Origin: Alphaproteobacteria bacterium
Lineage (GTDB): Bacteria > Pseudomonadota > Alphaproteobacteria > Puniceispirillales > Puniceispirillaceae
DNA length: 56,462 nt
NCBI GenBank assembly: GCA_009920665.1
Contig: RFZL01000012.1
Location: 1-56,462, forward strand
Direction of reading: 5' to 3'
Below are positions 1 through 56,462 of this stretch, one piece after another. A model generated the notes under the pieces. That model did not search any database, was not told where the DNA came from, and worked only from the letters and a program-made list of their open reading frames with translations. The position numbers and the translations under genes were made by a program. Position 1 is the stretch's first letter, and each line of letters starts with the position of its first letter.

Positions 1-189
1 ACGCCGGCGCTGGTCGCGCCGCTGGAATTCACCGTTCGTCGTGATGATTATGTCGAGCTTGGCGGGCATGGTGACGCCGTAAGAAGCATTGCCGAGGCGA
101 TCGAGCAGGGAAGCGAATATGGCGCCAATGCGCAGGTCATGGGCCCCGGGGCAAAGACGGTGTTGACCGGCAATGACGACGCATCCTGA
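1..189 (+). CDS. C-terminal fragment, possible 6-hydroxynicotinate reductase-like protein
   Basis: The window opens inside a gene. Frame 1 is open from base 1 to a TGA at 187-189 and encodes 62 residues containing the stretch LVAPLEFTVRRDDYVELGGH. I cannot assign it from this tail alone. From memory, genes of the 6-hydroxynicotinate reductase type often lie just upstream of UPF0280 and DUF1185 genes in alphaproteobacteria, and both of those follow here, so that identity is a guess from context. The stop codon lies inside the next gene (17-base overlap), which argues for translational coupling and one operon. Confidence 0.45.
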   Translation, partial: TPALVAPLEFTVRRDDYVELGGHGDAVRSIAEAIEQGSEYGANAQVMGPGAKTVLTGNDDAS

Positions 190-1114
190 GGCATATGCCG
201 GCAGCCGGCCATCGGCCATGGCGGGCTTTCAGGCAGCCTTGATCGGCCAACGTCAGCGTCTTCATATCCAGCATGGTCCCATCGATCTGGTGATTGACGC
301 AGACGGGCCCGGACGCCGCGCGCTGTTTGAACGCGCCACAGGCGCGGCGATGCCGGTTCTCTCGACCCTTGCGGATGAGCTGGACGGGCTGCGCGCGCCA
401 TATGTTGCGGGACGCCGCTTCAACGGGCCGGTGGCGTGCCGCATGCAGTCTGTCTGCCGGATCGCCGGTGACAGCTTCGTCACCCCCATGGCCGCGGTGG
501 CGGGGTCGGTGGCAGATCACGTTCTGGCGGCGATGCTGGATGATGAGGCGGCACGGGACAGCAGCCGGATCAGCGTGAATAACGGTGGTGATATCGCCTT
601 CTGGACCGCGGATGGCGCCACGACGCGCGCCCTGATCGCCGGTCTGCCGGCAGGCATGCTGACGCTCACCGGACCGACATGCTGGCGCGGTATGGCCAGT
701 TCGGGGTGGGGCGGGCGCAGTCACTCGCTTGGCATTGCCGACAGCGTGACGGTGCTTGCCGAAAGTGCCGCGCTGGCCGATATCGCGGCAACTCTGATCG
801 CCAATGATGTCGATCTGCCGGACCATCCGATGATCACGCGGCAGCCGGCGCATGACCTTGACCCGGCAAGCGACCTTGCCGGCAGGATGGTGACGACCGG
901 CGTGCCGTCCCTTGCCGATGACGAGATTGCGGCCGCGCTGGCCGCCGGGCGCGTGACAGCCACAAGGGTTATGCAGCAGGGCGGCATTGCCGGCGCGGTG
1001 CTGGTCCTGCAGGATCGGATCGAGACGGTGGGCCTTGCCGACAGCCTGCTTGCCGGACAGCCGGCTGATGCCGACAGGCCAGATGACATCAAGGCAGGAG
1101 ACAATCCATCATGA
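173..1114 (+). CDS. UPF0280 family protein (ApbE-like fold)
   Basis: A 313-residue protein of the UPF0280 family, which shares a fold with ApbE flavin transferases but has no established reaction. Visible family features are the SRISVNNGGDIAFW segment at about residues 125-138, the GWGGRSHSLGIADSVTVLA segment at about 178-196, and the DLPDHPMI segment near 215. Length is typical. The ATG at 173 overlaps the upstream gene by 17 bases, and the following DUF1185 gene starts inside its 3' end. This chain of overlaps suggests that the three products work together, probably in N-heterocycle breakdown; that role is inferred from neighbours (nicotinamidase just downstream). Confidence 0.8.
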   Translation: MTTHPEAYAGSRPSAMAGFQAALIGQRQRLHIQHGPIDLVIDADGPGRRALFERATGAAMPVLSTLADELDGLRAPYVAGRRFNGPVACRMQSVCRIAGDSFVTPMAAVAGSVADHVLAAMLDDEAARDSSRISVNNGGDIAFWTADGATTRALIAGLPAGMLTLTGPTCWRGMASSGWGGRSHSLGIADSVTVLAESAALADIAATLIANDVDLPDHPMITRQPAHDLDPASDLAGRMVTTGVPSLADDEIAAALAAGRVTATRVMQQGGIAGAVLVLQDRIETVGLADSLLAGQPADADRPDDIKAGDNPS

Positions 1115-1640
1115 AAATGGCCCGCCGCCGGAGACGCCGCGCCGCCGCGCTGCCATTGTCGCTGTCGTCGCCAACCCGTTCGCCGGCACCTGGCAGGAGG
1201 ATCTGCAATCGGCGATGGATAATCTGAAACCGCTTGGCCTTGCCATGACGGACGAGCTAATCGGTCTGCTTGGCGGGGTCGAGGGGATTGACGGCTATGG
1301 CAAGGCGGCGCTGGCCGGCGAGGGCGGCGAGCTGGAACATACCGCGCTGTGGCATGTCCCGGGTGGCTATTCGATGCGCGAGCGTCTTGGCGAGGCCAGG
1401 GCCATCGTGCCGTCGGCGATGAAGGTTGGTGGCCCCGGCACACCGATCGATATCCCGCTTGGTCACATCAATGCGGCCTATGTACGGAGCCATTTCGACG
1501 CCATGGAGGTGCGGCTTGCCGATGCGCCGCGCGCCGGCGAGATCATGTTCGCGCTTGCCATGTCGCGGGGCCCGCGGATCCATGACCGCATGGGCGGGCT
1601 GACCGTCGATGAGGTCACCGGCGAGGACGGGCTGCGTTAG
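1083..1640 (+). CDS. DUF1185 'amino acid synthesis' family protein
   Basis: Encodes a DUF1185 protein of about 185 residues, function unknown. The segment beginning ETIHHENG and running through RRRAAIVAVVANPFAG aligns well with the second copy in this window (20625-21182), as does the downstream YGKAAL / GEGGELEHTALWH region. The start is uncertain. ATG 1083 (or 1068, same frame) gives a somewhat short N-terminus and has only a weak ribosome site. A better site (AGGAG at 1095-1099) precedes an ATG at 1111 that is in a different frame and ends early. The start overlaps the UPF0280 gene by 32 bases. Confidence is high for the family and moderate for the start. Confidence 0.75.
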   Translation: MTSRQETIHHENGPPPETPRRRAAIVAVVANPFAGTWQEDLQSAMDNLKPLGLAMTDELIGLLGGVEGIDGYGKAALAGEGGELEHTALWHVPGGYSMRERLGEARAIVPSAMKVGGPGTPIDIPLGHINAAYVRSHFDAMEVRLADAPRAGEIMFALAMSRGPRIHDRMGGLTVDEVTGEDGLR

Positions 1641-1732
1641 ACCGGTATCTTGCGCCATCATATTGCCTAGGCTGACGCCGCATCCTACAATCAGGCGTAC
1701 GATTGGGCTGTTCTGATGCGAGGTAGGGATAG

Positions 1733-2329
1733 ATGAAGGCGCTTGTGGTAATCGACCCGCAGAATGATTTCTGCCCGGGCGGCGCGCTTGCCGTCACTGA
1801 TGGCGACAGCATCATGCAGCCCATCAACGGGATGATGGACGCGTTCGATTTGGTGATCCTGACCCAGGACTGGCACCCGCAAGGCCATTCCAGCTTTGCC
1901 TCGTCGCATGATGGCGCGGCACCCTTCACCCTGACCGAGATGCCCTATGGCCCGCAGGTGCTGTGGCCCGACCATTGTATTCAGGGAAGTGACGGGGCGG
2001 CGTTTCATCCGGCGCTCGACACCGTCCGCGCCGACGCGGTGATCCGCAAGGGCACCAACCCGGCGGTTGATTCCTATTCGGCCTTTTTCGAGAATGACAA
2101 GGCGACGGCGACAGGGCTTGCCGGGCTGCTCCGTGATCGCGGCTGCGAGGATCTGACGATGGTCGGATTGGCGACCGATTACTGCGTCGCCTGGTCGGCG
2201 CTGGACGGGGTGGCGAATGGCTTTCGGATCGAGGTCAGGCTGCCGGCCTGCCGGGCGATCGACCTTGACGGGTCACTCGACAAGGCGCTTGCCGACATGC
2301 GCGCAGCCGGTGTGACATTGATGGAATAG
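1733..2329 (+). CDS. pncA: nicotinamidase (isochorismatase-fold hydrolase)
   Basis: Hydrolyses nicotinamide to nicotinate and ammonia in the cytoplasm (NAD salvage). The 198-residue protein has the family triad Asp8 (VVIDPQNDF), Lys106 (IRKGTNP) and Cys151 (ATDYCV). The metal-site motif TQDWHPQGH gives Asp46, His48 and His52, and the substrate loop carries SYSAFF at 114-119. Length matches bacterial PncA (about 200-215). It follows the UPF0280/DUF1185 genes by 92 bases. With a possible hydroxynicotinate reductase upstream this could be a route from nicotinamide into nicotinate breakdown, though simple NAD salvage is equally possible. Confidence 0.9.
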   Translation: MKALVVIDPQNDFCPGGALAVTDGDSIMQPINGMMDAFDLVILTQDWHPQGHSSFASSHDGAAPFTLTEMPYGPQVLWPDHCIQGSDGAAFHPALDTVRADAVIRKGTNPAVDSYSAFFENDKATATGLAGLLRDRGCEDLTMVGLATDYCVAWSALDGVANGFRIEVRLPACRAIDLDGSLDKALADMRAAGVTLME

Positions 2330-2351
2330 ACCTGATTCAAACGGGGGCGAC

Positions 2352-2900
2352 ATGACCGAAAACACTGGAACGGGAAGCGCGCACAATGCTGGTGAGGCGC
2401 GATCGCCGGTGGCCAGCCTTGTGATCACCTTTTTGGGCGGCGCGCTGATCGGTGCCGGCCTTTACTGGGCGGCTGGCGATTTGTGGTCCGAGACCCTGCG
2501 TGGCGGCATGGATCACAGCAGCATGGCGGGCGGCGACATGATGATGGACGGCAAGCCGCATGAGCATGGCATGCTGACGGTCGATGACTGGGCGAACCCG
2601 CCAACCATCGAAGCCGAAATTTTCAAGGATCCCGAGAGCGGCTGGAACCTGCATGTGATGACGACGAATTTCGCCTTCAACGCGGCCAATGCCGGCTTTG
2701 ACAATGTCGAGGGCGAGGGGCATGCCCATATCTATGTGAATGGCGACAAGCTTGGGCGTCTCTATGGCGACTGGTACCATATCGCCGGCCTGTCCGCGGG
2801 AACGCATGATGTGAAGATATCGCTGAATGCGAATGACCACAGCGCGCTGCATCGTGACGGCAAGGAGCTTGCCGCGCATGTGACCGTCATCGTCGAGTGA
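2352..2900 (+). CDS. membrane-anchored His/Met-rich conserved protein of unknown function
   Basis: A 182-residue protein with one N-terminal transmembrane segment (about residues 17-41, VASLVITFLGGALIGAGLYW) and the rest probably periplasmic. After the anchor comes a Met/His-rich linker (MDHSSMAGGDMMMDGKPHEH) of the sort that often binds copper. A conserved beta-type domain follows, with DPESGWNLHVMTTNF, GEGHAHIYVNGDKLGRLYG and ANDHSALHRDGK. I recognise it as a widespread conserved hypothetical but know no proven function. A copper or other metal role is inference from the His/Met content only. It lies 22 bases after pncA, so it may be co-transcribed. Confidence 0.7.
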   Translation: MTENTGTGSAHNAGEARSPVASLVITFLGGALIGAGLYWAAGDLWSETLRGGMDHSSMAGGDMMMDGKPHEHGMLTVDDWANPPTIEAEIFKDPESGWNLHVMTTNFAFNAANAGFDNVEGEGHAHIYVNGDKLGRLYGDWYHIAGLSAGTHDVKISLNANDHSALHRDGKELAAHVTVIVE

Positions 2901-2958
2901 CTTCCGGGTGATACAGTTACCGGCATGTGATTGGCGAAGGGACGGATATGGCCCCGCG

Positions 2959-3576
2959 TCATGAACGTCGCGGGAAGGCCATCTCCGGCTTGTAGCTGGC
3001 GAAGGAGTCCAGCGTCTGGCGGTTGCATTGTTCCTGCCGGTCGGTGCCTGGCTGGACCGCGGTGATCACCGGGAAGCTGGCCCGGTAACCGGCGGTGCGC
3101 TCATTATCCTCCATGGCGATGGTGGCGATTCCGGCGACAATACCGTGCTGGCGTTCGACAAGGCGGATCGCGCCGTCCATCGTGCCACCTGTCTCGACCC
3201 ACTGGTCGACCAGCAGGACGCGTGTGCCGCTGGCGAAGGCCGGGGTGCGCATCTCCATGTCCTGTGTCCGGCCCGAATAGTTGGTGAAGGACACGGCGTC
3301 GGTGTCGACACACAGCTTGCCGGCCTTGCGGATGGGAAGGAACCCGACGCCGATCCGCGTCGCGAGGGCGGCACCCAGAACAAATCCCATGGCATCGAGC
3401 CCGGCCACCACGTCGCATTCCACCCCTTCGAGCTCGGCCGTGAGATCGTCGAGAAGCTGTGTGAAGGCGTCGCCATTGATATAGATCGAGGTCGGGTCGA
3501 GCCAGGCGAATTTCTCGCCCTTCGTGTTCGGTGACATGATGTCGAGATACCAGCGCTCGGCGTTCCTGTCGGTCAT
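2959..3576 (-). CDS. adenine-phosphoribosyltransferase-like PRTase
   Basis: A 205-residue type I phosphoribosyltransferase. These enzymes join a nucleobase to PRPP, or run the reverse reaction. The PRPP loop is at about residues 120-132, VLLVDQWVETGGT; the second Asp of the usual DD pair is Gln here. A FDAMGF-like segment (GLDAMGFVLGAALATRIGVGFLPIRKAGKL, about 59-88) matches the Apt subgroup. It overlaps the upstream BtpA-like gene by four bases (ATGA), so the two form an operon divergent from the ABC importer at 4.5 kb. The substrate cannot be read from sequence; a purine or modified base is likely. Confidence 0.8.
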   Translation of the reverse strand: MTDRNAERWYLDIMSPNTKGEKFAWLDPTSIYINGDAFTQLLDDLTAELEGVECDVVAGLDAMGFVLGAALATRIGVGFLPIRKAGKLCVDTDAVSFTNYSGRTQDMEMRTPAFASGTRVLLVDQWVETGGTMDGAIRLVERQHGIVAGIATIAMEDNERTAGYRASFPVITAVQPGTDRQEQCNRQTLDSFASYKPEMAFPRRS

Positions 3577-4316
3577 GATGTGGCTCCCATTTCATGGCAT
3601 ATGTCGACAAGGCGCGCCAGACGCGCCGGGTCGATCCTGTAGAAATCACCCTCGATATTAATCCCGGTCGCGACCATAAAACAATCGACCATGGCATAGG
3701 TGCGGGCATTCTCGGGCGTGATCCCGGAGGCAAGCGCGATCGGCCTGTCGGGAAGTGACCGGCGGAACTGGTCAAGCTTGCCGATATCGGCCGATTTGCC
3801 GGTGGCGATCCCCGATGTCGTCACCACATCCATGTAATTGCCGGCGATGGCGGCGGCGCGCGCATGGTCCTGCGGGTCGACAGGTCGCTGCTTCTTGAAG
3901 GCGGTGCCACCGAAATACAGACCGTTCCAGCCACAGTCGCGGCGTATAGCGGCGATCTCATCGGCCTCTTCCTGGCTTTCGGTGCGCTCGTCGATGCGCG
4001 CATCATCGGCCCAGTAGGCATCGATCGGGGTGCCACGCGCGCCCAGTTCGGCCAGGATCGGAAACGCTTCCAGACCTGTCACGGCCAGAAAATTCAGCCC
4101 GATCCAGAAATCCGGGTAGCGGGTGCGAATCGCCTCGATGATGGGCAGGAAGGGCCCGATTCCGAAATCATGATTGATCAGAAAACACCCGTTCAGGCCG
4201 GCATCGACCACATGGTCGATATTCGCCGCTGTCAGGCTCTCGTCAAGGACATGGATGACAGGCAGAATCACCGGGCCTGGGCTGTCAAAAATTGTATGAA
4301 ATTCAGATGCCTGCAT
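3573..4316 (-). CDS. BtpA/SgcQ-like TIM-barrel protein
   Basis: A 247-residue cytoplasmic TIM-barrel protein. The C-terminal phosphate-binding-like region ALASGITPENARTYAMVD (about 194-211) followed by VATGINIEGDFYRIDP resembles BtpA (a photosystem I biogenesis factor) and SgcQ. The N-terminal strand PVILPVIHVLDE and the DYWADD-like region (IDAYWADDARIDERTESQEE) also fit. The family has no firm enzymatic role. Its four-base overlap with a phosphoribosyltransferase gene suggests a joint step on a nucleobase, ribosyl or ribosyl-phosphate compound, which is inference. It is the first gene of the minus-strand pair. Confidence 0.65.
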   Translation of the reverse strand: MQASEFHTIFDSPGPVILPVIHVLDESLTAANIDHVVDAGLNGCFLINHDFGIGPFLPIIEAIRTRYPDFWIGLNFLAVTGLEAFPILAELGARGTPIDAYWADDARIDERTESQEEADEIAAIRRDCGWNGLYFGGTAFKKQRPVDPQDHARAAAIAGNYMDVVTTSGIATGKSADIGKLDQFRRSLPDRPIALASGITPENARTYAMVDCFMVATGINIEGDFYRIDPARLARLVDICHEMGATS

Positions 4317-4508
4317 TGCGTCTCTACTGATTCCGGAAGGCCTTGGGGCAGGTCGGAATTTGCGTCACCACGGTGCAAAATAAGCACATGCTGACCAGCT
4401 TCAGACCGGATAAATTCGCTCTTGGCGCTTTACACGAGCATAAATCTGCTCATGCTGGAATGCAATCGGCGACCGGTCAGGCGCGGTACTATCAAGGGAG
4501 TAACCATA

Positions 4509-5585
4509 ATGAAATCCACAGCTAACCTTTTCGGCTCGAAACTGTCACGTCGCAAGGCGCTGACCTATGGTGCGGCAACCGCGCTTTCGACCCCCTTCAT
4601 CTCGCGGGCCTGGGCCGCGCCGACCGAGATCAACATGCTGGCATGGTACGGCCATGGCGAGCCGGACGTTGTCGCCGAGTTCGAGGCGGCCAACAACGTC
4701 AAGTTCAAGCCGAAATACTATGCCGGTGGTGACAACATGCTGGGGCTGATCGCGCAATCGCCCCCGGGTACCTATGATGTCATCCTGTCAGACGGCGAGT
4801 TCGTGCAGCAGTTGAACGCGGCCGGATATATCGAGGAGCTGAACGCCGCGGATTATCCGTTCGACGACATGCTCTATGAGGATTTCACCAAATTCCCCGG
4901 ACACTGGAAGGATGGCAAGCTCTATTCGATGATGGTGCGCTGTGGCCATCTTGGCGTGTCCTATAACAAGAACGCCATCACCGCCGAGGAGGCGATGAGC
5001 TATGAATGCTTCTGGAAGCCGGAGGTCAAGGGCAAGGTCGGTCATTTCGACTGGCACCTGCCGAGCCTTGGCATGATGAGCCTGTATAACGGCAATGGCG
5101 CCGGGCTGTGGGACCTGTCGGATTTCGATTATGGCGGAACCTTCAACTCGCTGAAGAATGGCGAGATGCTGGCGATGTGCGGCATCGGTGACTGGATCAC
5201 CGGTGTTCTGGAAAAGGATGGCGCGCCCGTCGGGTCGGTGGTGCCGAAAGAAGGCGGGATCCAGTGGACCGAGTCCTATTGCATCGGCAAGGGCACTGAA
5301 AAGGCCGACATCGTCAAGAAGTTCATCCAGTACATGCTGTCGGCCGAAGGTCAGGTGAAATCGGCGCAGATGGCGGCCTATCCCGGCTTTGCCATCACCA
5401 AAAGCGGCCGCGCCAGACTGATCGAGGTCGACCGGGCGGAGGCCGAGCGTACCGGCCAGATCGACGGAATGGCGAATGATCCGATCACGCTGGTCAAGGA
5501 AGGCCGCATCCACTACCGGAACATTCCGGTGCAGCAGACGCTCGAGGACTGGAACGATTTCTGGTCCGAATACAAGAACGCCTGA
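4509..5585 (+). CDS. polyamine-type ABC transporter substrate-binding protein (Tat exported)
   Basis: A 358-residue periplasmic binding protein of the PotD/spermidine-putrescine family (type 2 fold). The N-terminus has a twin-arginine signal (LSRRKALTYGAATALSTPF at residues 12-30, cleavage probably after AWA near residue 36), so it is probably exported folded. The conserved hinge and pocket regions MLAWYGH, YDVILSDGEFVQQL and GDWITGV are present. ATG 4509 is chosen because AAGGGAG lies just upstream; an in-frame start farther upstream has no such site. It is the first gene of an importer operon. The ligand need not be a polyamine: the operon ends with nucleobase-type hydrolases. Confidence 0.88.
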   Translation: MKSTANLFGSKLSRRKALTYGAATALSTPFISRAWAAPTEINMLAWYGHGEPDVVAEFEAANNVKFKPKYYAGGDNMLGLIAQSPPGTYDVILSDGEFVQQLNAAGYIEELNAADYPFDDMLYEDFTKFPGHWKDGKLYSMMVRCGHLGVSYNKNAITAEEAMSYECFWKPEVKGKVGHFDWHLPSLGMMSLYNGNGAGLWDLSDFDYGGTFNSLKNGEMLAMCGIGDWITGVLEKDGAPVGSVVPKEGGIQWTESYCIGKGTEKADIVKKFIQYMLSAEGQVKSAQMAAYPGFAITKSGRARLIEVDRAEAERTGQIDGMANDPITLVKEGRIHYRNIPVQQTLEDWNDFWSEYKNA

Positions 5586-5607
5586 GTGGATTTCATGACT
5601 GAAGGGA

Positions 5608-5657
5608 GGGCGGCGGCCTGCGCCGCCCATCCCGTGACCGGGGCGTGACGCCCCGGT
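5608..5657 (+). promoter_or_regulatory. two tandem hairpins between binding-protein and permease genes
   Basis: Two perfect inverted repeats fill the gap. The first has arms GGGCGGCG (5608-5615) and CGCCGCCC (5621-5628). The second has arms ACCGGGGCG (5637-5645) and CGCCCCGGT (5649-5657) around TGA. No T-run follows, so they look more like an mRNA stabiliser or processing block than an intrinsic terminator. Such structures usually keep binding-protein mRNA more abundant than permease mRNA. Confidence 0.7.
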
Positions 5658-5667
5658 TGACAATGTG

Positions 5668-6549
5668 ATGAGTGACTCCACCCCCGCCAAAGCCGCGTCA
5701 TCCGCCGCGCGGCAATCCTCGGTTTTCAAACTGACATTCCGGCTGCCAATCATCATCTGGCAGTCGCTGTTCTTCATTGGCCCGCTCTGCTTCATGGTGG
5801 CGATGTCCTTCTTCATCGTCCGCAATTACCGGATGCAGGAGGATTTCGTGATGAAGAACTGGCTCAAGATGTTGGGCCGGGACTATTTCTGGGACAGCTA
5901 TTTCCTGACCTGGGGCCTCGCCGGCATCGGCACTGTCGTGACAATGCTGGTGGCCTTTCCCGCCGCCTACACGCTGGCCTTCAAGGTCAGCGAGACGGTG
6001 CGGCGCTGGGCCATCTTCATGCTCATCATCCCGTTCTTCACAAGCTATCTTGTGCGGATTTTCTCCTGGTATGTGATTCTCGCCGAAAGCGGCGTGATCA
6101 ATGCCGGCCTCAGCTATCTCGGGCTTGGCCCGTTCGTCATGCTGAACACCAAATTCGGCACCGTTGTCGGCTATATGACGTTGACCCTGCCGCTGGTGAT
6201 CATCCTGCAGACCTTCGCACTGGCCAATATCGACAAATCGCTTGTCGAGGCGGCGTTCAATCTTGGATGCCGGCCGTTCCGCACGATCTACCGGGTGATC
6301 CTGCCGATGGCGCGCACCGGTCTGATCATCGCCGCGGTATTCTGTTTCATCCTGTCCTTCGGTGATTTTGTCAGCCCCTATTATCTTGGTGGCTCGAAAC
6401 CGCCGACGTTGCCGATCCTGATCGTCGACACGGTCAAGTCGGGCCAGCAATGGCCGCGCGCCGCGGTGGTGGCGGTGGTGATGATGGTGACGCTGTTCGT
6501 GGTTGCCTTTGCCGGTATCATGGCGGCCTATCGACGGAGGGTCGGATGA
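5668..6549 (+). CDS. ABC transporter permease, PotB type
   Basis: Inner-membrane permease of about 293 residues with roughly six transmembrane helices. The first is near residues 26-48 (IIWQSLFFIGPLCFMVAMSFF) and a large N-terminal periplasmic loop follows. The cytoplasmic EAA loop reads SLVEAAFNLGCRPFRTIYRVILP (about 191-213), which contacts the ATPase. It resembles PotB/PotH. ATG 5668 is used; a GTG at 5665 in the same frame is possible. The 3' end overlaps the next permease by four bases. Confidence 0.9.
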   Translation: MSDSTPAKAASSAARQSSVFKLTFRLPIIIWQSLFFIGPLCFMVAMSFFIVRNYRMQEDFVMKNWLKMLGRDYFWDSYFLTWGLAGIGTVVTMLVAFPAAYTLAFKVSETVRRWAIFMLIIPFFTSYLVRIFSWYVILAESGVINAGLSYLGLGPFVMLNTKFGTVVGYMTLTLPLVIILQTFALANIDKSLVEAAFNLGCRPFRTIYRVILPMARTGLIIAAVFCFILSFGDFVSPYYLGGSKPPTLPILIVDTVKSGQQWPRAAVVAVVMMVTLFVVAFAGIMAAYRRRVG

Positions 6550-7340
6550 GTGACAACCGCCCTCTGCGCTGGTTTCTCTATGGCTATCTGGCGCTTGTCT
6601 TCACCTTTGTCTTCGCGCCGATCCTGTTCAGTGTGATCTTCTCGTTCAATTCCGACCGGTTCCCGACAATCCCGCTCGGCAGCTTCACCCTGAAATGGTA
6701 CCAGACGGTGTGGAACGACCCCGATGTCTGGGAGGCGGCACGCACCAGCCTGACCGTCTCGCTGTCGACGGCGACCATCGCCACGCTGCTTGGCTTTGCC
6801 ACCGCCTATACCGACTATCGCTACAGTTTCCGCCTGAAGCCGATCTATCTGGGGCTTGTGCTGCTGCCGCCGACAATCCCGCTGATCATCATGGCGCTGG
6901 CGATGCTGGCCTGGTTTGCCAAGCTCGGCATTTCGGGGCAGGTGATGTCGATCATCATCGCGCATAGTGTCCTGACAGCGCCGTTTGCGATGGCGATCAT
7001 CCGCCTGCGGCTCAGCCAGATGGACCCAAGTCTTGAATCCGCCGCATGGAACCTTGGCGCCAGCCAGTGGAGCGCGTTGCGCCGGGTCATCGTGCCGTTC
7101 TGCCGGCCGGCCATCATCTCGTCCTTCTGCCTGACGGCGGCGGTGTCGTTCGATGAATTCGCCATTTCATGGTTTGTCGCCGGCCTCAACAAGACGATCC
7201 CGGTGATCATTCTCGAAATTGTCACCGGCAATATCGACCCGCAGGTCAACGCCATCGGCAGTTTTGTTTTCCTGGTCTCGATGACGCTGGTTATCATTGC
7301 GCAGGTGGTGCTGATGACCCGCCGCAAAAAGGAAGTGTGA
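6546..7340 (+). CDS. ABC transporter permease, PotC type
   Basis: A 264-residue second permease of the importer, PotC/PotI-like. Six hydrophobic helices are visible, beginning with WFLYGYLALVFTFVFAPILF. The EAA loop is SLESAAWNLGASQWSALRRVIVP (about 161-183). The true start is ATG 6546, giving MSDNRPLRW and an ATGA overlap with the previous stop; the open frame extends upstream but would intrude into the first permease. It would pair with the PotB-like subunit to form the channel. Confidence 0.9.
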   Translation: MSDNRPLRWFLYGYLALVFTFVFAPILFSVIFSFNSDRFPTIPLGSFTLKWYQTVWNDPDVWEAARTSLTVSLSTATIATLLGFATAYTDYRYSFRLKPIYLGLVLLPPTIPLIIMALAMLAWFAKLGISGQVMSIIIAHSVLTAPFAMAIIRLRLSQMDPSLESAAWNLGASQWSALRRVIVPFCRPAIISSFCLTAAVSFDEFAISWFVAGLNKTIPVIILEIVTGNIDPQVNAIGSFVFLVSMTLVIIAQVVLMTRRKKEV

Positions 7341-7344
7341 TTTC

Positions 7345-8433
7345 ATGGTGGCTCCCCTCGTTGAATTCAGGTCGGTGGTAAAACGCTTCGACGATTTCGT
7401 GGCTGTCGAGCGGGTGAATTTCACCATCGAGGCCGGTGAGTTCGTCGCCATCATGGGCCCGTCAGGCTGTGGCAAGACGACAACCTTGCGGATGCTTGCC
7501 GGGCTGGAGGCCCCGTCGGAGGGCGAGGTGCTGATGGAAGGCCGGGTGATGAATGATGTGCCGGCGCATGAACGCGACACACCACTTGTCTGGCAGTCGC
7601 TGGCGCTGTTTCCGTTCCTGAATGCCCGTGAGAATGTCGAGTTCGGCCTGCAGATGCGTGGTGTGGAGGCGGCGGAGCGACGGCGGCGGGCCCTGGAATG
7701 GCTCGACCGGATGGAAATCGCGGAATTCGCCGAACGTGATATCGCCAGCCTGTCGGGCGGCCAGAAACAGCGTGTTGCGCTGGCGCGCTCCCTGGTCATC
7801 GAGCCGCGGATCCTGCTTCTTGACGAGCCGCTCTCGGCGCTGGATGCCAATCTGGTGATCCGTATGCAGTCGGTGCTGACAAAGCTCCAGCGCGAGCTTG
7901 GCATCACCTTCGTCTATGTCACGCATTCGCAGTCCGAGGCCTTTGCCATGGCGGACCGGGTGGTGATCATGTCGCGCGGGCATATCGCGCAGATCGGATC
8001 GCCGAAGGATATCTACCGGGCGCCGGCAAACCGTTTCGTGGCCGAATTTGTCGGGCGCAACAACATCATCACCGGCACCGTCAGCAAGGCCACCGCGAAA
8101 GCCGTGACCATTGACGGCAGCCTCGGCAGTTTCACGGTTGATCTCGGGCAGCATGAAAAGCCGCAAAAGGGCGACACCGCCCGGTTTGTCGTCGCGGCCG
8201 ACCTGGCGCAGATCTCGACCGCGAAGCCGCGCCGCGGCAGCGCCATCGCCTGTTCGCTGATCTCCGAGGAATTCATTGGCTCGGTCGTGACATTGTTCCT
8301 CGAGGCGGAGGATGGCAGCGAGTTGAAAGTCCAGCTTCAGGAGCGCGAGCTGTCGAAAATGGATCTGAAATCGGCGGCCACGATCTATCTCAGCTGGGCG
8401 TCGGACCAGGCGCATTATATCGGCGCGGACTGA
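7345..8433 (+). CDS. ABC transporter ATP-binding protein, PotA type
   Basis: A 362-residue ATPase that powers the importer. Walker A is GPSGCGKTT (residues 38-46), the signature is LSGGQKQR (136-143), Walker B is LLLDEP (157-162), and the switch His lies in VTHSQSEA. A C-terminal TOBE-type domain (from about residue 240) fits the Pot/Mal subfamily. The Q-loop region reads LVWQSLALFPFL rather than the common QSYALFPH. It starts four bases after the permease stop. Confidence 0.93.
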   Translation: MVAPLVEFRSVVKRFDDFVAVERVNFTIEAGEFVAIMGPSGCGKTTTLRMLAGLEAPSEGEVLMEGRVMNDVPAHERDTPLVWQSLALFPFLNARENVEFGLQMRGVEAAERRRRALEWLDRMEIAEFAERDIASLSGGQKQRVALARSLVIEPRILLLDEPLSALDANLVIRMQSVLTKLQRELGITFVYVTHSQSEAFAMADRVVIMSRGHIAQIGSPKDIYRAPANRFVAEFVGRNNIITGTVSKATAKAVTIDGSLGSFTVDLGQHEKPQKGDTARFVVAADLAQISTAKPRRGSAIACSLISEEFIGSVVTLFLEAEDGSELKVQLQERELSKMDLKSAATIYLSWASDQAHYIGAD

Positions 8434-8469
8434 CCGCGGCAGGATGGCCCGACGGGCAGGGAGGCAAGA

Positions 8470-9357
8470 ATGATCCAGAACCCGGTGCCATGGCCGAACG
8501 GCGCGCGATGCGCCTGTGTGATTTCCTTCGACATGGATGCGGACAGCCTGATCCATATTGCCAGGCCCGAAGATGCGCATGACCGGCTCTACCCGATCAG
8601 CATGGGTCGCTATGGCCCGACGGTCGCGATCCCGCGCATTCTCGATACCTACCGCCGGTTCGGCATCCAGCAATCCTTCTTCCTTCCCGGCTGGTGCGTC
8701 GAGACCTATCCGAAGGCTGTCGAGGCGATTCTCGAGGGTGGTCATGAAATCGGCCATCACGGCTATCTGCATGAGGACCCGATCGAAGCGCCCGACCAGC
8801 GTTACTGGTTCGAGCGCGCGCTGGCGGCCTACCGGAAATATTGTGGCGGCACGCCGGCCGGCTACCGGGCACCGGTCTACAACATCAACCAGGAGGTGGT
8901 CGATCTTCTTGTCGAGCACGGGTTCCGCTATGAATCCTCGATGATGGCGGACGATATTCCCTATCGTGTCGAGACGGCGTCAGGCGGGTTCTGGGAAATG
9001 CCGGTCCATTGGGGCACCGATGACTGGCCACCTTTCGCGCATTATGCCGAGATCGGCTATATGATGCCGGTGAAGGCGCCATCGGCCGGGCTTGGCGCCT
9101 TCTGGGAGGAGTTCGACGCCGCCTATGAGGCTGGCGGCTTCTTCATGCTGATTATCCATCCCTTCCTTACCGGCAGGCTGGCGCGCTGGCGCCAGGTCGA
9201 GGCGTGGCTGGAGGAAACGCTGCGCACAAAGGATGTCTGGTTCGCCCGGCTTGACCAGATTGCCGATCATCTGGACGGGCTTGTGGCGCGCGGCGACTAC
9301 ACCCCGCGCGTTGAACATCTTCCCTATTACACCGAACCCCAGGGTGGTGACCGGTAG
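8470..9357 (+). CDS. polysaccharide-deacetylase-fold hydrolase (possible cyclic imidase)
   Basis: A 295-residue CE4/NodB-fold metal hydrolase without a signal peptide, so cytoplasmic. The metal motif is visible as Asp21/Asp23/Asp25 in SFDMDAD and His97/His101 in HHGYLHE. RAPVYNIN (about 133-140) and the late IIHPFLTGR also fit. This cytoplasmic subgroup includes PuuE-type allantoinases and bacterial cyclic imide hydrolases rather than true polysaccharide deacetylases. Its place between an importer and a cytosine deaminase supports ring opening of a cyclic imide or hydantoin-like compound; that is inference. Confidence 0.75.
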   Translation: MIQNPVPWPNGARCACVISFDMDADSLIHIARPEDAHDRLYPISMGRYGPTVAIPRILDTYRRFGIQQSFFLPGWCVETYPKAVEAILEGGHEIGHHGYLHEDPIEAPDQRYWFERALAAYRKYCGGTPAGYRAPVYNINQEVVDLLVEHGFRYESSMMADDIPYRVETASGGFWEMPVHWGTDDWPPFAHYAEIGYMMPVKAPSAGLGAFWEEFDAAYEAGGFFMLIIHPFLTGRLARWRQVEAWLEETLRTKDVWFARLDQIADHLDGLVARGDYTPRVEHLPYYTEPQGGDR

Positions 9358-9389
9358 GCCGGATCAGGCCGAAAAGACAGGAGAGCGTG

Positions 9390-9839
9390 ATGATGACCGA
9401 AGCCGACAGGCAGATGCTGACCATCGCCTATGAAGAGGCAAGGAAGGGCTTTGACGAGGGTGGCTGCCCGATTGGCTCGGTGCTGGCGCGCGACGGGCAG
9501 GAAGTGTCACGCGGCCACAATCAGCGGGTGCAGCAGGGTGACCCGATCGCGCATGGCGAGATGGACGCGCTGCGCAAGGCCGGCCGCCAGCGGACCTATC
9601 GCGACACGGTTCTCTACACCACCCTCAGCCCCTGCATGATGTGCAGTGGCACCATTGTGCAGTTTGGCATCCCGCGCGTGGTTGTTGGTGAAAACACCAC
9701 CTTTGGCGGCAATGAGGATTTTCTGCGCGCGCACGGGGTCGAGGTGGTGATCGCCGACGATCCCGACTGTATCGCGCTGATGAAGCGCTTCATCCGCGAG
9801 AAACCCGAGCTCTGGGCCGAGGATATCGCCGAGGACTAG
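9390..9839 (+). CDS. cytosine deaminase, yeast FCY1 type
   Basis: A 149-residue zinc deaminase of the CDA superfamily. Zinc site: His55 and Glu57 in AHGEMDAL, Cys82 and Cys85 in SPCMMC. Beyond the zinc site it closely resembles Saccharomyces FCY1: AYEEARKGFDEGGCPIG, RGHNQR, DTVLYTTLSPC, GIPRVVVGEN, HGVEVVIADD and the C-terminal ELWAEDI all have clear counterparts there. Likely reaction: cytosine to uracil and ammonia. Most bacteria use the unrelated CodA. ATG 9390 is chosen because GGAG lies about seven bases upstream. Last gene of the Pot-type importer operon; its product would feed the reductive uracil pathway encoded next door. Confidence 0.85.
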   Translation: MMTEADRQMLTIAYEEARKGFDEGGCPIGSVLARDGQEVSRGHNQRVQQGDPIAHGEMDALRKAGRQRTYRDTVLYTTLSPCMMCSGTIVQFGIPRVVVGENTTFGGNEDFLRAHGVEVVIADDPDCIALMKRFIREKPELWAEDIAED

Positions 9840-9896
9840 GCCGCGCATCGCGGCGGCATTGATCAGGAGTCTGCTGGCCCGGCCAGTTTCTTCCCA

Positions 9897-9931
9897 TGAA
9901 AAAGGGCCGCCCGCGCCAGGCGAACGGCCCC
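9897..9931 (-). terminator. Rho-independent terminator of the pyrimidine importer operon
   Basis: Read on the minus strand, arms GGGCCG and CGGCCC (9925-9930 and 9904-9909) close a loop rich in GC, followed at once by TTTTT (9903-9899). It lies 24 bases after the stop of the binding-protein gene, at the end of the minus-strand operon. Confidence 0.8.
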
Positions 9932-9954
9932 ATCTTTCAACAAGGGTGTCTGAT

Positions 9955-10944
9955 TTACAGAGCCTTGTCGGTGATCATGTGCGTCCAGGCACCGGACGGC
10001 TTCTTGGTGATCACCGGATCCGAACCGCCCTTCATCAGCGTGGCAACCGTGCGCTCGTAATCGGCCGGTGCCAGAGCGCCGTTCGAACCGGCGGTCAGCT
10101 TGGCGATCTCACGCATCATCCGGCGCTGATGTTTCTCGGTCTGGGCGCCGCTGGCGTCATTGTCAAGAACGATGTCAGCTGCCGCGTCAGGGTTGCTCTC
10201 GGCCCATTTCCAGCCCTTCATCGAGGCGCGGACAAAGCGGACCATCTTGTCCTGGAAGGCGGCGTCCTTCAGCCGGTCCTCAAGGACATAGAGCCCGTCC
10301 TCAAGTGTCGCCACGCCCTGATCCTGATATTTGAAGACGACCAGTTCATCCGGGGTCAGCCCGGCATCGATGATCTGCCAGTATTCGTTATAGGTCATCG
10401 TCGAGACGCATTCGGCCTGCTTCTGCAGGATCGGGTCGACATTGAAGCCCTGCTTCAGGACATTCACGCCGCCGCCGCTGCCATCGGTCGGAATGTCAAG
10501 CTGGCTCATCCATGACAGGAACGGATACTCGTTGCCGAAGAACCAGACGCCAAGTGTCTTGCCGCGGAAATCGGCCGGCGACTTGATGCCGGAATCCTTG
10601 CGGCATGTCAGCATCATGCCCGAGGATTTGAAGGGTTGTGCGATGTTGACAAGGTTCACGCCCCTTTCGCGTGATGCCAGCGCCGATGGCATCCAGTCGA
10701 TCACCACATCGGCGCCGCCACCGGCGATCACCTGTACAGGCGAAATATCAGGTCCGCCCGGCTTGATGGTGACGTCGAGGCCCTCCTCGGCGTAGAAGCC
10801 CTGATCGGCGGCGACGAAATAGCCGGCGAACTGTGCCTGGGTGACCCATTTCAACTGTAATGTCAGCTTGTCCGCCGCGCTTGCCGCCGTGCCCATGGCA
10901 AGGCTCGCGGCAAGTGCCAGCAGGGTTGTCAGTGTCTTTTTCAT
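9955..10944 (-). CDS. NMT1/SsuA-type ABC substrate-binding protein, probable pyrimidine uptake
   Basis: A 329-residue periplasmic binding protein of the NMT1/THI5-like (SsuA/ThiY) family. It has a Sec signal peptide (residues 1 to about 23, LLALAASLAMGTAASA), then LTLQLKWVTQAQFAGYFVA, typical of this family's pyrimidine-related members. The family binds sulfonates, taurine or thiamine pyrimidine precursors. Operon partners (dihydropyrimidinase, carbamoyl-beta-alanine hydrolase, RutR) argue for a pyrimidine, dihydropyrimidine or hydantoin ligand. It is the last gene of the operon, with its own terminator just after. Confidence 0.85.
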   Translation of the reverse strand: MKKTLTTLLALAASLAMGTAASAADKLTLQLKWVTQAQFAGYFVAADQGFYAEEGLDVTIKPGGPDISPVQVIAGGGADVVIDWMPSALASRERGVNLVNIAQPFKSSGMMLTCRKDSGIKSPADFRGKTLGVWFFGNEYPFLSWMSQLDIPTDGSGGGVNVLKQGFNVDPILQKQAECVSTMTYNEYWQIIDAGLTPDELVVFKYQDQGVATLEDGLYVLEDRLKDAAFQDKMVRFVRASMKGWKWAESNPDAAADIVLDNDASGAQTEKHQRRMMREIAKLTAGSNGALAPADYERTVATLMKGGSDPVITKKPSGAWTHMITDKAL

Positions 10945-10977
10945 GTCATGCTCCCTAGGTTGTGATTTTCTGGTTGG

Positions 10978-12078
10978 TTATGGGGTCTTCCGGCGGTTTG
11001 AGGGGTGCCAGAAGGTGACCTGCCGTTCAAGCAGGCTGAGAAGGCCGTAGCTGAGTGATCCGGCGAGGGCGGCGACAACGATTTCCGCCCACACCATATC
11101 GACATTCATCCGACCGACTTCGGTCGAGATACGAAAGCCAAGGCCAACAATCGGGGTTCCGAAGAACTCGGCAACGATAGCACCGATCAGCGCCAGTGTG
11201 GAATTGATCTTCAGCGCGTTGAAGATGAAGGGCGCCGCGGTCGGCAGCCGTAACTTGATCAGCAGCTGGAAATAGGATGAGGCATAGGTGCGAAGCAGGT
11301 CGCGTTCCATCGCCTGCGTTGCCTGCAGCCCGGCAACCGTATTCACCAGCATCGGGAAGAAGGTCATCACCACAACCACGGCGGCTTTCGACTGCCAGTC
11401 AAAGCCGAACCACATCACCATGATCGGTGCGATCCCGACAATCGGCAACGCCGAGACGAAATTTCCGACCGGCAGCAGGCCGCGTTGCAGAAACGGCACA
11501 CGGTCAATCAGGATGGCGACCATGAAGGCGCTGCCACAGCCGAGGATATAACCGCTGAGTGCCGCCTTGATGACGGTCTGCTGGAAATCGGCCCAGAGGA
11601 TGGAGGTCGATTCGGCAAACCGCACCGCGATCATCGAAGGCGGCGGCAGCAGGACCGTCGGGATCTGCAGGCCGATAGTCAGCACCTCCCAGGCAAAGAT
11701 GATCCAGGCGCCGAAAAAGACCGGCACCGCCAGCGACAGGACGGATGACAGTGCTTTTGGCAGGTTTCGTGCCGCCATCGTCTTTTCGACCGCCAGCCAG
11801 CCGAACAGCCAGCAGGCGATCAGCAACGGCCAGCTTGCCGTCGGCATGTCGCCATCGAGACGCGACAGCAACAGCGCCATGCCACCAAGGCTGGCGACAA
11901 GATCGACCCGCGCCTGCGGCCACAGGCTGAAATGATGCCGCATCCCGGCAAGGGCAAGGACAAGGCTGGCTGCGAGCAACGCGATGCCGGCCTCGCCGCT
12001 GCCGATGAAGGCGATCACCAGCGCTGCCGCGGCGGCGAGGCCCCCAAGGGTGGCGATGGTGCGCTGAAAACCGGTCAT
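10978..12078 (-). CDS. ABC permease with extra N-terminal membrane region
   Basis: A 366-residue permease of the SsuC/ThiX class. The usual family length is about 250-280. The first roughly 100 residues add extra hydrophobic segments (TIATLGGLAAAAALVIAFIG, ALLAASLVLALAGM, SWPLLIACWLFGWLAV) before the conserved permease core. The EAA-type loop is MERDLLRTYASSYFQLLIKLRLP (about 248-270). It overlaps the neighbouring permease by four bases (ATGA) and precedes the binding-protein gene by 33 bases. Confidence 0.88.
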   Translation of the reverse strand: MTGFQRTIATLGGLAAAAALVIAFIGSGEAGIALLAASLVLALAGMRHHFSLWPQARVDLVASLGGMALLLSRLDGDMPTASWPLLIACWLFGWLAVEKTMAARNLPKALSSVLSLAVPVFFGAWIIFAWEVLTIGLQIPTVLLPPPSMIAVRFAESTSILWADFQQTVIKAALSGYILGCGSAFMVAILIDRVPFLQRGLLPVGNFVSALPIVGIAPIMVMWFGFDWQSKAAVVVVMTFFPMLVNTVAGLQATQAMERDLLRTYASSYFQLLIKLRLPTAAPFIFNALKINSTLALIGAIVAEFFGTPIVGLGFRISTEVGRMNVDMVWAEIVVAALAGSLSYGLLSLLERQVTFWHPSNRRKTP

Positions 12079-12950
12079 GCCCGCAGCCCCATGCGCCGCA
12101 GCGTCAGATGGCTGATCACGCCCACAACACCGACAAGGATCGCCGCCATGCAGGCCGCCGAGATCAGCGCTGACCAGATCTGGATTGTCTGGCCGTAATA
12201 GGACCCGGCCAGCAGCCGCGCGCCAAGCCCGGCCACCGCGCCAGTCGGCAATTCACCAACGATCGCGCCAACAAGGCTGATCGCAATGGCGACCTTCATC
12301 GAGGCGAACAGGAATGGCACCGAGGCGGGAAGCCGCAACTTCCAGAAGGTCTGCAGCCGCGATGAGCGGTAGGTGCGCATCAGATCCATCAGCATCGGGT
12401 CGGGACTGCGCAGCCCCTTGACCATCCCGACAACGACCGGGAAGAAGCTGAGATAGGTGGAAATCATCGCTTTCGGCACCAGCCCTGACAGACCGACAGC
12501 GTTCAGCACGACGATGATCATCGGGGCGATGGCCAGGATCGGGATTGTCTGGCTGGTGATGATCCAGGGCATCAGCGACTTGTCCATCGCCCGGTTCTCC
12601 ACAATCGACACCGCCAGCCCGATGCCGAGGATTGTCCCCATGGCGAAGCCGAGCAGGGTCGAGGACAGGGTGACGCTGCCATGATAGATGAGTGAGCGTT
12701 TCGAGGTGATTTTCTTCTTCACCGTGGTCTTCCAGATCTCGGCGACAATCTGGTGCGGCGCCGGCAGGACCGGGCGTTCCTGCGCCATCGTATCGCGCAC
12801 AAGATCGCGCATCTGCCATTCGGTGCCGGCCTTTTCATAGCGGTCGATCTGCCAGGGCGCGTTCAGATGCACGGTGAACCCGTACCAGATGATCATGATC
12901 GCGGCGACCACGACAGCAATTGGCGCCACCCTGTTGACCATGCCCGTCAC
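12075..12950 (-). CDS. ABC permease of the pyrimidine-type importer
   Basis: A 291-residue SsuC/ThiX-class permease forming the likely heterodimeric channel with the neighbouring gene product. It has an N-terminal helix (VAPIAVVVAAIMIIWYG), a long hydrophilic periplasmic stretch to about residue 80, then the five-helix core. The EAA loop reads MLMDLMRTYRSSRLQTFWKLRLP (about 193-215). Its stop overlaps the next permease start by four bases. Confidence 0.9.
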   Translation of the reverse strand: MTGMVNRVAPIAVVVAAIMIIWYGFTVHLNAPWQIDRYEKAGTEWQMRDLVRDTMAQERPVLPAPHQIVAEIWKTTVKKKITSKRSLIYHGSVTLSSTLLGFAMGTILGIGLAVSIVENRAMDKSLMPWIITSQTIPILAIAPMIIVVLNAVGLSGLVPKAMISTYLSFFPVVVGMVKGLRSPDPMLMDLMRTYRSSRLQTFWKLRLPASVPFLFASMKVAIAISLVGAIVGELPTGAVAGLGARLLAGSYYGQTIQIWSALISAACMAAILVGVVGVISHLTLRRMGLRA

Positions 12951-13004
12951 CGCAGCACCCCTCCGGTGGTATGCCGGCAGGCACGGCAGTGATGTGTCCG
13001 GCTC

Positions 13005-13799
13005 CTAGTCATAGGAATGCCCCTCGCGAAGGCCGTTGCGGACACGTTGCGCGATTTCAAGGAAGCGTTTGGATTCCCGGATATCGAGCGGGCGCTCGGC
13101 CGGCAGGTCGGATTCGATGATGTCGGTCACCCGGCCGGGGCGCGGCGACATCACGACGATGCGGGTCGACAGATAGACCGCCTCGGGAATGGAATGGGTA
13201 ACGAAGCAGATCGTCTTGCCGGTCTTCTTCCACAGCTGCAGCAGTTGTTCGTTCAGATGGTCGCGGACAATCTCGTCAAGCGCGCCGAAGGGTTCGTCCA
13301 TCAGCAGCAGTTCGGCATCAAAGGCAAGCGCCCGCGCGATGGATGCACGCTGCTGCATGCCGCCCGACAGCTGCCAGGGGAATTTCCGGCCGAAGCCGTC
13401 AAGCCCGACCAGTTCCAGCGTCCGCTTCACGCGTTCGGCCTGTTCGGCACGGCTGATACCCATGATTTCCAGCGGCAGGCCGATATTGCGCTCGATCGTC
13501 CGCCAGGCCAGCAGCGCCGGTGCCTGGAAGACATAGCCATAGGCACCGGCCAGGCGCGCCTCCTCGGGTGTCTTGCCGTTCACCGAGATCGCCCCGCCGG
13601 TTGGATGTTCCAGATCGGCAATGACCCGTAGCAGGGTGGTCTTGCCACATCCCGACGGGCCGATGAAGGACACGAAATCACCCTTCTCGATGGTCAGGTC
13701 GACATCCTTCAGCGCATGCACAGGCCCGTCATTCGAATCGAAAGTCAGACAGAGCCGGTCTGCCCGGATCGCCGGTATGCTGTTGCTATCCTGTGACAT
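13005..13799 (-). CDS. ABC ATPase of the pyrimidine-type importer
   Basis: A 264-residue ATPase of the nitrate/sulfonate/taurine (SsuB/TauB) group. Walker A is GPSGCGKTT (47-55), signature LSGGMQQR (144-151), Walker B LLLMDEP (164-170), and the switch His lies in CFVTHSIPEA. It sits between the permeases and the dihydropyrimidinase gene, transcribed from the common promoter near 16.9 kb. Confidence 0.93.
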   Translation of the reverse strand: MSQDSNSIPAIRADRLCLTFDSNDGPVHALKDVDLTIEKGDFVSFIGPSGCGKTTLLRVIADLEHPTGGAISVNGKTPEEARLAGAYGYVFQAPALLAWRTIERNIGLPLEIMGISRAEQAERVKRTLELVGLDGFGRKFPWQLSGGMQQRASIARALAFDAELLLMDEPFGALDEIVRDHLNEQLLQLWKKTGKTICFVTHSIPEAVYLSTRIVVMSPRPGRVTDIIESDLPAERPLDIRESKRFLEIAQRVRNGLREGHSYD

Positions 13800-13806
13800 C
13801 AGTCCC

Positions 13807-13857
13807 CCGTCACGCCGGTTGGTCCGGGTTCCGCCACGTCGCGCCGCGGCGTGACGG
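13807..13857 (-). repeat. 11-base inverted repeat inside the pyrimidine operon
   Basis: Arms CCGTCACGCCG (13807-13817) and CGGCGTGACGG (13847-13857) are perfect complements around a 29-base loop. They lie in the 82-base gap between the dihydropyrimidinase and ATPase genes. No T-run follows on the minus strand. It may separate mRNA levels of the enzyme and transporter halves. Confidence 0.55.
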
Positions 13858-13881
13858 ACATGATCAGCGATGGCGTTGGCA

Positions 13882-15336
13882 TCAGACCCCGGCCGGCATG
13901 TTGGCCGGGTCCCGGATGACCGCGCGCGGTGCCGTCAGCTCCTTCCACTTCGACAGCGCCTTGTTGGTCGCCGAGAAGGGCTCGCGGGGCACGAACTTGC
14001 CATGGCCCTCGCGGGTCTTCACCTCATCCTCCTGGATCGCTACATAGCCGCGGGTCATCGTGAAGCGCGGCAGGCCCTTGACCTTGAAGCCCTCGAACAC
14101 ATTGTAGTCGATCGCCGATTGCTGCGCGCCATGCGAGATGGTCTTCTCGCGCGCCGGGTCAAGGACAACGATATCGGCATCGGCGCCTTCCAGAATGGCA
14201 CCCTTGCGCGGATACAGGTTCAGTGCCTTGGCGATGTTGGTCGAGGTCGCGGCAACGAACTCGTTCATCGTCAGGCGACCTGTCCCCACACCATAGGTCC
14301 AGAGCAGCGGCATCCGGTCCTCGAGGCCGCCGGTGCCGTTCGGGATCTTGGTGAAGTCGCCAAGGCCATAGCGCTTCTGCTCGGTGGTGAAGGCACAATG
14401 ATCTGTGGCGACGACCTGCAGGCTACCGGCCTGGAGCCCCGCCCACAGGCTGTCCTGGTGCAGCTTGTTGCGGAAGGGCGGCGACATCACGCGCTGCGCG
14501 GCATGGTCCCAGTTCGGGTTGGCATATTCGCTCTCGTCAAGCAGCAGATGCTGGATCAGCGGCTCGCCATAGACCCGCATGCCCTTCTGGCGCGCGCGCC
14601 GGATCGCCTCATGCGCCTGCTCGCAGGACACATGCACGACATAGAGTGGCACACCCGCCATGTCGGCGATCATGATGGCGCGGTTGGTGGCCTCGCCCTC
14701 GACCTCGGGGGGGCGTGAATAGGCGTGCGCCTCCGGCCCGTTATTGCCGTCTTCCATCAGCTTGGCCTGCAATTGCGCGACGACATCGCCATTCTCGGCA
14801 TGCACCAGCGGCATCGCGCCAAGCTCGGCGCAGCGCTGGAAGCTGGCATACATCTCGTCATCATCAACCATAAGTGCGCCCTTATAGGCCATGAAATGCT
14901 TGAAGGTGTTGATCCCCTTTTTCACCACTTCAGGCATTTCATTGAACACCTGCTCGCCCCACCAGGTGATCGCCATATGGAAGGAATAGTCGGTTGTGGC
15001 GCGCGAGGATTTGTTGTCCCAGGCCTGGATTGCGGTCAGCAGCGACTGGTCGGGTGCCGGCAGGCAGAAATCGACCACCATCGTGGTGCCGCCGGACAGC
15101 GCGGCGCGGGTGCCGGATTCAAAATCATCGGTTGAATAGGTGCCCATGAACGGCATTTCGAGATGCGTGTGCGGGTCGATGCCGCCGGGCATCACATAGC
15201 AACCGGTGGCATCCAGCGTTTCATTGCCGGACAGCCCTTCGCCGATCTTTGTTATCTTGCCGTTCTCGACAAGAACATCGGCCTTGTAGGTGCGGTCGGC
15301 GGTGACGATGGTTCCATCCTTGATGACGGTGCTCAT
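13882..15336 (-). CDS. pydB: dihydropyrimidinase (D-hydantoinase family)
   Basis: A 484-residue amidohydrolase that opens dihydrouracil to N-carbamoyl-beta-alanine, step two of reductive pyrimidine breakdown. The binuclear zinc site is visible: His56 and His58 in IDPHTHLEMPF, the lysine expected to be carbamylated at about residue 152 (FMAYKG), His in LVHAEN and VVHVSC, and Asp in VATDHCAF. Length matches dihydropyrimidinases. ATG 15336 follows the upstream amidohydrolase by 15 bases. The family also contains hydantoinases, but PreA, PreT and RutR next door make the pyrimidine role most likely. Confidence 0.93.
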   Translation of the reverse strand: MSTVIKDGTIVTADRTYKADVLVENGKITKIGEGLSGNETLDATGCYVMPGGIDPHTHLEMPFMGTYSTDDFESGTRAALSGGTTMVVDFCLPAPDQSLLTAIQAWDNKSSRATTDYSFHMAITWWGEQVFNEMPEVVKKGINTFKHFMAYKGALMVDDDEMYASFQRCAELGAMPLVHAENGDVVAQLQAKLMEDGNNGPEAHAYSRPPEVEGEATNRAIMIADMAGVPLYVVHVSCEQAHEAIRRARQKGMRVYGEPLIQHLLLDESEYANPNWDHAAQRVMSPPFRNKLHQDSLWAGLQAGSLQVVATDHCAFTTEQKRYGLGDFTKIPNGTGGLEDRMPLLWTYGVGTGRLTMNEFVAATSTNIAKALNLYPRKGAILEGADADIVVLDPAREKTISHGAQQSAIDYNVFEGFKVKGLPRFTMTRGYVAIQEDEVKTREGHGKFVPREPFSATNKALSKWKELTAPRAVIRDPANMPAGV

Positions 15337-15351
15337 TTTGCTTCTCCCTGG

Positions 15352-16632
15352 TCAATCATCGACGATTCCGGCGGTTTCGACGACGGCATGGAACAACACG
15401 TCGGCGCCCGCGGTCGCCCAGTCCTTGGTTATGTCTTCGGCTTCATTGTGCGACAGCCCGTCGACACATGGACACATTATCATGGCTGTCGGCGCGACGC
15501 GGTTGATCCAGCAGGCGTCATGGCCGGCGCCGGACACGATGTCGCGATGCGAATATCCCAGCCTTTCGGCGGCACGGCGGATGGCGCCGACGCAGCCATC
15601 ATCGAATTCGACCGGGTCGAACTTGCCGGCCTGCTCGATCTCCATCTGCAGACCGATTTCGTCGCAGATCTCTTTTGCGCCGGCGCGCAGCCGCGCTTCC
15701 ATATCGTCGATCACCTCCTGCTTCGGGTGCCGGAAATCGATCGTGAAGACAACCTTGCCGGGGATGATGTTGCGTGAGTTCGGATAGACATCGCAGTGGC
15801 CGACGGCACCAACGGCGAGCGGGGCGTGCGACCAGGCGATTTCATCGACAAGCTGCGTGATTCGCGCCATGCCGAGCCCGGCATTGACGCGTTTCGGCAT
15901 CGGTGTCGATCCGGTATGCGCCTCCTTGCCGGTCAGGGTGACCTGCAGCCAGTTCAGCCCCTGCCCGTGCGTGACGACGCCGATGTCGATTGCTTCATCC
16001 TCGAGGATCGGCCCCTGTTCGATATGCAGCTCGAAGAAGGCGGCCAGCTTGCGCGCGCCGACCTCCTCATCGCCGATCCAGCCGATGCGGGCCAGCTCAT
16101 CGCCAACGGTCTTGCCGCCGGCATCGGTGCGGCCATAGGCCCAGTCAAGCGTATGCACGCCGGCAAAGACGCCCGAGGCCATCATCGGCGGTGAAAAGCG
16201 GGTGCCTTCCTCATTCGTCCAGTTGACCACCTCGATCGGGTGGCGCGTCCTGATGCCGGTCTCGTTCAGCGTGCGGATGATCTCCAGCCCGGCAAGGACA
16301 CCCAGAACGCCGTCATATTTGCCGCCGGTTGGCTGCGTATCGAGATGGCTGCCGACCATCACCGGCGGCAGCGACGCATCGGTGCCCTCGCGGCGGGCGA
16401 ACATGGTGCCCATCTTGTCGAGTCCCATCTGCAGCCCCTCGGCCTCGCACCAGGCCTGGTAGAGCCGGCGTCCCTCGGCATCCTCGTCGGTCAGGGTCTG
16501 GCGGTTGTTGCCGCCGGCAACCCCGGGGCCGATCTTCGCCATTTCCATGAGCGATTCCCACAGCCGCTCGCCATTGATCCGGAAATTCTTGCCGCGCTGA
16601 TCCATCATCGTGCTGTTCATGTCGGAAGCCAT
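15352..16632 (-). CDS. pydC: N-carbamoyl-beta-alanine amidohydrolase (M20 Zn-hydrolase)
   Basis: A 426-residue M20-family zinc amidohydrolase, step three of reductive pyrimidine breakdown (N-carbamoyl-beta-alanine to beta-alanine, CO2 and ammonia). Visible motifs are GSHLDTQPTGGKYDG (His/Asp ligands), NEEGTRFSPPM (catalytic Glu and ligand), ELHIEQGP, and GAGHDACWI near the C-terminus. ATG 16632 (MASDMN) is chosen because AGGAAGG lies just upstream; an open frame runs 21 codons farther but lacks a site. It is the first gene of the operon, next to the RutR box. Confidence 0.9.
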   Translation of the reverse strand: MASDMNSTMMDQRGKNFRINGERLWESLMEMAKIGPGVAGGNNRQTLTDEDAEGRRLYQAWCEAEGLQMGLDKMGTMFARREGTDASLPPVMVGSHLDTQPTGGKYDGVLGVLAGLEIIRTLNETGIRTRHPIEVVNWTNEEGTRFSPPMMASGVFAGVHTLDWAYGRTDAGGKTVGDELARIGWIGDEEVGARKLAAFFELHIEQGPILEDEAIDIGVVTHGQGLNWLQVTLTGKEAHTGSTPMPKRVNAGLGMARITQLVDEIAWSHAPLAVGAVGHCDVYPNSRNIIPGKVVFTIDFRHPKQEVIDDMEARLRAGAKEICDEIGLQMEIEQAGKFDPVEFDDGCVGAIRRAAERLGYSHRDIVSGAGHDACWINRVAPTAMIMCPCVDGLSHNEAEDITKDWATAGADVLFHAVVETAGIVDD

Positions 16633-16980
16633 TTGCCGTTTCCTTCCTGTTTTTATCCGTTCCGATGCCGGTGTTTCCAGTCCGCCGTCATGCAATGGAT
16701 GCCCGGCGCGCCGGACAACATGCGCGGGGTGGCTGCTTGCAGGTTTGCCGGTTGCAGATTGGTATTGTCAGGCATTGTGGCACACTCCCTCAGCATCGCG
16801 AGGCTTTTGAAATGCGGGCAGGCCCGCTGGTCGACCGTCTCGGCTGTCTGGCCGGGTTGACCTTCCACGACCGGGGTGGAAACGGTGTCACAAAAATTAT
16901 GAAATATCATTTTTACCGTTTGGTCAAATATCTTAGGATGGCGTGGCGCGAAAAAATAATTTGTCGCGGAATGGGGACAC
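16633..16980. promoter_or_regulatory. divergent promoter region between pydC and rutR-like gene
   Basis: A 348-base region without a credible gene. Its right half (about 16880-16940) is AT-rich, unlike the surroundings, and holds a RutR-type palindrome at 16912-16927. Both the minus-strand pyrimidine operon and the plus-strand regulator gene must start here. I could not fix -10 and -35 boxes with certainty. Confidence 0.7.
16912..16927. promoter_or_regulatory. RutR-type operator
   Basis: The 16-mer TTTACCGTTTGGTCAA matches the published E. coli RutR consensus TTGACCA-N2-TGGTCAA at 12 of 14 defined positions; the right half is perfect. It lies 54 bases upstream of the RutR-like gene and 280 bases upstream of pydC, which fits autoregulation and repression of the operon until uracil is present. 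Confidence 0.75.
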
Positions 16981-17646
16981 ATGACAGGTAACGCGAAGCT
17001 GCGCGCCGCGGAAAAGCCGACTGGCAGCAAGACCCGGATCCAGAAGGAAAACGAAACGCGGATATTGCGGGCCGCCCTCGATGTCTTTTCCGAAAGCGGT
17101 TTTCACGGGGCGACGCTTGACCGTATCGCCAGCGAGGCCAGCATGTCAAAACCGAACCTGCTCTATTATTTCAAGAGCAAGGAGGAAATCCACATCGCGC
17201 TGCTGACCGGTTTGCTGGATGTCTGGCTGGCGCCGCTGCGGGAAATACGCCCCGACGGCGATCCGGTTGATGAAATCGGGTCCTACATCCGGCGCAAGCT
17301 GGAGTCCTCGCACAGCTTCCCGCGCGAATCACGGCTGTTCGCGAACGAGATCCTCGCCGGTGCGCCGCATATCGGCGGATTCCTGCAGACCGAGTTGAAA
17401 CAGCTTGTCGAGGAAAAGGCGGCGATTCTGCAAGGCTGGATTGACCAGGGGCGGATGGCCCCCTGCGACCCGCGCCATGTGCTGTTCGCCATCTGGTCGA
17501 CGACGCAGCATTACGCCGATTTCAGCGTCCAGGTGCGCCATGTCCTGGGCCTTGGCCCCGGCGACAAGAGCTATTTTGACGAGGCGGCGCGGATGCTCGA
17601 CACGCTGTTCCTCGGACAGCTGATCAGCCGGGATGGACCCGGCTGA
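16981..17646 (+). CDS. rutR: RutR-type TetR-family repressor of pyrimidine catabolism
   Basis: A 221-residue TetR-family regulator. The helix-turn-helix is at about residues 27-70 (ILRAALDVFSESGFHGATLD, then SMSKPNLLYYFKSKEE). Similarity to E. coli RutR extends through the ligand domain: LLDVWLAPL, YIRRKLESS, SRLFANEILAGAPH, IWSTTQHYADFSVQV all have direct RutR counterparts. RutR releases DNA on binding uracil (or thymine). Divergent from the pydC operon; a RutR-type box lies just upstream and another upstream of preT. Confidence 0.9.
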   Translation: MTGNAKLRAAEKPTGSKTRIQKENETRILRAALDVFSESGFHGATLDRIASEASMSKPNLLYYFKSKEEIHIALLTGLLDVWLAPLREIRPDGDPVDEIGSYIRRKLESSHSFPRESRLFANEILAGAPHIGGFLQTELKQLVEEKAAILQGWIDQGRMAPCDPRHVLFAIWSTTQHYADFSVQVRHVLGLGPGDKSYFDEAARMLDTLFLGQLISRDGPG

Positions 17647-17691
17647 ACGGGTCCGACTGAGCGGATCAGACTGACCGGATCAGACTGACCG
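17642..17691 (+). repeat. 14-base tandem repeat spanning the rutR stop codon
   Basis: Unit GACTGACCGGATCA occurs about 3.5 times with period 14; the first degenerate copy contains the gene's own stop. TGA triplets fall at 17644, 17658, 17672 and 17686, covering all three frames. It fills the gap before the convergent preA gene. Confidence 0.8.
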
Positions 17692-17710
17692 GCTGGCGAG
17701 GCGGCCGCGC

Positions 17711-19018
17711 CTATTCGGCGGCGTCCCGCATCGGATTGTTCGGATGCATCGTCCAGTTGCCATATTCGTCGGCAACCGGTTTGCCGGTGCGTTCATCCAT
17801 GTCGCCGGAGGGAATCTGCTCCATGGTGATGCAGCTTTCGACCGGGCAGACATTCACGCACAGGTTACAGCCGACACATTCCTCGTCGATCACCTCGAAG
17901 CGCCGCTCGCCATCGACCATGTTGGTGATGGCCTGGTGCGAGGTGTCCTCGCAGGCGATGTGACAGCGCCCGCATTTGATGCAGCTGTCCTGATCAATCC
18001 GCGCCTTGGTGGTATAGTTCAGGTTCAGATACTGCCACTCGGTGACGTTCGGGATGGCGCGGCCATGGATGGCGTCGAGATCGGCGTGACCGGCATTGTC
18101 CATCCACTGTTCCAGCCCCTCGACAAGATCGTCGATGATCTTGAAGCCATAGGTCATGGCGGCGGTACAGACCTGTACGTTGCCGGCCCCCAGCGTGATG
18201 AATTCGGCGGCATCGCGCCAGGTCGTGACCCCGCCGATTCCCGAGATCGGCAGCGAGGCTGTTTCCGGGTCGCGCGCGATGGCGGCCACCATGTTCAGCG
18301 CGATCGGCTTGACCGCCGGGCCGCAATAGCCGCCATGCGTTCCCTTGCCGTCGATGGTCGGCTGCGGCGCGAAGCTGTCGAGATCGACCGAGACAATCGA
18401 ACTGATGGTGTTGATCAGCGATACCGCGTCGGCACCGCCGGCATGCGCGGCGCGTGCCGGATAGCGCACATCGGTGATGTTCGGCGTCAGCTTGACGATC
18501 ACCGGCATGCGGGTGTTCGCCTTTGCCCAGCGTGTCACCATCTCGATATATTCCGGAACCTGGCCGACCGCCGCGCCCATGCCGCGCTCCGACATGCCGT
18601 GCGGGCAGCCGAAATTCAGCTCGACACCGTCGCATCCGGTATCCTCGACCTGGCGCAGGATTTCCTCCCAGCACGGCTCCTCACAGGGGACCATCAGGCT
18701 GGTCACGACGGCGCGGTCCGGCCAGTCGCGCTTCACCGACTTGATCTCCTGCAGGTTCACTTCAAGCGGCCGGTCGGTGATCAGTTCGATATTGTTCAGC
18801 CCCAGAAGCCGCCGGTCGGCACCCCAGATCGCGCCATAGCGCGGGCCGCCGACATTGACGATATGCGGGTCGAGCCCCAGCGTCTTCCAGACCACGCCAC
18901 CCCAGCCGGCCTTGAAGGCGCGGACGACGTTATATTCCTTGTCGGTCGGCGGTGCCGAGGCAAGCCAGAACGGATTGGGGGATTTGATTCCAACGAAGTC
19001 ATTTCTCAGGTCAGCCAT
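17711..19018 (-). CDS. preA: NAD-dependent dihydropyrimidine dehydrogenase subunit PreA
   Basis: A 435-residue FMN/iron-sulfur subunit that, with PreT, reduces uracil or thymine to the dihydro form (step one). The FMN-binding TIM barrel occupies about residues 1-320. The expected catalytic cysteine is Cys138 in the mobile loop NFGCPHGMSERGMG, matching the loop of mammalian DPD. Two 4Fe-4S clusters follow: Cys346/349/352/356 and Cys381/384/387/391. The preT gene lies 22 bases upstream. Confidence 0.95.
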   Translation of the reverse strand: MADLRNDFVGIKSPNPFWLASAPPTDKEYNVVRAFKAGWGGVVWKTLGLDPHIVNVGGPRYGAIWGADRRLLGLNNIELITDRPLEVNLQEIKSVKRDWPDRAVVTSLMVPCEEPCWEEILRQVEDTGCDGVELNFGCPHGMSERGMGAAVGQVPEYIEMVTRWAKANTRMPVIVKLTPNITDVRYPARAAHAGGADAVSLINTISSIVSVDLDSFAPQPTIDGKGTHGGYCGPAVKPIALNMVAAIARDPETASLPISGIGGVTTWRDAAEFITLGAGNVQVCTAAMTYGFKIIDDLVEGLEQWMDNAGHADLDAIHGRAIPNVTEWQYLNLNYTTKARIDQDSCIKCGRCHIACEDTSHQAITNMVDGERRFEVIDEECVGCNLCVNVCPVESCITMEQIPSGDMDERTGKPVADEYGNWTMHPNNPMRDAAE

Positions 19019-19040
19019 GGATGCCTCCTTCGTGACCGGG

Positions 19041-20384
19041 TCAGGCGGACAGTGCCGCGTGGATGGATTCGGCCGCGTCGCGCCCCTGCGCCACCGCGGT
19101 CACCGTCAGATCGTCACCGCCGGTGGTACAGTCGCCGCCGGCCCAGACGGACGGGTTTGATGTGCGGAAGGACTCATCGACCTTGATGCGTCCCTGTTCC
19201 AGCGTGAGCCCGGCAAGCGCGTCGCCAGCCTCCAGCGTCTGGCCGATGGCCTTGAAAAGCTGGTCGACCTCAAAGGTCTGGAACTTGCCGGTGCCGGCAA
19301 GCTTGCCGCCGGACAGGGTGGTATATTCCATCTTCACAAGCAGGCTGCCGCTGTCGGTTTTCGTCACCTCGACAGGCTTCATCCAGTGGCGGATATTGAC
19401 GCCCTTGGAGGTTGACTGGTTCTGCTCGACCTCGGAGGCGTTCATCTGCTCGCGGCCACGGCGATAGGCGATCGTCACCTCCTGCGCGCCGAGAAGATGC
19501 GCCTGCGTGGCGACATCAATGGCGGTCATGCCGCCGCCGATAACCATCACCCGCCGCCCGACCGGAATGGTGGACAGGTCCGATGCCTGGCGAAGCGCGG
19601 CGATGAAATCAACCGCGTTGGCGACAGCGGCGTCATCCTCGCCATCGACGCCAAGCGCGTTGACACCGGACAGGCCGATGCCGACAAACACCGCGTCATG
19701 TGCCTTCGACAGCCCGTCGATCGACAGCCCGTCGCCAAGACGCTTGCCGGTGATGATCTCGATGCCGCCAATGGCGGTAACATAATCAACCTCATGCTGC
19801 GCAAAATCATCGACTGTCTTGTAGGTGGCGATGCCGAACTCGTTCAGCCCGCCGGCTTTCTCGCGGGCATCATAGACAACGACCGCGTGGCCTTTCATCG
19901 CCAGCCGGTGCGCGCAGGCAAGCCCAGCCGGCCCGGCGCCGATGATGGCGACACTCTTGCCGGTCTCGGCGGCGCGGCTGTAGAACTGGCGGCCATGGCT
20001 CATCGCATGGTCGGTGGCGTGACGCTGCAAAAGGCCGATCTGCACCGGCTTGCCCTCGGCGGTCTCGCGCACGCAGGCCTGCTCGCACAGGGTTTCGGTC
20101 GGGCAGACGCGGGCGCACATGCCGCCAAGAATGTTCTGGTCAAAGATTGTGCGCGCCGACCCGTCAAGATTGCCGGTCGAAATCTGGCGGATGAATTTCG
20201 GGATATCGATCCCGGTCGGGCAGGCGGTCACACAGGGCGCGTCATAACAGAAATAGCACCTGTCCGCCGCGACCAATGCCTCATGCGTGTCAAGCGGCGG
20301 GTGCGCGTCGCCGAAATTCCCGTCGTAATCGCCGGCATCCAGCCGGCCATCGAGGATCCCGTCCTCGAGATAGCGATCGACCAT
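19041..20384 (-). CDS. preT: NAD-dependent dihydropyrimidine dehydrogenase subunit PreT
   Basis: A 447-residue FAD/NAD(P)/4Fe-4S flavoprotein that passes electrons from NADH to PreA. The N-terminal cysteine clusters CYFCYDAPC and GGMCARVCPTETLCEQAC, the FAD-site IGAGPAGLACAHRLA, the NAD-site VIGGGMTAIDVA, and the C-terminal WAGGD region show the GltD-like layout. ATG 20384 (MVDRYLEDG) is preferred because GGAG lies seven bases upstream. It leads the preT-preA unit, with a RutR-type box upstream. Confidence 0.92.
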   Translation of the reverse strand: MVDRYLEDGILDGRLDAGDYDGNFGDAHPPLDTHEALVAADRCYFCYDAPCVTACPTGIDIPKFIRQISTGNLDGSARTIFDQNILGGMCARVCPTETLCEQACVRETAEGKPVQIGLLQRHATDHAMSHGRQFYSRAAETGKSVAIIGAGPAGLACAHRLAMKGHAVVVYDAREKAGGLNEFGIATYKTVDDFAQHEVDYVTAIGGIEIITGKRLGDGLSIDGLSKAHDAVFVGIGLSGVNALGVDGEDDAAVANAVDFIAALRQASDLSTIPVGRRVMVIGGGMTAIDVATQAHLLGAQEVTIAYRRGREQMNASEVEQNQSTSKGVNIRHWMKPVEVTKTDSGSLLVKMEYTTLSGGKLAGTGKFQTFEVDQLFKAIGQTLEAGDALAGLTLEQGRIKVDESFRTSNPSVWAGGDCTTGGDDLTVTAVAQGRDAAESIHAALSA

Positions 20385-20507
20385 GTTCGTCTCCACTCGC
20401 AGCAAACCTCATCTGGGGCCGCGGCGCATGGCGCGTCTATTGGTCAACCGCCACAAACCGGAGCCACATAAAAAGATTGCCGGATAATTCGGCTTTGTCC
20501 ATTATTT

Positions 20508-20523
20508 TTTACCAAATGATAAA
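20508..20523. promoter_or_regulatory. second RutR-type operator
   Basis: TTTACCAAATGATAAA matches the RutR consensus at 11 of 14 defined positions and is nearly palindromic. It overlaps a plausible plus-strand -10 element TAAAAT (20520-20525), in the AT-rich gap between preT and the divergent DUF1185 gene. That would place both transcripts under the repressor. Confidence 0.6.
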
Positions 20524-20624
20524 ATTTTGCCATCTGGCCGGCAAAATGGTTGGCGAAAGCCGCTTTCGCCGGGGGCCGGCGATGTGGCAGGGTTGGTCGG
20601 TAGCAGGAAGGGAGACTGGGTGAG

Positions 20625-21182
20625 ATGAACAAAACGCTTGATATCCGGAAGATGGTGGCGACGGTCGAGGACATCTACAAGGAGGCCGGTGCGCCAGCCT
20701 CCGGTCCAAGCCGGAAATGCATTGTCGCAGCGGTGATCCCCAACCCGCTGGCAGGCCAGCCCGATGGCGATCTCGATATGCTGAAGGATCTCGGCGCGGC
20801 GATCTCGGCGGCGCTGGTGGCGCGCGGGCTGGAGGCACTTGGCGCCGCGCCGGATGACGTCGATTCCTATGGCAAGGGCGCGATTATCGGCACCGATGGC
20901 GAGATCGAGCATGCTGCCGCCCTCATCCATCCGCGTTTCGGGGCGCCGGTTCGCGGCGCGCTTGGTGAGGCGAGCGAGATCATTCCCTCGACCAAGAAGC
21001 TTGGCGGGCCGGGCGCCAGCCTTGCCGTGCCGATGACAAGCAAGCGCAGCATCTGGGATTTTGATCATATGGATGCTGCCGAGATCTGTATCGGCGATGC
21101 GCCGCATGCCGACGAGATTGTGGTCATTCTCGCGCTTGGCATTGGCGGCCGGCCGCGCAAGCGCACCAGGCCCGACGCCTAG
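20625..21182 (+). CDS. DUF1185 'amino acid synthesis' family protein, second copy
   Basis: A 185-residue DUF1185 protein with a full N-terminus (MNKTLDIRKMVATVEDIYKE) and the conserved IPNPLAG, YGKGAIIGTDGEIEHAAA and GGPGASLAVP segments. It is a paralogue of 1083-1640. Its promoter is shared with preT and holds a RutR-type box, so it is probably part of the pyrimidine response. The biochemical role is unknown; a ring-opening or amide-handling step is a guess from context. A GGAAGGGAG ribosome site precedes the ATG. Confidence 0.82.
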   Translation: MNKTLDIRKMVATVEDIYKEAGAPASGPSRKCIVAAVIPNPLAGQPDGDLDMLKDLGAAISAALVARGLEALGAAPDDVDSYGKGAIIGTDGEIEHAAALIHPRFGAPVRGALGEASEIIPSTKKLGGPGASLAVPMTSKRSIWDFDHMDAAEICIGDAPHADEIVVILALGIGGRPRKRTRPDA

Positions 21183-21225
21183 ATGCCGGGTGATTTGGAT
21201 GCCGGGTAACGTCGATGCCGGGTGA
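21182..21225 (+). repeat. 16-base tandem repeat with three successive ATG codons
   Basis: GATGCCGGGTRA plus four variable bases repeats at 21182, 21198 and 21214. The first two ATGs open eight-codon frames (MPGDLDAG, MPGNVDAG) that stop within the next copies. The third ATG (21215) is the start of the following oxidoreductase gene. Confidence 0.75.
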
Positions 21226-22357
21226 AGGGGCGCATTTCGATTTCATCGTGATCGGGGCTGGCATCGCCGGGGCCTCGGCGGCGGCGGAACTCGCCGCTGA
21301 TGCCGCCGTTCTGCTTCTCGAGGCCGAAAGCCAGCCGGGTTACCATTCAACCGGCAGGTCGGCGGCGATGTATGTGCCGGCCTACGGGCCGCCCGCGATC
21401 CGCGCGCTGACCCGCGCCGCCGGACCGTTCTTCCATGACCCGCCGGACGGTTTCACCGGGACACCGCTGCTGCACCGGCTCGATATCCTGATGATCGCGC
21501 GCGAGGATCAACGCGACGCGACAGCGGATTTCATCGCCGATGCCGGTGATGGCATATCGCTTGAGATGGTCGAGGCTGACAGGCTTGCCGAATTACAGCC
21601 AACGCTCCGCCCGGGCTATGCCACACATGGTGTGATCGACCGGTCGGGAAGCGAGATCGATGTCAACGCGCTGCATCGCGGCTTTCTGCGTCAGGTGAAG
21701 GCGCGTGGCGGCGAGGCGGCAAACAACCGCAATGTCACGGCGCTGCGCCGCGAGGCCGGTGTCTGGCATGTCAGTGCCGGCGATGCGGTGTTTACCGCGC
21801 CGGTGGTGATCAACGCGGCCGGGGCCTGGGCCGAGGAGGTCGGACGCATGGCCGGTGCCGAGGTCATTGGCCTGGTGCCGAAGCGGCGGACGGCGCTGAT
21901 GATCGCCGCGCCGGCGGGCATTGATTCAGGCAGCCTGCCGATGACCATCGACATGGATGAGACATTTTATCTGAAGCCGGAAAGCGGCCAGTTTCTGGTT
22001 TCGCCGGCGAATGAAGACCCGATGCCACCCTGCGATGTGCAGCCCGAGGAGATGGATGTCGCCATCTGTCTTGACCGGATCGGGCGCGCCTTCGATATTC
22101 CGGTCACGCGGCCACTGTCGAAATGGGCCGGACTTCGCAGCTTCGTCGCCGACAAGACGCCGGTGGCGGGATTCTCGGATAAGGCCGAGGGCTTTTTCTG
22201 GCTTGCCGGGCAGGGGGGCTATGGCATCCAGACAAGCCCGGCGCTGGCGCGGGTTGCCGCCAGCCTGGCGCAGGGCGCGGCGATGCCGCCGGATATTGCG
22301 GCGCAGGGGCTGTCAGCCGCGATGCTGGCACCGGCGCGCCTGCGGTCCGGCGCGTGA
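21215..22357 (+). CDS. FAD-dependent amino acid oxidase/dehydrogenase (DAO family)
   Basis: A 380-residue FAD oxidoreductase of the DAO/GlpD family. The dinucleotide fold is FIVIGAGIAGASAAAELA (about residues 10-27), followed by LLEAESQPGYHSTGRSAAMY, which places FAD. The second FAD segment is VVINAAGAWAEEVGRMAG, and the C-terminal FWLAGQGGYGIQTSPAL is typical of D-arginine/D-amino-acid dehydrogenases (DauA-like). The substrate is probably an amino or imino acid. It starts 33 bases after DUF1185 within a small repeat. Confidence 0.82.
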   Translation: MPGEGAHFDFIVIGAGIAGASAAAELAADAAVLLLEAESQPGYHSTGRSAAMYVPAYGPPAIRALTRAAGPFFHDPPDGFTGTPLLHRLDILMIAREDQRDATADFIADAGDGISLEMVEADRLAELQPTLRPGYATHGVIDRSGSEIDVNALHRGFLRQVKARGGEAANNRNVTALRREAGVWHVSAGDAVFTAPVVINAAGAWAEEVGRMAGAEVIGLVPKRRTALMIAAPAGIDSGSLPMTIDMDETFYLKPESGQFLVSPANEDPMPPCDVQPEEMDVAICLDRIGRAFDIPVTRPLSKWAGLRSFVADKTPVAGFSDKAEGFFWLAGQGGYGIQTSPALARVAASLAQGAAMPPDIAAQGLSAAMLAPARLRSGA

Positions 22358-22365
22358 TTCCCGCC

Positions 22366-22409
22366 GGGTCGTCACCGGGTCGTCACCGGGTCGTCACCGG
22401 GCCATCACC
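22366..22409. repeat. 11-base tandem repeat over the lactonase stop codon
   Basis: GGGTCGTCACC occurs three times, then once as GGGCCATCACC. On the minus strand each copy has TGA: complements at 22372, 22383, 22394 and 22405, the last being the lactonase stop. All three frames are covered. It lies between two convergent genes. Confidence 0.85.
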
Positions 22410-23337
22410 GGGCGGGGTGAATGCCGTTGCTATTCAGAAACACCGCATAGAGTGACGTGGTCGCGGTGATGAAGAGCCGGTTCAGCTTCGGGCCGCCGAA
22501 ACAGACATTGGCCACTGTCTCGGGAATATGGATCTTGCCGACCAGATCGCCGTCGGGGCTCAGGCAATGCACGCCATCACCTGCCGAACTCCACAGATAG
22601 CCGTCACGATCCACCCTGAAGCCGTCGAACATCCCGCTGCTGCAGGTCGCGAATACCTCGCCGCCGGACAGTGTCCTCCCATCATCCGAAACAATATGGC
22701 GACGGATATGCGCCGGCCCGTCCGGATCATGTGAGCGGCCGGTATCGGCGATATAGAGGTATTGTTCATCCGGCGAGAAGGCCAGCCCGTTCGGTTTCAC
22801 ATAATCGGTCGCCACCGCGGTCACGTCATCCGTGTCCGGGTCGAAACGATAGACATGACAGCCGCCAATCTCGCTGTCCGCCCGCCGGCCTTCATAATCC
22901 ATCAGGATTCCGTAGGGTGGGTCGGTGAACCATATCGACCCGTCGGCGCGGACAACGACATCATTTGGGGAGTTGAATTTCCGGCCCTCGAACCTGTCGG
23001 CGAGCACCGTCACCGATCCATCATGCCCGGTCCTGGTCACGCGCCGGGAAAGATGCTCGCAGGTGACAAGCCGCCCCTGCCTGTCGATGCCATTGCCATT
23101 CGCGTTCTGCGATGGCTGGCGAAACACCGATACCGACCCATCAGTGTCGTCGAATCGCATCATCCGGTCGTTTGGGATATCGGACCAGACGAGATAGCGG
23201 CCGGCGGCAAACCAGGCCGGACCCTCGCACCAGCGCCCGCCCGTCCACAACCGTTCGACATGGGCGTGGAACAGGATGCGGTCGGCGAATTCCGGCCTGA
23301 TGATCTCGAACCCGGTACCCTCGATAACGCCGAACAT
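22405..23337 (-). CDS. SMP-30/gluconolactonase family protein
   Basis: A 310-residue six-bladed beta-propeller of the SMP-30/Gnl/LRE group, which hydrolyses sugar lactones with a divalent metal. Visible features are the metal Glu in WCEGPAWF (about 32-39), NANGNGIDRQGRLVTCEH, the metal Asn in KFNSPNDVVV, and the metal Asp in YIADTGRSHD. ATG 23337 is used because the MFGVIEG start has a purine-rich site upstream; the open frame extends far upstream without support. It is divergent from an SDR gene, a common pairing in sugar-acid pathways. Confidence 0.85.
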   Translation of the reverse strand: MFGVIEGTGFEIIRPEFADRILFHAHVERLWTGGRWCEGPAWFAAGRYLVWSDIPNDRMMRFDDTDGSVSVFRQPSQNANGNGIDRQGRLVTCEHLSRRVTRTGHDGSVTVLADRFEGRKFNSPNDVVVRADGSIWFTDPPYGILMDYEGRRADSEIGGCHVYRFDPDTDDVTAVATDYVKPNGLAFSPDEQYLYIADTGRSHDPDGPAHIRRHIVSDDGRTLSGGEVFATCSSGMFDGFRVDRDGYLWSSAGDGVHCLSPDGDLVGKIHIPETVANVCFGGPKLNRLFITATTSLYAVFLNSNGIHPAR

Positions 23338-23512
23338 AATGGCCTGCCTTTCTTGCTGTGACGATCCTTGCAGGTCAGTTTCGATGTGTTTTTGCCGAAG
23401 GGCAATGCCAATATCCGCGTCGCTGCCTTGTGGTATGGCCTCTGTAATGGCATGACAGGGGCAGGCGGCGGCAGATACCTCCGGGATGAGCTGCGTGAAT
23501 CGACAACCAAGC

Positions 23513-24283
23513 ATGGAATGTGAAAAAGTGACACAATTTGCCAATTATCCAAGTCTGGCCGACAAGGCCGTGATCATCACCGGTGGCGCCTCCGGCATCG
23601 GTGCCGAAATCGTGCGGGCCTTCGCCGGTCAGGGCGCGCGTGTCGGTTTCCTTGACCTTGACGCGGATGCCAGCGCCGCGCTGAAGGCCGACATCGGTGG
23701 CACCGTCGAGTATGAGATCTGCGACCTTCGTGATATTGCCGCGATGAAGACCGGCCTTGCGGCGCTGCGTGGCCGGCTTGGCCCGTTCACCACACTGGTC
23801 AACAACGCCGCGCGTGACGACCGGCATGACTGGAAGGATGTCAGCGTCGCATTCTGGGATGAACGTATGGCGACCAATCTTCGCCACATGTTCTTCGCCA
23901 TTCAGGACGTCGCGCCGGACATGATCGATGCGGGTGGTGGGTCGATCATCAATATCGGATCGAACTCATGGTGGGAGAATCAGGGCAATTTTCCGGCCTA
24001 TACCACCGCGAAATCGGCGGTGCATGGACTGACCCGTACGATGGCGCGTGACCTTGGCCGGCACCGGATCCGCGTCAATACGGTGGTGCCGGGGTGGATC
24101 ATGACCGAACGCCAGAAGGAATTGTGGGCGACGCCTGAGGCGCTGGAGGCGCATCGTGAACGGCAATGTCTTCCCGACCTGATCGACCCGGTCTATGTCG
24201 CGCGGATGATCGTGTTCCTGGCCTCCGACGATGCCGCCATGTGCAGCTCGAACAACTACATGGTCGAGGCGGGCTCGATCTAG
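23513..24283 (+). CDS. short-chain dehydrogenase/reductase
   Basis: A classical SDR of about 256 residues. Cofactor motif TGGASGIG (about residues 20-27), the NNA motif in LVNNAARDD, Ser in INIGSNSW, and the YTTAK active site (YxxxK) are all present. LDLDAD after the second strand suggests NAD preference. ATG 23513 is a choice among several; the ribosome site is weak, and GTG 23536 is possible. Substrate unknown; the divergent lactonase suggests a sugar or sugar alcohol. Confidence 0.82.
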   Translation: MECEKVTQFANYPSLADKAVIITGGASGIGAEIVRAFAGQGARVGFLDLDADASAALKADIGGTVEYEICDLRDIAAMKTGLAALRGRLGPFTTLVNNAARDDRHDWKDVSVAFWDERMATNLRHMFFAIQDVAPDMIDAGGGSIINIGSNSWWENQGNFPAYTTAKSAVHGLTRTMARDLGRHRIRVNTVVPGWIMTERQKELWATPEALEAHRERQCLPDLIDPVYVARMIVFLASDDAAMCSSNNYMVEAGSI

Positions 24284-24315
24284 GTCTGGCGGGCCGGCCG
24301 GGCACGGGAACATCC

Positions 24316-25053
24316 ATGTCGAAATTCTTTGAAGAGCTTGATTACCGGCAGACGCAGCTTGGCGAGCTGATCCTGCGGCGGCGGCGTGTTCTGGCGCTGG
24401 ATCGTGATGTTGTCGAGGTCATTCTGAATGACGAGCATCTGATGTCGGACATGTTCACCGCGTCCGAGATCGCGTTGGCGGATATCCCGCTGGACCGCAT
24501 GACCGCGGCGGCGCCGGACATCCTGCCTGACATACTGGTTGGTGGTCTGGGGCTTGGCTACACGGCCGATGCGGTGCTGGGTCATGACAGGGTGCGCTCG
24601 CTGACGGTGGTCGAATATCTGGCGCCGATCATTGAATGGCACCGGGCCGGCATGCTGCCGCTTGGCACGAGGCTGGCCGATGATCCCCGGTGCCGGTTTG
24701 TCGAAGGCGATTTCTTCGCCCTCGCGCTTGGCGATGCCGGGTTTGACCCGGACCAGCCGGCGCGCCGGTTCGACGGTATTCTCCTCGATATCGATCACAG
24801 CCCGGACTTTCATCTGAACCCGTCGCATGCCGCGCTCTATGGCGATGACGGGCTGGCCCGCCTGAAGCGTCACCTGACCGGAAACGGGATCTTCGCCCTG
24901 TGGTCGAATGACCGGCCAGACAGCCGCTTCCTGTCGCGGCTGGAGTCACATTTCACCGCCGCCAGCGCCGAGGAGGTGCGGTTCTTCAACCCGCTTCTCG
25001 GTGAAGACTGCGTGCAGACGGTCTATCTGGGCATGATGGCCATCGGTGAATGA
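24316..25053 (+). CDS. spermidine-synthase-like methyltransferase-fold protein
   Basis: A 245-residue Rossmann-fold protein resembling spermidine synthase. The segments RQTQLGELILRRRR, DEHLMSDMFTASEIALAD, the glycine-rich ILVGGLGLGYTADAVL (about 73-88) and FDGILLDIDHSPDF (about 152-165) follow the SpeE layout. It is shorter than typical SpeE, so polyamine synthesis is not assured; many such proteins are of unknown substrate. ATG 24316 fits the N-terminus MSKFFEELDY; the longer frame would overlap the SDR. Confidence 0.7.
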   Translation: MSKFFEELDYRQTQLGELILRRRRVLALDRDVVEVILNDEHLMSDMFTASEIALADIPLDRMTAAAPDILPDILVGGLGLGYTADAVLGHDRVRSLTVVEYLAPIIEWHRAGMLPLGTRLADDPRCRFVEGDFFALALGDAGFDPDQPARRFDGILLDIDHSPDFHLNPSHAALYGDDGLARLKRHLTGNGIFALWSNDRPDSRFLSRLESHFTAASAEEVRFFNPLLGEDCVQTVYLGMMAIGE

Positions 25054-25069
25054 TGGCGGGCGGCACCTG

Positions 25070-26275
25070 TTAGCCGCGCGACATGAAGCGCCGGATCATC
25101 ACCGCAGCGAGGCCGGCCAGCCCCAGGCCGATCACAGCCTGCGCCGGGGCGACGCCGATCCGGTCGACCAGTATGCCCATGATCACCGCGCCGAGGGCGC
25201 CGCTGCCGATCGACACCGTTGTCCACAGCCCCATCACGCGGCCGCGGAAATGGTCATCGATCGCCATCTGGACAAGGGCCTGAAGCGATATCGCCAGCCA
25301 TGTCACGCAGCCGCCAAGCATCATCACAAAACCCATCGCGACGGGAAAGCTGTTGACCAGGCTGAGTCCGGCCACCAGCAACGGCACCAGCAACAGCATC
25401 ACAAGCACATGTGTCTGGAACACACCCGGTCTCTGCGCCCGTGACATTGCCTTGAAAATCGCCGCACCGGCGGCACCGGCACCGGCAGCTGCCGTCATCA
25501 GGCCAAGCCCGGCCGGTCCGCGCTCGAACACGCCATTGGCCAGCACCGGCAAGGTTTCCAGAACGCTGCGGCCGGCAAGCGCGCCGATGCCGGCAAAGAT
25601 GACAGCCGTTCTGACAAGGCGGCGGTGCAGCGCATAGCGCCATCCCCCCAGAAGCTCGCTGACATAGCTGCCGGGCTCGGGCGCGGCATCGCGCGACCTG
25701 TCACGCGGCCGCATGAACCACAGCGCCAGAACCGGTACGCCGTAGCCCGCCGCTGTGAGAACAAGCGACTGCGGGGCGCCGATAGCGTGGATGAGAGCGC
25801 CGCCACCGGCCGGGCCGATCAGCCGTGACAGATTGAAATTCAGCGCCGTCAGTGCGACCACCGATGACAGATGTTCCGGCGGTGCGAGGCGCGGCGTCAG
25901 GGACATGCGCATCGGATGGTTGGCTGAGGAAATGACCCCGGTCAACAGGGAAAACCCGGCAAGCAGCAGCGGTGTCAGCGCGTCGGCAAGACAGATCCAG
26001 GCGAAGATGGCCGAGACAATGCCGGCGCAGGAATAGCTGATGATGCTGCCAATCCGCACATCGATGCGGTCGGCGATGACGCCGAATAGTGGGCTGACAA
26101 ACAGCGTCGGCACGAAATTCAGAAAGGCGACAAGGCCGACAAAGCTTGGCGAGCCGGTCAGTATCCAGGCCAGCCATCCGATGATGACGCGCTGCGCCCA
26201 GAAACCGTTCAGGGCGATGTGGAGGGCGAAGATGTAGCTTCGAAAGGGTGGGGACTTCAGGGCAACAAGGTTCAT
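25070..26275 (-). CDS. MFS transporter
   Basis: A 401-residue major facilitator protein with about twelve hydrophobic helices. Features include VGLVAFLNFVPTLFVSPLFGVIADRIDVR (helix 2 and the conserved loop 2-3 motif) and a Gly/Ala-rich helix 5. It resembles the MFS_3/enterobactin-exporter-type group. Ligand unknown. It is convergent with the spermidine-synthase-like gene (16-base gap). Confidence 0.85.
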   Translation of the reverse strand: MNLVALKSPPFRSYIFALHIALNGFWAQRVIIGWLAWILTGSPSFVGLVAFLNFVPTLFVSPLFGVIADRIDVRIGSIISYSCAGIVSAIFAWICLADALTPLLLAGFSLLTGVISSANHPMRMSLTPRLAPPEHLSSVVALTALNFNLSRLIGPAGGGALIHAIGAPQSLVLTAAGYGVPVLALWFMRPRDRSRDAAPEPGSYVSELLGGWRYALHRRLVRTAVIFAGIGALAGRSVLETLPVLANGVFERGPAGLGLMTAAAGAGAAGAAIFKAMSRAQRPGVFQTHVLVMLLLVPLLVAGLSLVNSFPVAMGFVMMLGGCVTWLAISLQALVQMAIDDHFRGRVMGLWTTVSIGSGALGAVIMGILVDRIGVAPAQAVIGLGLAGLAAVMIRRFMSRG

Positions 26276-26350
26276 GGCGTCATTACAGCACAGCCGGTGC
26301 CGAAAGACGAACCCCGCCTGTTGCGATGGTGATCCAAGCCTCGCCCGGTT

Positions 26351-27040
26351 TCAGCCAGGTTCGCTCTGTTTGTTTGCAAAGACCTGCTGCAAGGCGTACA
26401 TCGAGGCCGCCACGCAGGGCCCGATGCCGAAGGCGAATAGCAGCGTGCCGATCCCGACCACGCCGCCAAGCGACCAGCCCAGCGCGACGGCGCCGATCTC
26501 GATGGCGCTGCGAACCCCGGCGATGGGAAAGCCGCTTAGCCGTTGCAGCCCGGTCATCAGCCCGTCACGCGGCCCCGGCCCCAGATTGGCGATCAGATAG
26601 ATGCCGCCCCCGATGCCGGTGACGATGACGCCGGCGGCGGCCTCGGCGACCCGCAGCGCCAGCGATTCGAACTGCGGCAGCCAGGGCAGCGCCAGATCCA
26701 GCACCACCGCAATGATGATGATGTTCAGGATCGTGCCGATCCCCGGCGTCTGGCGCAGCGGTATCCAGGCAAGCAACACCGTGACGCTGATGACAAAGGT
26801 GGCGAGGCCGACGCTCCAGCCGGTGATGTTGGTGATGCCCTGGGCCAGCACCGTCCACGGGCTGACCCCGACGCCGGAGGCGATGAGCAGCGCCTCACCG
26901 AGGCCGAAGAGGACAAGCCCGACCGCCAGCATCGCCACCGAGATGGCCGGTGGCCGGATCGTCAGCGGGCGCGGGGCGCTCCAGAACAGATGGGGCACCG
27001 CCCTGATCTTCAGGAAGGCGAGGGCGCCGTCTTTGGCCAT
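26351..27040 (-). CDS. YczE/YitT-like integral membrane protein
   Basis: A 229-residue membrane protein with about five hydrophobic segments (AISVAMLAVGLVLFGLGEAL, WSVGLATFVISVTVLLAW, IIIIAVVLDLALPWL, GVIVTGIGGGIYLI, IGAVALGWSLGG). The short motif LGPGPRDGLMTGLQR (about 158-172) is a hallmark of the YczE/YitT group, whose function is not settled. ATG 27040 (MAKDGAL) is chosen because AGAGGA lies upstream. Confidence 0.78.
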   Translation of the reverse strand: MAKDGALAFLKIRAVPHLFWSAPRPLTIRPPAISVAMLAVGLVLFGLGEALLIASGVGVSPWTVLAQGITNITGWSVGLATFVISVTVLLAWIPLRQTPGIGTILNIIIIAVVLDLALPWLPQFESLALRVAEAAAGVIVTGIGGGIYLIANLGPGPRDGLMTGLQRLSGFPIAGVRSAIEIGAVALGWSLGGVVGIGTLLFAFGIGPCVAASMYALQQVFANKQSEPG

Positions 27041-27210
27041 TTCTGTTGTCCTCTTGTTGGCACGCGGCATAAAGGCCTGCCGTCACCTTGCCGTGACCGG
27101 TGATAACGCATAATTCCGCAAATATGTTTTATATCCCTGTCCCTTAACATGCTTGAACGCGCTTTATCGATACTGCCCGGCAGCTATCGGGCTTGCCCGA
27201 CTTCGCCCGG

Positions 27211-27237
27211 TGTCCTGAATGTCCTGAATGTCCTTGC
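27211..27237. repeat. 9-base tandem repeat after the LysR gene
   Basis: TGTCCTGAA occurs twice (27211-27219, 27220-27228), followed by the diverged copy TGTCCTTGC. It lies just past the stop of the minus-strand LysR gene. The period is a multiple of three, so it does not share the three-frame stop property of the other repeats here. Confidence 0.6.
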
Positions 27238-27242
27238 CCTGT

Positions 27243-28178
27243 TCATCCGCCCGCATCAGCAAGGCGCCGGGTCAGGAAAGACCGGCATTCCCGTATCGTT
27301 TCGGCGAGTTTGGAGTTGAGATCGGCATCGGCGGCGTGCCAGATCGCCGTCTGGCGTGCCTCGGATTTGATGGCAAGTGGAATTTCCTCGACCCCGGTGT
27401 GCTTTGTCATCAGGCGCGTGAGACGCGCCGGCAGAAAGCACAGCGCGTCCGAGATGGCCAGCGCACTGACCAGCCCCTGAATGTTCATGTTGAACTGGAT
27501 GGCCGGCACGACATAGGGGAAATCGAGCTTCCTGAGCATGTTTTCATGTGATGATGTCGGCCCGAACGCGGCGTCGATGGCCATCCAGTTGGCGCTGGCG
27601 AGCGCGTCGCGGGTGACCGGGCTGTTGCGGCCGACAAAGGGTGATTTCGGCCCGGCAAACAGGCCGATATGGTCATCGGCAACATGCAGGCTGCGCAGAT
27701 GCTCGACCCGCATGTTGGTCGGGGTGGTCATCACCGCGATGTCGAGATGACCGTGCAACAGGTCCGAGACAAGCTGTCGCGCGGCCCCGATCTGCACATC
27801 AAAGCTTGCCCTGCGCCCTGCCTGCATCATGCCGGTCACGAAATCATTCATTGCCGCATGCGCCAGCAACGGGCCAACACCGAGGCGAATGGTCGGCGGG
27901 TTGTCGCTCTTCAGCGCGTTCAGAATGTCGTCAGCCTGTTTCAGATCGGAGGCGATCTTTCGTCCCTGTTTGGCGAGAAGGATGCCCGCCTCGGTGAAGA
28001 CAACGCCGTTTCGGCCCCGCACCATCAACTGGCGACCAACCTGCGCCTCCAGTGTCGATGCCGTGCGCGACAGCGTCGGCTGCGACACCGACAGCATTTC
28101 GGCGGCGGCCGACAACGATCCTGATTCAAAGATGATGTGGAGATGATAGAGAAGCTTTGGATCAAGTGTCGTTCGCAT
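27243..28178 (-). CDS. LysR-family transcriptional regulator
   Basis: A 311-residue LysR regulator. The N-terminal winged helix-turn-helix is clear (HIIFESGSLSAAAEMLSVSQ and PTLSRTASTLEAQVGRQL, residues about 12-50), followed by the effector domain with GVGPLLAHA near 100. It is divergent from the TAXI-TRAP/sulfatase operon and is the best candidate for its regulator. The effector is unknown; a sulfate ester or its alcohol would fit. Confidence 0.9.
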   Translation of the reverse strand: MRTTLDPKLLYHLHIIFESGSLSAAAEMLSVSQPTLSRTASTLEAQVGRQLMVRGRNGVVFTEAGILLAKQGRKIASDLKQADDILNALKSDNPPTIRLGVGPLLAHAAMNDFVTGMMQAGRRASFDVQIGAARQLVSDLLHGHLDIAVMTTPTNMRVEHLRSLHVADDHIGLFAGPKSPFVGRNSPVTRDALASANWMAIDAAFGPTSSHENMLRKLDFPYVVPAIQFNMNIQGLVSALAISDALCFLPARLTRLMTKHTGVEEIPLAIKSEARQTAIWHAADADLNSKLAETIRECRSFLTRRLADAGG

Positions 28179-28215
28179 GGCGGTCCATCCGCACCGGAAA
28201 AATGACTTTCTGTTT

Positions 28216-28229
28216 ATTCAAATATGAAT
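28216..28229. promoter_or_regulatory. palindrome in the LysR/TRAP divergent promoter
   Basis: ATTCAAATATGAAT is a perfect palindrome (arms ATTCA/TGAAT) in an AT-rich 154-base gap between the LysR gene and the operon it probably controls. It resembles a LysR site in symmetry and place, though the classic T-N11-A spacing is not exact. A second palindrome, GGCATGCC, lies at 28230-28237. Confidence 0.5.
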
Positions 28230-28332
28230 GGCATGCCAAATAATTTTTATTTACATATGGCCTTGTCCCCCCAAAGCTAAGCGGAAAACAAATGCGCAAG
28301 GCGCACCAACAAGCCAGTCATGGGAGGTGACG

Positions 28333-29391
28333 GTGATCAAAATTCTGCAGAAAATGGCCATCGGGGCGGCCGCGGCGACATTGATGTCGGCCGCCGCAGT
28401 GGCACAGGTGAATCTGACATTCCACACCGCCGGCAGCGGGACGCCGGTCGCGCTGACAGCGACAGCGCTGGTCGAGAACGCCGCCGAGCGCGGCATCGCG
28501 AACATCCAGCTGTCGGAAGGCAAGGTTGCGACCAACTATCTCAAGGAGCTTGCCGAGGGCAAGATCGATCTTGCGAACGGGCCGTTCATCCTGCCGTTCC
28601 TGATGACCAAGGGCGCCGGCCCCTATGCCAAGGTTGGCAAGGAGAAGGGTGCGGAGCTCGGGGCCAAGATCCAGCTTCTCTATCCCCACACCCTGGCCGT
28701 GTTCACCATGTACGCCTATAACGCCAAGGGCATTGGTGGATGGGACGACATCAAGGGCCGGAAGATCCTGAATGGTCCGCCGCGCGGCGCTGCCACCAGC
28801 AATTCCAGAGCGCTGGCACAGTTCTTTGGCGGTGCCAAGCATGGCCAGGACTACGAGTCGATCACCGTGAACTGGAACCAGGCATCGGCCGCCATTGTCG
28901 ATGGCACCGCTGATGCCGCGGTGCTGACGGTCCATTTCCCCGGCCCCCGCGAGACGCGCAACATTGCTGCCGGGGCGATGACGATGTGGTCATTGCCGAA
29001 GGACAAGTTTGAATCCGCGCCTGCCCAGAAGCTGCTGAACAAGCCGGGATCCGTCGCCTATACGGCGCCGGTCTCCTTCATTCAGGAAATGATGGGCAGC
29101 GACTGGACAATCATGTCCGAGGACGACACGTTCCGTGGCATGGCGGTCACCGGTGGCGACTTCGTCAACAAGAGCATGGACGAGGAACTGGCCTATCAGC
29201 TGACCAAGGCGCATATCGAGAATCTGGAGTCCATCAAGACGGTCGCGCCCTTCATGGCAACGCTGAACTATGGCGTGATCGATCCGAAGGTGGCCGGACT
29301 GTGTGGTCCCAATCCGGTGAAATTCCACCCCGGTGCCGTGCGCGCCTGGGAAGAGGCCGGTCACAAAATCGCTGATTGCGCCAAGCCGTAA
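28333..29391 (+). CDS. TAXI-type TRAP transporter solute-binding protein
   Basis: A 352-residue periplasmic protein of the TAXI (TRAP-associated extracytoplasmic immunogenic) group. A signal peptide covers residues 1 to about 24 (MAIGAAAATLMSAAAVAQ), then LTFHTAGSGTPVALTATALVE, the typical TAXI start. GTG 28333 is chosen because GGGAGGTG lies just before it; an ATG at 28354 is the alternative. It heads an operon with a fused TRAP permease, a sulfatase and an alkylsulfatase-like hydrolase, so the ligand may be a sulfated organic compound. Confidence 0.85.
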   Translation: MIKILQKMAIGAAAATLMSAAAVAQVNLTFHTAGSGTPVALTATALVENAAERGIANIQLSEGKVATNYLKELAEGKIDLANGPFILPFLMTKGAGPYAKVGKEKGAELGAKIQLLYPHTLAVFTMYAYNAKGIGGWDDIKGRKILNGPPRGAATSNSRALAQFFGGAKHGQDYESITVNWNQASAAIVDGTADAAVLTVHFPGPRETRNIAAGAMTMWSLPKDKFESAPAQKLLNKPGSVAYTAPVSFIQEMMGSDWTIMSEDDTFRGMAVTGGDFVNKSMDEELAYQLTKAHIENLESIKTVAPFMATLNYGVIDPKVAGLCGPNPVKFHPGAVRAWEEAGHKIADCAKP

Positions 29392-29406
29392 CGCATGATG
29401 TGACAT

Positions 29407-29442
29407 GACTGTCAGGCGGCCGGCAAGGCCTGCCTGACAGTC
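29407..29442 (+). promoter_or_regulatory. long hairpin between TAXI and TRAP permease genes
   Basis: Arms GACTGTCAGGC (29407-29417) and GCCTGACAGTC (29432-29442) are perfect complements. The loop contains a further GGCC/GGCC pairing, giving about 15 base pairs with one bulge. There is no T-run. It is likely an mRNA-stabilising or processing hairpin that favours binding-protein expression. Confidence 0.75.
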
Positions 29443-29478
29443 TGCACGTCGCATCTGTGCGGCAAGGGACATGACGCC

Positions 29479-31815
29479 ATGAAGCAAATCAGCCAGACAT
29501 CGGATCAGAATCGGAAAGCCGGCGGCCCGGTCGTGTACTGGCTGTCCGTGGCTCTGGTCATTGTCGGATTGATGAATGTGACACCGGCGATCCCGGGATG
29601 GGATGATCTGTGGCGGTCGGTCACCGGTGTGCCATATTTCAAGGTCAGGCGGTTCCCGACGGAATGGCTGTATCCAATCCTGTTTGTGTGGATGATGGTG
29701 ATTGTCACCCTGACACACTCGATATGGCGAAGCTGGAGCGACAGGTCCGTTCTGCGACGACGCGCCGGGCTGGTGCTGGATGTGGCTCTGGTCCTTGCCG
29801 GACTGGCCATTTCCGTGACCTATCTCATAGAGCTGGAGGCGGTGTGCCTGATCGACATCATGACCGGCGACCGCGCGCGGCTGGTGGCAGAGGCGCTGCA
29901 GTCGGAGGTTGACTATTCCAAGATGATGGGGCTTCCCATCCCGGAAACGGCTGATGATCCGGCCTGTCTCAACACCACGCAAGGCCTGCTGCCGCTGATC
30001 CTGTTCGGGGCCATCGTCATCTTCCTTCTCTACAATATCAAGGTATGGGGCCTGCCGCTTGTGATGGTCTCGATTCTTGTGGCGGCCTACACCTTTCTGA
30101 CTGTGATGAACTGGTATTTTTTCGGTGCCGAAGGACAGAACAAATATCTTGTGACGCTGCTCAGCAGTGAAGAGGTTCGAAGCCTCACCTCCGGCCGCGA
30201 ATATGTGCGTGATGCGCTTGTCAACAACACCGCCGGGTTGCTTGGCCGCTTCATCAATATTCTGATGCTGCTGGTGTTTCCCTATATCATCCTCGGTGCT
30301 CTGTTCGGACGCTGCGCCGGTGGCCAGGCGCTGATCAAGCTTGCCTTCTCGCTGACGCGAAATCTGCGTGGCGGGCCGGCGCATGCCGCCGTCGTCTCCT
30401 CGGCCATGTTTGGCACCATCACCGGCGGACCTGTCGTCAATGTCCTCTCGACTGGTGTTCTGACCATTCCGATGATGCTGAAGCGCGGCTTCTCCAGGGT
30501 CTTTGCCGGCGGTGTCGAGGCGGCGGCGTCGTCCGGCGGGTCGATCATGCCGCCGATCATGGGCGTCGCGGCGTTCATCATGGCGTCGCTGACCGGCGTG
30601 CCCTATCGGGACATCATCATCGCCGCCGCGATCCCGGCGATCTTCTATTTCTTCTGTCTGTTTCTGTCGGTGATTTTCCAGGCGCGGAAGCAGGATATTC
30701 AGGCGGTCGGAGAGCTGACAGACGATATGCGCCTGACGCGCCAGGACCGGCTTCAGCTGTTGCAGATTTTCGGCCCTGTCCTGCTTGTGCTGCTGCTGCT
30801 GTTGACGCCAAAGGATTCCGTCGGATGCAGCTGGATTTCGGTGGCGCTTGGCGCGGTCGTCGAACGGAATGGTGATGTCTGCATGATCACGTCGCTTCCC
30901 TGGGGCGTCGAGCTGCTGCAGAATGCCGCCGGTGATGCGAGTGCCGCCGGATGGTGGGCGGTGATGCTGCTGATCGGCCTGATGTTCCTCGACCGGGATT
31001 TCCGCGCGCATCCCCGCAAGATCCTTGATGCGCTGGCGCAGGCCGGGGTTCTTGTCTCGACTCTCTATCTGATGTTCCTGGCGATCACGGTCATCGATGT
31101 GTGCCTGAATTTCACCGGTCTTGCGAAATTCGTCGCGGTGGATGTGCTGGCTTTCCTGAAGTCGTTCGACATCTCGGCCAATTCTGTCGGCTCGCAGCTG
31201 CTGGCGCTTGGTCTGACGATGTTCCTGGCGGTCATTCTTGGCATGGGAATGCCGGCCGTGCCGGCCTATATCAACGCGGCGCTGCTGATGGGGCCGATGC
31301 TTGTCGGTCTCGGGCTGGCGACCTTCACCGCGCATATGTTCATTTTCTATTTCGCGGTGGCGTCGGCCATCACCCCGCCGGTGGCGCTGGCCGCCTTTGC
31401 CGCCTCGTCGATCACCCACGCCGACCCGATGAGGACAGCCTTTTCGGCCGTGAAGTCCGGCATCGTGATGTTCACCATTCCCTTTGTCTTCGCGATCTAT
31501 CCGGAATTGCTGCTGATTGAACAGGCGGTGATCGACCCGGCAAGCGGCGCGTTCCTGCCGGGGTATGACGGCACAATCGATATCGGCTGGCTGATGCTTC
31601 TGATGGGGCGGCTGGCGCTGGCGCTCTATCTGGTATCCAGCGCCATGGCGGCCTATGACCGCAGGACGCTTGGCCCGGTGCAGATCACCATCCGAATCAT
31701 TCTGGCGTTGCTTGTCATGGTGAAACCGCCGGAGATTTACGGTCCGGCCGTCCTCGCCAGTATCGGTGTCATCCTTTTCCATGGTTTTGGACGCAGAATG
31801 CGGGCCACCACCTGA
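29479..31815 (+). CDS. TRAP transporter fused permease (4TM/12TM)
   Basis: A 778-residue inner-membrane protein in which the small (DctQ-like) and large (DctM-like) TRAP subunits are one chain, usual for TAXI-type systems. The DctM part carries GGPAHAAVVSSAMFGTITGGPVVNV, SSGGSIMPPIMGVAAFIMA and the second-half GMGMPAVPAYINAALLMGP and ASAITPPVALAAFAASS repeats. Transport would be driven by an ion gradient. The sulfatase gene follows nine bases after the stop. Confidence 0.92.
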   Translation: MKQISQTSDQNRKAGGPVVYWLSVALVIVGLMNVTPAIPGWDDLWRSVTGVPYFKVRRFPTEWLYPILFVWMMVIVTLTHSIWRSWSDRSVLRRRAGLVLDVALVLAGLAISVTYLIELEAVCLIDIMTGDRARLVAEALQSEVDYSKMMGLPIPETADDPACLNTTQGLLPLILFGAIVIFLLYNIKVWGLPLVMVSILVAAYTFLTVMNWYFFGAEGQNKYLVTLLSSEEVRSLTSGREYVRDALVNNTAGLLGRFINILMLLVFPYIILGALFGRCAGGQALIKLAFSLTRNLRGGPAHAAVVSSAMFGTITGGPVVNVLSTGVLTIPMMLKRGFSRVFAGGVEAAASSGGSIMPPIMGVAAFIMASLTGVPYRDIIIAAAIPAIFYFFCLFLSVIFQARKQDIQAVGELTDDMRLTRQDRLQLLQIFGPVLLVLLLLLTPKDSVGCSWISVALGAVVERNGDVCMITSLPWGVELLQNAAGDASAAGWWAVMLLIGLMFLDRDFRAHPRKILDALAQAGVLVSTLYLMFLAITVIDVCLNFTGLAKFVAVDVLAFLKSFDISANSVGSQLLALGLTMFLAVILGMGMPAVPAYINAALLMGPMLVGLGLATFTAHMFIFYFAVASAITPPVALAAFAASSITHADPMRTAFSAVKSGIVMFTIPFVFAIYPELLLIEQAVIDPASGAFLPGYDGTIDIGWLMLLMGRLALALYLVSSAMAAYDRRTLGPVQITIRIILALLVMVKPPEIYGPAVLASIGVILFHGFGRRMRATT

Positions 31816-31824
31816 CAGGAAAGC

Positions 31825-33417
31825 ATGACAAAAATGACAGACCGTCCAAGCTACATTCTCTTCATCACCGATCAGCAGCGCTATGACCATTTGGGCTGCA
31901 ATGGCCATCCGGTGTTGCGCACGCCGCATATCGACGCCATCGCCGCCGAGGGGGTGTGCTATGACCGGTTCTATGTCGCCTCGCCGGTCTGTATGCCGAA
32001 CCGCGCCAGCCTGATGACCTGCAGGATGCCGTCAAGCCACGGTGTGCGATCGCTTGGCGTGCCGCTTGGGCATGACAATGTGACCTTTGTCGAGCTGCTG
32101 CGGGCGGCGGGGTATGACACCGCGCTGATCGGCAAGAGCCATCTGCAGAATGTATCGACCTTCCCGGTGCAGTTCGAGACGCCTGCCGCCCGTGAAGGGT
32201 TCACGCCGCCACCGGACGAGCTTGCCGAGGCTGTCAGATCTGACCTCGACGGTGATCAATTTCAGTATGAACGGCAGAAATTCTGGCAGCAGGACAACCC
32301 CGAGATGCCGCTGCCCTATTACGGTTTCGATACATATATCTCGGTGCTGCGACATGGCTTCAACACCGGCGGTCATCATGAACGTCATGTCAGGGACGTG
32401 GCGCCGGAGGTTCACGCGCTGCGATCGCGCGAGATCCAGTTCCCGCATGATTACAGCTGTCCGCAGGCGATCCGGGTGAAGATCCCGGAAGAGCATTATT
32501 CGACAAGCTATATCGCCGACAGGGTATGCGAATATCTGGAATCACGGCGTGGCAATCCCGATCCGTTCTTCCTGATGGTGTCGTTCCCCGACCCCCATCA
32601 TCCTTTCACCCCGCCCGGCAAATACTGGGACATGTACAGGCCCGAGGATATGCCGGTGCCGCAGGCCTATGCCGCCAATGACTGGGACCCGCCGGACTAT
32701 GTGAGGATCGCCGAAAGGGATCGTGCGAATGACCCGACATTAGGGCAGAATAGTGGCGCCAGCGTCGCCGTGTCACCGCGCGAGGCGCAGGAGGCGCGCG
32801 CCCTGACATGCGGCATGATCGCCATGATCGATGATGCTGTCGGCCGCATCCGCGATACCGCCGCCGATGCCGGCCTCACGGACAATACGGTGCAGATCTA
32901 TACCTCGGATCATGGCGACCATCTTGGTGAGCACAGATTGCTGTTCAAGGGGGCCGAGCAGTATGACAGCCTGACCCATGTTCCCTTCATCTGGGCGGAC
33001 CCGAAAGGACCGAGCGGCGCGCGGTCAAGCGACCTTGCGCAGACACATGATATCGGATCGACGATTCTTGAGCATGCCGGGCTTGAAGGCGCGATCGGCA
33101 TGCAGGGACAGGTGATGTCGGTGGCCGGTGGTGCCGGCCGCGATGCGGCGCACATCCAGTATGAGACACAGCGGCCGCAGGAAGCGTTCGGACACCGCCC
33201 ACGCGTTCATAGCGTGGTTCACGGGCAGTGGCGGCTGTCGATGTATCTTGGCAAATGCCGGAACGAACTTTTCGATCTGGAGAATGACCCGGGCGAAATG
33301 ACCAACCTGTGGGACAGCGAGGATCATACCGCCATCAGGGCGATGTTGGTCGAAAAGCTGGCTGAACTTGAAATCGCCGTGGCAAACCGTGTGCCGCTGC
33401 CAACGGGGCAGGCCTGA
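31825..33417 (+). CDS. type I sulfatase/phosphonate-monoester-hydrolase family enzyme with altered signature
   Basis: A 530-residue alkaline-phosphatase-superfamily hydrolase without a signal peptide. Asp16 and Gln17 (FITDQQRYDHLG) form the N-terminal metal site. The nucleophile to be converted to formylglycine is Cys56 in CMPNRASLMTC; the Gly normally following Thr in C-x-P-x-R-x4-T-G is Cys here. The second metal pair lies in YTSDHGDHLGEH. The CMPNR form is shared with phosphonate monoester hydrolases, so sulfate monoesters, phosphonate esters or diesters are possible. Context (TRAP importer, alkylsulfatase-like gene) favours a sulfate ester. Confidence 0.85.
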   Translation: MTKMTDRPSYILFITDQQRYDHLGCNGHPVLRTPHIDAIAAEGVCYDRFYVASPVCMPNRASLMTCRMPSSHGVRSLGVPLGHDNVTFVELLRAAGYDTALIGKSHLQNVSTFPVQFETPAAREGFTPPPDELAEAVRSDLDGDQFQYERQKFWQQDNPEMPLPYYGFDTYISVLRHGFNTGGHHERHVRDVAPEVHALRSREIQFPHDYSCPQAIRVKIPEEHYSTSYIADRVCEYLESRRGNPDPFFLMVSFPDPHHPFTPPGKYWDMYRPEDMPVPQAYAANDWDPPDYVRIAERDRANDPTLGQNSGASVAVSPREAQEARALTCGMIAMIDDAVGRIRDTAADAGLTDNTVQIYTSDHGDHLGEHRLLFKGAEQYDSLTHVPFIWADPKGPSGARSSDLAQTHDIGSTILEHAGLEGAIGMQGQVMSVAGGAGRDAAHIQYETQRPQEAFGHRPRVHSVVHGQWRLSMYLGKCRNELFDLENDPGEMTNLWDSEDHTAIRAMLVEKLAELEIAVANRVPLPTGQA

Positions 33418-33442
33418 GGCCCGGCAATGGGAGGGGACCGAC

Positions 33443-34021
33443 ATGAACGACGTTGTCTATGAGGACCGGCAGGAATTCGAGATGGGCCATTGGCCCGAGT
33501 TGCGCGAGGCCTGGAACCAGATGATTCAGCTGGTCTTTCCGGCACGCGAGGTGTCAGGCGAGCTGAAGCAGCTGGTGTTCACGGTCGCCAGCCTTGCCAG
33601 CGGATGTCGCCACTGTCAGTCACATGGTGCCTATCATCTTCACCAGATCGGAGTGCCCGACGAGAAGATTCAGGCGCTGTGGAGTTTCGAGACCTCCGAT
33701 CTGTTCACTGATGCCGAGCGCGCCGCGCTGCGCCTTGCGATGGCGGCCGGGGTTGCCCCGAACGCGACAGAGCCGGAGAATTTCGCCGAGATGCGTGAAC
33801 ATTTCACCAATATCCAGATCATCGAGATTCTCGCGGTGATTTCGGTTGGCGGGTATCTGAATCGCTGGAATGACACGATCGCCACGGTTACCGACCAGGA
33901 ATCGATCGATTTCGCCGACAAGGTGCTGCGACCGGTAGGGTGGGACGCTGGCAAGCATGTCGGCGCCGTCACCGAACAGCGCAAGGCGCATCCCATAACG
34001 CTCGGCTGGTCGAAGAAATGA
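33443..34021 (+). CDS. carboxymuconolactone decarboxylase/AhpD-family protein
   Basis: A 192-residue all-helical CMD-family protein with the AhpD-type redox motif GCRHCQSHG (Cys55, Cys58, His61). Members act as alkylhydroperoxidases or decarboxylases; many have unknown roles. ATG 33443 follows a GAGGGGA site 25 bases after the sulfatase stop, so it is in the operon. It may protect from peroxides or handle an oxidised product. The exact role is unknown. Confidence 0.82.
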   Translation: MNDVVYEDRQEFEMGHWPELREAWNQMIQLVFPAREVSGELKQLVFTVASLASGCRHCQSHGAYHLHQIGVPDEKIQALWSFETSDLFTDAERAALRLAMAAGVAPNATEPENFAEMREHFTNIQIIEILAVISVGGYLNRWNDTIATVTDQESIDFADKVLRPVGWDAGKHVGAVTEQRKAHPITLGWSKK

Positions 34022-34097
34022 GTGTCAGGCGCGATGTCAATCATGGTCCGGCGCCGATGAATGCCACGCCGGCCCCGCCCACCGAGGAGGCCACAAC

Positions 34098-35375
34098 ATG
34101 CATCCCGAACTGAAAGCCCATCCTGACTATTTCAGGAAGGAGATCGTCAGGCTTGCCGATAATGTCTATATGGCGTTCGGCTTTGCCGCCTCGAATGTCT
34201 ATATGATTATTGGCAAGGACAGCCTTGTCATCATCGATACAACTGAAACCACCGCGGCAGCGGCGAATATTCTGGCCGAATTTCGCAAGATCACCGATCT
34301 GCCGGTGGCGTCGATCATCCTGACCCATTCGCACCGCGACCATGTGTCCGGCGCGGCAGTGTTCGCCGCGGGCAATGCGCCGGAGGTGATCACCAGCGAC
34401 AAGGGCTCCGAGGATCCGCTGATCGAGGAGATGCGGCATCCGCGCGCCACCAAGGCGATGCAGGCCCGCACCAAGCGGCAGTTCGGGATCGGTCTGTCCT
34501 ATCCGGATGAAATCATCGGCATCGGTGTCGGGCCGGGCGATCGCCCGCTTCAGGGTATGGGGGCAGGCATGATGGCACCGACCCGCCTGATCTCGGCCGA
34601 GCGCACACGCATCACACTGTCAGGCATCGATCTGGAACTTGTCATGGCCCCCGGCGAGACGCCGGACCATATGGTCGTCTGGTATCCGGAAAGGAAGGTG
34701 CTGTTCTCGGGTGATAATTTCTACAGGTCATTCCCCAATCTCTATGCCATCCGCGGGACAGCCTATCGCGATTTCGACACCTGGGCGGATACGATGGACC
34801 TGCTGATGGGCTTTAATCCTGAAGTGCTTGGCCCTGGCCATACCAGACCGCTGTTCGGGGCCGAGGTCATTCAGGACACGCTGACCGACTACCGCGATGC
34901 CATCCGCCATGTGGTGACCGAGACCCGCAAAGGTATGGATGCGGGGCTGACCATCGACCAGCTGGCGCATAGCGTGGCGCTGCCGCTGGAGCTGGCCGAA
35001 AAGCCGCATCTTCGTGAATATTATGGCTCCGTTGCTTATGCTGTACGTGCCTATTTCGTTGGCACCATGGGCTGGTTCGATGGCAATCCGACATCCCTAA
35101 TGCCCCTGTCACCGCAGGATGAGGCGGCCCGGATGATCGGTTTGGCGGGTGGCGCCGCATCTGTCTGGCAGGAAATAGACTCCGCGCGCGCGGCAGGCGA
35201 GTACCAATGGGCGCTGCAGCTTCTCGACCGGCTGATCCATGCCGACGAGGATGCGGACCGCGCCCGCGCGGCAAAGGCGGCGGTGCTGCGGGATCATGCT
35301 GTCGGCCAGATCAACTGCCCGACCCGCCACTATTATATTCAATGCGCCAGAGAACTTGAGCAATCGGACGACTGA
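34098..35375 (+). CDS. SdsA1-like metallo-beta-lactamase alkylsulfatase, short form
   Basis: A 425-residue metallo-beta-lactamase-fold hydrolase resembling type III alkylsulfatases (Pseudomonas SdsA1, yeast Bds1). The zinc motif THSHRDHVSG gives His77, His79, Asp81 and His82. The second-half segment SGDNFYRSFPNLYAIRG and LGPGHTRPLFG are characteristic, and the helical dimerisation-type region follows (EAARMIGLAGG, QWALQLLDRLIHADE). SdsA1 is about 650 residues with a C-terminal SCP2-like domain that recruits the substrate; that domain is absent, and so is a signal peptide. Likely a cytoplasmic enzyme cutting short alkyl or other organic sulfates. Confidence 0.82.
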   Translation: MHPELKAHPDYFRKEIVRLADNVYMAFGFAASNVYMIIGKDSLVIIDTTETTAAAANILAEFRKITDLPVASIILTHSHRDHVSGAAVFAAGNAPEVITSDKGSEDPLIEEMRHPRATKAMQARTKRQFGIGLSYPDEIIGIGVGPGDRPLQGMGAGMMAPTRLISAERTRITLSGIDLELVMAPGETPDHMVVWYPERKVLFSGDNFYRSFPNLYAIRGTAYRDFDTWADTMDLLMGFNPEVLGPGHTRPLFGAEVIQDTLTDYRDAIRHVVTETRKGMDAGLTIDQLAHSVALPLELAEKPHLREYYGSVAYAVRAYFVGTMGWFDGNPTSLMPLSPQDEAARMIGLAGGAASVWQEIDSARAAGEYQWALQLLDRLIHADEDADRARAAKAAVLRDHAVGQINCPTRHYYIQCARELEQSDD

Positions 35376-35381
35376 TCGTCC
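35366..35381 (+). repeat. small hairpin enclosing the alkylsulfatase stop codon
   Basis: GGACGA (35366-35371) and TCGTCC (35376-35381) are perfect complements around CTGA, which contains the TGA stop. It is short and lacks a T-run, so its role is uncertain. Confidence 0.4.
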
Positions 35382-35424
35382 GGGCAGGCTGGCGTAACGG
35401 GCGAAAGCCCCGGGGAGACAACAG

Positions 35425-36597
35425 ATGACCGAACTTTTCCTGATTCTCTTTGCGGCGTTGGTGCTGACTGAGCTGATAAAGGGGTTGAGCGCCAACGGCA
35501 CGCCGCCTGTTCTGCAGCGGTTTTCATGGCAGATGGATCTCGCCCATTTCATGTGGTCGAGCATAGTGCCTCTCAGAATCATCTTTGTGCTGGGGCTGAG
35601 CGCCATCTTCTTCGACATGCTGGCCGAAGAGCGCATGGCGGTGATCCCGGGCGGCGTTGCGCTGGGGCTTGCCTGGGGATTCATCTACTGGCTGTTCAAC
35701 CGTTATTGGGTTGGCCGGTTCAAGTTCCTGCCAATCACCCAGAAACGTTTTGAAGGCGCCGCCGGCAATGAGGTCGGCATGAAGGAACAGGTGCTTGGCA
35801 TCAGCCATGGTGGCGAGCAGAAAGCGTTCCCGGTCAACATGCTCTATTACCACCATCAGATTGCCGACGAGGTTGGCGGCCATCCGATCTGGCCAACCTA
35901 TTGCGGCTTGTGCAACAGCGGGCGGATCTATGACCGGCTGGTCGATGGCAGGGCGCTGGAATTCACCCTTGTGGGGGCGATCAACTACAACGCCACCTTC
36001 CGTGACCAAACTACAGGAAGCTGGTGGCGCCAGGAAGTCGGCGACGCCATCAAAGGGCCGCTGAAGGGACGCGCTCTGGAGGATTTGCCTTTCGAGCAGA
36101 TGAGCCTTGAAAGCTGGCTTGCCAAATATCCGGACAGTCTTGTCCTGCAATATGACCCGCTGTTCCGGAAACAATATGATATCAGGACAGCGCTTCTGAA
36201 CTACGAGATCAGCCTTCCGGGATGGCATATGCAGGCCTCGCCGCCGCTGGTTGTCGGGGTCGAGGTTGGCGATGTCGCGCGGGCCTATGACTGGAACCAG
36301 CTGGTCAAGCATCGTCTGGTGCAGGACGAGGTCGCAGGCACGCCGCTTCTCGCAGTCACGGACGATACGGGAGATTCCGCCTTTGTCTATGACCGCACGG
36401 TGGATGGAACAGCTCTGGATTTCGAAATGACCGGGGACGGCATGAAGGATAAAGGCACCGGTTCAGGCTGGGATGTGTTCGGACGCTGCACAAAGGGCAA
36501 GCTGAAGGGCAAGAGCCTGAAGCAGCTGCAAAGCTACAAGCAGTATGTCCGCGCTTGGGTGACCTTCCATCCGGACGCATCTTTCTATGTATTCTAG
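35425..36597 (+). CDS. DUF3179 membrane protein with tandem duplication
   Basis: A 390-residue protein. N-terminal hydrophobic helices (about 3-20, 50-65, 73-92) are followed by two homologous DUF3179-type units, about 133-238 and 285-388. Unit 1 has WPTYCGLCNSGRIYDR (Cys160, Cys163) and TTGSWWRQEVGDAIKGPLKG. Unit 2 repeats the plan as FVYDRTVDGTALDFEM and GTGSGWDVFGRCTKGKLKGK but lacks the CxxC pair. Function of DUF3179 is unknown. It is between the alkylsulfatase-like gene and a second TRAP permease, probably in the same operon. Confidence 0.85.
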   Translation: MTELFLILFAALVLTELIKGLSANGTPPVLQRFSWQMDLAHFMWSSIVPLRIIFVLGLSAIFFDMLAEERMAVIPGGVALGLAWGFIYWLFNRYWVGRFKFLPITQKRFEGAAGNEVGMKEQVLGISHGGEQKAFPVNMLYYHHQIADEVGGHPIWPTYCGLCNSGRIYDRLVDGRALEFTLVGAINYNATFRDQTTGSWWRQEVGDAIKGPLKGRALEDLPFEQMSLESWLAKYPDSLVLQYDPLFRKQYDIRTALLNYEISLPGWHMQASPPLVVGVEVGDVARAYDWNQLVKHRLVQDEVAGTPLLAVTDDTGDSAFVYDRTVDGTALDFEMTGDGMKDKGTGSGWDVFGRCTKGKLKGKSLKQLQSYKQYVRAWVTFHPDASFYVF

Positions 36598-36668
36598 GTC
36601 GGGCAATCGAGCTCTGCCTTTGTTTCGGCAATACTCACAATTTTGTGACCGCACCTGAAGGTAAGTTG

Positions 36669-38762
36669 ATGGATGCACAATTCGCAGCCCGCCTGAGTGA
36701 CCGTGCCGCCTATTGGCTGAGCATCGGGTTCACATTGCTGGTTCTGCTGTTTGCATCACAATCGCTGTTGCAGGAATTCGTGAAATGGGTGACGCCCCTG
36801 CTGACCCCGGACTTTGATGAATTGTCTCGTCGGGCGCAGCGTATCGCCCTTCGCGAGGGAATTTTCGGATCACTCTATCAGTTCCTGAAAATCAACGTCT
36901 TTTCCAAGACGGCGATTTTCCTTGGTGGTCCACTCCTCGCCGCCTTCCTGATCGCCACACTGGGTCACGTTTCACGCGGCGAGAAACCGCGGACAAACCT
37001 GTGTGTCGCCGCGATATCACTCATCACCTTCGGCTATTGGATCGTCACCGTCTGGATGCGGGACAATTCCTTCATTCATGAACCCTCGATGACTGACTAT
37101 CTCATGTTCCCGGTGGCGATGGCGGTCACGCTGGTCCTCACGCGCCGGCATTTTGGCAATTTCATCGTCTGGTTCACGGTCTTCTGGATCGCCTACCTGT
37201 TCCTGAAGGGATTCATCCCCGATTCGGTGCCCATTTTCGGTGGCGGGGCGTCGCGGGATACCTTCTTCCAGAACTTTCATTTCATCACCCAGGCCTTCTG
37301 GGTGGATACAGGCGGTGTCTTTGGCGCGCCGCTTCAGGTCGTCTCGCGGAATGTCCTGATCTTCATCGTCTTCGGCGCGGTGATGATGTCCTGCGGCGCC
37401 GGCACGTTGCTGATGAAGATCGCGAATCGCCTGACCGGCGGCCTGACAGGCGGTGCCGCGCATGCCGCGGTGGCGAGTTCCGCCATGTTTGGAACGATAT
37501 CGGGCGCCGCGCTTTCCAACGTCGTCTCGACCGGCGTGATGACCATTCCAGTGATCAAGAAGGCCGGCTTTCGTCCGCCCTTTGCCGGCGCTGTCGAGGC
37601 GGCGGCCTCGACCGGCGGGCAGGTGGTGCCGCCGGTGATGGGGGTCGTCGCCTTCTTCGTCGCGGCGGAGATCGGTCTGGATTACCGCTACATCATGATG
37701 GCGGCGGTCACGCCGGCGATCTTCTTTTATATCGGCGTCTTCATGACGGTGTTTTTCGAGGCGCGCAAACAGGGGATTGGTGGCCTGCCGGCGGATCAGC
37801 GACCCGCCCTGACCCGGACCGAGATGCGGCAGACGCTGATTTTCATCCTGCCATTGGGTGTTCTGGTCTATTTCCTGATCACGCAACCATCGATCACCCG
37901 CGCCGGGTTCTTCGGTTTCCTCGCCGCGCTGGGTGCCGCGCTGGTGCTGTTTCCCGAATATCGCAGTATGCGGCGTGTGCTGGACAGCCTTGCCGAGGCG
38001 GGCCGGATGGCGGCGCAGATCCTGATCATCGTGGCGACAATCGGTCTTGTCATCGGACTTCTGAACATTTCCGGATTCAATGGCCGGCTGGCGCTGTTCC
38101 TGACAGAGCTGGCAAGCGGCCCGCTGTTCCTTGTGCTGATTGTCGTCGCCCTCGGGGCCATCATCCTCGGTATGGGTCTGCCGCCGGGGGCCACCTACTT
38201 TGTCATTGTCATCGCCCTGTCATCGGGCATCGACACGGTGGCGCTGGCACCACTGACGCTGCATCTGTTTGTCGTCTTCTTCGCGGTCATTTCGACGGTG
38301 ACGCCGCCGGTGGCGCTGGCCGCCTTCGCTGCCGCGCCGATCGCCGGCGCGAACCCGATCGAGACCGGATGGCAGGCCTCACGCCTTGCCATTGCCGGTT
38401 TCATCATTCCCTTTGTCTTTGTTTACCACCCGGCCGTGATCTACAAGCTGCAGGTGGTGTTCGAATGGATGTCCGGCCGGACCGTGTCCAGTCCGTCGAT
38501 GATCGATATCACGACGGTGAGCTGGGCCGATTATGGCTGGATCTGTCTGGCATTCTGCCTGTCCATGTGGCTGATCTCCTCGGCCATAGCCGGATATGAG
38601 AAAGCCACCCTCGCAGGCTGGGAGCGCTTCGCGCGTCTTGTCAGCGGGTTCTGTGTATTGGTGCCGGATTTCAGGATTTCCCTGCCGGCGCTGTTCGTTG
38701 CGGTGATGCTGGTTTTCTGGCATCGGCGTATCAAAGGATCGGCGGGAAGATCACCCGCCTGA
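36669..38762 (+). CDS. second TRAP transporter fused permease
   Basis: A 697-residue fused DctQM-type permease. The DctM signature segments are GGAAHAAVASSAMFGTISGAALSNV, ASTGGQVVPPVMGVVAFFVA, GMGLPPGATYFVIVIALSS and TVTPPVALAAFAAAPIAG. ATG 36669 is used because GAAGGTAAG lies directly upstream; the frame is open for 38 more codons that overlap the 3' end of the DUF3179 gene. The matching binding-protein gene follows after 18 bases, the reverse of the order in the first TRAP system. Confidence 0.92.
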   Translation: MDAQFAARLSDRAAYWLSIGFTLLVLLFASQSLLQEFVKWVTPLLTPDFDELSRRAQRIALREGIFGSLYQFLKINVFSKTAIFLGGPLLAAFLIATLGHVSRGEKPRTNLCVAAISLITFGYWIVTVWMRDNSFIHEPSMTDYLMFPVAMAVTLVLTRRHFGNFIVWFTVFWIAYLFLKGFIPDSVPIFGGGASRDTFFQNFHFITQAFWVDTGGVFGAPLQVVSRNVLIFIVFGAVMMSCGAGTLLMKIANRLTGGLTGGAAHAAVASSAMFGTISGAALSNVVSTGVMTIPVIKKAGFRPPFAGAVEAAASTGGQVVPPVMGVVAFFVAAEIGLDYRYIMMAAVTPAIFFYIGVFMTVFFEARKQGIGGLPADQRPALTRTEMRQTLIFILPLGVLVYFLITQPSITRAGFFGFLAALGAALVLFPEYRSMRRVLDSLAEAGRMAAQILIIVATIGLVIGLLNISGFNGRLALFLTELASGPLFLVLIVVALGAIILGMGLPPGATYFVIVIALSSGIDTVALAPLTLHLFVVFFAVISTVTPPVALAAFAAAPIAGANPIETGWQASRLAIAGFIIPFVFVYHPAVIYKLQVVFEWMSGRTVSSPSMIDITTVSWADYGWICLAFCLSMWLISSAIAGYEKATLAGWERFARLVSGFCVLVPDFRISLPALFVAVMLVFWHRRIKGSAGRSPA

Positions 38763-38780
38763 TCGAAAATGGAGGAAAGA

Positions 38781-39749
38781 ATGAAGAAACTTGCAATTCT
38801 GGCCGCGGCGACGGCCTTCATGGGGTCGGCTGTACAGGCGGCTGACCTCAAGATGGCCACGCTTCCTGCCAACCTTTCGCAGGCCATTACCATGGCGACC
38901 TTCGCCAATATCGTCTCGGCGGAGCTTGATGATGTGAATATCGAAGTCGCCGCCGGCGGTGCGGCGACCGCGCATATGCTCGAGGTCGGGCGCGGCAATC
39001 TCGATATGTCGATGACGTCGCCTGTCGTCTACAATCTGATGAAAGGCGGCAAGCGCATGTATGCCAAGACCGCCGAGGCACCGGCACTTGCCGAAGACGT
39101 ACAGCTGCTGATGTGGTTTCCCTACGGCCAGTATCATTTCGCCGTTCGCGGGGATTCCGATATCAAGCTTCTTGATGACATCGAGGGCGCGTCGGTCTTT
39201 CTCGGCCCGACCGGTGGCGGTGCATGGAATGCGGCTTATGGCTGGGTGAAGAGCACAACCGGCCTCGATGCGAAGGCCGGCGATTTCGAGGCCATCGATG
39301 CCAACTGGACCACAGGCTTCCAGGCGTTTCTCGACGGTTCGGTGGATGTCTACGTGACCGGATGCATCGACCCGTGCGGTCCGTTCCTGCAGTTCACCGA
39401 GACCGAGAGCGTTCGCTTCCTCGGCCCCGAGGACACCAGCGGTGCCAAGGAATGGCTTGGCAAGTTCCGCTATCTTGATGACATCCCTGCCGGATCCTAC
39501 AAGAATCAGGTCAATGACGGACCGGTCACCTCGCTGAACACGGCTGTCGGCATTGCGGTCAACGCCAATGTGTCCGAAGACGTTGTCTACCGCATGACGA
39601 AGGCGTTCTGGGACAATCTTGACAAGGTCACCTCGACCGCGCCATGGGCAAAGGCGCTTGACGTCAAATATGCCGCCCGCCAGCAGGGCATGATCACCAT
39701 GCATCCCGGCGCCGCGAAATATTACCGCGAAGTCGGGGCGATGAACTAA
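38781..39749 (+). CDS. second TAXI-type solute-binding protein
   Basis: A 322-residue periplasmic TAXI-family binding protein with signal peptide MKKLAILAAATAFMGSAVQA. The segment LKMATLPANLSQAITMATFANIV and the later LGPTGGGAWNAAYGW fit the family. ATG 38781 follows the ribosome site GGAGG; the in-frame ATG 38769 lies before that site. A strong terminator follows. Its sequence differs clearly from the first TAXI protein, so the two importers probably take different ligands. Confidence 0.85.
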   Translation: MKKLAILAAATAFMGSAVQAADLKMATLPANLSQAITMATFANIVSAELDDVNIEVAAGGAATAHMLEVGRGNLDMSMTSPVVYNLMKGGKRMYAKTAEAPALAEDVQLLMWFPYGQYHFAVRGDSDIKLLDDIEGASVFLGPTGGGAWNAAYGWVKSTTGLDAKAGDFEAIDANWTTGFQAFLDGSVDVYVTGCIDPCGPFLQFTETESVRFLGPEDTSGAKEWLGKFRYLDDIPAGSYKNQVNDGPVTSLNTAVGIAVNANVSEDVVYRMTKAFWDNLDKVTSTAPWAKALDVKYAARQQGMITMHPGAAKYYREVGAMN

Positions 39750-39761
39750 ACAACATGGGGC

Positions 39762-39801
39762 TCCGGGCGGCCACCATTGGCGGCCCGGACCTTGTTCTTT
39801 T
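39762..39801 (+). terminator. Rho-independent terminator after second TAXI gene
   Basis: TCCGGGCGGCC (39762-39772) pairs with GGCGGCCCGGA (39779-39789), one mismatch, loop ACCATT, followed by CCTTGTTCTTTT. It ends the operon that began at 28.3 kb, or at least reduces read-through into the SDR gene. Confidence 0.8.
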
Positions 39802-39852
39802 GCGTTCTTTTGAGATGTTCCTGATGACTGATATTCACAACGGAGACGACGG

Positions 39853-40614
39853 ATGAGACTGGCACTGACAGGTGGCGCGACGGGGATCGGCGCGGCGACG
39901 GCGGCGCGGCTGCGTGCCGACGGGCATGAGGTCGTGATCTTTGATATCCGGGACCCGGACAGCGGTGACCGGTGGATCCAGCTTGATCTGATGGATCCGG
40001 GCTCGATTGCCGCCGCGCTGCAGGCGGCGGATGGCAGCTTTGACGGGCTATGCTCGATCGCCGGCGTTCCGCCGCGTGATGACAATGCGGTGCCCTGCCT
40101 GACGGTGAACACGCTGGCGACATGCGCCTTCATCGAGGGTTTTATGCCGAAACTGAACGAGGGCGCGGCCGTTGTGTCGGTGGCATCTCGCGCCGGTATG
40201 GGCTGGCAATCGAATCTCGACCAGCTCGAGAACCTGCTGGCCCAGACGCCGGCCAGCCTCGATGAATGGTGCGCTGGCAACGAGGTTGACGCCACCAAAG
40301 CCTACATCCTGTCGAAACAGGCATTGATCTACTGGCACCAGCGGGCGGTTACCCCGTATATCGGCAAGCACCGGTTTGTGACTGTCAGCCCGTCCGCCGT
40401 CAGCACCGGCATTCTGGATGATTTCGTCAAGGCCTTCGGCCCGATGGTCGCCGCGAACCTAGCGCGGGTCGGCCGGTCGGGAACGCCGCAGGAGGTTGCC
40501 GAGCTGATCGCTTTCTGCGTCTCGCCGGCGGCAAGCTGGATGAACGGTGTCGATGTCATCACCGATGGCGGCATGGGCGCCATGGCCATGATGGCGCAGC
40601 GGAACGGGGAATAG
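39853..40614 (+). CDS. HsdA-like short-chain dehydrogenase
   Basis: A 253-residue SDR with TGGATGIGAATAARL at the cofactor site, FDIRDPDS after strand 2, Ser in VSVASRAGM and AYILSK (YxxxK). The compact N-terminal half, lacking some helices of classical SDRs, resembles the 3-alpha-hydroxysteroid dehydrogenase/carbonyl reductase of Comamonas. It lies four bases before an aldehyde dehydrogenase gene. The pair could oxidise an alcohol, such as one freed by a sulfatase, to an acid. Confidence 0.82.
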   Translation: MRLALTGGATGIGAATAARLRADGHEVVIFDIRDPDSGDRWIQLDLMDPGSIAAALQAADGSFDGLCSIAGVPPRDDNAVPCLTVNTLATCAFIEGFMPKLNEGAAVVSVASRAGMGWQSNLDQLENLLAQTPASLDEWCAGNEVDATKAYILSKQALIYWHQRAVTPYIGKHRFVTVSPSAVSTGILDDFVKAFGPMVAANLARVGRSGTPQEVAELIAFCVSPAASWMNGVDVITDGGMGAMAMMAQRNGE

Positions 40615-40618
40615 ACCA

Positions 40619-42094
40619 ATGGAAGAAGTCACAACCGGTCTGTTCATTGATGGCGCGGCGCGCGCGGCGACTGGCAACGCTACATATCGGCTGGTCAATC
40701 CGGCGCGCCCGTCGGAGACCGTCGGCCACGCCGCCGCCGCCACCCGCGATGATGTCGATGCCGCGATGCAGGCGGCGCAGCGCGCCCTTGCCGGATGGTC
40801 GGCGTCGTCGATGGATGAACGTGCCGCCTATCTTCGCACCATTGCCGAGACGCTGAATGCCGATGCCGGGGAAACCGCGGCGCGGGCGCGGCTCTTGACC
40901 CGCGAGCATGGCAAGACGCTGTTCGAAACCAATATCGAGGTCACCCGTCTTGCCGACAGGTTTGCCCAGGTGGCCGGTTTTGCCGATGCGGTGGCGGCGG
41001 AGGATACCGTCAGCGGCCCGATGTTCGACACCGTCGTTACCCGCAGCCCGCGCGGCGTGGCCTTGCTGATCGTCCCGTGGAACTGGCCGCTTGCCATTCT
41101 GGGGTCAAAGCTGCCGCATGCTCTTCTGGCCGGCAATACGGTTGTCGTCAAGCTGTCCGAATTCGCCACGCTGGCGCCGGCGCAGACGATCATGAAGATT
41201 GCGTCCATGCTGCCGCCGGGGGTGGTCAATCTCATCACTGGCGACGGGACCGTGATCGGTGATGATCTGGTGACCCACCCGCTTGTCCGGCAGGTGAATT
41301 TCACCGGCTCGATCCGCATCGGCCGGCATGTCATGCAGCAGGCCGCCCGGAATATCACCCCGGTGACGCTGGAACTTGGCGGCAATGATCCGGGCATTCT
41401 GCTCGATGATGCCCCGCTATCGCCGGAATTCTTCAAGAAGCTCTATATCAGCATTTTCCTGACAAGCGGTCAGGTCTGCATGGCGCTGAAGCGTCTTTAT
41501 GTCCCGCGGGCACTGTTCGACGACGTGGTTGACGGTCTGTCTGCGGTGATGGACCGGCAGATCGTCGGTGACGGGCTGAAGGATGGCGTCACCATGGGTC
41601 CGCTGACCACCCCACAGCAGAAACGCACCGTCGAGGCGATGCTGGAAGAGGCGGGTGCTGCCGGTCAGGACATCCGCTATTCCGGTCAGATAGATGATGA
41701 GGGCGATTTTACCGCCGGGCAGTTCCTGCGTCCGTCACTGGTGATCAATGCCGACCCGTCACTCTCGGTGGTGAAGGATGAACAGTTCGGCCCGACCCTG
41801 CCGGTGATCGCCTATGATGACGAGGAAGCGGCTATAGCCATGGCGAATGACAGTGATTATGGCCTCAGCTCCTCGGTATGGTCGGCCGATCCGTCGCGCG
41901 CCGTCGCGCTGGCGCGCCGGCTTGAAGCCGGGTTCACCAACATCAATTCGCATGGCCCGACAGCAATGGACGGGCTGTCGCCCTTTGGCGGGGTCAAGCA
42001 GTCCGGCATCGGCCGCAATTTCGGTCCTGACGGGGTGCATCAGTTCCAGGAAGTACATTCCATTTCCGGCCAGTCCGGCCATATTTTCCAGTGA
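40619..42094 (+). CDS. NAD(P)-dependent aldehyde dehydrogenase
   Basis: A 491-residue ALDH-family enzyme. Catalytic Cys287 (SGQVCMALKR), general-base Glu252 (TLELGGNDPGI), and Asn155 in PWNWPLAI are present, as are FTGSIRIGRH and the C-terminal FGGVKQSGIGR. The GQVCMALKR segment is seen in broad-specificity aldehyde dehydrogenases. It probably turns the aldehyde from the adjacent SDR, or another source, into a carboxylic acid. A sulfatase gene follows after 16 bases. Confidence 0.92.
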   Translation: MEEVTTGLFIDGAARAATGNATYRLVNPARPSETVGHAAAATRDDVDAAMQAAQRALAGWSASSMDERAAYLRTIAETLNADAGETAARARLLTREHGKTLFETNIEVTRLADRFAQVAGFADAVAAEDTVSGPMFDTVVTRSPRGVALLIVPWNWPLAILGSKLPHALLAGNTVVVKLSEFATLAPAQTIMKIASMLPPGVVNLITGDGTVIGDDLVTHPLVRQVNFTGSIRIGRHVMQQAARNITPVTLELGGNDPGILLDDAPLSPEFFKKLYISIFLTSGQVCMALKRLYVPRALFDDVVDGLSAVMDRQIVGDGLKDGVTMGPLTTPQQKRTVEAMLEEAGAAGQDIRYSGQIDDEGDFTAGQFLRPSLVINADPSLSVVKDEQFGPTLPVIAYDDEEAAIAMANDSDYGLSSSVWSADPSRAVALARRLEAGFTNINSHGPTAMDGLSPFGGVKQSGIGRNFGPDGVHQFQEVHSISGQSGHIFQ

Positions 42095-42110
42095 CGCAGG
42101 TATCCGTTCA

Positions 42111-43707
42111 ATGACCAAGCCGCGCAACATCCTGTTCATCATGTTCGACCAGCTGCGTTTCGACTATCTCAGCTGTGCCGGCCATCCGCATCTGGACACA
42201 CCGCATATCGACTGGCTGGCAAGCCGCTCGGTGCGCTTTGACCGGGCCTATGTCCAGTCGCCTGTCTGTGGCGCGTCGAGAATGTCGTTCTATACCGGCC
42301 GCTATATCAGCTCGCACGGATCGACATGGAACGGCATCCCGTTGCGTGTCGGCGAATGGACGATGGGGGACCACCTTCGCGAGGCCGGAATGGACGCGCT
42401 GCTGATCGGCAAGACGCATATGAAGGTCGATGCCGACGGCATGCAGCGTCTTGGTCTCGCCGCCGACAGCATCATCGGCGCACGGCTTGCCGAATGCGGC
42501 TTTGATGTGCTGGTTCGTGATGACGGGCTGTGGGGCACCGGTCCGGACGGCAATTACGATGACAAGCATTCGCCCTATAACGAATATCTCCGCGAGAAGG
42601 GCTATGAGGCTGAGAATCCCTGGCATGACTATGCCAATGCCGGAATCGATGACAAAGACAATATCGCCTCGGGCTGGATCTATGCGAACGCCAACAAGCC
42701 GGCGAATATCCGCGAGGAGGATTCCGAGACGCCGTGGCTGACCCGCGAGATGATCCGCTTTCTCGACGAGGGCGCGCCGGCGCGCGCGCGGCCCTGGATG
42801 TGCCATCTGTCCTATATCAAGCCGCACTGGCCCTATATCGTGCCGGCGCCCTATCACGACATGTATGGGCCGAACAGCTTTGTGCCGGCCGCACGGCACC
42901 AGGATGAACTTGCCGACCCGAACCCGGTCTATGCGGCCTTTTCGGGCAACATCATCGGCCGGGCCTTCCAGCAGGATTCGGTGCGCGATGCGGCGCTTGG
43001 CGCCTATATGGGGCTGATCAAGCAGATCGACGACCAGATGGGACTGCTGTTCAGGCATCTTCGTGACAACGACCTGATGGACAGCACGGCGATTGTCATC
43101 ACCTCGGACCATGGCGACTATCTTGGCGACCACTGGCTTGGCGAGAAGGACCTGTTCCATGACCCGTCCGTGCGCGTGCCGATGATCGTGTATGACCCGT
43201 CGCCCGAGGCCGGGTGGCACGCCGCGCGATGAATGGCTCGAGGGGCGCTCGCTGATGCCGCTCCTGCGGGGCGACAGGCCGGATGACTGGCGCCGCTACG
43301 CGATCAGCGAATATGACTATTCGATCACGCCTATGGCGACGCGCCTTGACGTGTCACCCAAGGACGCGCGGCTGTTCATGATGACCGATGATCGTTGGAA
43401 ATTCATGCATGCCGAGGGTGGTTTTCCGCCAATGCTGTTCGATCTGCGGAACGACCCGATGGAGCTTCGCGATCTTGGCCGCGACCCGGCCTATGGCGAG
43501 GCGGTGGCGGACTGCTATGAGCGGTTGTTCGAATGGGCGCGGCGCTGTGCGCAGCGCACGACGGTCAGCGACCGGCAGATCCTTGATCGGCGCGGCAAGA
43601 CCCGCCGCAAGGGAATTGTGCTGGGCATCAGCGATGACGACGCTGCCGAGGCAAACGCCGAAATCCTCAGCCTGTATCGCGGCAAGGCCCGCCAGCGCCA
43701 TATCTAG
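42111..43707 (+). pseudogene. type I sulfatase broken by an internal deletion/frameshift
   Basis: Two frames encode one sulfatase. Frame A (42111-43232) gives 373 residues: metal site MFDQLRFD, nucleophile Cys53 in CGASRMSFYTGR, second metal site TSDHGDYLGDH, then VPMIVYDPSPEAG and a stop. Frame B is shifted by one and picks up from about 43205 with GGTPRDEWLEGRSLMPLLRG and runs to 43707. Related enzymes have about 25-35 residues between these points (usually a metal/phosphate-loop region with IDLxPTF), so a deletion not divisible by three is likely. The signature has Ala where most have Pro (CxAxR). Possibly a real mutation or an assembly error. Confidence 0.75.
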
Positions 43708-43761
43708 CGGCGCCTGCCAATAACGTGACGTTGTATCTGCGGTGTTCGCGACGCTGTCAGG

Positions 43762-43791
43762 TCAGGTGGGATCAGATCGAATCAGGTCCGA
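43762..43791. repeat. degenerate 10-base repeat over the Lrp stop codon
   Basis: TCAGGTGGGA, TCAGATCGAA and TCAGGTCCGA follow one another at 43762, 43772 and 43782. Read on the minus strand each gives TGA; the one at 43782 is the Lrp gene's stop. The three fall in three different frames. Confidence 0.55.
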
Positions 43792-44246
43792 TCAAGGGGA
43801 AGGGCCGTCCCCGACTTGATCTGTTCCATCACGATCTTGGTTTCGACATGGCTGATTGACGCCTGCGCGAGCAGATCGTCATGGACAAGGCGGTTCAGCG
43901 CCGGCAGATCCCGGCAGAATACCTGAAGCAGGTAATCCGCACTTCCCGTGAGGCTCCAGATATTCACGATTTCGTCCTGGTCCGCGAGATAGCGGTGCAA
44001 CAGGTCGGCCGAGTCGCGCGAATGATGATTCAGCGAGATCTGGATCATCGCCTGAATTTCCAGTCCCAGCTTTGTCGGTGACAGCCGCGCGCGATAGCTT
44101 TCGATCACGCCGTCAGCCTCGAGTCGCGCGCGACGACGCCCGGCCTGCGATACCGACATGCCGCCAGCGTCGGCGAGTTCGGCGTTGGTGGCGTTCCCCT
44201 GTGCCTGGAGCCGCTTCAGAATCCGGCGATCAAAATCGTCTTTCAT
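43782..44246 (-). CDS. Lrp/AsnC-family regulator
   Basis: A 154-residue Lrp/AsnC regulator. The N-terminal helix-turn-helix (FDRRILKRLQAQGNATNAEL and SVSQAGRRRARLEADGVI) is followed by the RAM ligand domain (LGLEIQAMIQISL, IVNIWSLTGSADYLLQVF). It is divergent from the 4-hydroxyphenylpyruvate dioxygenase gene, so it likely senses an aromatic amino acid and controls that gene. ATG 44246 (MKDDFD) is the typical family start; nine further upstream codons are in frame. Confidence 0.88.
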   Translation of the reverse strand: MKDDFDRRILKRLQAQGNATNAELADAGGMSVSQAGRRRARLEADGVIESYRARLSPTKLGLEIQAMIQISLNHHSRDSADLLHRYLADQDEIVNIWSLTGSADYLLQVFCRDLPALNRLVHDDLLAQASISHVETKIVMEQIKSGTALPLDRT

Positions 44247-44282
44247 TACCCATAATATGCATGAACTGTACATAAAAACCAG

Positions 44283-44299
44283 AATTTAATATTGAAATT
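44283..44299. promoter_or_regulatory. candidate Lrp/AsnC operator
   Basis: AATTTAATATTGAAATT is an inverted repeat (AATTT-N7-AAATT) in the AT-rich 130-base gap between the Lrp gene and hpd. Its AT-rich dyad form fits Lrp-type sites. Evidence is symmetry and location only. Confidence 0.45.
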
Positions 44300-44376
44300 G
44301 CGCAAATCAATCATCTGAAGCGCATTAATATAGCGGACGAAACCCGATGATGATGAGCACTCAAAAGGAGGTTGCC

Positions 44377-45480
44377 ATGGGACCGTTCCCGCATGATGCG
44401 CCCTATGCCGTGATTTCAGCCGACAATCCGGCCGGAACCGACGGGTTCGAGTTTGTCGAGTTCGCCCATCCCGAACCGCAGATGCTGCGCGATCTGTTCA
44501 CGATGATGGGCTACACGCATGTCGCGACGCACCGCACGAAAGCGATCGAGGTCTGGCAGCAGGGTGACATCACCTATCTGATCAATGCCGCGCCGCGGAG
44601 CCATGCTGCGATCTTTGCCGATGCGCATGGTCCCTGCGCCGCCTCGATGGGCTGGCGGGTTGTCGATGCGCGGCATGCGTTCGACCATGCTGTCGCGAAG
44701 GGCGCGACCCCCTATGACGGCGAGGGCAAGGCGCTGGATGCGCCGGCGATCCATGGCATTGGCGGGTCGCTGATCTATTTTATTGACCAGTATCGTAACA
44801 CAAGCCCCTATAACGCCGAATTCGACTGGGTTCATGACGCCTATCCCGGCGGCGTCGGCTTCCACTATCTCGACCATCTGACGCATAATGTCTATCAGGG
44901 GAACATGGATGTCTGGTTCCGGTTCTATGGTGATATCTTCAATTTCCGGGAAATCCGCTTCTTTGACATCCAGGGCAAATTCACCGGCCTCTATTCACGG
45001 GCGCTGACCTCGCCCTGTGGTCGTATCCGCATCCCGATCAATGAGGACCGTGGCGAGACCGGGCAGATTGTCTCGTATCTTGACAAATATCGGGGTGAGG
45101 GAATCCAGCATATCGCCGTTGGCGCGCATGATATTTATGACAGCGTCGACGAGATCGCCGCGCGCGGCATCCGGTTCATGAAAGCACCGCCGGATGCCTA
45201 TTACGATCTCAGTCATGAACGGGTTGCCGGGCATGACGAGCCGCTGGATCGCATGAAGCGGCACGGCATCCTGATCGACGGCGAAGGTGTCGTCGATGGC
45301 GGCGAGACGAAAATCCTGCTGCAGATTTTCTCGCGAACGGTGATCGGCCCGATCTTTTTCGAGTTCATCCAGCGCAAGGGTGATGACGGCTTTGGCGAGG
45401 GTAATTTCAAGGCGCTGTTCGAAAGCATCGAGGCGCAGCAGATCGCCGATGGCGAATTGCAGGTGGAGGCTAGAGGCTGA
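44377..45480 (+). CDS. hppD: 4-hydroxyphenylpyruvate dioxygenase
   Basis: A 367-residue Fe(II) dioxygenase turning 4-hydroxyphenylpyruvate into homogentisate in tyrosine breakdown. The iron ligands His167 (LDHLTHNV), His245 (GIQHIAVGA) and Glu329 (FFEFIQRKGDDGFGEGNF) are present. Length is typical of bacterial HPPD (about 357-370). ATG 44377 is fixed by a perfect AAGGAGGT site (44366-44373). No homogentisate dioxygenase is in the window. Its 3' end overlaps the convergent MBL gene by 11 bases. Confidence 0.95.
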   Translation: MGPFPHDAPYAVISADNPAGTDGFEFVEFAHPEPQMLRDLFTMMGYTHVATHRTKAIEVWQQGDITYLINAAPRSHAAIFADAHGPCAASMGWRVVDARHAFDHAVAKGATPYDGEGKALDAPAIHGIGGSLIYFIDQYRNTSPYNAEFDWVHDAYPGGVGFHYLDHLTHNVYQGNMDVWFRFYGDIFNFREIRFFDIQGKFTGLYSRALTSPCGRIRIPINEDRGETGQIVSYLDKYRGEGIQHIAVGAHDIYDSVDEIAARGIRFMKAPPDAYYDLSHERVAGHDEPLDRMKRHGILIDGEGVVDGGETKILLQIFSRTVIGPIFFEFIQRKGDDGFGEGNFKALFESIEAQQIADGELQVEARG

Positions 45481-46321
45481 CCCGCAGCAGATCCTCGGCA
45501 ATGCCGACCTCGCCGTCGAAGGCCGCGCTGGCGTCGGCAAGCATGGCGGCATGATGATGGTCCTGATCCATATGCGCGCGGATATGCGTCAGCAGGAGAT
45601 GTTTCACCTGCGCCCGCTGCGCCATCGCGGCGATCTCGCCGGCGTGGGGTGAAAATTCCATGACTGTCGGGAAGTCGGTTTCCTCGCGCAGCCTGTAGCA
45701 CCAGTGCAGAACAAGATCGGCGTTGCGGCACAGCGCCTCAACCTCGTCGCACAAGCCGGTATCGCCGGTATAGACGAATGAGGCCCGTTCGGTATCGATG
45801 CGGAAGGCCATGCAGTCAAGATAGGGCTGCGCATGCGGGGCGGTGCAGGATGACAGCCGCCATCCGTTGCCCTCGAAGGTAAAGCCGGGCGCGATCTCGG
45901 TGATGGCTGGCTCCGGCCAGGGGCGTGGCAGCGTGCCGCCGCGGGCGCGCCAGACCTCCTGCGATCCTGAAAATTCCGTCCGTGCCCGAAGATCCGTCGC
46001 CAGCACGCCGTCCCGGCCGAACAGCTTGTCTGTGATCTCGATGAGTGGCGCCGGGCCCCAGACTTTCAGCGGCGGGCTTTTCTCATCCCATGCGGCATGC
46101 ACAAGCCGCGCGTAATCCATCATGTGATCGGAATGCAGATGGGTGAAAAACAGGTGCGTGATGTCGCCCGGCCGGAAGCCGGCCTCGATCAGCCTCGAAA
46201 CGACACCGCCGCCACAATCCAGCAGGATTCGCGCATCGCCGATCTCGACAAGATAGCCCGATGAGGCCCGCCGCCTGTGTGATTCGGGCGTGCCGGTGCC
46301 AAGGCAGGTGATACGCATCAT
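45470..46321 (-). CDS. RNase Z-like metallo-beta-lactamase hydrolase (AtsA-type arylsulfatase candidate)
   Basis: A 283-residue metallo-beta-lactamase protein of the ELAC/RNase Z branch. The zinc motif is FFTHLHSDHMMDY (His61, His63, Asp65, His66), with later VYTGDTGLCDEV, HWCYRLREETDF and LLLTHIRAH. This branch includes tRNase Z, cyclic phosphodiesterases and the Pseudoalteromonas arylsulfatase AtsA. It overlaps the upstream sulfatase gene by four bases (ATGA), so a sulfate-ester role is plausible; a lactonase or phosphodiesterase is possible. No signal peptide. Confidence 0.78.
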   Translation of the reverse strand: MMRITCLGTGTPESHRRRASSGYLVEIGDARILLDCGGGVVSRLIEAGFRPGDITHLFFTHLHSDHMMDYARLVHAAWDEKSPPLKVWGPAPLIEITDKLFGRDGVLATDLRARTEFSGSQEVWRARGGTLPRPWPEPAITEIAPGFTFEGNGWRLSSCTAPHAQPYLDCMAFRIDTERASFVYTGDTGLCDEVEALCRNADLVLHWCYRLREETDFPTVMEFSPHAGEIAAMAQRAQVKHLLLTHIRAHMDQDHHHAAMLADASAAFDGEVGIAEDLLRVSL

Positions 46322-47745
46322 GTAATCTCCGGTGGGGGTGTGGCGGCGCGCGCGCCCATGGTTTTGGCGACCTCGAACCCGCCATAGCCCTCGACAAGCG
46401 CCGCCTGGTCGGCATGCGCCCTCATATCGACCTCTGCCGGTTGGCAGATCGCCTTCAGTTCGCTGTACAGATCGTCCCTGACCGATGCCATGGCAGAATC
46501 GTCGGCAAGGTTCCGCGTTTCCTCGGGATCGGCGACAAGATCGAACAGTTCCGGCGCGAAACCTTCATAATGGATCAGCTTGTAACGCCCCTTGCGGATC
46601 ATGAAGGCCCCCGATACGGCGCCAACGGCATGATACTCGCTGAAGATGACGCGGTCCGGATCTTCCGGGTGGGCGCATAGTTCCTGCAGCGGGGCGCCCA
46701 TCACCTCAGGCTCCACCGCAAGGCCGAACAGGCTGGGAATGGTGGCCGAGATGTCGAGCAGGCTGACCGCGGTATCGCAGCTGCCACGCGGTATGTCGGG
46801 GCCGGCCATGATCAACGGCACAGCGACGGACTCCTCATACATGTTCGATTTGCCCCACAGCCCGCGGGCGCCGACATTATCGCCATGGTCGCTGGAATAG
46901 ATGATGTTGGTGCTGGCATCGAGGCCGGTTGCCTCCAGCTTGCTCAGGATCCGGCCGATATTGTCATCAAGCCAGCTGACGAGTCCGTGATAGGCGATGA
47001 AGGCACGGCGGCGCTCATCCTCATTCTCGAAATTTGCTTCCGTATCCATCAGCGCGTTCTGCTTTTCGATCCATGGATGCCGCTGATGGCCATCGGCGGG
47101 GTGCAGCTTGCTGTCCCCGAAATCGGTGTCGGCATAGAGGTCATAGAAGGTTTGCGGACAGACCAGCGGGAAATGCGGGGCGACAAGTCCGACATAGAGG
47201 CACCAGCCGTCAGTCCGGTCCTTCGCCGCCTCCAGCCAGTCGAGCGTGCGCTCCACCACGGCGCTGTCATACGCGGTATAGGTGCTTGTCCCCGGGCCGA
47301 TATAGTCACCAAGCATGCGGTCTGTCCCAATCAGCCGCCGATCCTCCTGGCGAATGGATGCCCAGACCATGCCGACGCCATCCTTGACCATCATCGGAAT
47401 ATGTTGCCTGTCGAATCCGGCCGGGTCGGCGGCGTCGCGATAATGCAGCTTGCCGATGGATTCCACCACCACGCCATTGCGCTGGAGCTGGTGTCCCCAT
47501 CCCTCGGGCGTGCCGGTATAGGGCATCGCATTGTCCCAGTGGCCTGTCTGGTGAACATAGCGGCCGGTTGTGAACGCCGCGCGCGCCGGCACGCAGATGG
47601 GCGACGGCGTGTAGGCGTTGGTAAAGCGCATGCCGCGCGTCGCCAGCTGGTCCAGATGCGGCGTCCTGACGAAGGGATGCCCGGCGCATCCCATGGCGCG
47701 GGATTGATGTTCATCGGACAGGATGACGATGAGATTTCTTGTCAT
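46318..47745 (-). CDS. type I sulfatase
   Basis: A 475-residue sulfatase, probably cytoplasmic (no signal peptide). Asp11/Glu12 (LSDEHQSR) stand at the N-terminal metal site, the formylglycine precursor is Cys51 in CVPARAAFTTGR (a full C-x-P-x-R signature), and the second metal pair is in YSSDHGDNVG. The IGKLHYRD segment (about 96-103) fits choline-sulfatase-like enzymes. It is translated with the MBL hydrolase (4-base overlap) and follows marR by 15 bases. Confidence 0.88.
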   Translation of the reverse strand: MTRNLIVILSDEHQSRAMGCAGHPFVRTPHLDQLATRGMRFTNAYTPSPICVPARAAFTTGRYVHQTGHWDNAMPYTGTPEGWGHQLQRNGVVVESIGKLHYRDAADPAGFDRQHIPMMVKDGVGMVWASIRQEDRRLIGTDRMLGDYIGPGTSTYTAYDSAVVERTLDWLEAAKDRTDGWCLYVGLVAPHFPLVCPQTFYDLYADTDFGDSKLHPADGHQRHPWIEKQNALMDTEANFENEDERRRAFIAYHGLVSWLDDNIGRILSKLEATGLDASTNIIYSSDHGDNVGARGLWGKSNMYEESVAVPLIMAGPDIPRGSCDTAVSLLDISATIPSLFGLAVEPEVMGAPLQELCAHPEDPDRVIFSEYHAVGAVSGAFMIRKGRYKLIHYEGFAPELFDLVADPEETRNLADDSAMASVRDDLYSELKAICQPAEVDMRAHADQAALVEGYGGFEVAKTMGARAATPPPEIT

Positions 47746-47760
47746 GAGATTATGCCGTGG

Positions 47761-48213
47761 TCAGGAGATATCGAGATGGCCGGACTTGCTTTCCAACTTG
47801 CCAACAAGGTCAAGAAGCTGGTCGACTTCCCCCGCATCGAACCCGCTCTGAAGATGGGCCTGGCGCTGCATCATGATCGGGGTCATCTTCTTCAGGAGCT
47901 GCCGCCCGCTGTCGGTCAGCCTGATGGCGCGTTCCCGCTGCGCCTCGGCCGGGGACATGCGCATGATCAGGCCCTTCTGGCTCAGTCGCTGCATCGTGCG
48001 GCTGACCTGGCCCTTGTCGAGGCCCATGGCTTCAAGCACATCCTTCTGGGTTTCCACCCTGGGGTCTGACAGCATCGCGATGACGCGCCATTCGCTGAGG
48101 GATATCTGTGCATGGGTCCTCAGAAGTGATGTGGCCTGAGCGTTCAGCTTGGCCTGAAGCCGCGCAATCCGGTAGGTGAGCAAGCGTGTAAAATCATATT
48201 TCGGATTGTTCAT
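47761..48213 (-). CDS. MarR-family regulator
   Basis: A 150-residue MarR repressor with winged-helix DNA-binding core (LSEWRVIAMLSDPRVETQKD and GLDKGQVSRTMQRLSQKGLI, about 39-83) and basic wing (SPAEAQRERAIRLTDSG). Two perfect operators lie 56-90 bases upstream of its start. It heads the minus-strand arm marR-sulfatase-MBL and probably also controls the divergent Tct-sulfatase-kynurenine arm. Such regulators usually release DNA on binding a small aromatic ligand. Confidence 0.9.
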   Translation of the reverse strand: MNNPKYDFTRLLTYRIARLQAKLNAQATSLLRTHAQISLSEWRVIAMLSDPRVETQKDVLEAMGLDKGQVSRTMQRLSQKGLIMRMSPAEAQRERAIRLTDSGRQLLKKMTPIMMQRQAHLQSGFDAGEVDQLLDLVGKLESKSGHLDIS

Positions 48214-48268
48214 GCGGTCTGCGTCTCCAGAAACCTTTCAACGAATGTCTGATGTTATGGCCATAAAA

Positions 48269-48303
48269 GTTGACTGGTCAACCTTTATGGTTGACTTGTC
48301 AAC
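48269..48303. promoter_or_regulatory. twin MarR operators
   Basis: Two perfect palindromes of the form GTTGAC-N2-GTCAAC lie at 48269-48282 and 48290-48303. Their centres are 21 bases apart, two helical turns, so two dimers would bind the same DNA face. They sit between marR and tctC and fit the general MarR half-site TTGAC. Confidence 0.85.
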
Positions 48304-48346
48304 TTGATGCCGTTTCTATTTCCGTGCACGAATTTTGGAGGATCCT

Positions 48347-49294
48347 ATGAAGAAATTTCTGATTGCTGCCGTTGCCGCCTTTGGACTGCTGAGCCATTCG
48401 CACGTCGCCATGGCGGACTGGCAGCCGTCCGGTCCCATCAAGCTGATGATCGCCTTCGCCGCGGGTGGCGGTGCCGATACCATCGCACGCCAGGTCGCGG
48501 ACGAACTGCAGAAGCGGCATGGCTGGGAAATCATTCCCCAGCAGGTGACCGGTGGCGGCGGCACCAAGCTGGCGCGGGCGCTGAAGGAAGAGCCGAATGA
48601 CGGCACCGCGATTGGCATGGCCGTGACCGAATCATTCGGTTACAACATGGTCGCCAACCCGAATGCAGGCTTTACGCAGGGCGATTTCACACCGCTGACT
48701 ACCGTCGCCGGCTTCCAGATGGGTGTTGTTGCCAAATCCTCAAAGGGCTGGAAAACGATCGACGATGTCTTTGCCGCCGCGAAGGCTGGTGAAACGCTGC
48801 GTTTCGGCACGATGTCACCGAAGCTTGCCGACATTGCCTATCTGATTGGCAAGAATAACGGGGTGGAGTTCAACATCATCGAGGTCAAGGGTGGCAAGGC
48901 CGTGATGAATGGCGTGAATGCAGACGATATGGATCTGGGATTCATGGCCGGTATTCAGCGCAAGGGTGTTGCCGCCGGCGATCTGGTCAATCTGGCCTCG
49001 GCCCTGTCGGTGCCGCTTGTCCAGACCCCGGACGCGCCGTTGATCGGTGATCGGAACGTGCCGTTTCCGGCCGATGGCTATTTCATGTTCACCGCGCCCG
49101 CGGGCCTGCCGACGGATGCGCGCAAGGCGCTGACGGCGGCGATTGTCGAGGTTGTGACCGATGAAAGCACGAAGGCAGGCGGCATCATCAAGAAAGCCTT
49201 TGGCGGCGCTGCGATCATTTCCGGCTCGGAACTGGGCGGACTGCTTGCCAGGGATGCGGCAGATGCCGAGGGCCTGCTGAAGGCCACCCAGTAA
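48347..49294 (+). CDS. tctC: tripartite tricarboxylate transporter binding protein (TctC family)
   Basis: A 315-residue periplasmic binding protein of the TctC/Bug family. The signal peptide is MKKFLIAAVAAFGLLSHSHVAMA. The Bug-type pocket loops IAFAAGGGADTIARQVADEL and QQVTGGGGTKLARALKEEPNDG follow. ATG 48347 has a GGAGG site upstream. Bug proteins bind many carboxylates and aromatic or nicotinate-like compounds, so the ligand is open. First gene of the plus-strand arm. Confidence 0.88.
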   Translation: MKKFLIAAVAAFGLLSHSHVAMADWQPSGPIKLMIAFAAGGGADTIARQVADELQKRHGWEIIPQQVTGGGGTKLARALKEEPNDGTAIGMAVTESFGYNMVANPNAGFTQGDFTPLTTVAGFQMGVVAKSSKGWKTIDDVFAAAKAGETLRFGTMSPKLADIAYLIGKNNGVEFNIIEVKGGKAVMNGVNADDMDLGFMAGIQRKGVAAGDLVNLASALSVPLVQTPDAPLIGDRNVPFPADGYFMFTAPAGLPTDARKALTAAIVEVVTDESTKAGGIIKKAFGGAAIISGSELGGLLARDAADAEGLLKATQ

Positions 49295-49304
49295 GGCGGC
49301 ACCA

Positions 49305-49344
49305 CAAAATCGAGATCTGCCAGTGCGCTGGCAGATCTATTTTG
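49305..49344 (+). promoter_or_regulatory. long hairpin between tctC and tctB
   Basis: AGATCTGCCAG (49313-49323) and CTGGCAGATCT (49328-49338) pair perfectly around TGCG; outer arms CAAAAT (49305-49310) and ATTTTG (49339-49344) extend the stem across a two-base bulge. The trailing ATTTTGT makes it a possible partial terminator that would keep tctC mRNA above tctBA. Confidence 0.8.
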
Positions 49345-49357
49345 TAATGATCCCATC

Positions 49358-49915
49358 ATGACCCGTCCGCGCTCCGACACCCTGATTGGCCTGAATGTTC
49401 TGGCGATCGCTACCATGATTGCGTTTGTCTGGGTGCCGTTTGACAGTGAGACAGGGCTAATTGAGCATGTGCGCCGCCGCTATGTGATTGGTGATGCGCT
49501 GGCCCCGACAATTGCGGCGTTGATCATGGGGCTGGCCGCCCTCGGCCTGATATTCCGCGCCGGCCGCGATGACAAAAAAATCGACCGGGACTACGCCCTG
49601 TCCTTACTGGTTCTGGTGGCCGTCTGCGGTGCCAGTCTTGCGTTGATGCGTTATGCCGGACCGGTGGTCGTCGGATTTGCTGATATGCTCACCGCGCAGG
49701 AATGGACCTATCGCAGCCTGCGCGCCACCGTGCCTTTCCGTTACATCGGATTCCTGACCGGTGGCACGGCATTGATCGCCGGCCTCAGCTGGTTCATGGA
49801 CGGGCGGATATCACGCCGGGTCCTGATCCGTTCCTTCCTGATCGCGCTTGGTGTCGGCTGCTGTTTCGATCTTCCGTTCGAGGACATCATCCTGCCACCG
49901 AATGGTGATGTGTGA
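49358..49915 (+). CDS. tctB: tripartite tricarboxylate transporter small membrane subunit
   Basis: A 185-residue TctB-type protein with four hydrophobic helices (LIGLNVLAIATMIAFVWVPF, TIAALIMGLAALGLIF, ALSLLVLVAVCGASLAL, FLIALGVGCCFDLPFEDIILP). Sequence conservation in TctB is low; its place between tctC and tctA fixes the call. Its stop overlaps the tctA start (TGATG). Confidence 0.85.
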   Translation: MTRPRSDTLIGLNVLAIATMIAFVWVPFDSETGLIEHVRRRYVIGDALAPTIAALIMGLAALGLIFRAGRDDKKIDRDYALSLLVLVAVCGASLALMRYAGPVVVGFADMLTAQEWTYRSLRATVPFRYIGFLTGGTALIAGLSWFMDGRISRRVLIRSFLIALGVGCCFDLPFEDIILPPNGDV

Positions 49916-51486
49916 TGGGGCTGTTCGATCACGTCCTTCTGGGATTTCAGGCGGCGTTTTCCGGGCAGATGGTGGCTGGCTTGCCGCTGAACATCCTGAT
50001 GGTCATTGGCGGGCTGTTCTTCGGTATTCTGGTAGGTGCCACGCCCGGGCTGGCCGGGCCCATGGCGATGGCGATCGCGTTGCCAATCCTGATCTCGGTC
50101 TTCGGGTATGAAACAGCCTCGTTGCTGCCCATTCTGGGCTTCCTTCTCGGGATCATGAAGGGGGCCACGCTTGGCGGTGCGGTGCCGGCCATTCTGTTCA
50201 ACACGCCGGGCACGCCGGACGCCCTGATGACAACGCTTGACGGCTATCCGATGACAAAACGGGGTGATGCGAAGCAGGCGTTGAAGACGGCGCATTTCGC
50301 TTCGGTGAGCGGCGACACTTTTTCGGATATCGTGTTGATCGTCTGTGCGCCGTTTCTGGCCATCTTTGTTGAGACCTATCTCGACCTCCCCGAGAAATCA
50401 GCCCTGATCCTGCTGTCGCTCACCTTCATAGCCGCGGTGATGGGGGACAGGATGAGCAAGGGCTTGATCGCGCTCGGGGCCGGCATGTTTGTTGCCTTCA
50501 TTGGCACTGGGGAGGGCTTCTATCCGCGCCTGAGTCTCGGCATGAATGAATTGAGCGGTGGCTTTCCCATCGCCACTGTGGTGCTTGGCACGCTGATCAT
50601 CGGTGAAGTTTTCAGCGCCATGGTGCAGGCCCGCATGCAACGCGAGACGACAGGCCGGATCGAGCCCATCAAACTCAATGAAGGCCGCGATCTGACGCTT
50701 GCCGACCGGGTGAAGCTGATGCCCTATATCGGCCCTTCGGCGCTCATAGGCACGATGATTGGAGCCCTGCCGGGGATCGGTTCGACGCTGGCAGCGACGC
50801 TTGGCTATGCCAAGGGGCGGCGTCGCCATGCCGTGAAAAAAGCTGCTGACGAGCCGGATTTCGGCAGCGGCGCGATCCAGGGCGTGGCCTCGACCGAGGC
50901 CGCCAATTCGGCGGTGTCGGGTGCCAACCTTATTCCGGTGCTGTCGCTTGGCATTCCAGGAAACGCGGCGGCCATCTTCCTGATTCTGGCGATGGAAACG
51001 GTTGACGGACTGAACCCGGGCCCCGGGGTCTTCCGCGTTCCCAGCAGCGGCATAAACCCGGAAATGGTGATGGTCTTCGGATTGTTCACGCTGATGATCG
51101 TGGCAAATCTGACGAACTGGATTGTCGGTGGGCGCGTCATGCAGTTGATGTCAGTCATGATCAGGATCCCGAAACAAATTCTGATGCCGACAGTCCTGCT
51201 GATCACCATGACTTCGATCTACGCGCAGGAGGCCAATCTGCTGGCGCTTGTCTTCCTGCTGGGGTTCGGCGTGCTTGGATTTGTCATGCGGATGACCGGC
51301 ATCCCGGTCCTGCCGTTCGTGATTGCCTACATTCTGGGGCCGTCATTCGAAGCCACCTCGCGGCAGGCCTTCGCATCGACAGGCGGCGATCCCTGGTTTC
51401 TGGTTTCCAGCCCGATCAGCATCCTCTTCATGGTGATGTCGGCCGGCATCATCATCTATTTCACCTACAGGAATTCGAGGCGATGA
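49915..51486 (+). CDS. tctA: tripartite tricarboxylate transporter large permease
   Basis: A 523-residue TctA permease with about twelve helices. The conserved segments GILVGATPGLAGPMAMAIALP (about 37-57), GIMKGATLGGAVPAILFNTPGTP, and the second-half GTMIGALPGIGSTLAATLGYA and EAANSAVSGANLIPVLSLGIPG are clear. ATG 49915 (MGLFDHV) is preferred to the GTG three bases earlier. Its stop overlaps the following sulfatase start by four bases, a tight link between transporter and enzyme. Confidence 0.93.
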   Translation: MGLFDHVLLGFQAAFSGQMVAGLPLNILMVIGGLFFGILVGATPGLAGPMAMAIALPILISVFGYETASLLPILGFLLGIMKGATLGGAVPAILFNTPGTPDALMTTLDGYPMTKRGDAKQALKTAHFASVSGDTFSDIVLIVCAPFLAIFVETYLDLPEKSALILLSLTFIAAVMGDRMSKGLIALGAGMFVAFIGTGEGFYPRLSLGMNELSGGFPIATVVLGTLIIGEVFSAMVQARMQRETTGRIEPIKLNEGRDLTLADRVKLMPYIGPSALIGTMIGALPGIGSTLAATLGYAKGRRRHAVKKAADEPDFGSGAIQGVASTEAANSAVSGANLIPVLSLGIPGNAAAIFLILAMETVDGLNPGPGVFRVPSSGINPEMVMVFGLFTLMIVANLTNWIVGGRVMQLMSVMIRIPKQILMPTVLLITMTSIYAQEANLLALVFLLGFGVLGFVMRMTGIPVLPFVIAYILGPSFEATSRQAFASTGGDPWFLVSSPISILFMVMSAGIIIYFTYRNSRR

Positions 51487-53012
51487 CACGACCCAACATT
51501 CTCTTCATCACCGCTGACCAGCACCGCGCGGACTGCCTCGGCATCGAGGGGCGCGCCATCAAGACCCCGCATCTGGATCAGCTGTGCCGTGACGGGACAC
51601 GGTTTTCATCAGCCATCACCCCTTGTGTCGTTTGCCAACCGGCGCGGGCCTCGATCCTGACCGGCCAGTTGCCGCGCACCCACGGGGTTCACGACAATGG
51701 CATTGATCTGAACCCGGATACCGGCGCGAAAGGGTTCGCCGGCACGCTTGGCGCGGCCGGCTACAGGACAGGCTATTTCGGCAAGGCGCATTTTTCCACC
51801 TATCACACCTTCGCCCCGACAGGATCACCCGAATGCCTGCGCTCGTCCGCCGATTATCCCGATGACTGGCACGGGCCCTATATGGGGTTTGATCATGTGG
51901 AGATGATGCTGGTTGGCCATAACTGGTTCCCGCCGGAAAAGCCGCCGGCCGGCCAGCATTACGAGCGCTGGTTTCATGCCGACGGGCAGGGGGATGAGAA
52001 AAACCGGCTTTATGCCGAAAACGCCCGTGACACGAAAGGGGCCGCGCAGACCTGGCATTCAAGATTGCCGGTCGCCTGGCACAACTCGACCTGGACCGCC
52101 GATCGGGCGATCACCTGGCTGCATGACCAGAGCCGGCACGATGACCCGTTCTGTGCCTGGGTCAGTTTTCCCGATCCGCATCATCCGTTCGATGCGCCGG
52201 AACCCTGGTCGTATCTTCATGATCCGAAGGATGTCGATCTGCCACCGCATCGCAAACGGACCTTCGAGGGCCGGCCCTGGTGGCATGAACAGGTCCTCAC
52301 CGCCGAACCAACCGGGCCAAAGGAAAATGCCGAGACGCGCAAGGCCTACAGCCGCATTCCGGAACAGACGGATGAGCAGCTTCGCGAGATCATCGCCAAC
52401 ACCTATGGGCAGATCGCGCTTGTTGACCATCAGATTGGCCGCATCATGGCCAGTCTTGACGAGCTGGTGCTGGCCGAGAACACGATTGTCGTCTATGCCT
52501 CGGATCATGGCGACTGGCTTGGGGATCACGGGCTGATCCTGAAAGGCCCGATGCATTATGAGGGACTGCTTCGTGTGCCGCTGATCATGCGCGGCCCAGG
52601 GATAGAGGCAGGCCAGGTCAATGAGAATCCGGTGTCGACGCTCGATTTGGCGGCCACCTTCGCCGATTACGCCGGCACATCTCCCCTGCTGGCCCAGCAT
52701 GGCAGCAGCCTGCGTCCCTTGCTTGATGACCCGAATGCCGGCCGCGATTTCGCGCGCAATGAGTGGGAATTGCTGCCGACCCGCACCGGCGTGGCGCTGT
52801 CCCTGCAAACGGTGCGTACGAGAAGCGCCAAGATGACGGTAGACAGCATCAGCGGGGCCGGTGAGCTTTACGACCTGGCGGCGGACCCGCATGAGCTGGT
52901 GAACCAGTTCGACAATCCGCAGATGCGCCCGCTGCGGGACGAGTTGCAGGCGATGATTGACACACGGCCCGACGACTGCCTTCCCAACCAGATTCAGGTC
53001 GGCATGGCCTGA
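51483..53012 (+). CDS. type I sulfatase linked to the Tct transporter
   Basis: A 509-residue sulfatase without signal peptide. Asp12/Gln13 (FITADQHRADCLG) form part of the metal site; Cys51 in CQPARASILTGQ is the formylglycine precursor (C-x-P-x-R kept, the Arg after TG is Gln). The second metal pair is in YASDHGDWLGDH. The start overlaps tctA (ATGA). Translational coupling to the permease suggests that the imported compound is the sulfatase substrate. Tryptophan dioxygenase follows 80 bases on. Confidence 0.88.
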   Translation: MTRPNILFITADQHRADCLGIEGRAIKTPHLDQLCRDGTRFSSAITPCVVCQPARASILTGQLPRTHGVHDNGIDLNPDTGAKGFAGTLGAAGYRTGYFGKAHFSTYHTFAPTGSPECLRSSADYPDDWHGPYMGFDHVEMMLVGHNWFPPEKPPAGQHYERWFHADGQGDEKNRLYAENARDTKGAAQTWHSRLPVAWHNSTWTADRAITWLHDQSRHDDPFCAWVSFPDPHHPFDAPEPWSYLHDPKDVDLPPHRKRTFEGRPWWHEQVLTAEPTGPKENAETRKAYSRIPEQTDEQLREIIANTYGQIALVDHQIGRIMASLDELVLAENTIVVYASDHGDWLGDHGLILKGPMHYEGLLRVPLIMRGPGIEAGQVNENPVSTLDLAATFADYAGTSPLLAQHGSSLRPLLDDPNAGRDFARNEWELLPTRTGVALSLQTVRTRSAKMTVDSISGAGELYDLAADPHELVNQFDNPQMRPLRDELQAMIDTRPDDCLPNQIQVGMA

Positions 53013-53048
53013 CTGTCATAGCCTGACTGTCATAGCCTGACTGCCGAT
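53007..53048 (+). repeat. 14-base tandem repeat spanning the sulfatase stop codon
   Basis: GCCTGACTGTCATA occurs twice (53007, 53021) with a third diverged copy (53035). The first TGA (53010) is the gene's stop; further TGAs at 53024 and 53038 fall in the other two frames. Confidence 0.85.
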
Positions 53049-53092
53049 GAATGATGGACCCGCAGACACCAAACCACCCGGAAGGCGCGAAG

Positions 53093-53890
53093 ATGACCAA
53101 AAGTGATTCGATGTCCTATGGCGATTATCTCCATCTCGAGGACATCCTGGCGCATCAACAACCCAAGTCAGATGCGCATGACGAGATGCTGTTCATAATC
53201 CAGCATCAGACAAGTGAACTCTGGATGAAGCTGGCAATTCATGAAATGACGGCGGCCCGCGAGGCGTTGCGGAGCGGGGACACGGCGAAGATGTTCAAGA
53301 CGCTGGCGCGGGTGAGCCGGATCCTCGAACAGCTGAACAGTGCCTGGGACGTGTTGCGCACGATGACCCCGGCGGACTATACCCGCTTTCGCGATGCCCT
53401 GGGGCCATCATCGGGTTTTCAGTCCTATCAATACCGGATGATCGAATACATCCTTGGAAACCGTAACCCCGGAATGCTCAGGTTGCATTCGCACCTACCC
53501 GAGATTCACAAGGCACTGTCAGACGAACTGGCAAGGCCCAGCTTCTATCACGAGGTTATCGAACATCTGTTCCGCACGGTCGATGGCCACGGCAAAAATC
53601 TTCCGGCGCCGCAGCTGCATCAACCGCATGCGCCGGTCCCCGCCATTCAGGAAAAATGGAAGGTTGTGTACCAGAACATTGATGAATTCTGGACGCTGTA
53701 CGAGCTTGGCGAGAAGCTGGTCGATCTGGAAGACTATTTCCGCCGCTGGCGTTTCAACCACGTCACCACGGTGGAACGGGTGATTGGCTTCAAGCGCGGC
53801 ACGGGGGGCACCTCGGGCGTGCAGTATCTGCGCCAGATGCTGGATGTCGAGTTGTTCCCCGAACTCTGGCATTTGCGGGGTGAGCTGTGA
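53093..53890 (+). CDS. kynA: tryptophan 2,3-dioxygenase
   Basis: A 265-residue haem dioxygenase that opens the indole ring of L-tryptophan to N-formylkynurenine. His38 (IIQHQTSELW) stands where the substrate-contacting His is found, His223 (RFNHVTTVERVIG) is the expected haem ligand, and FKRGTGGTSGVQYL is the conserved C-terminal loop. ATG 53093 has GGAAGG upstream; ATG 53051 is possible. Its stop overlaps the kynureninase start (TGATG). No kynurenine formamidase is seen. Confidence 0.94.
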   Translation: MTKSDSMSYGDYLHLEDILAHQQPKSDAHDEMLFIIQHQTSELWMKLAIHEMTAAREALRSGDTAKMFKTLARVSRILEQLNSAWDVLRTMTPADYTRFRDALGPSSGFQSYQYRMIEYILGNRNPGMLRLHSHLPEIHKALSDELARPSFYHEVIEHLFRTVDGHGKNLPAPQLHQPHAPVPAIQEKWKVVYQNIDEFWTLYELGEKLVDLEDYFRRWRFNHVTTVERVIGFKRGTGGTSGVQYLRQMLDVELFPELWHLRGEL

Positions 53891-55074
53891 TGCTGCCACA
53901 CAAGGATTTGTTCGATATCCCCGATGGGGTGATCTATCTGGATGGAAATTCGCTCGGCCCCCTTCCCAAGGGGGTTCTTGAGCGCACGGTCAAGGTGCTG
54001 ACCGAGGAATGGGGCGGTGAACTCATACGGGCGTGGAATTCAGCGGACTGGATGTCACTGTCGCAGCGCGTGGGGGACAGGATCGGACGGCTGATCGGGG
54101 CGCCGGCGGGATCGGTCATCACCGGCGACACCCTGTCTATCAAGGTCTATCAGGCGCTGGCGGCAGCTTTGAAAATGCGTCCCGACCGCCGGGTCATTCT
54201 GTCAGACAACCGGAATTTCCCAACCGATCTCTACATGGCCGAGGGGCTGATCGAGACCATCGACAAGGGGTACGAACTGCGAACACCCGCGCCCGAGGAC
54301 GTGCTGGACGCCATCACCGAGGAGGTGGCGGCGGTGATGCTCACCCAGGTCGATTATCGTTCCGGCCGCATGCATGATCTGCAGGCGATCACGAAAGCTG
54401 CCCACGACGCCGGTGCTGTGATGATCTGGGACCTCGCCCACAGCGCCGGCGCGATTCCGCTGGACATGGCCGCGTCAAACGCCGAATTCGCCGTCGGCTG
54501 CACCTACAAATATCTGAATGGCGGCCCGGGGGCGCCGGCCTTCATCTATACGCGCCCCGACATTATCGAGACCGTCGCGCCGGCGCTGGCGGGCTGGATG
54601 GGGCATCAGGAGCCCTTCGCCATGGAACCCGGCTACCGGCCCGCCATGTCGATCGAGAGATTGCGCGTCGGCACACCCCCGATTGTGCAACTGTCGATGC
54701 TCGACGCCGCGCTTGATGTGTGGGACGGCGCCGACCTGGCCGACCTGCGCGAGGCATCGATTGCGCTGTCGGAGGCGTTCATCGCCGGGGTTGAAAAGCA
54801 CTGTCCCGGATTGACGCTGGTATCCCCGCGCGACCCACAGCGGCGCGGCTCACAGGTGTCCTTTGCCTTCGAACATGGCTACGCCGCCATGCAAGCGCTG
54901 ATTGATCGGGGCGTGATCGGTGATTTTCGCGCGCCGGACATCATGCGTTTCGGCTTCACACCGCTCTATCTGGACAAGGGTGACGTCATGGCGGCGGTGG
55001 AGGTGATGTCCGAGGTGATCAATGACGATCTCTGGGATGATCCGAAATATCAGACCAGGCAGAAGGTGACCTGA
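53890..55074 (+). CDS. kynU: kynureninase
   Basis: A 394-residue PLP enzyme splitting kynurenine to anthranilate and alanine (or 3-hydroxykynurenine to 3-hydroxyanthranilate). The PLP lysine is Lys207 in CTYKYLNGGPGAPAF; MIWDLAHSAGAIPLD supplies the PLP-ring Asp. The N-terminal YLDGNSLGPLPKG and the SIERLRVGTPPI region are typical. Length is normal. ATG 53890 gives a one-base overlap with kynA. Part of the marR-controlled plus-strand arm by position. Confidence 0.94.
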   Translation: MLPHKDLFDIPDGVIYLDGNSLGPLPKGVLERTVKVLTEEWGGELIRAWNSADWMSLSQRVGDRIGRLIGAPAGSVITGDTLSIKVYQALAAALKMRPDRRVILSDNRNFPTDLYMAEGLIETIDKGYELRTPAPEDVLDAITEEVAAVMLTQVDYRSGRMHDLQAITKAAHDAGAVMIWDLAHSAGAIPLDMAASNAEFAVGCTYKYLNGGPGAPAFIYTRPDIIETVAPALAGWMGHQEPFAMEPGYRPAMSIERLRVGTPPIVQLSMLDAALDVWDGADLADLREASIALSEAFIAGVEKHCPGLTLVSPRDPQRRGSQVSFAFEHGYAAMQALIDRGVIGDFRAPDIMRFGFTPLYLDKGDVMAAVEVMSEVINDDLWDDPKYQTRQKVT

Positions 55075-55138
55075 GGGTGACGGGCGCGGGTGTCATCGGA
55101 CATGATACAGTCATGTTCAAAGTGAGGAGGATTCCGGG

Positions 55139-55438
55139 GTGATCATCGAGGAACGCATCTACACATTAAAGATCGGCGCCCTGAAGGATTACAGGGATCT
55201 GTATCTGGCAGAGGGGATGGATGTGCAGAAATCCATCCTTGGCAACCTGATCGGATATTATTTCACCGATATAGGCACGCAGAATCAGGTCGTTCATTTA
55301 TGGGGCTATGAAAGCTTTGAAGACCGTGAAACCCGACGCGCAACGCTGTTCAGCGATCCCGGCTGGCTGAGCTACATTTCCAAGGTGGCCCCACTCATTG
55401 AACGACAGGAAAACAGGATTCTCAAACCGCTGTTCTGA
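55139..55438 (+). CDS. NIPSNAP-family protein
   Basis: A 99-residue dimeric ferredoxin-like-fold protein of the NIPSNAP/DABB kind (EERIYTLKIGALKDYRDLY, then VVHLWGYESFEDRETRRA). Its GTG start at 55139 is fixed by an AGGAGG site. Such small proteins often sit with aromatic or polyketide catabolic genes, but their reaction is rarely known. A 6-base inverted repeat (ACATGA-TACAG-TCATGT, 55100-55116) lies in the gap before it. Confidence 0.8.
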   Translation: MIIEERIYTLKIGALKDYRDLYLAEGMDVQKSILGNLIGYYFTDIGTQNQVVHLWGYESFEDRETRRATLFSDPGWLSYISKVAPLIERQENRILKPLF

Positions 55439-55461
55439 GATCTGGCGGGGTATCGCGGGAT

Positions 55462-55486
55462 TGCCCGGACCCACTTTGTCCGGGCA
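55462..55486. terminator. hairpin between convergent NIPSNAP and CoxG genes
   Basis: TGCCCGGAC (55462-55470) and GTCCGGGCA (55478-55486) pair perfectly around CCACTTT. There is no T-run; its place between convergent genes suggests a bidirectional terminator. Confidence 0.6.
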
Positions 55487-55547
55487 CACGGAGTTCAAAG
55501 ACAGCGCGTCCCGCCACGATCGCCGGCCATGGCGGCGAATGCCGGCC

Positions 55548-56012
55548 TCAGGAGGCTTCCTCAAGGTCAATTTCCCCGCTCATGACCTTCTCGAACTTCT
55601 CAAAGAACATCTTTGACAATTTCTTCGCCGTGCTGGTGATCAGGCGCCCGCCAAGCTGCGCCAGCTTGCCGCCTGTCTCGGCCTTGGCGGTATAGCGCAG
55701 GATCGTCTGCTCGCCATCCTCGATCAGCTCGACATCCGCGCCGCCCTTGGCAAAACCGGCAACACCGCCATCACCTTCGCCTGACAGGCTGAACGCGTCC
55801 GGTGCCTTGCTGGGATCGAGCGTCACCCGTCCGCCAAAGCGTGCCTTCACCGGGCCGACCTTCAGCGTGACCTTGGCCACAAGATCATTCTCACCCTCGC
55901 GCTCCAGTTCCTCGCATCCCGGGATGCAGGCTTTCAACACGGCGACGTCATTCAACGCCTTGTAAACCTCATCGCGAGGTGCCGGGATGGTGATTTCGTC
56001 TTGTAGTTCCAT
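55548..56012 (-). CDS. CoxG-type SRPBCC-fold protein
   Basis: A 154-residue START/SRPBCC-like protein of the CO-dehydrogenase subunit G (CoxG) family. The opening ELQDEITIPAPRDEVYKALND, then VLKACIPGCEEL, VTLKVGPVKARFGG and the C-terminal AQLGGRLITSTAKKL are diagnostic. CoxG anchors CO dehydrogenase to the membrane, but homologues accompany many molybdenum hydroxylases and other catabolic genes. No cox genes are in view; those could lie beyond the right edge. Confidence 0.88.
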   Translation of the reverse strand: MELQDEITIPAPRDEVYKALNDVAVLKACIPGCEELEREGENDLVAKVTLKVGPVKARFGGRVTLDPSKAPDAFSLSGEGDGGVAGFAKGGADVELIEDGEQTILRYTAKAETGGKLAQLGGRLITSTAKKLSKMFFEKFEKVMSGEIDLEEAS

Positions 56013-56018
56013 GGGTAT

Positions 56019-56288
56019 TCACTCCGTTGGGAAAGGTGCCACGACCGGCCGCGAGACCGATGCCGGCAAGGAATCCCCAAAGATTGCCGCGTGGGCGCCA
56101 ATGGTGTCGCTATCGATCAGGTAACCGTATGACGTGGTTGGATAGATATGGACGAGATCCGGCCGTTGTTCAAGCAGCCCGCGACACCCAAGGTTGACTC
56201 CCCCCGATACCACAAGGTCACGCGCCGGCGCGGTCAACATGATCGGGTTGCCACGCCGCATGCCGTTTTCGCCGCGTGGCATTGGCAC
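56019..56288 (-). CDS. short open frame of unknown nature
   Basis: An 89-codon frame with start MPMPRGENGM, six bases upstream of the coxG start. The frame stays open upstream to about 56361 (reading LPAPDGAVIVP before the ATG), so it may start at the GTG just before or be part of a degraded gene. No recognisable domain, signal or membrane segment. The sequence reads like a real protein (balanced composition, HIYPTTSYGYLIDSD), but support is weak. Confidence 0.35.
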   Translation of the reverse strand: MPMPRGENGMRRGNPIMLTAPARDLVVSGGVNLGCRGLLEQRPDLVHIYPTTSYGYLIDSDTIGAHAAIFGDSLPASVSRPVVAPFPTE

Positions 56289-56352
56289 AATAACAGCTCC
56301 ATCCGGCGCCGGCAGAGCGGCGCGGATTGTTGCGCTGGATGGACGCCACGGA

Positions 56353-56462
56353 TTAGCCGTTCTGTGTCAGGCAGTCCTTCAGTGATCGGGCCATGCCGCG
56401 GATCAGGGTAAAGTACAGATCGGGCCCATCAGTGACCGACGCGCCAAGCGGGTCGAGTACAC
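56353..56462 (-). CDS. C-terminal fragment of an unidentified protein
   Basis: The minus strand enters the window in an open frame ending with TAA at 56353-56355. It encodes about 35 residues, VLDPLGASVTDGPDLYFTLI followed by RGMARSLKDCLTQNG. I do not recognise the family. It is upstream of, and in line with, the short frame and coxG. Confidence 0.45.
   Translation of the reverse strand, partial: VLDPLGASVTDGPDLYFTLIRGMARSLKDCLTQNG

Follow-up and report, generated by a model that had tools for sequence, protein, structure and literature searches.

An FCY1-type deaminase gene in an ABC importer operon beside uracil catabolism genes of an alphaproteobacterium

What does a deaminase resembling the fungal cytosine deaminase FCY1 do at the end of an importer operon in a bacterium? 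The question is raised by a stretch of 56,462 nucleotides from a member of the Puniceispirillaceae, which was analysed at its full length and is called the window below. In this operon, the genes for a substrate-binding protein, two permeases, an ATPase and a PuuE-type CE4 hydrolase are followed by the deaminase gene, and a gene pair for a phosphoribosyltransferase (PRTase) and a BtpA-like protein is oriented divergently (Table 1). The preliminary description had placed the deaminase in one operon with an importer and a CE4-fold hydrolase, and the row of PotD-, PotB-, PotC- and PotA-like genes, a Polysacc_deac_1 protein gene and the deaminase gene bears this out.

Table 1. Features of the window around the deaminase gene
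Feature	Position	Strand	Remark
Type I phosphoribosyltransferase (Apt-like)	2959..3576	-	under all NCBIfam cut-offs
BtpA/SgcQ-like TIM-barrel protein	3573..4316	-	divergent from the operon
Importer substrate-binding protein	4509..5585	+	adjoins creatininase-linked binding proteins in the tree
Importer permease 1 (PotB/PotH-like)	5668..6549	+	125 bits, cut-off 489
Importer permease 2 (PotC-like)	6540..7340	+	179 bits, cut-off 326
Importer ATPase (PotA-like)	7345..8433	+	PRK09452 328.7 bits, cut-off 482
CE4-fold hydrolase, PuuE-allantoinase subgroup	8470..9357	+	nearest folds 3rxz, 3cl6
FCY1-type cytosine deaminase (putative activity)	9390..9839	+	148-149 aa; 151 bits against yeast cytosine deaminase; yeast active-site residues kept
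NMT1/THI5-type substrate-binding protein, second importer	9955..10944	-	PF09084 127.8 bits
Two permeases and ATPase, second importer	10978..13799	-	kept in L026 and L041
Dihydropyrimidinase	13882..15336	-	TIGR02033 592 bits, cut-off 393
Beta-ureidopropionase-type carbamoylase (M20 hydantase family)	15352..16632	-	TIGR01879 403.5 bits, cut-off 204
RutR-type palindrome TTTACCGTTTGGTCAA	16912..16927		2 mismatches
RutR-like TetR regulator	16981..17646	+	TIGR03613 234 bits (cut-off 368), PRK15008 215 bits (cut-off 230)
Dihydropyrimidine dehydrogenase subunit PreA	17711..19018	-	NF006183 723 bits, cut-off 335
PreT-like NAD(P)-binding partner subunit	19041..20405	-	GltD-type oxidoreductase under cut-offs; named by position beside PreA

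Assignment and spread of the deaminase

The open reading frame of the deaminase covers 9387-9839 (+) and opens at a GTG at 9387, but ATG 9390 or 9393 with an AGGAG-like site in front is the likely start. When compared with the PDB by phmmer, the protein aligned to yeast cytosine deaminase with 151 bits over residues 5-147 of 148. Thirteen sequences of the yeast enzyme were matched over this range, C-terminal segment included, with E-values between 2.5e-43 and 4.9e-42. The next match was a tRNA adenosine deaminase (best TadA: E 3.8e-19, 72 bits), covering residues 5-107 only. Over its full length, the protein ranked nearer to the yeast enzyme than to TadA, guanine or riboflavin deaminases.

In an alignment of 104 rows, which covered the window protein, yeast, the loci, two entries of E. 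coli TadA and two paralogues (loci L035 and L120, equal in length, being taken as one and the same contig), the window protein retains the yeast residues N51, Q55, H62, E64, C91, C94, F114, W152 and D155. They include the zinc ligands H62, C91 and C94, the catalytic E64, the substrate contacts N51 and D155 and the gate residues F114 and W152; the C-terminal lid is also present. Passages of PMC11000218 describe N51, E64 and D155 as ligand contacts and F114 and W152 as the gate of the yeast enzyme. The non-yeast rows have F114 in 96/103, W152 in 97/103 and D155 in 98/103 cases, and each of these positions is occupied by Lys in E. coli TadA. Yeast FCY1 (PDB 1uaq, 1ox7, 1p6o) and the window protein share full-length homology, zinc motif, substrate contacts, aromatic gate and C-terminal lid, whereas the latter comes from a bacterium, is encoded in an importer operon and is five residues shorter across three loops. 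It is firmly placed in the FCY1-type family by its sequence, and the likeness along the whole length, C-terminal segment included, that had been claimed for it was confirmed. Deamination of cytosine to uracil would be its most likely and best-supported activity.

A function as tRNA-adenosine or guanine deaminase was rejected and is extremely unlikely. The proteins belong to the same superfamily and the curated TadA model NF008113 is the best NCBIfam match, but its score of 74.3 bits is about half the 150-bit cut-off. The phmmer ranking and the retained F114, W152 and D155 also speak against it, as does a separate gene of the same genome whose product, 27% identical to the FCY1-type protein, is presumably TadA. 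A closer kinship to guanine or tRNA-adenosine deaminases, named beforehand as grounds for giving up the assignment, was not seen in this ranking.

FCY1-type genes are common in bacteria, with at least 591 relatives among at least 593 pattern matches listed from named genomes. The best 80 of these relatives were sampled as loci and belong to Alphaproteobacteria, Actinomycetes, Bacteroidota, Verrucomicrobiota, Planctomycetes and others. The contrast that the preliminary description drew with CodA as the usual bacterial enzyme is right in kind, but the rarity it suggested is at odds with these numbers. The FCY1 tree is based on few columns and has many open forks. In it, the long branch of yeast FCY1 groups with bacterial sequences (SH-aLRT 94), and we therefore draw no conclusion on the direction of transfer. 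In the annotated plasmid records inspected, the widespread bacterial family is labelled 'nucleoside deaminase', and the present comparison provides evidence for fungal-type cytosine deaminases within it. No account of a bacterial FCY1 enzyme or of this operon was found in literature listings and in passages of PMC11000218, PMC11796326, PMC8864220, PMC6742649 and PMC5343134; the finding is a known enzyme in a new setting.

Several relatives deserve mention on their own account. Records titled Oceanobacillus (L028) and Nocardioides marinus (L031) contain FCY1 proteins 81-82% identical to that of the window, which group with the alphaproteobacterial ones; mislabelled records or mixed assemblies are the probable reason. 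The atrazine plasmid pADP-1 (L015:6992-8110) encodes an FCY1-related deaminase with 52% identity, in which W152 is not kept; next to it is a short gene for a ring-opening amidohydrolase. In L042 (~9061) and L085 (~9582), FCY1 has a second, divergent deaminase-like frame immediately upstream.

Uracil pathways beside the operon

The deaminase gene ends before a cluster of reductive uracil catabolism in opposite orientation. The uracil pathway said to adjoin the deaminase is thus present, with PreA and dihydropyrimidinase over their cut-offs, but it is an adjacent, separate operon. The TetR-type regulator lies below both the TIGR03613 and the PRK15008 cut-off and is hence called RutR-like.

The operon with its divergent pair, whole or truncated where a contig or stretch ends, was found in the ten other FCY1-positive genomes of the family. 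The same set occurs in the Rhodobacterales/Hyphomicrobiales-type loci L033, L035 (= L120), L038 and L121, partly in L028, L036, L039 and L045, and rearranged in a gammaproteobacterial MAG (L085). Apart from this importer/CE4 group, the neighbours conserved across the best 80 of at least 591 loci came down to assorted ABC ATPases, SDRs and synteny within lineages. The importer-deaminase operon stands beside reductive uracil genes both in the window and in L026. In L019, L020 and L021, the genes that come after it are DUF1989, a RutR-like gene, URC1, URC4 and UPRT; the URC families were verified on L020, with URC1 GTP_CH_N (PF12471), URC4 DUF1688 (PF07958) and UPRT together. L025 contains the URC pathway in part, ending inside URC1, and in L045, a more distant Hyphomicrobiales MAG with an FCY1 of 70% identity, the operon runs into URC1-URC4-UPRT. 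The joining of one operon to two unrelated uracil pathways supports cytosine-to-uracil conversion as the predicted reaction.

From these comparisons we infer the activity of the deaminase, the ligand of the importer and the direction of flow. The dedicated ABC importer, which is kin to the importers of creatinine loci, would take up cytosine or a closely similar cyclic amidine, and the zinc-containing FCY1-type deaminase would remove the exocyclic amino group as ammonia, leaving uracil. In the window, uracil would then be converted by the PreA/PreT dihydropyrimidine dehydrogenase, dihydropyrimidinase and carbamoylase to beta-alanine, CO2 and ammonia, and in sister genera it would enter UPRT, URC1 and URC4. 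We consider it probable that the deaminase and its importer supply the uracil pathway of the host from cytosine in this manner.

The distribution of the genes is consistent with this proposal. Among 61 genomes of the family, FCY1 was found in 11, PreA over its cut-off in 10 (four weaker matches were left uncounted) and URC1 in 4. PreA or URC1 was present in 9/11 FCY1-positive and 5/50 FCY1-negative genomes (Fisher p 5.3e-6; within-genus permutation p 0.001), the absences being soft since many family genomes are incomplete. The two FCY1-positive genomes with neither pathway are G018 and G055 (79% and 82% complete). An NCS1 permease was detected in 0/11 FCY1-positive family genomes by a query that matched in 4/14 control genomes, and CodA of NF005748 in 0/11; for the latter, the control genomes were C. 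glutamicum and E. coli, with the cut-off pass not attributed to either. An ABC route and an FCY1 deaminase would therefore fill real gaps. For these bacteria with no detected NCS1 permease, the findings suggest an importer of the ABC type that would take up cytosine and/or creatinine.

Further contexts were found in other loci. FCY1 lies beside a CodB-type permease gene in L013, L054 and L068, the first two being over the CodB cut-off, and L054 unites PreT, PreA, RutR, carbamoylase, dihydropyrimidinase, NCS1, FCY1 and CodB in a single locus. FCY1 is adjoined by UPRT in L051 and by a BMP-type importer in L037. In total, a uracil or cytosine marker lies within ~10 kb in 6 of the 80 sampled loci (best 80 of at least 591; 7 counting the truncated dihydropyrimidinase of L041), so that most copies give no context evidence; of 20 loci placed arbitrarily, 0 had a marker, and the numbers are too small for significance. 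On the Rhodovulum plasmid pRGUI01 (L118), the same importer and the PRTase/BtpA pair are accompanied by a cytosine deaminase of the CodA type (695.7 bits, cut-off 438). It holds the corresponding operon position, although CodA is an amidohydrolase of unrelated fold and not homologous to the FCY1 type; FCY1 and CE4 genes were absent from the fetched locus.

A RutR-type box, whose consensus we take to be TTGACCANNTGGTCAA, was found exactly in L019, L020, L021 and L023, the last of which ends just past it. In L025 and L054 the box deviates at one position, and in L041 and at 16912-16927 of the window at two. At up to two mismatches, there were 2 hits in 57 other loci (1,002,508 bases). A second two-mismatch box of the window is located at 4204 inside the BtpA gene, and 14 window matches at three mismatches, mostly within genes, were left out of the analysis. 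RutR control of the importer operon was rejected, as 4300-4520 contains no box at up to two mismatches.

Ligand of the importer and role of the CE4 hydrolase

The importer had been called polyamine-type. Superfamily and gene order are indeed those of PotABCD/PotFGHI, but all components are below the curated polyamine cut-offs. For alignment, Asp168 and Glu171 were among what we take to be the ligand residues of PotD; the window has Trp and a gap there. A polyamine as substrate was rejected, with none of the components reaching a Pot equivalog cut-off (PotA-PotD).

The nearest outside relatives of the importer were found in creatininase/creatinase loci (8/9 opened). A related binding protein occurs in 22 plasmid records, of which 11 were opened. 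Eight of these (L123-L128, L130, L131) contain genes for a creatininase, in one verified case with 372 bits (cut-off 235), and for a creatinase-like M24 protein; amidase-CE4-DUF1989 is present in L129 and L115, and CodA in L118. In a tree of 25 binding proteins, 14 deaminase-linked ones form a clade of their own (100/100) next to the creatininase-linked ones, which are about 52-61% identical to that of the window; the L122 protein stands outside on a long branch. Twelve positions of the predicted pocket, aligned to the assumed PotD ligand residues or their neighbours, were inspected, and nine are identical in all 22 proteins of both groups. The earlier proposal of 'cytosine or another cyclic nitrogen compound' as ligand was a good guess, to which the nearest non-deaminase relatives would add creatinine as a candidate. 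Two loci combine the systems: L032 has a creatinase-creatininase-LysR layout with a deaminase-clade importer and an FCY1 of 81% identity, and in L122 two creatininases occur together with a BtpA-PRTase fusion and an FCY1-like protein that lacks D155.

The CE4 protein has 295 aa and scored 51.5 bits as Polysacc_deac_1 (cut-off 23.1). With a pLDDT of 75, the structure predicted for it lies closest to 3rxz (Z 27.3, 267 residues, 2.8 Å), followed by the PuuE allantoinase 3cl6 (Z 25.8, 255 residues, 3.0 Å), with three other PuuE-like chains also near. PuuE-type chains reached Z 24-27 over 250-267 residues as against 19.8 and below for ArnD and sugar deacetylases. It shares the predicted fold of the PuuE-type allantoinases but differs in sequence, being far below the cut-off of TIGR03212 (53.1 bits, cut-off 424.6). 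Judged from this model, it is likely to open cyclic amides of the hydantoin kind, which would suit N-methylhydantoin derived from creatinine and has no obvious role for cytosine. Passages of PMC8864220 tie CodA to creatinine degradation in C. glutamicum, and passages of PMC6742649 describe a cytosine deaminase as producing N-methylhydantoin from creatinine.

Creatinine, alone or with cytosine, is thus a serious rival for the importer and the CE4 enzyme. With both substrates imported, FCY1 would make uracil and N-methylhydantoin, and the CE4 enzyme would convert the latter to N-carbamoylsarcosine. We regard this as rather unlikely. It explains the creatinine-type importer with its unchanged pocket, the union of creatinase, creatininase, importer and FCY1 in L032, the kinship of the CE4 enzyme with a hydantoin-ring opener and the place of its gene directly before that of the deaminase, and it agrees with the two reports above. 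The sarcosine oxidase gene soxB, present in 11/11 FCY1-positive genomes, also fits but is uninformative, and so is hydantoinase B as a creatinine discriminator (9/11; none in G010, 96% complete). Against it, creatininase was found in 0/61 family genomes by a query that finds three in G129, and SoxA/SoxB in 0/21 deaminase loci, though among 10 creatininase loci this query hit its source locus only. Neither L032 nor L118 has the CE4 gene, and creatinine does not account for the uracil linkage and the PRTase/BtpA pair.

An FCY1 fold re-purposed for creatinine alone, with uracil genes as chance neighbours, would agree with the importer kinship, L032 and L122 but is very improbable. The yeast active site is intact, the gene is linked to two distinct uracil pathways and associated with them in the within-genus profile, and a 77% identical homologue in L041 stands beside a truncated dihydropyrimidinase gene and has no such importer. 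Counted against our preferred reading, cytosine import and deamination to uracil, are the creatinine-type importer kin, L032, the invariant pocket and the CE4 enzyme, and further the missing RutR-type box before the operon, the 6/80 loci with markers, and G018 and G055.

Among 31 plasmid records with related CE4 genes, 6 were opened; DUF1989 and an amidase/amidohydrolase gene accompany CE4 in five and SDR genes in one. In L112, L113, L114, L115, L116 and L129, a CE4 hydrolase gene is clustered with those for an amidase and DUF1989 and, in most cases, an NAD(P)H oxidoreductase, while the transporters vary (NCS1, BMP-type, Pot-type). This recurrent plasmid cluster looks like a set for cyclic-amide or imide degradation.

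The divergent PRTase/BtpA pair

The PRTase/BtpA pair lies beside the importer in 4/80 sampled loci (best 80 of at least 591) and in most family loci. The two are one reading frame in two distant bacteria, L085 (10431-11831) and L122 (9355-10737), and a PRPP synthetase gene adjoins the pair in L117. The predicted BtpA fold is a generic phosphate-binding TIM barrel (MJ1099, RPE, TrpA/TrpF, KDPGal aldolase), and PDB sequences gave no sequence match. The pair is a conserved candidate enzyme system linked to nucleobase use. This linkage, the fusions and the PRPP synthetase would fit another nucleobase-like compound, such as a modified cytosine, which the PRTase would also phosphoribosylate and BtpA would process. 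Such a substrate is very improbable, as there is no known reaction for the pair, which is absent in L032 and not visible in L045, cut by the contig end.

A module serving both cytosine and creatinine would account for the importer and the CE4 hydrolase but not for this pair. A wider reading, possible but tentative, is an exchangeable module for scavenging small cyclic amidines, in which one ABC importer of unchanged pocket, common to this system and creatinine catabolism, would feed a creatininase or interchangeable FCY1- and CodA-type deaminases, with a PuuE-like hydantoin opening upon entry of creatinine and a BtpA-PRTase phosphoribosyl step. If true, it would imply an ABC-type cytosine importer, of which none was found in literature searches, and an enzyme pair of new chemistry.

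Near the pair, the window encodes a nicotinamidase PncA (1733-2329; 212 bits, cut-off 174), which is absent there in the relatives examined. Genes of the AA_synth family (PF06684) lie on both flanks of the region, at 1086-1640 and 20625-21182.
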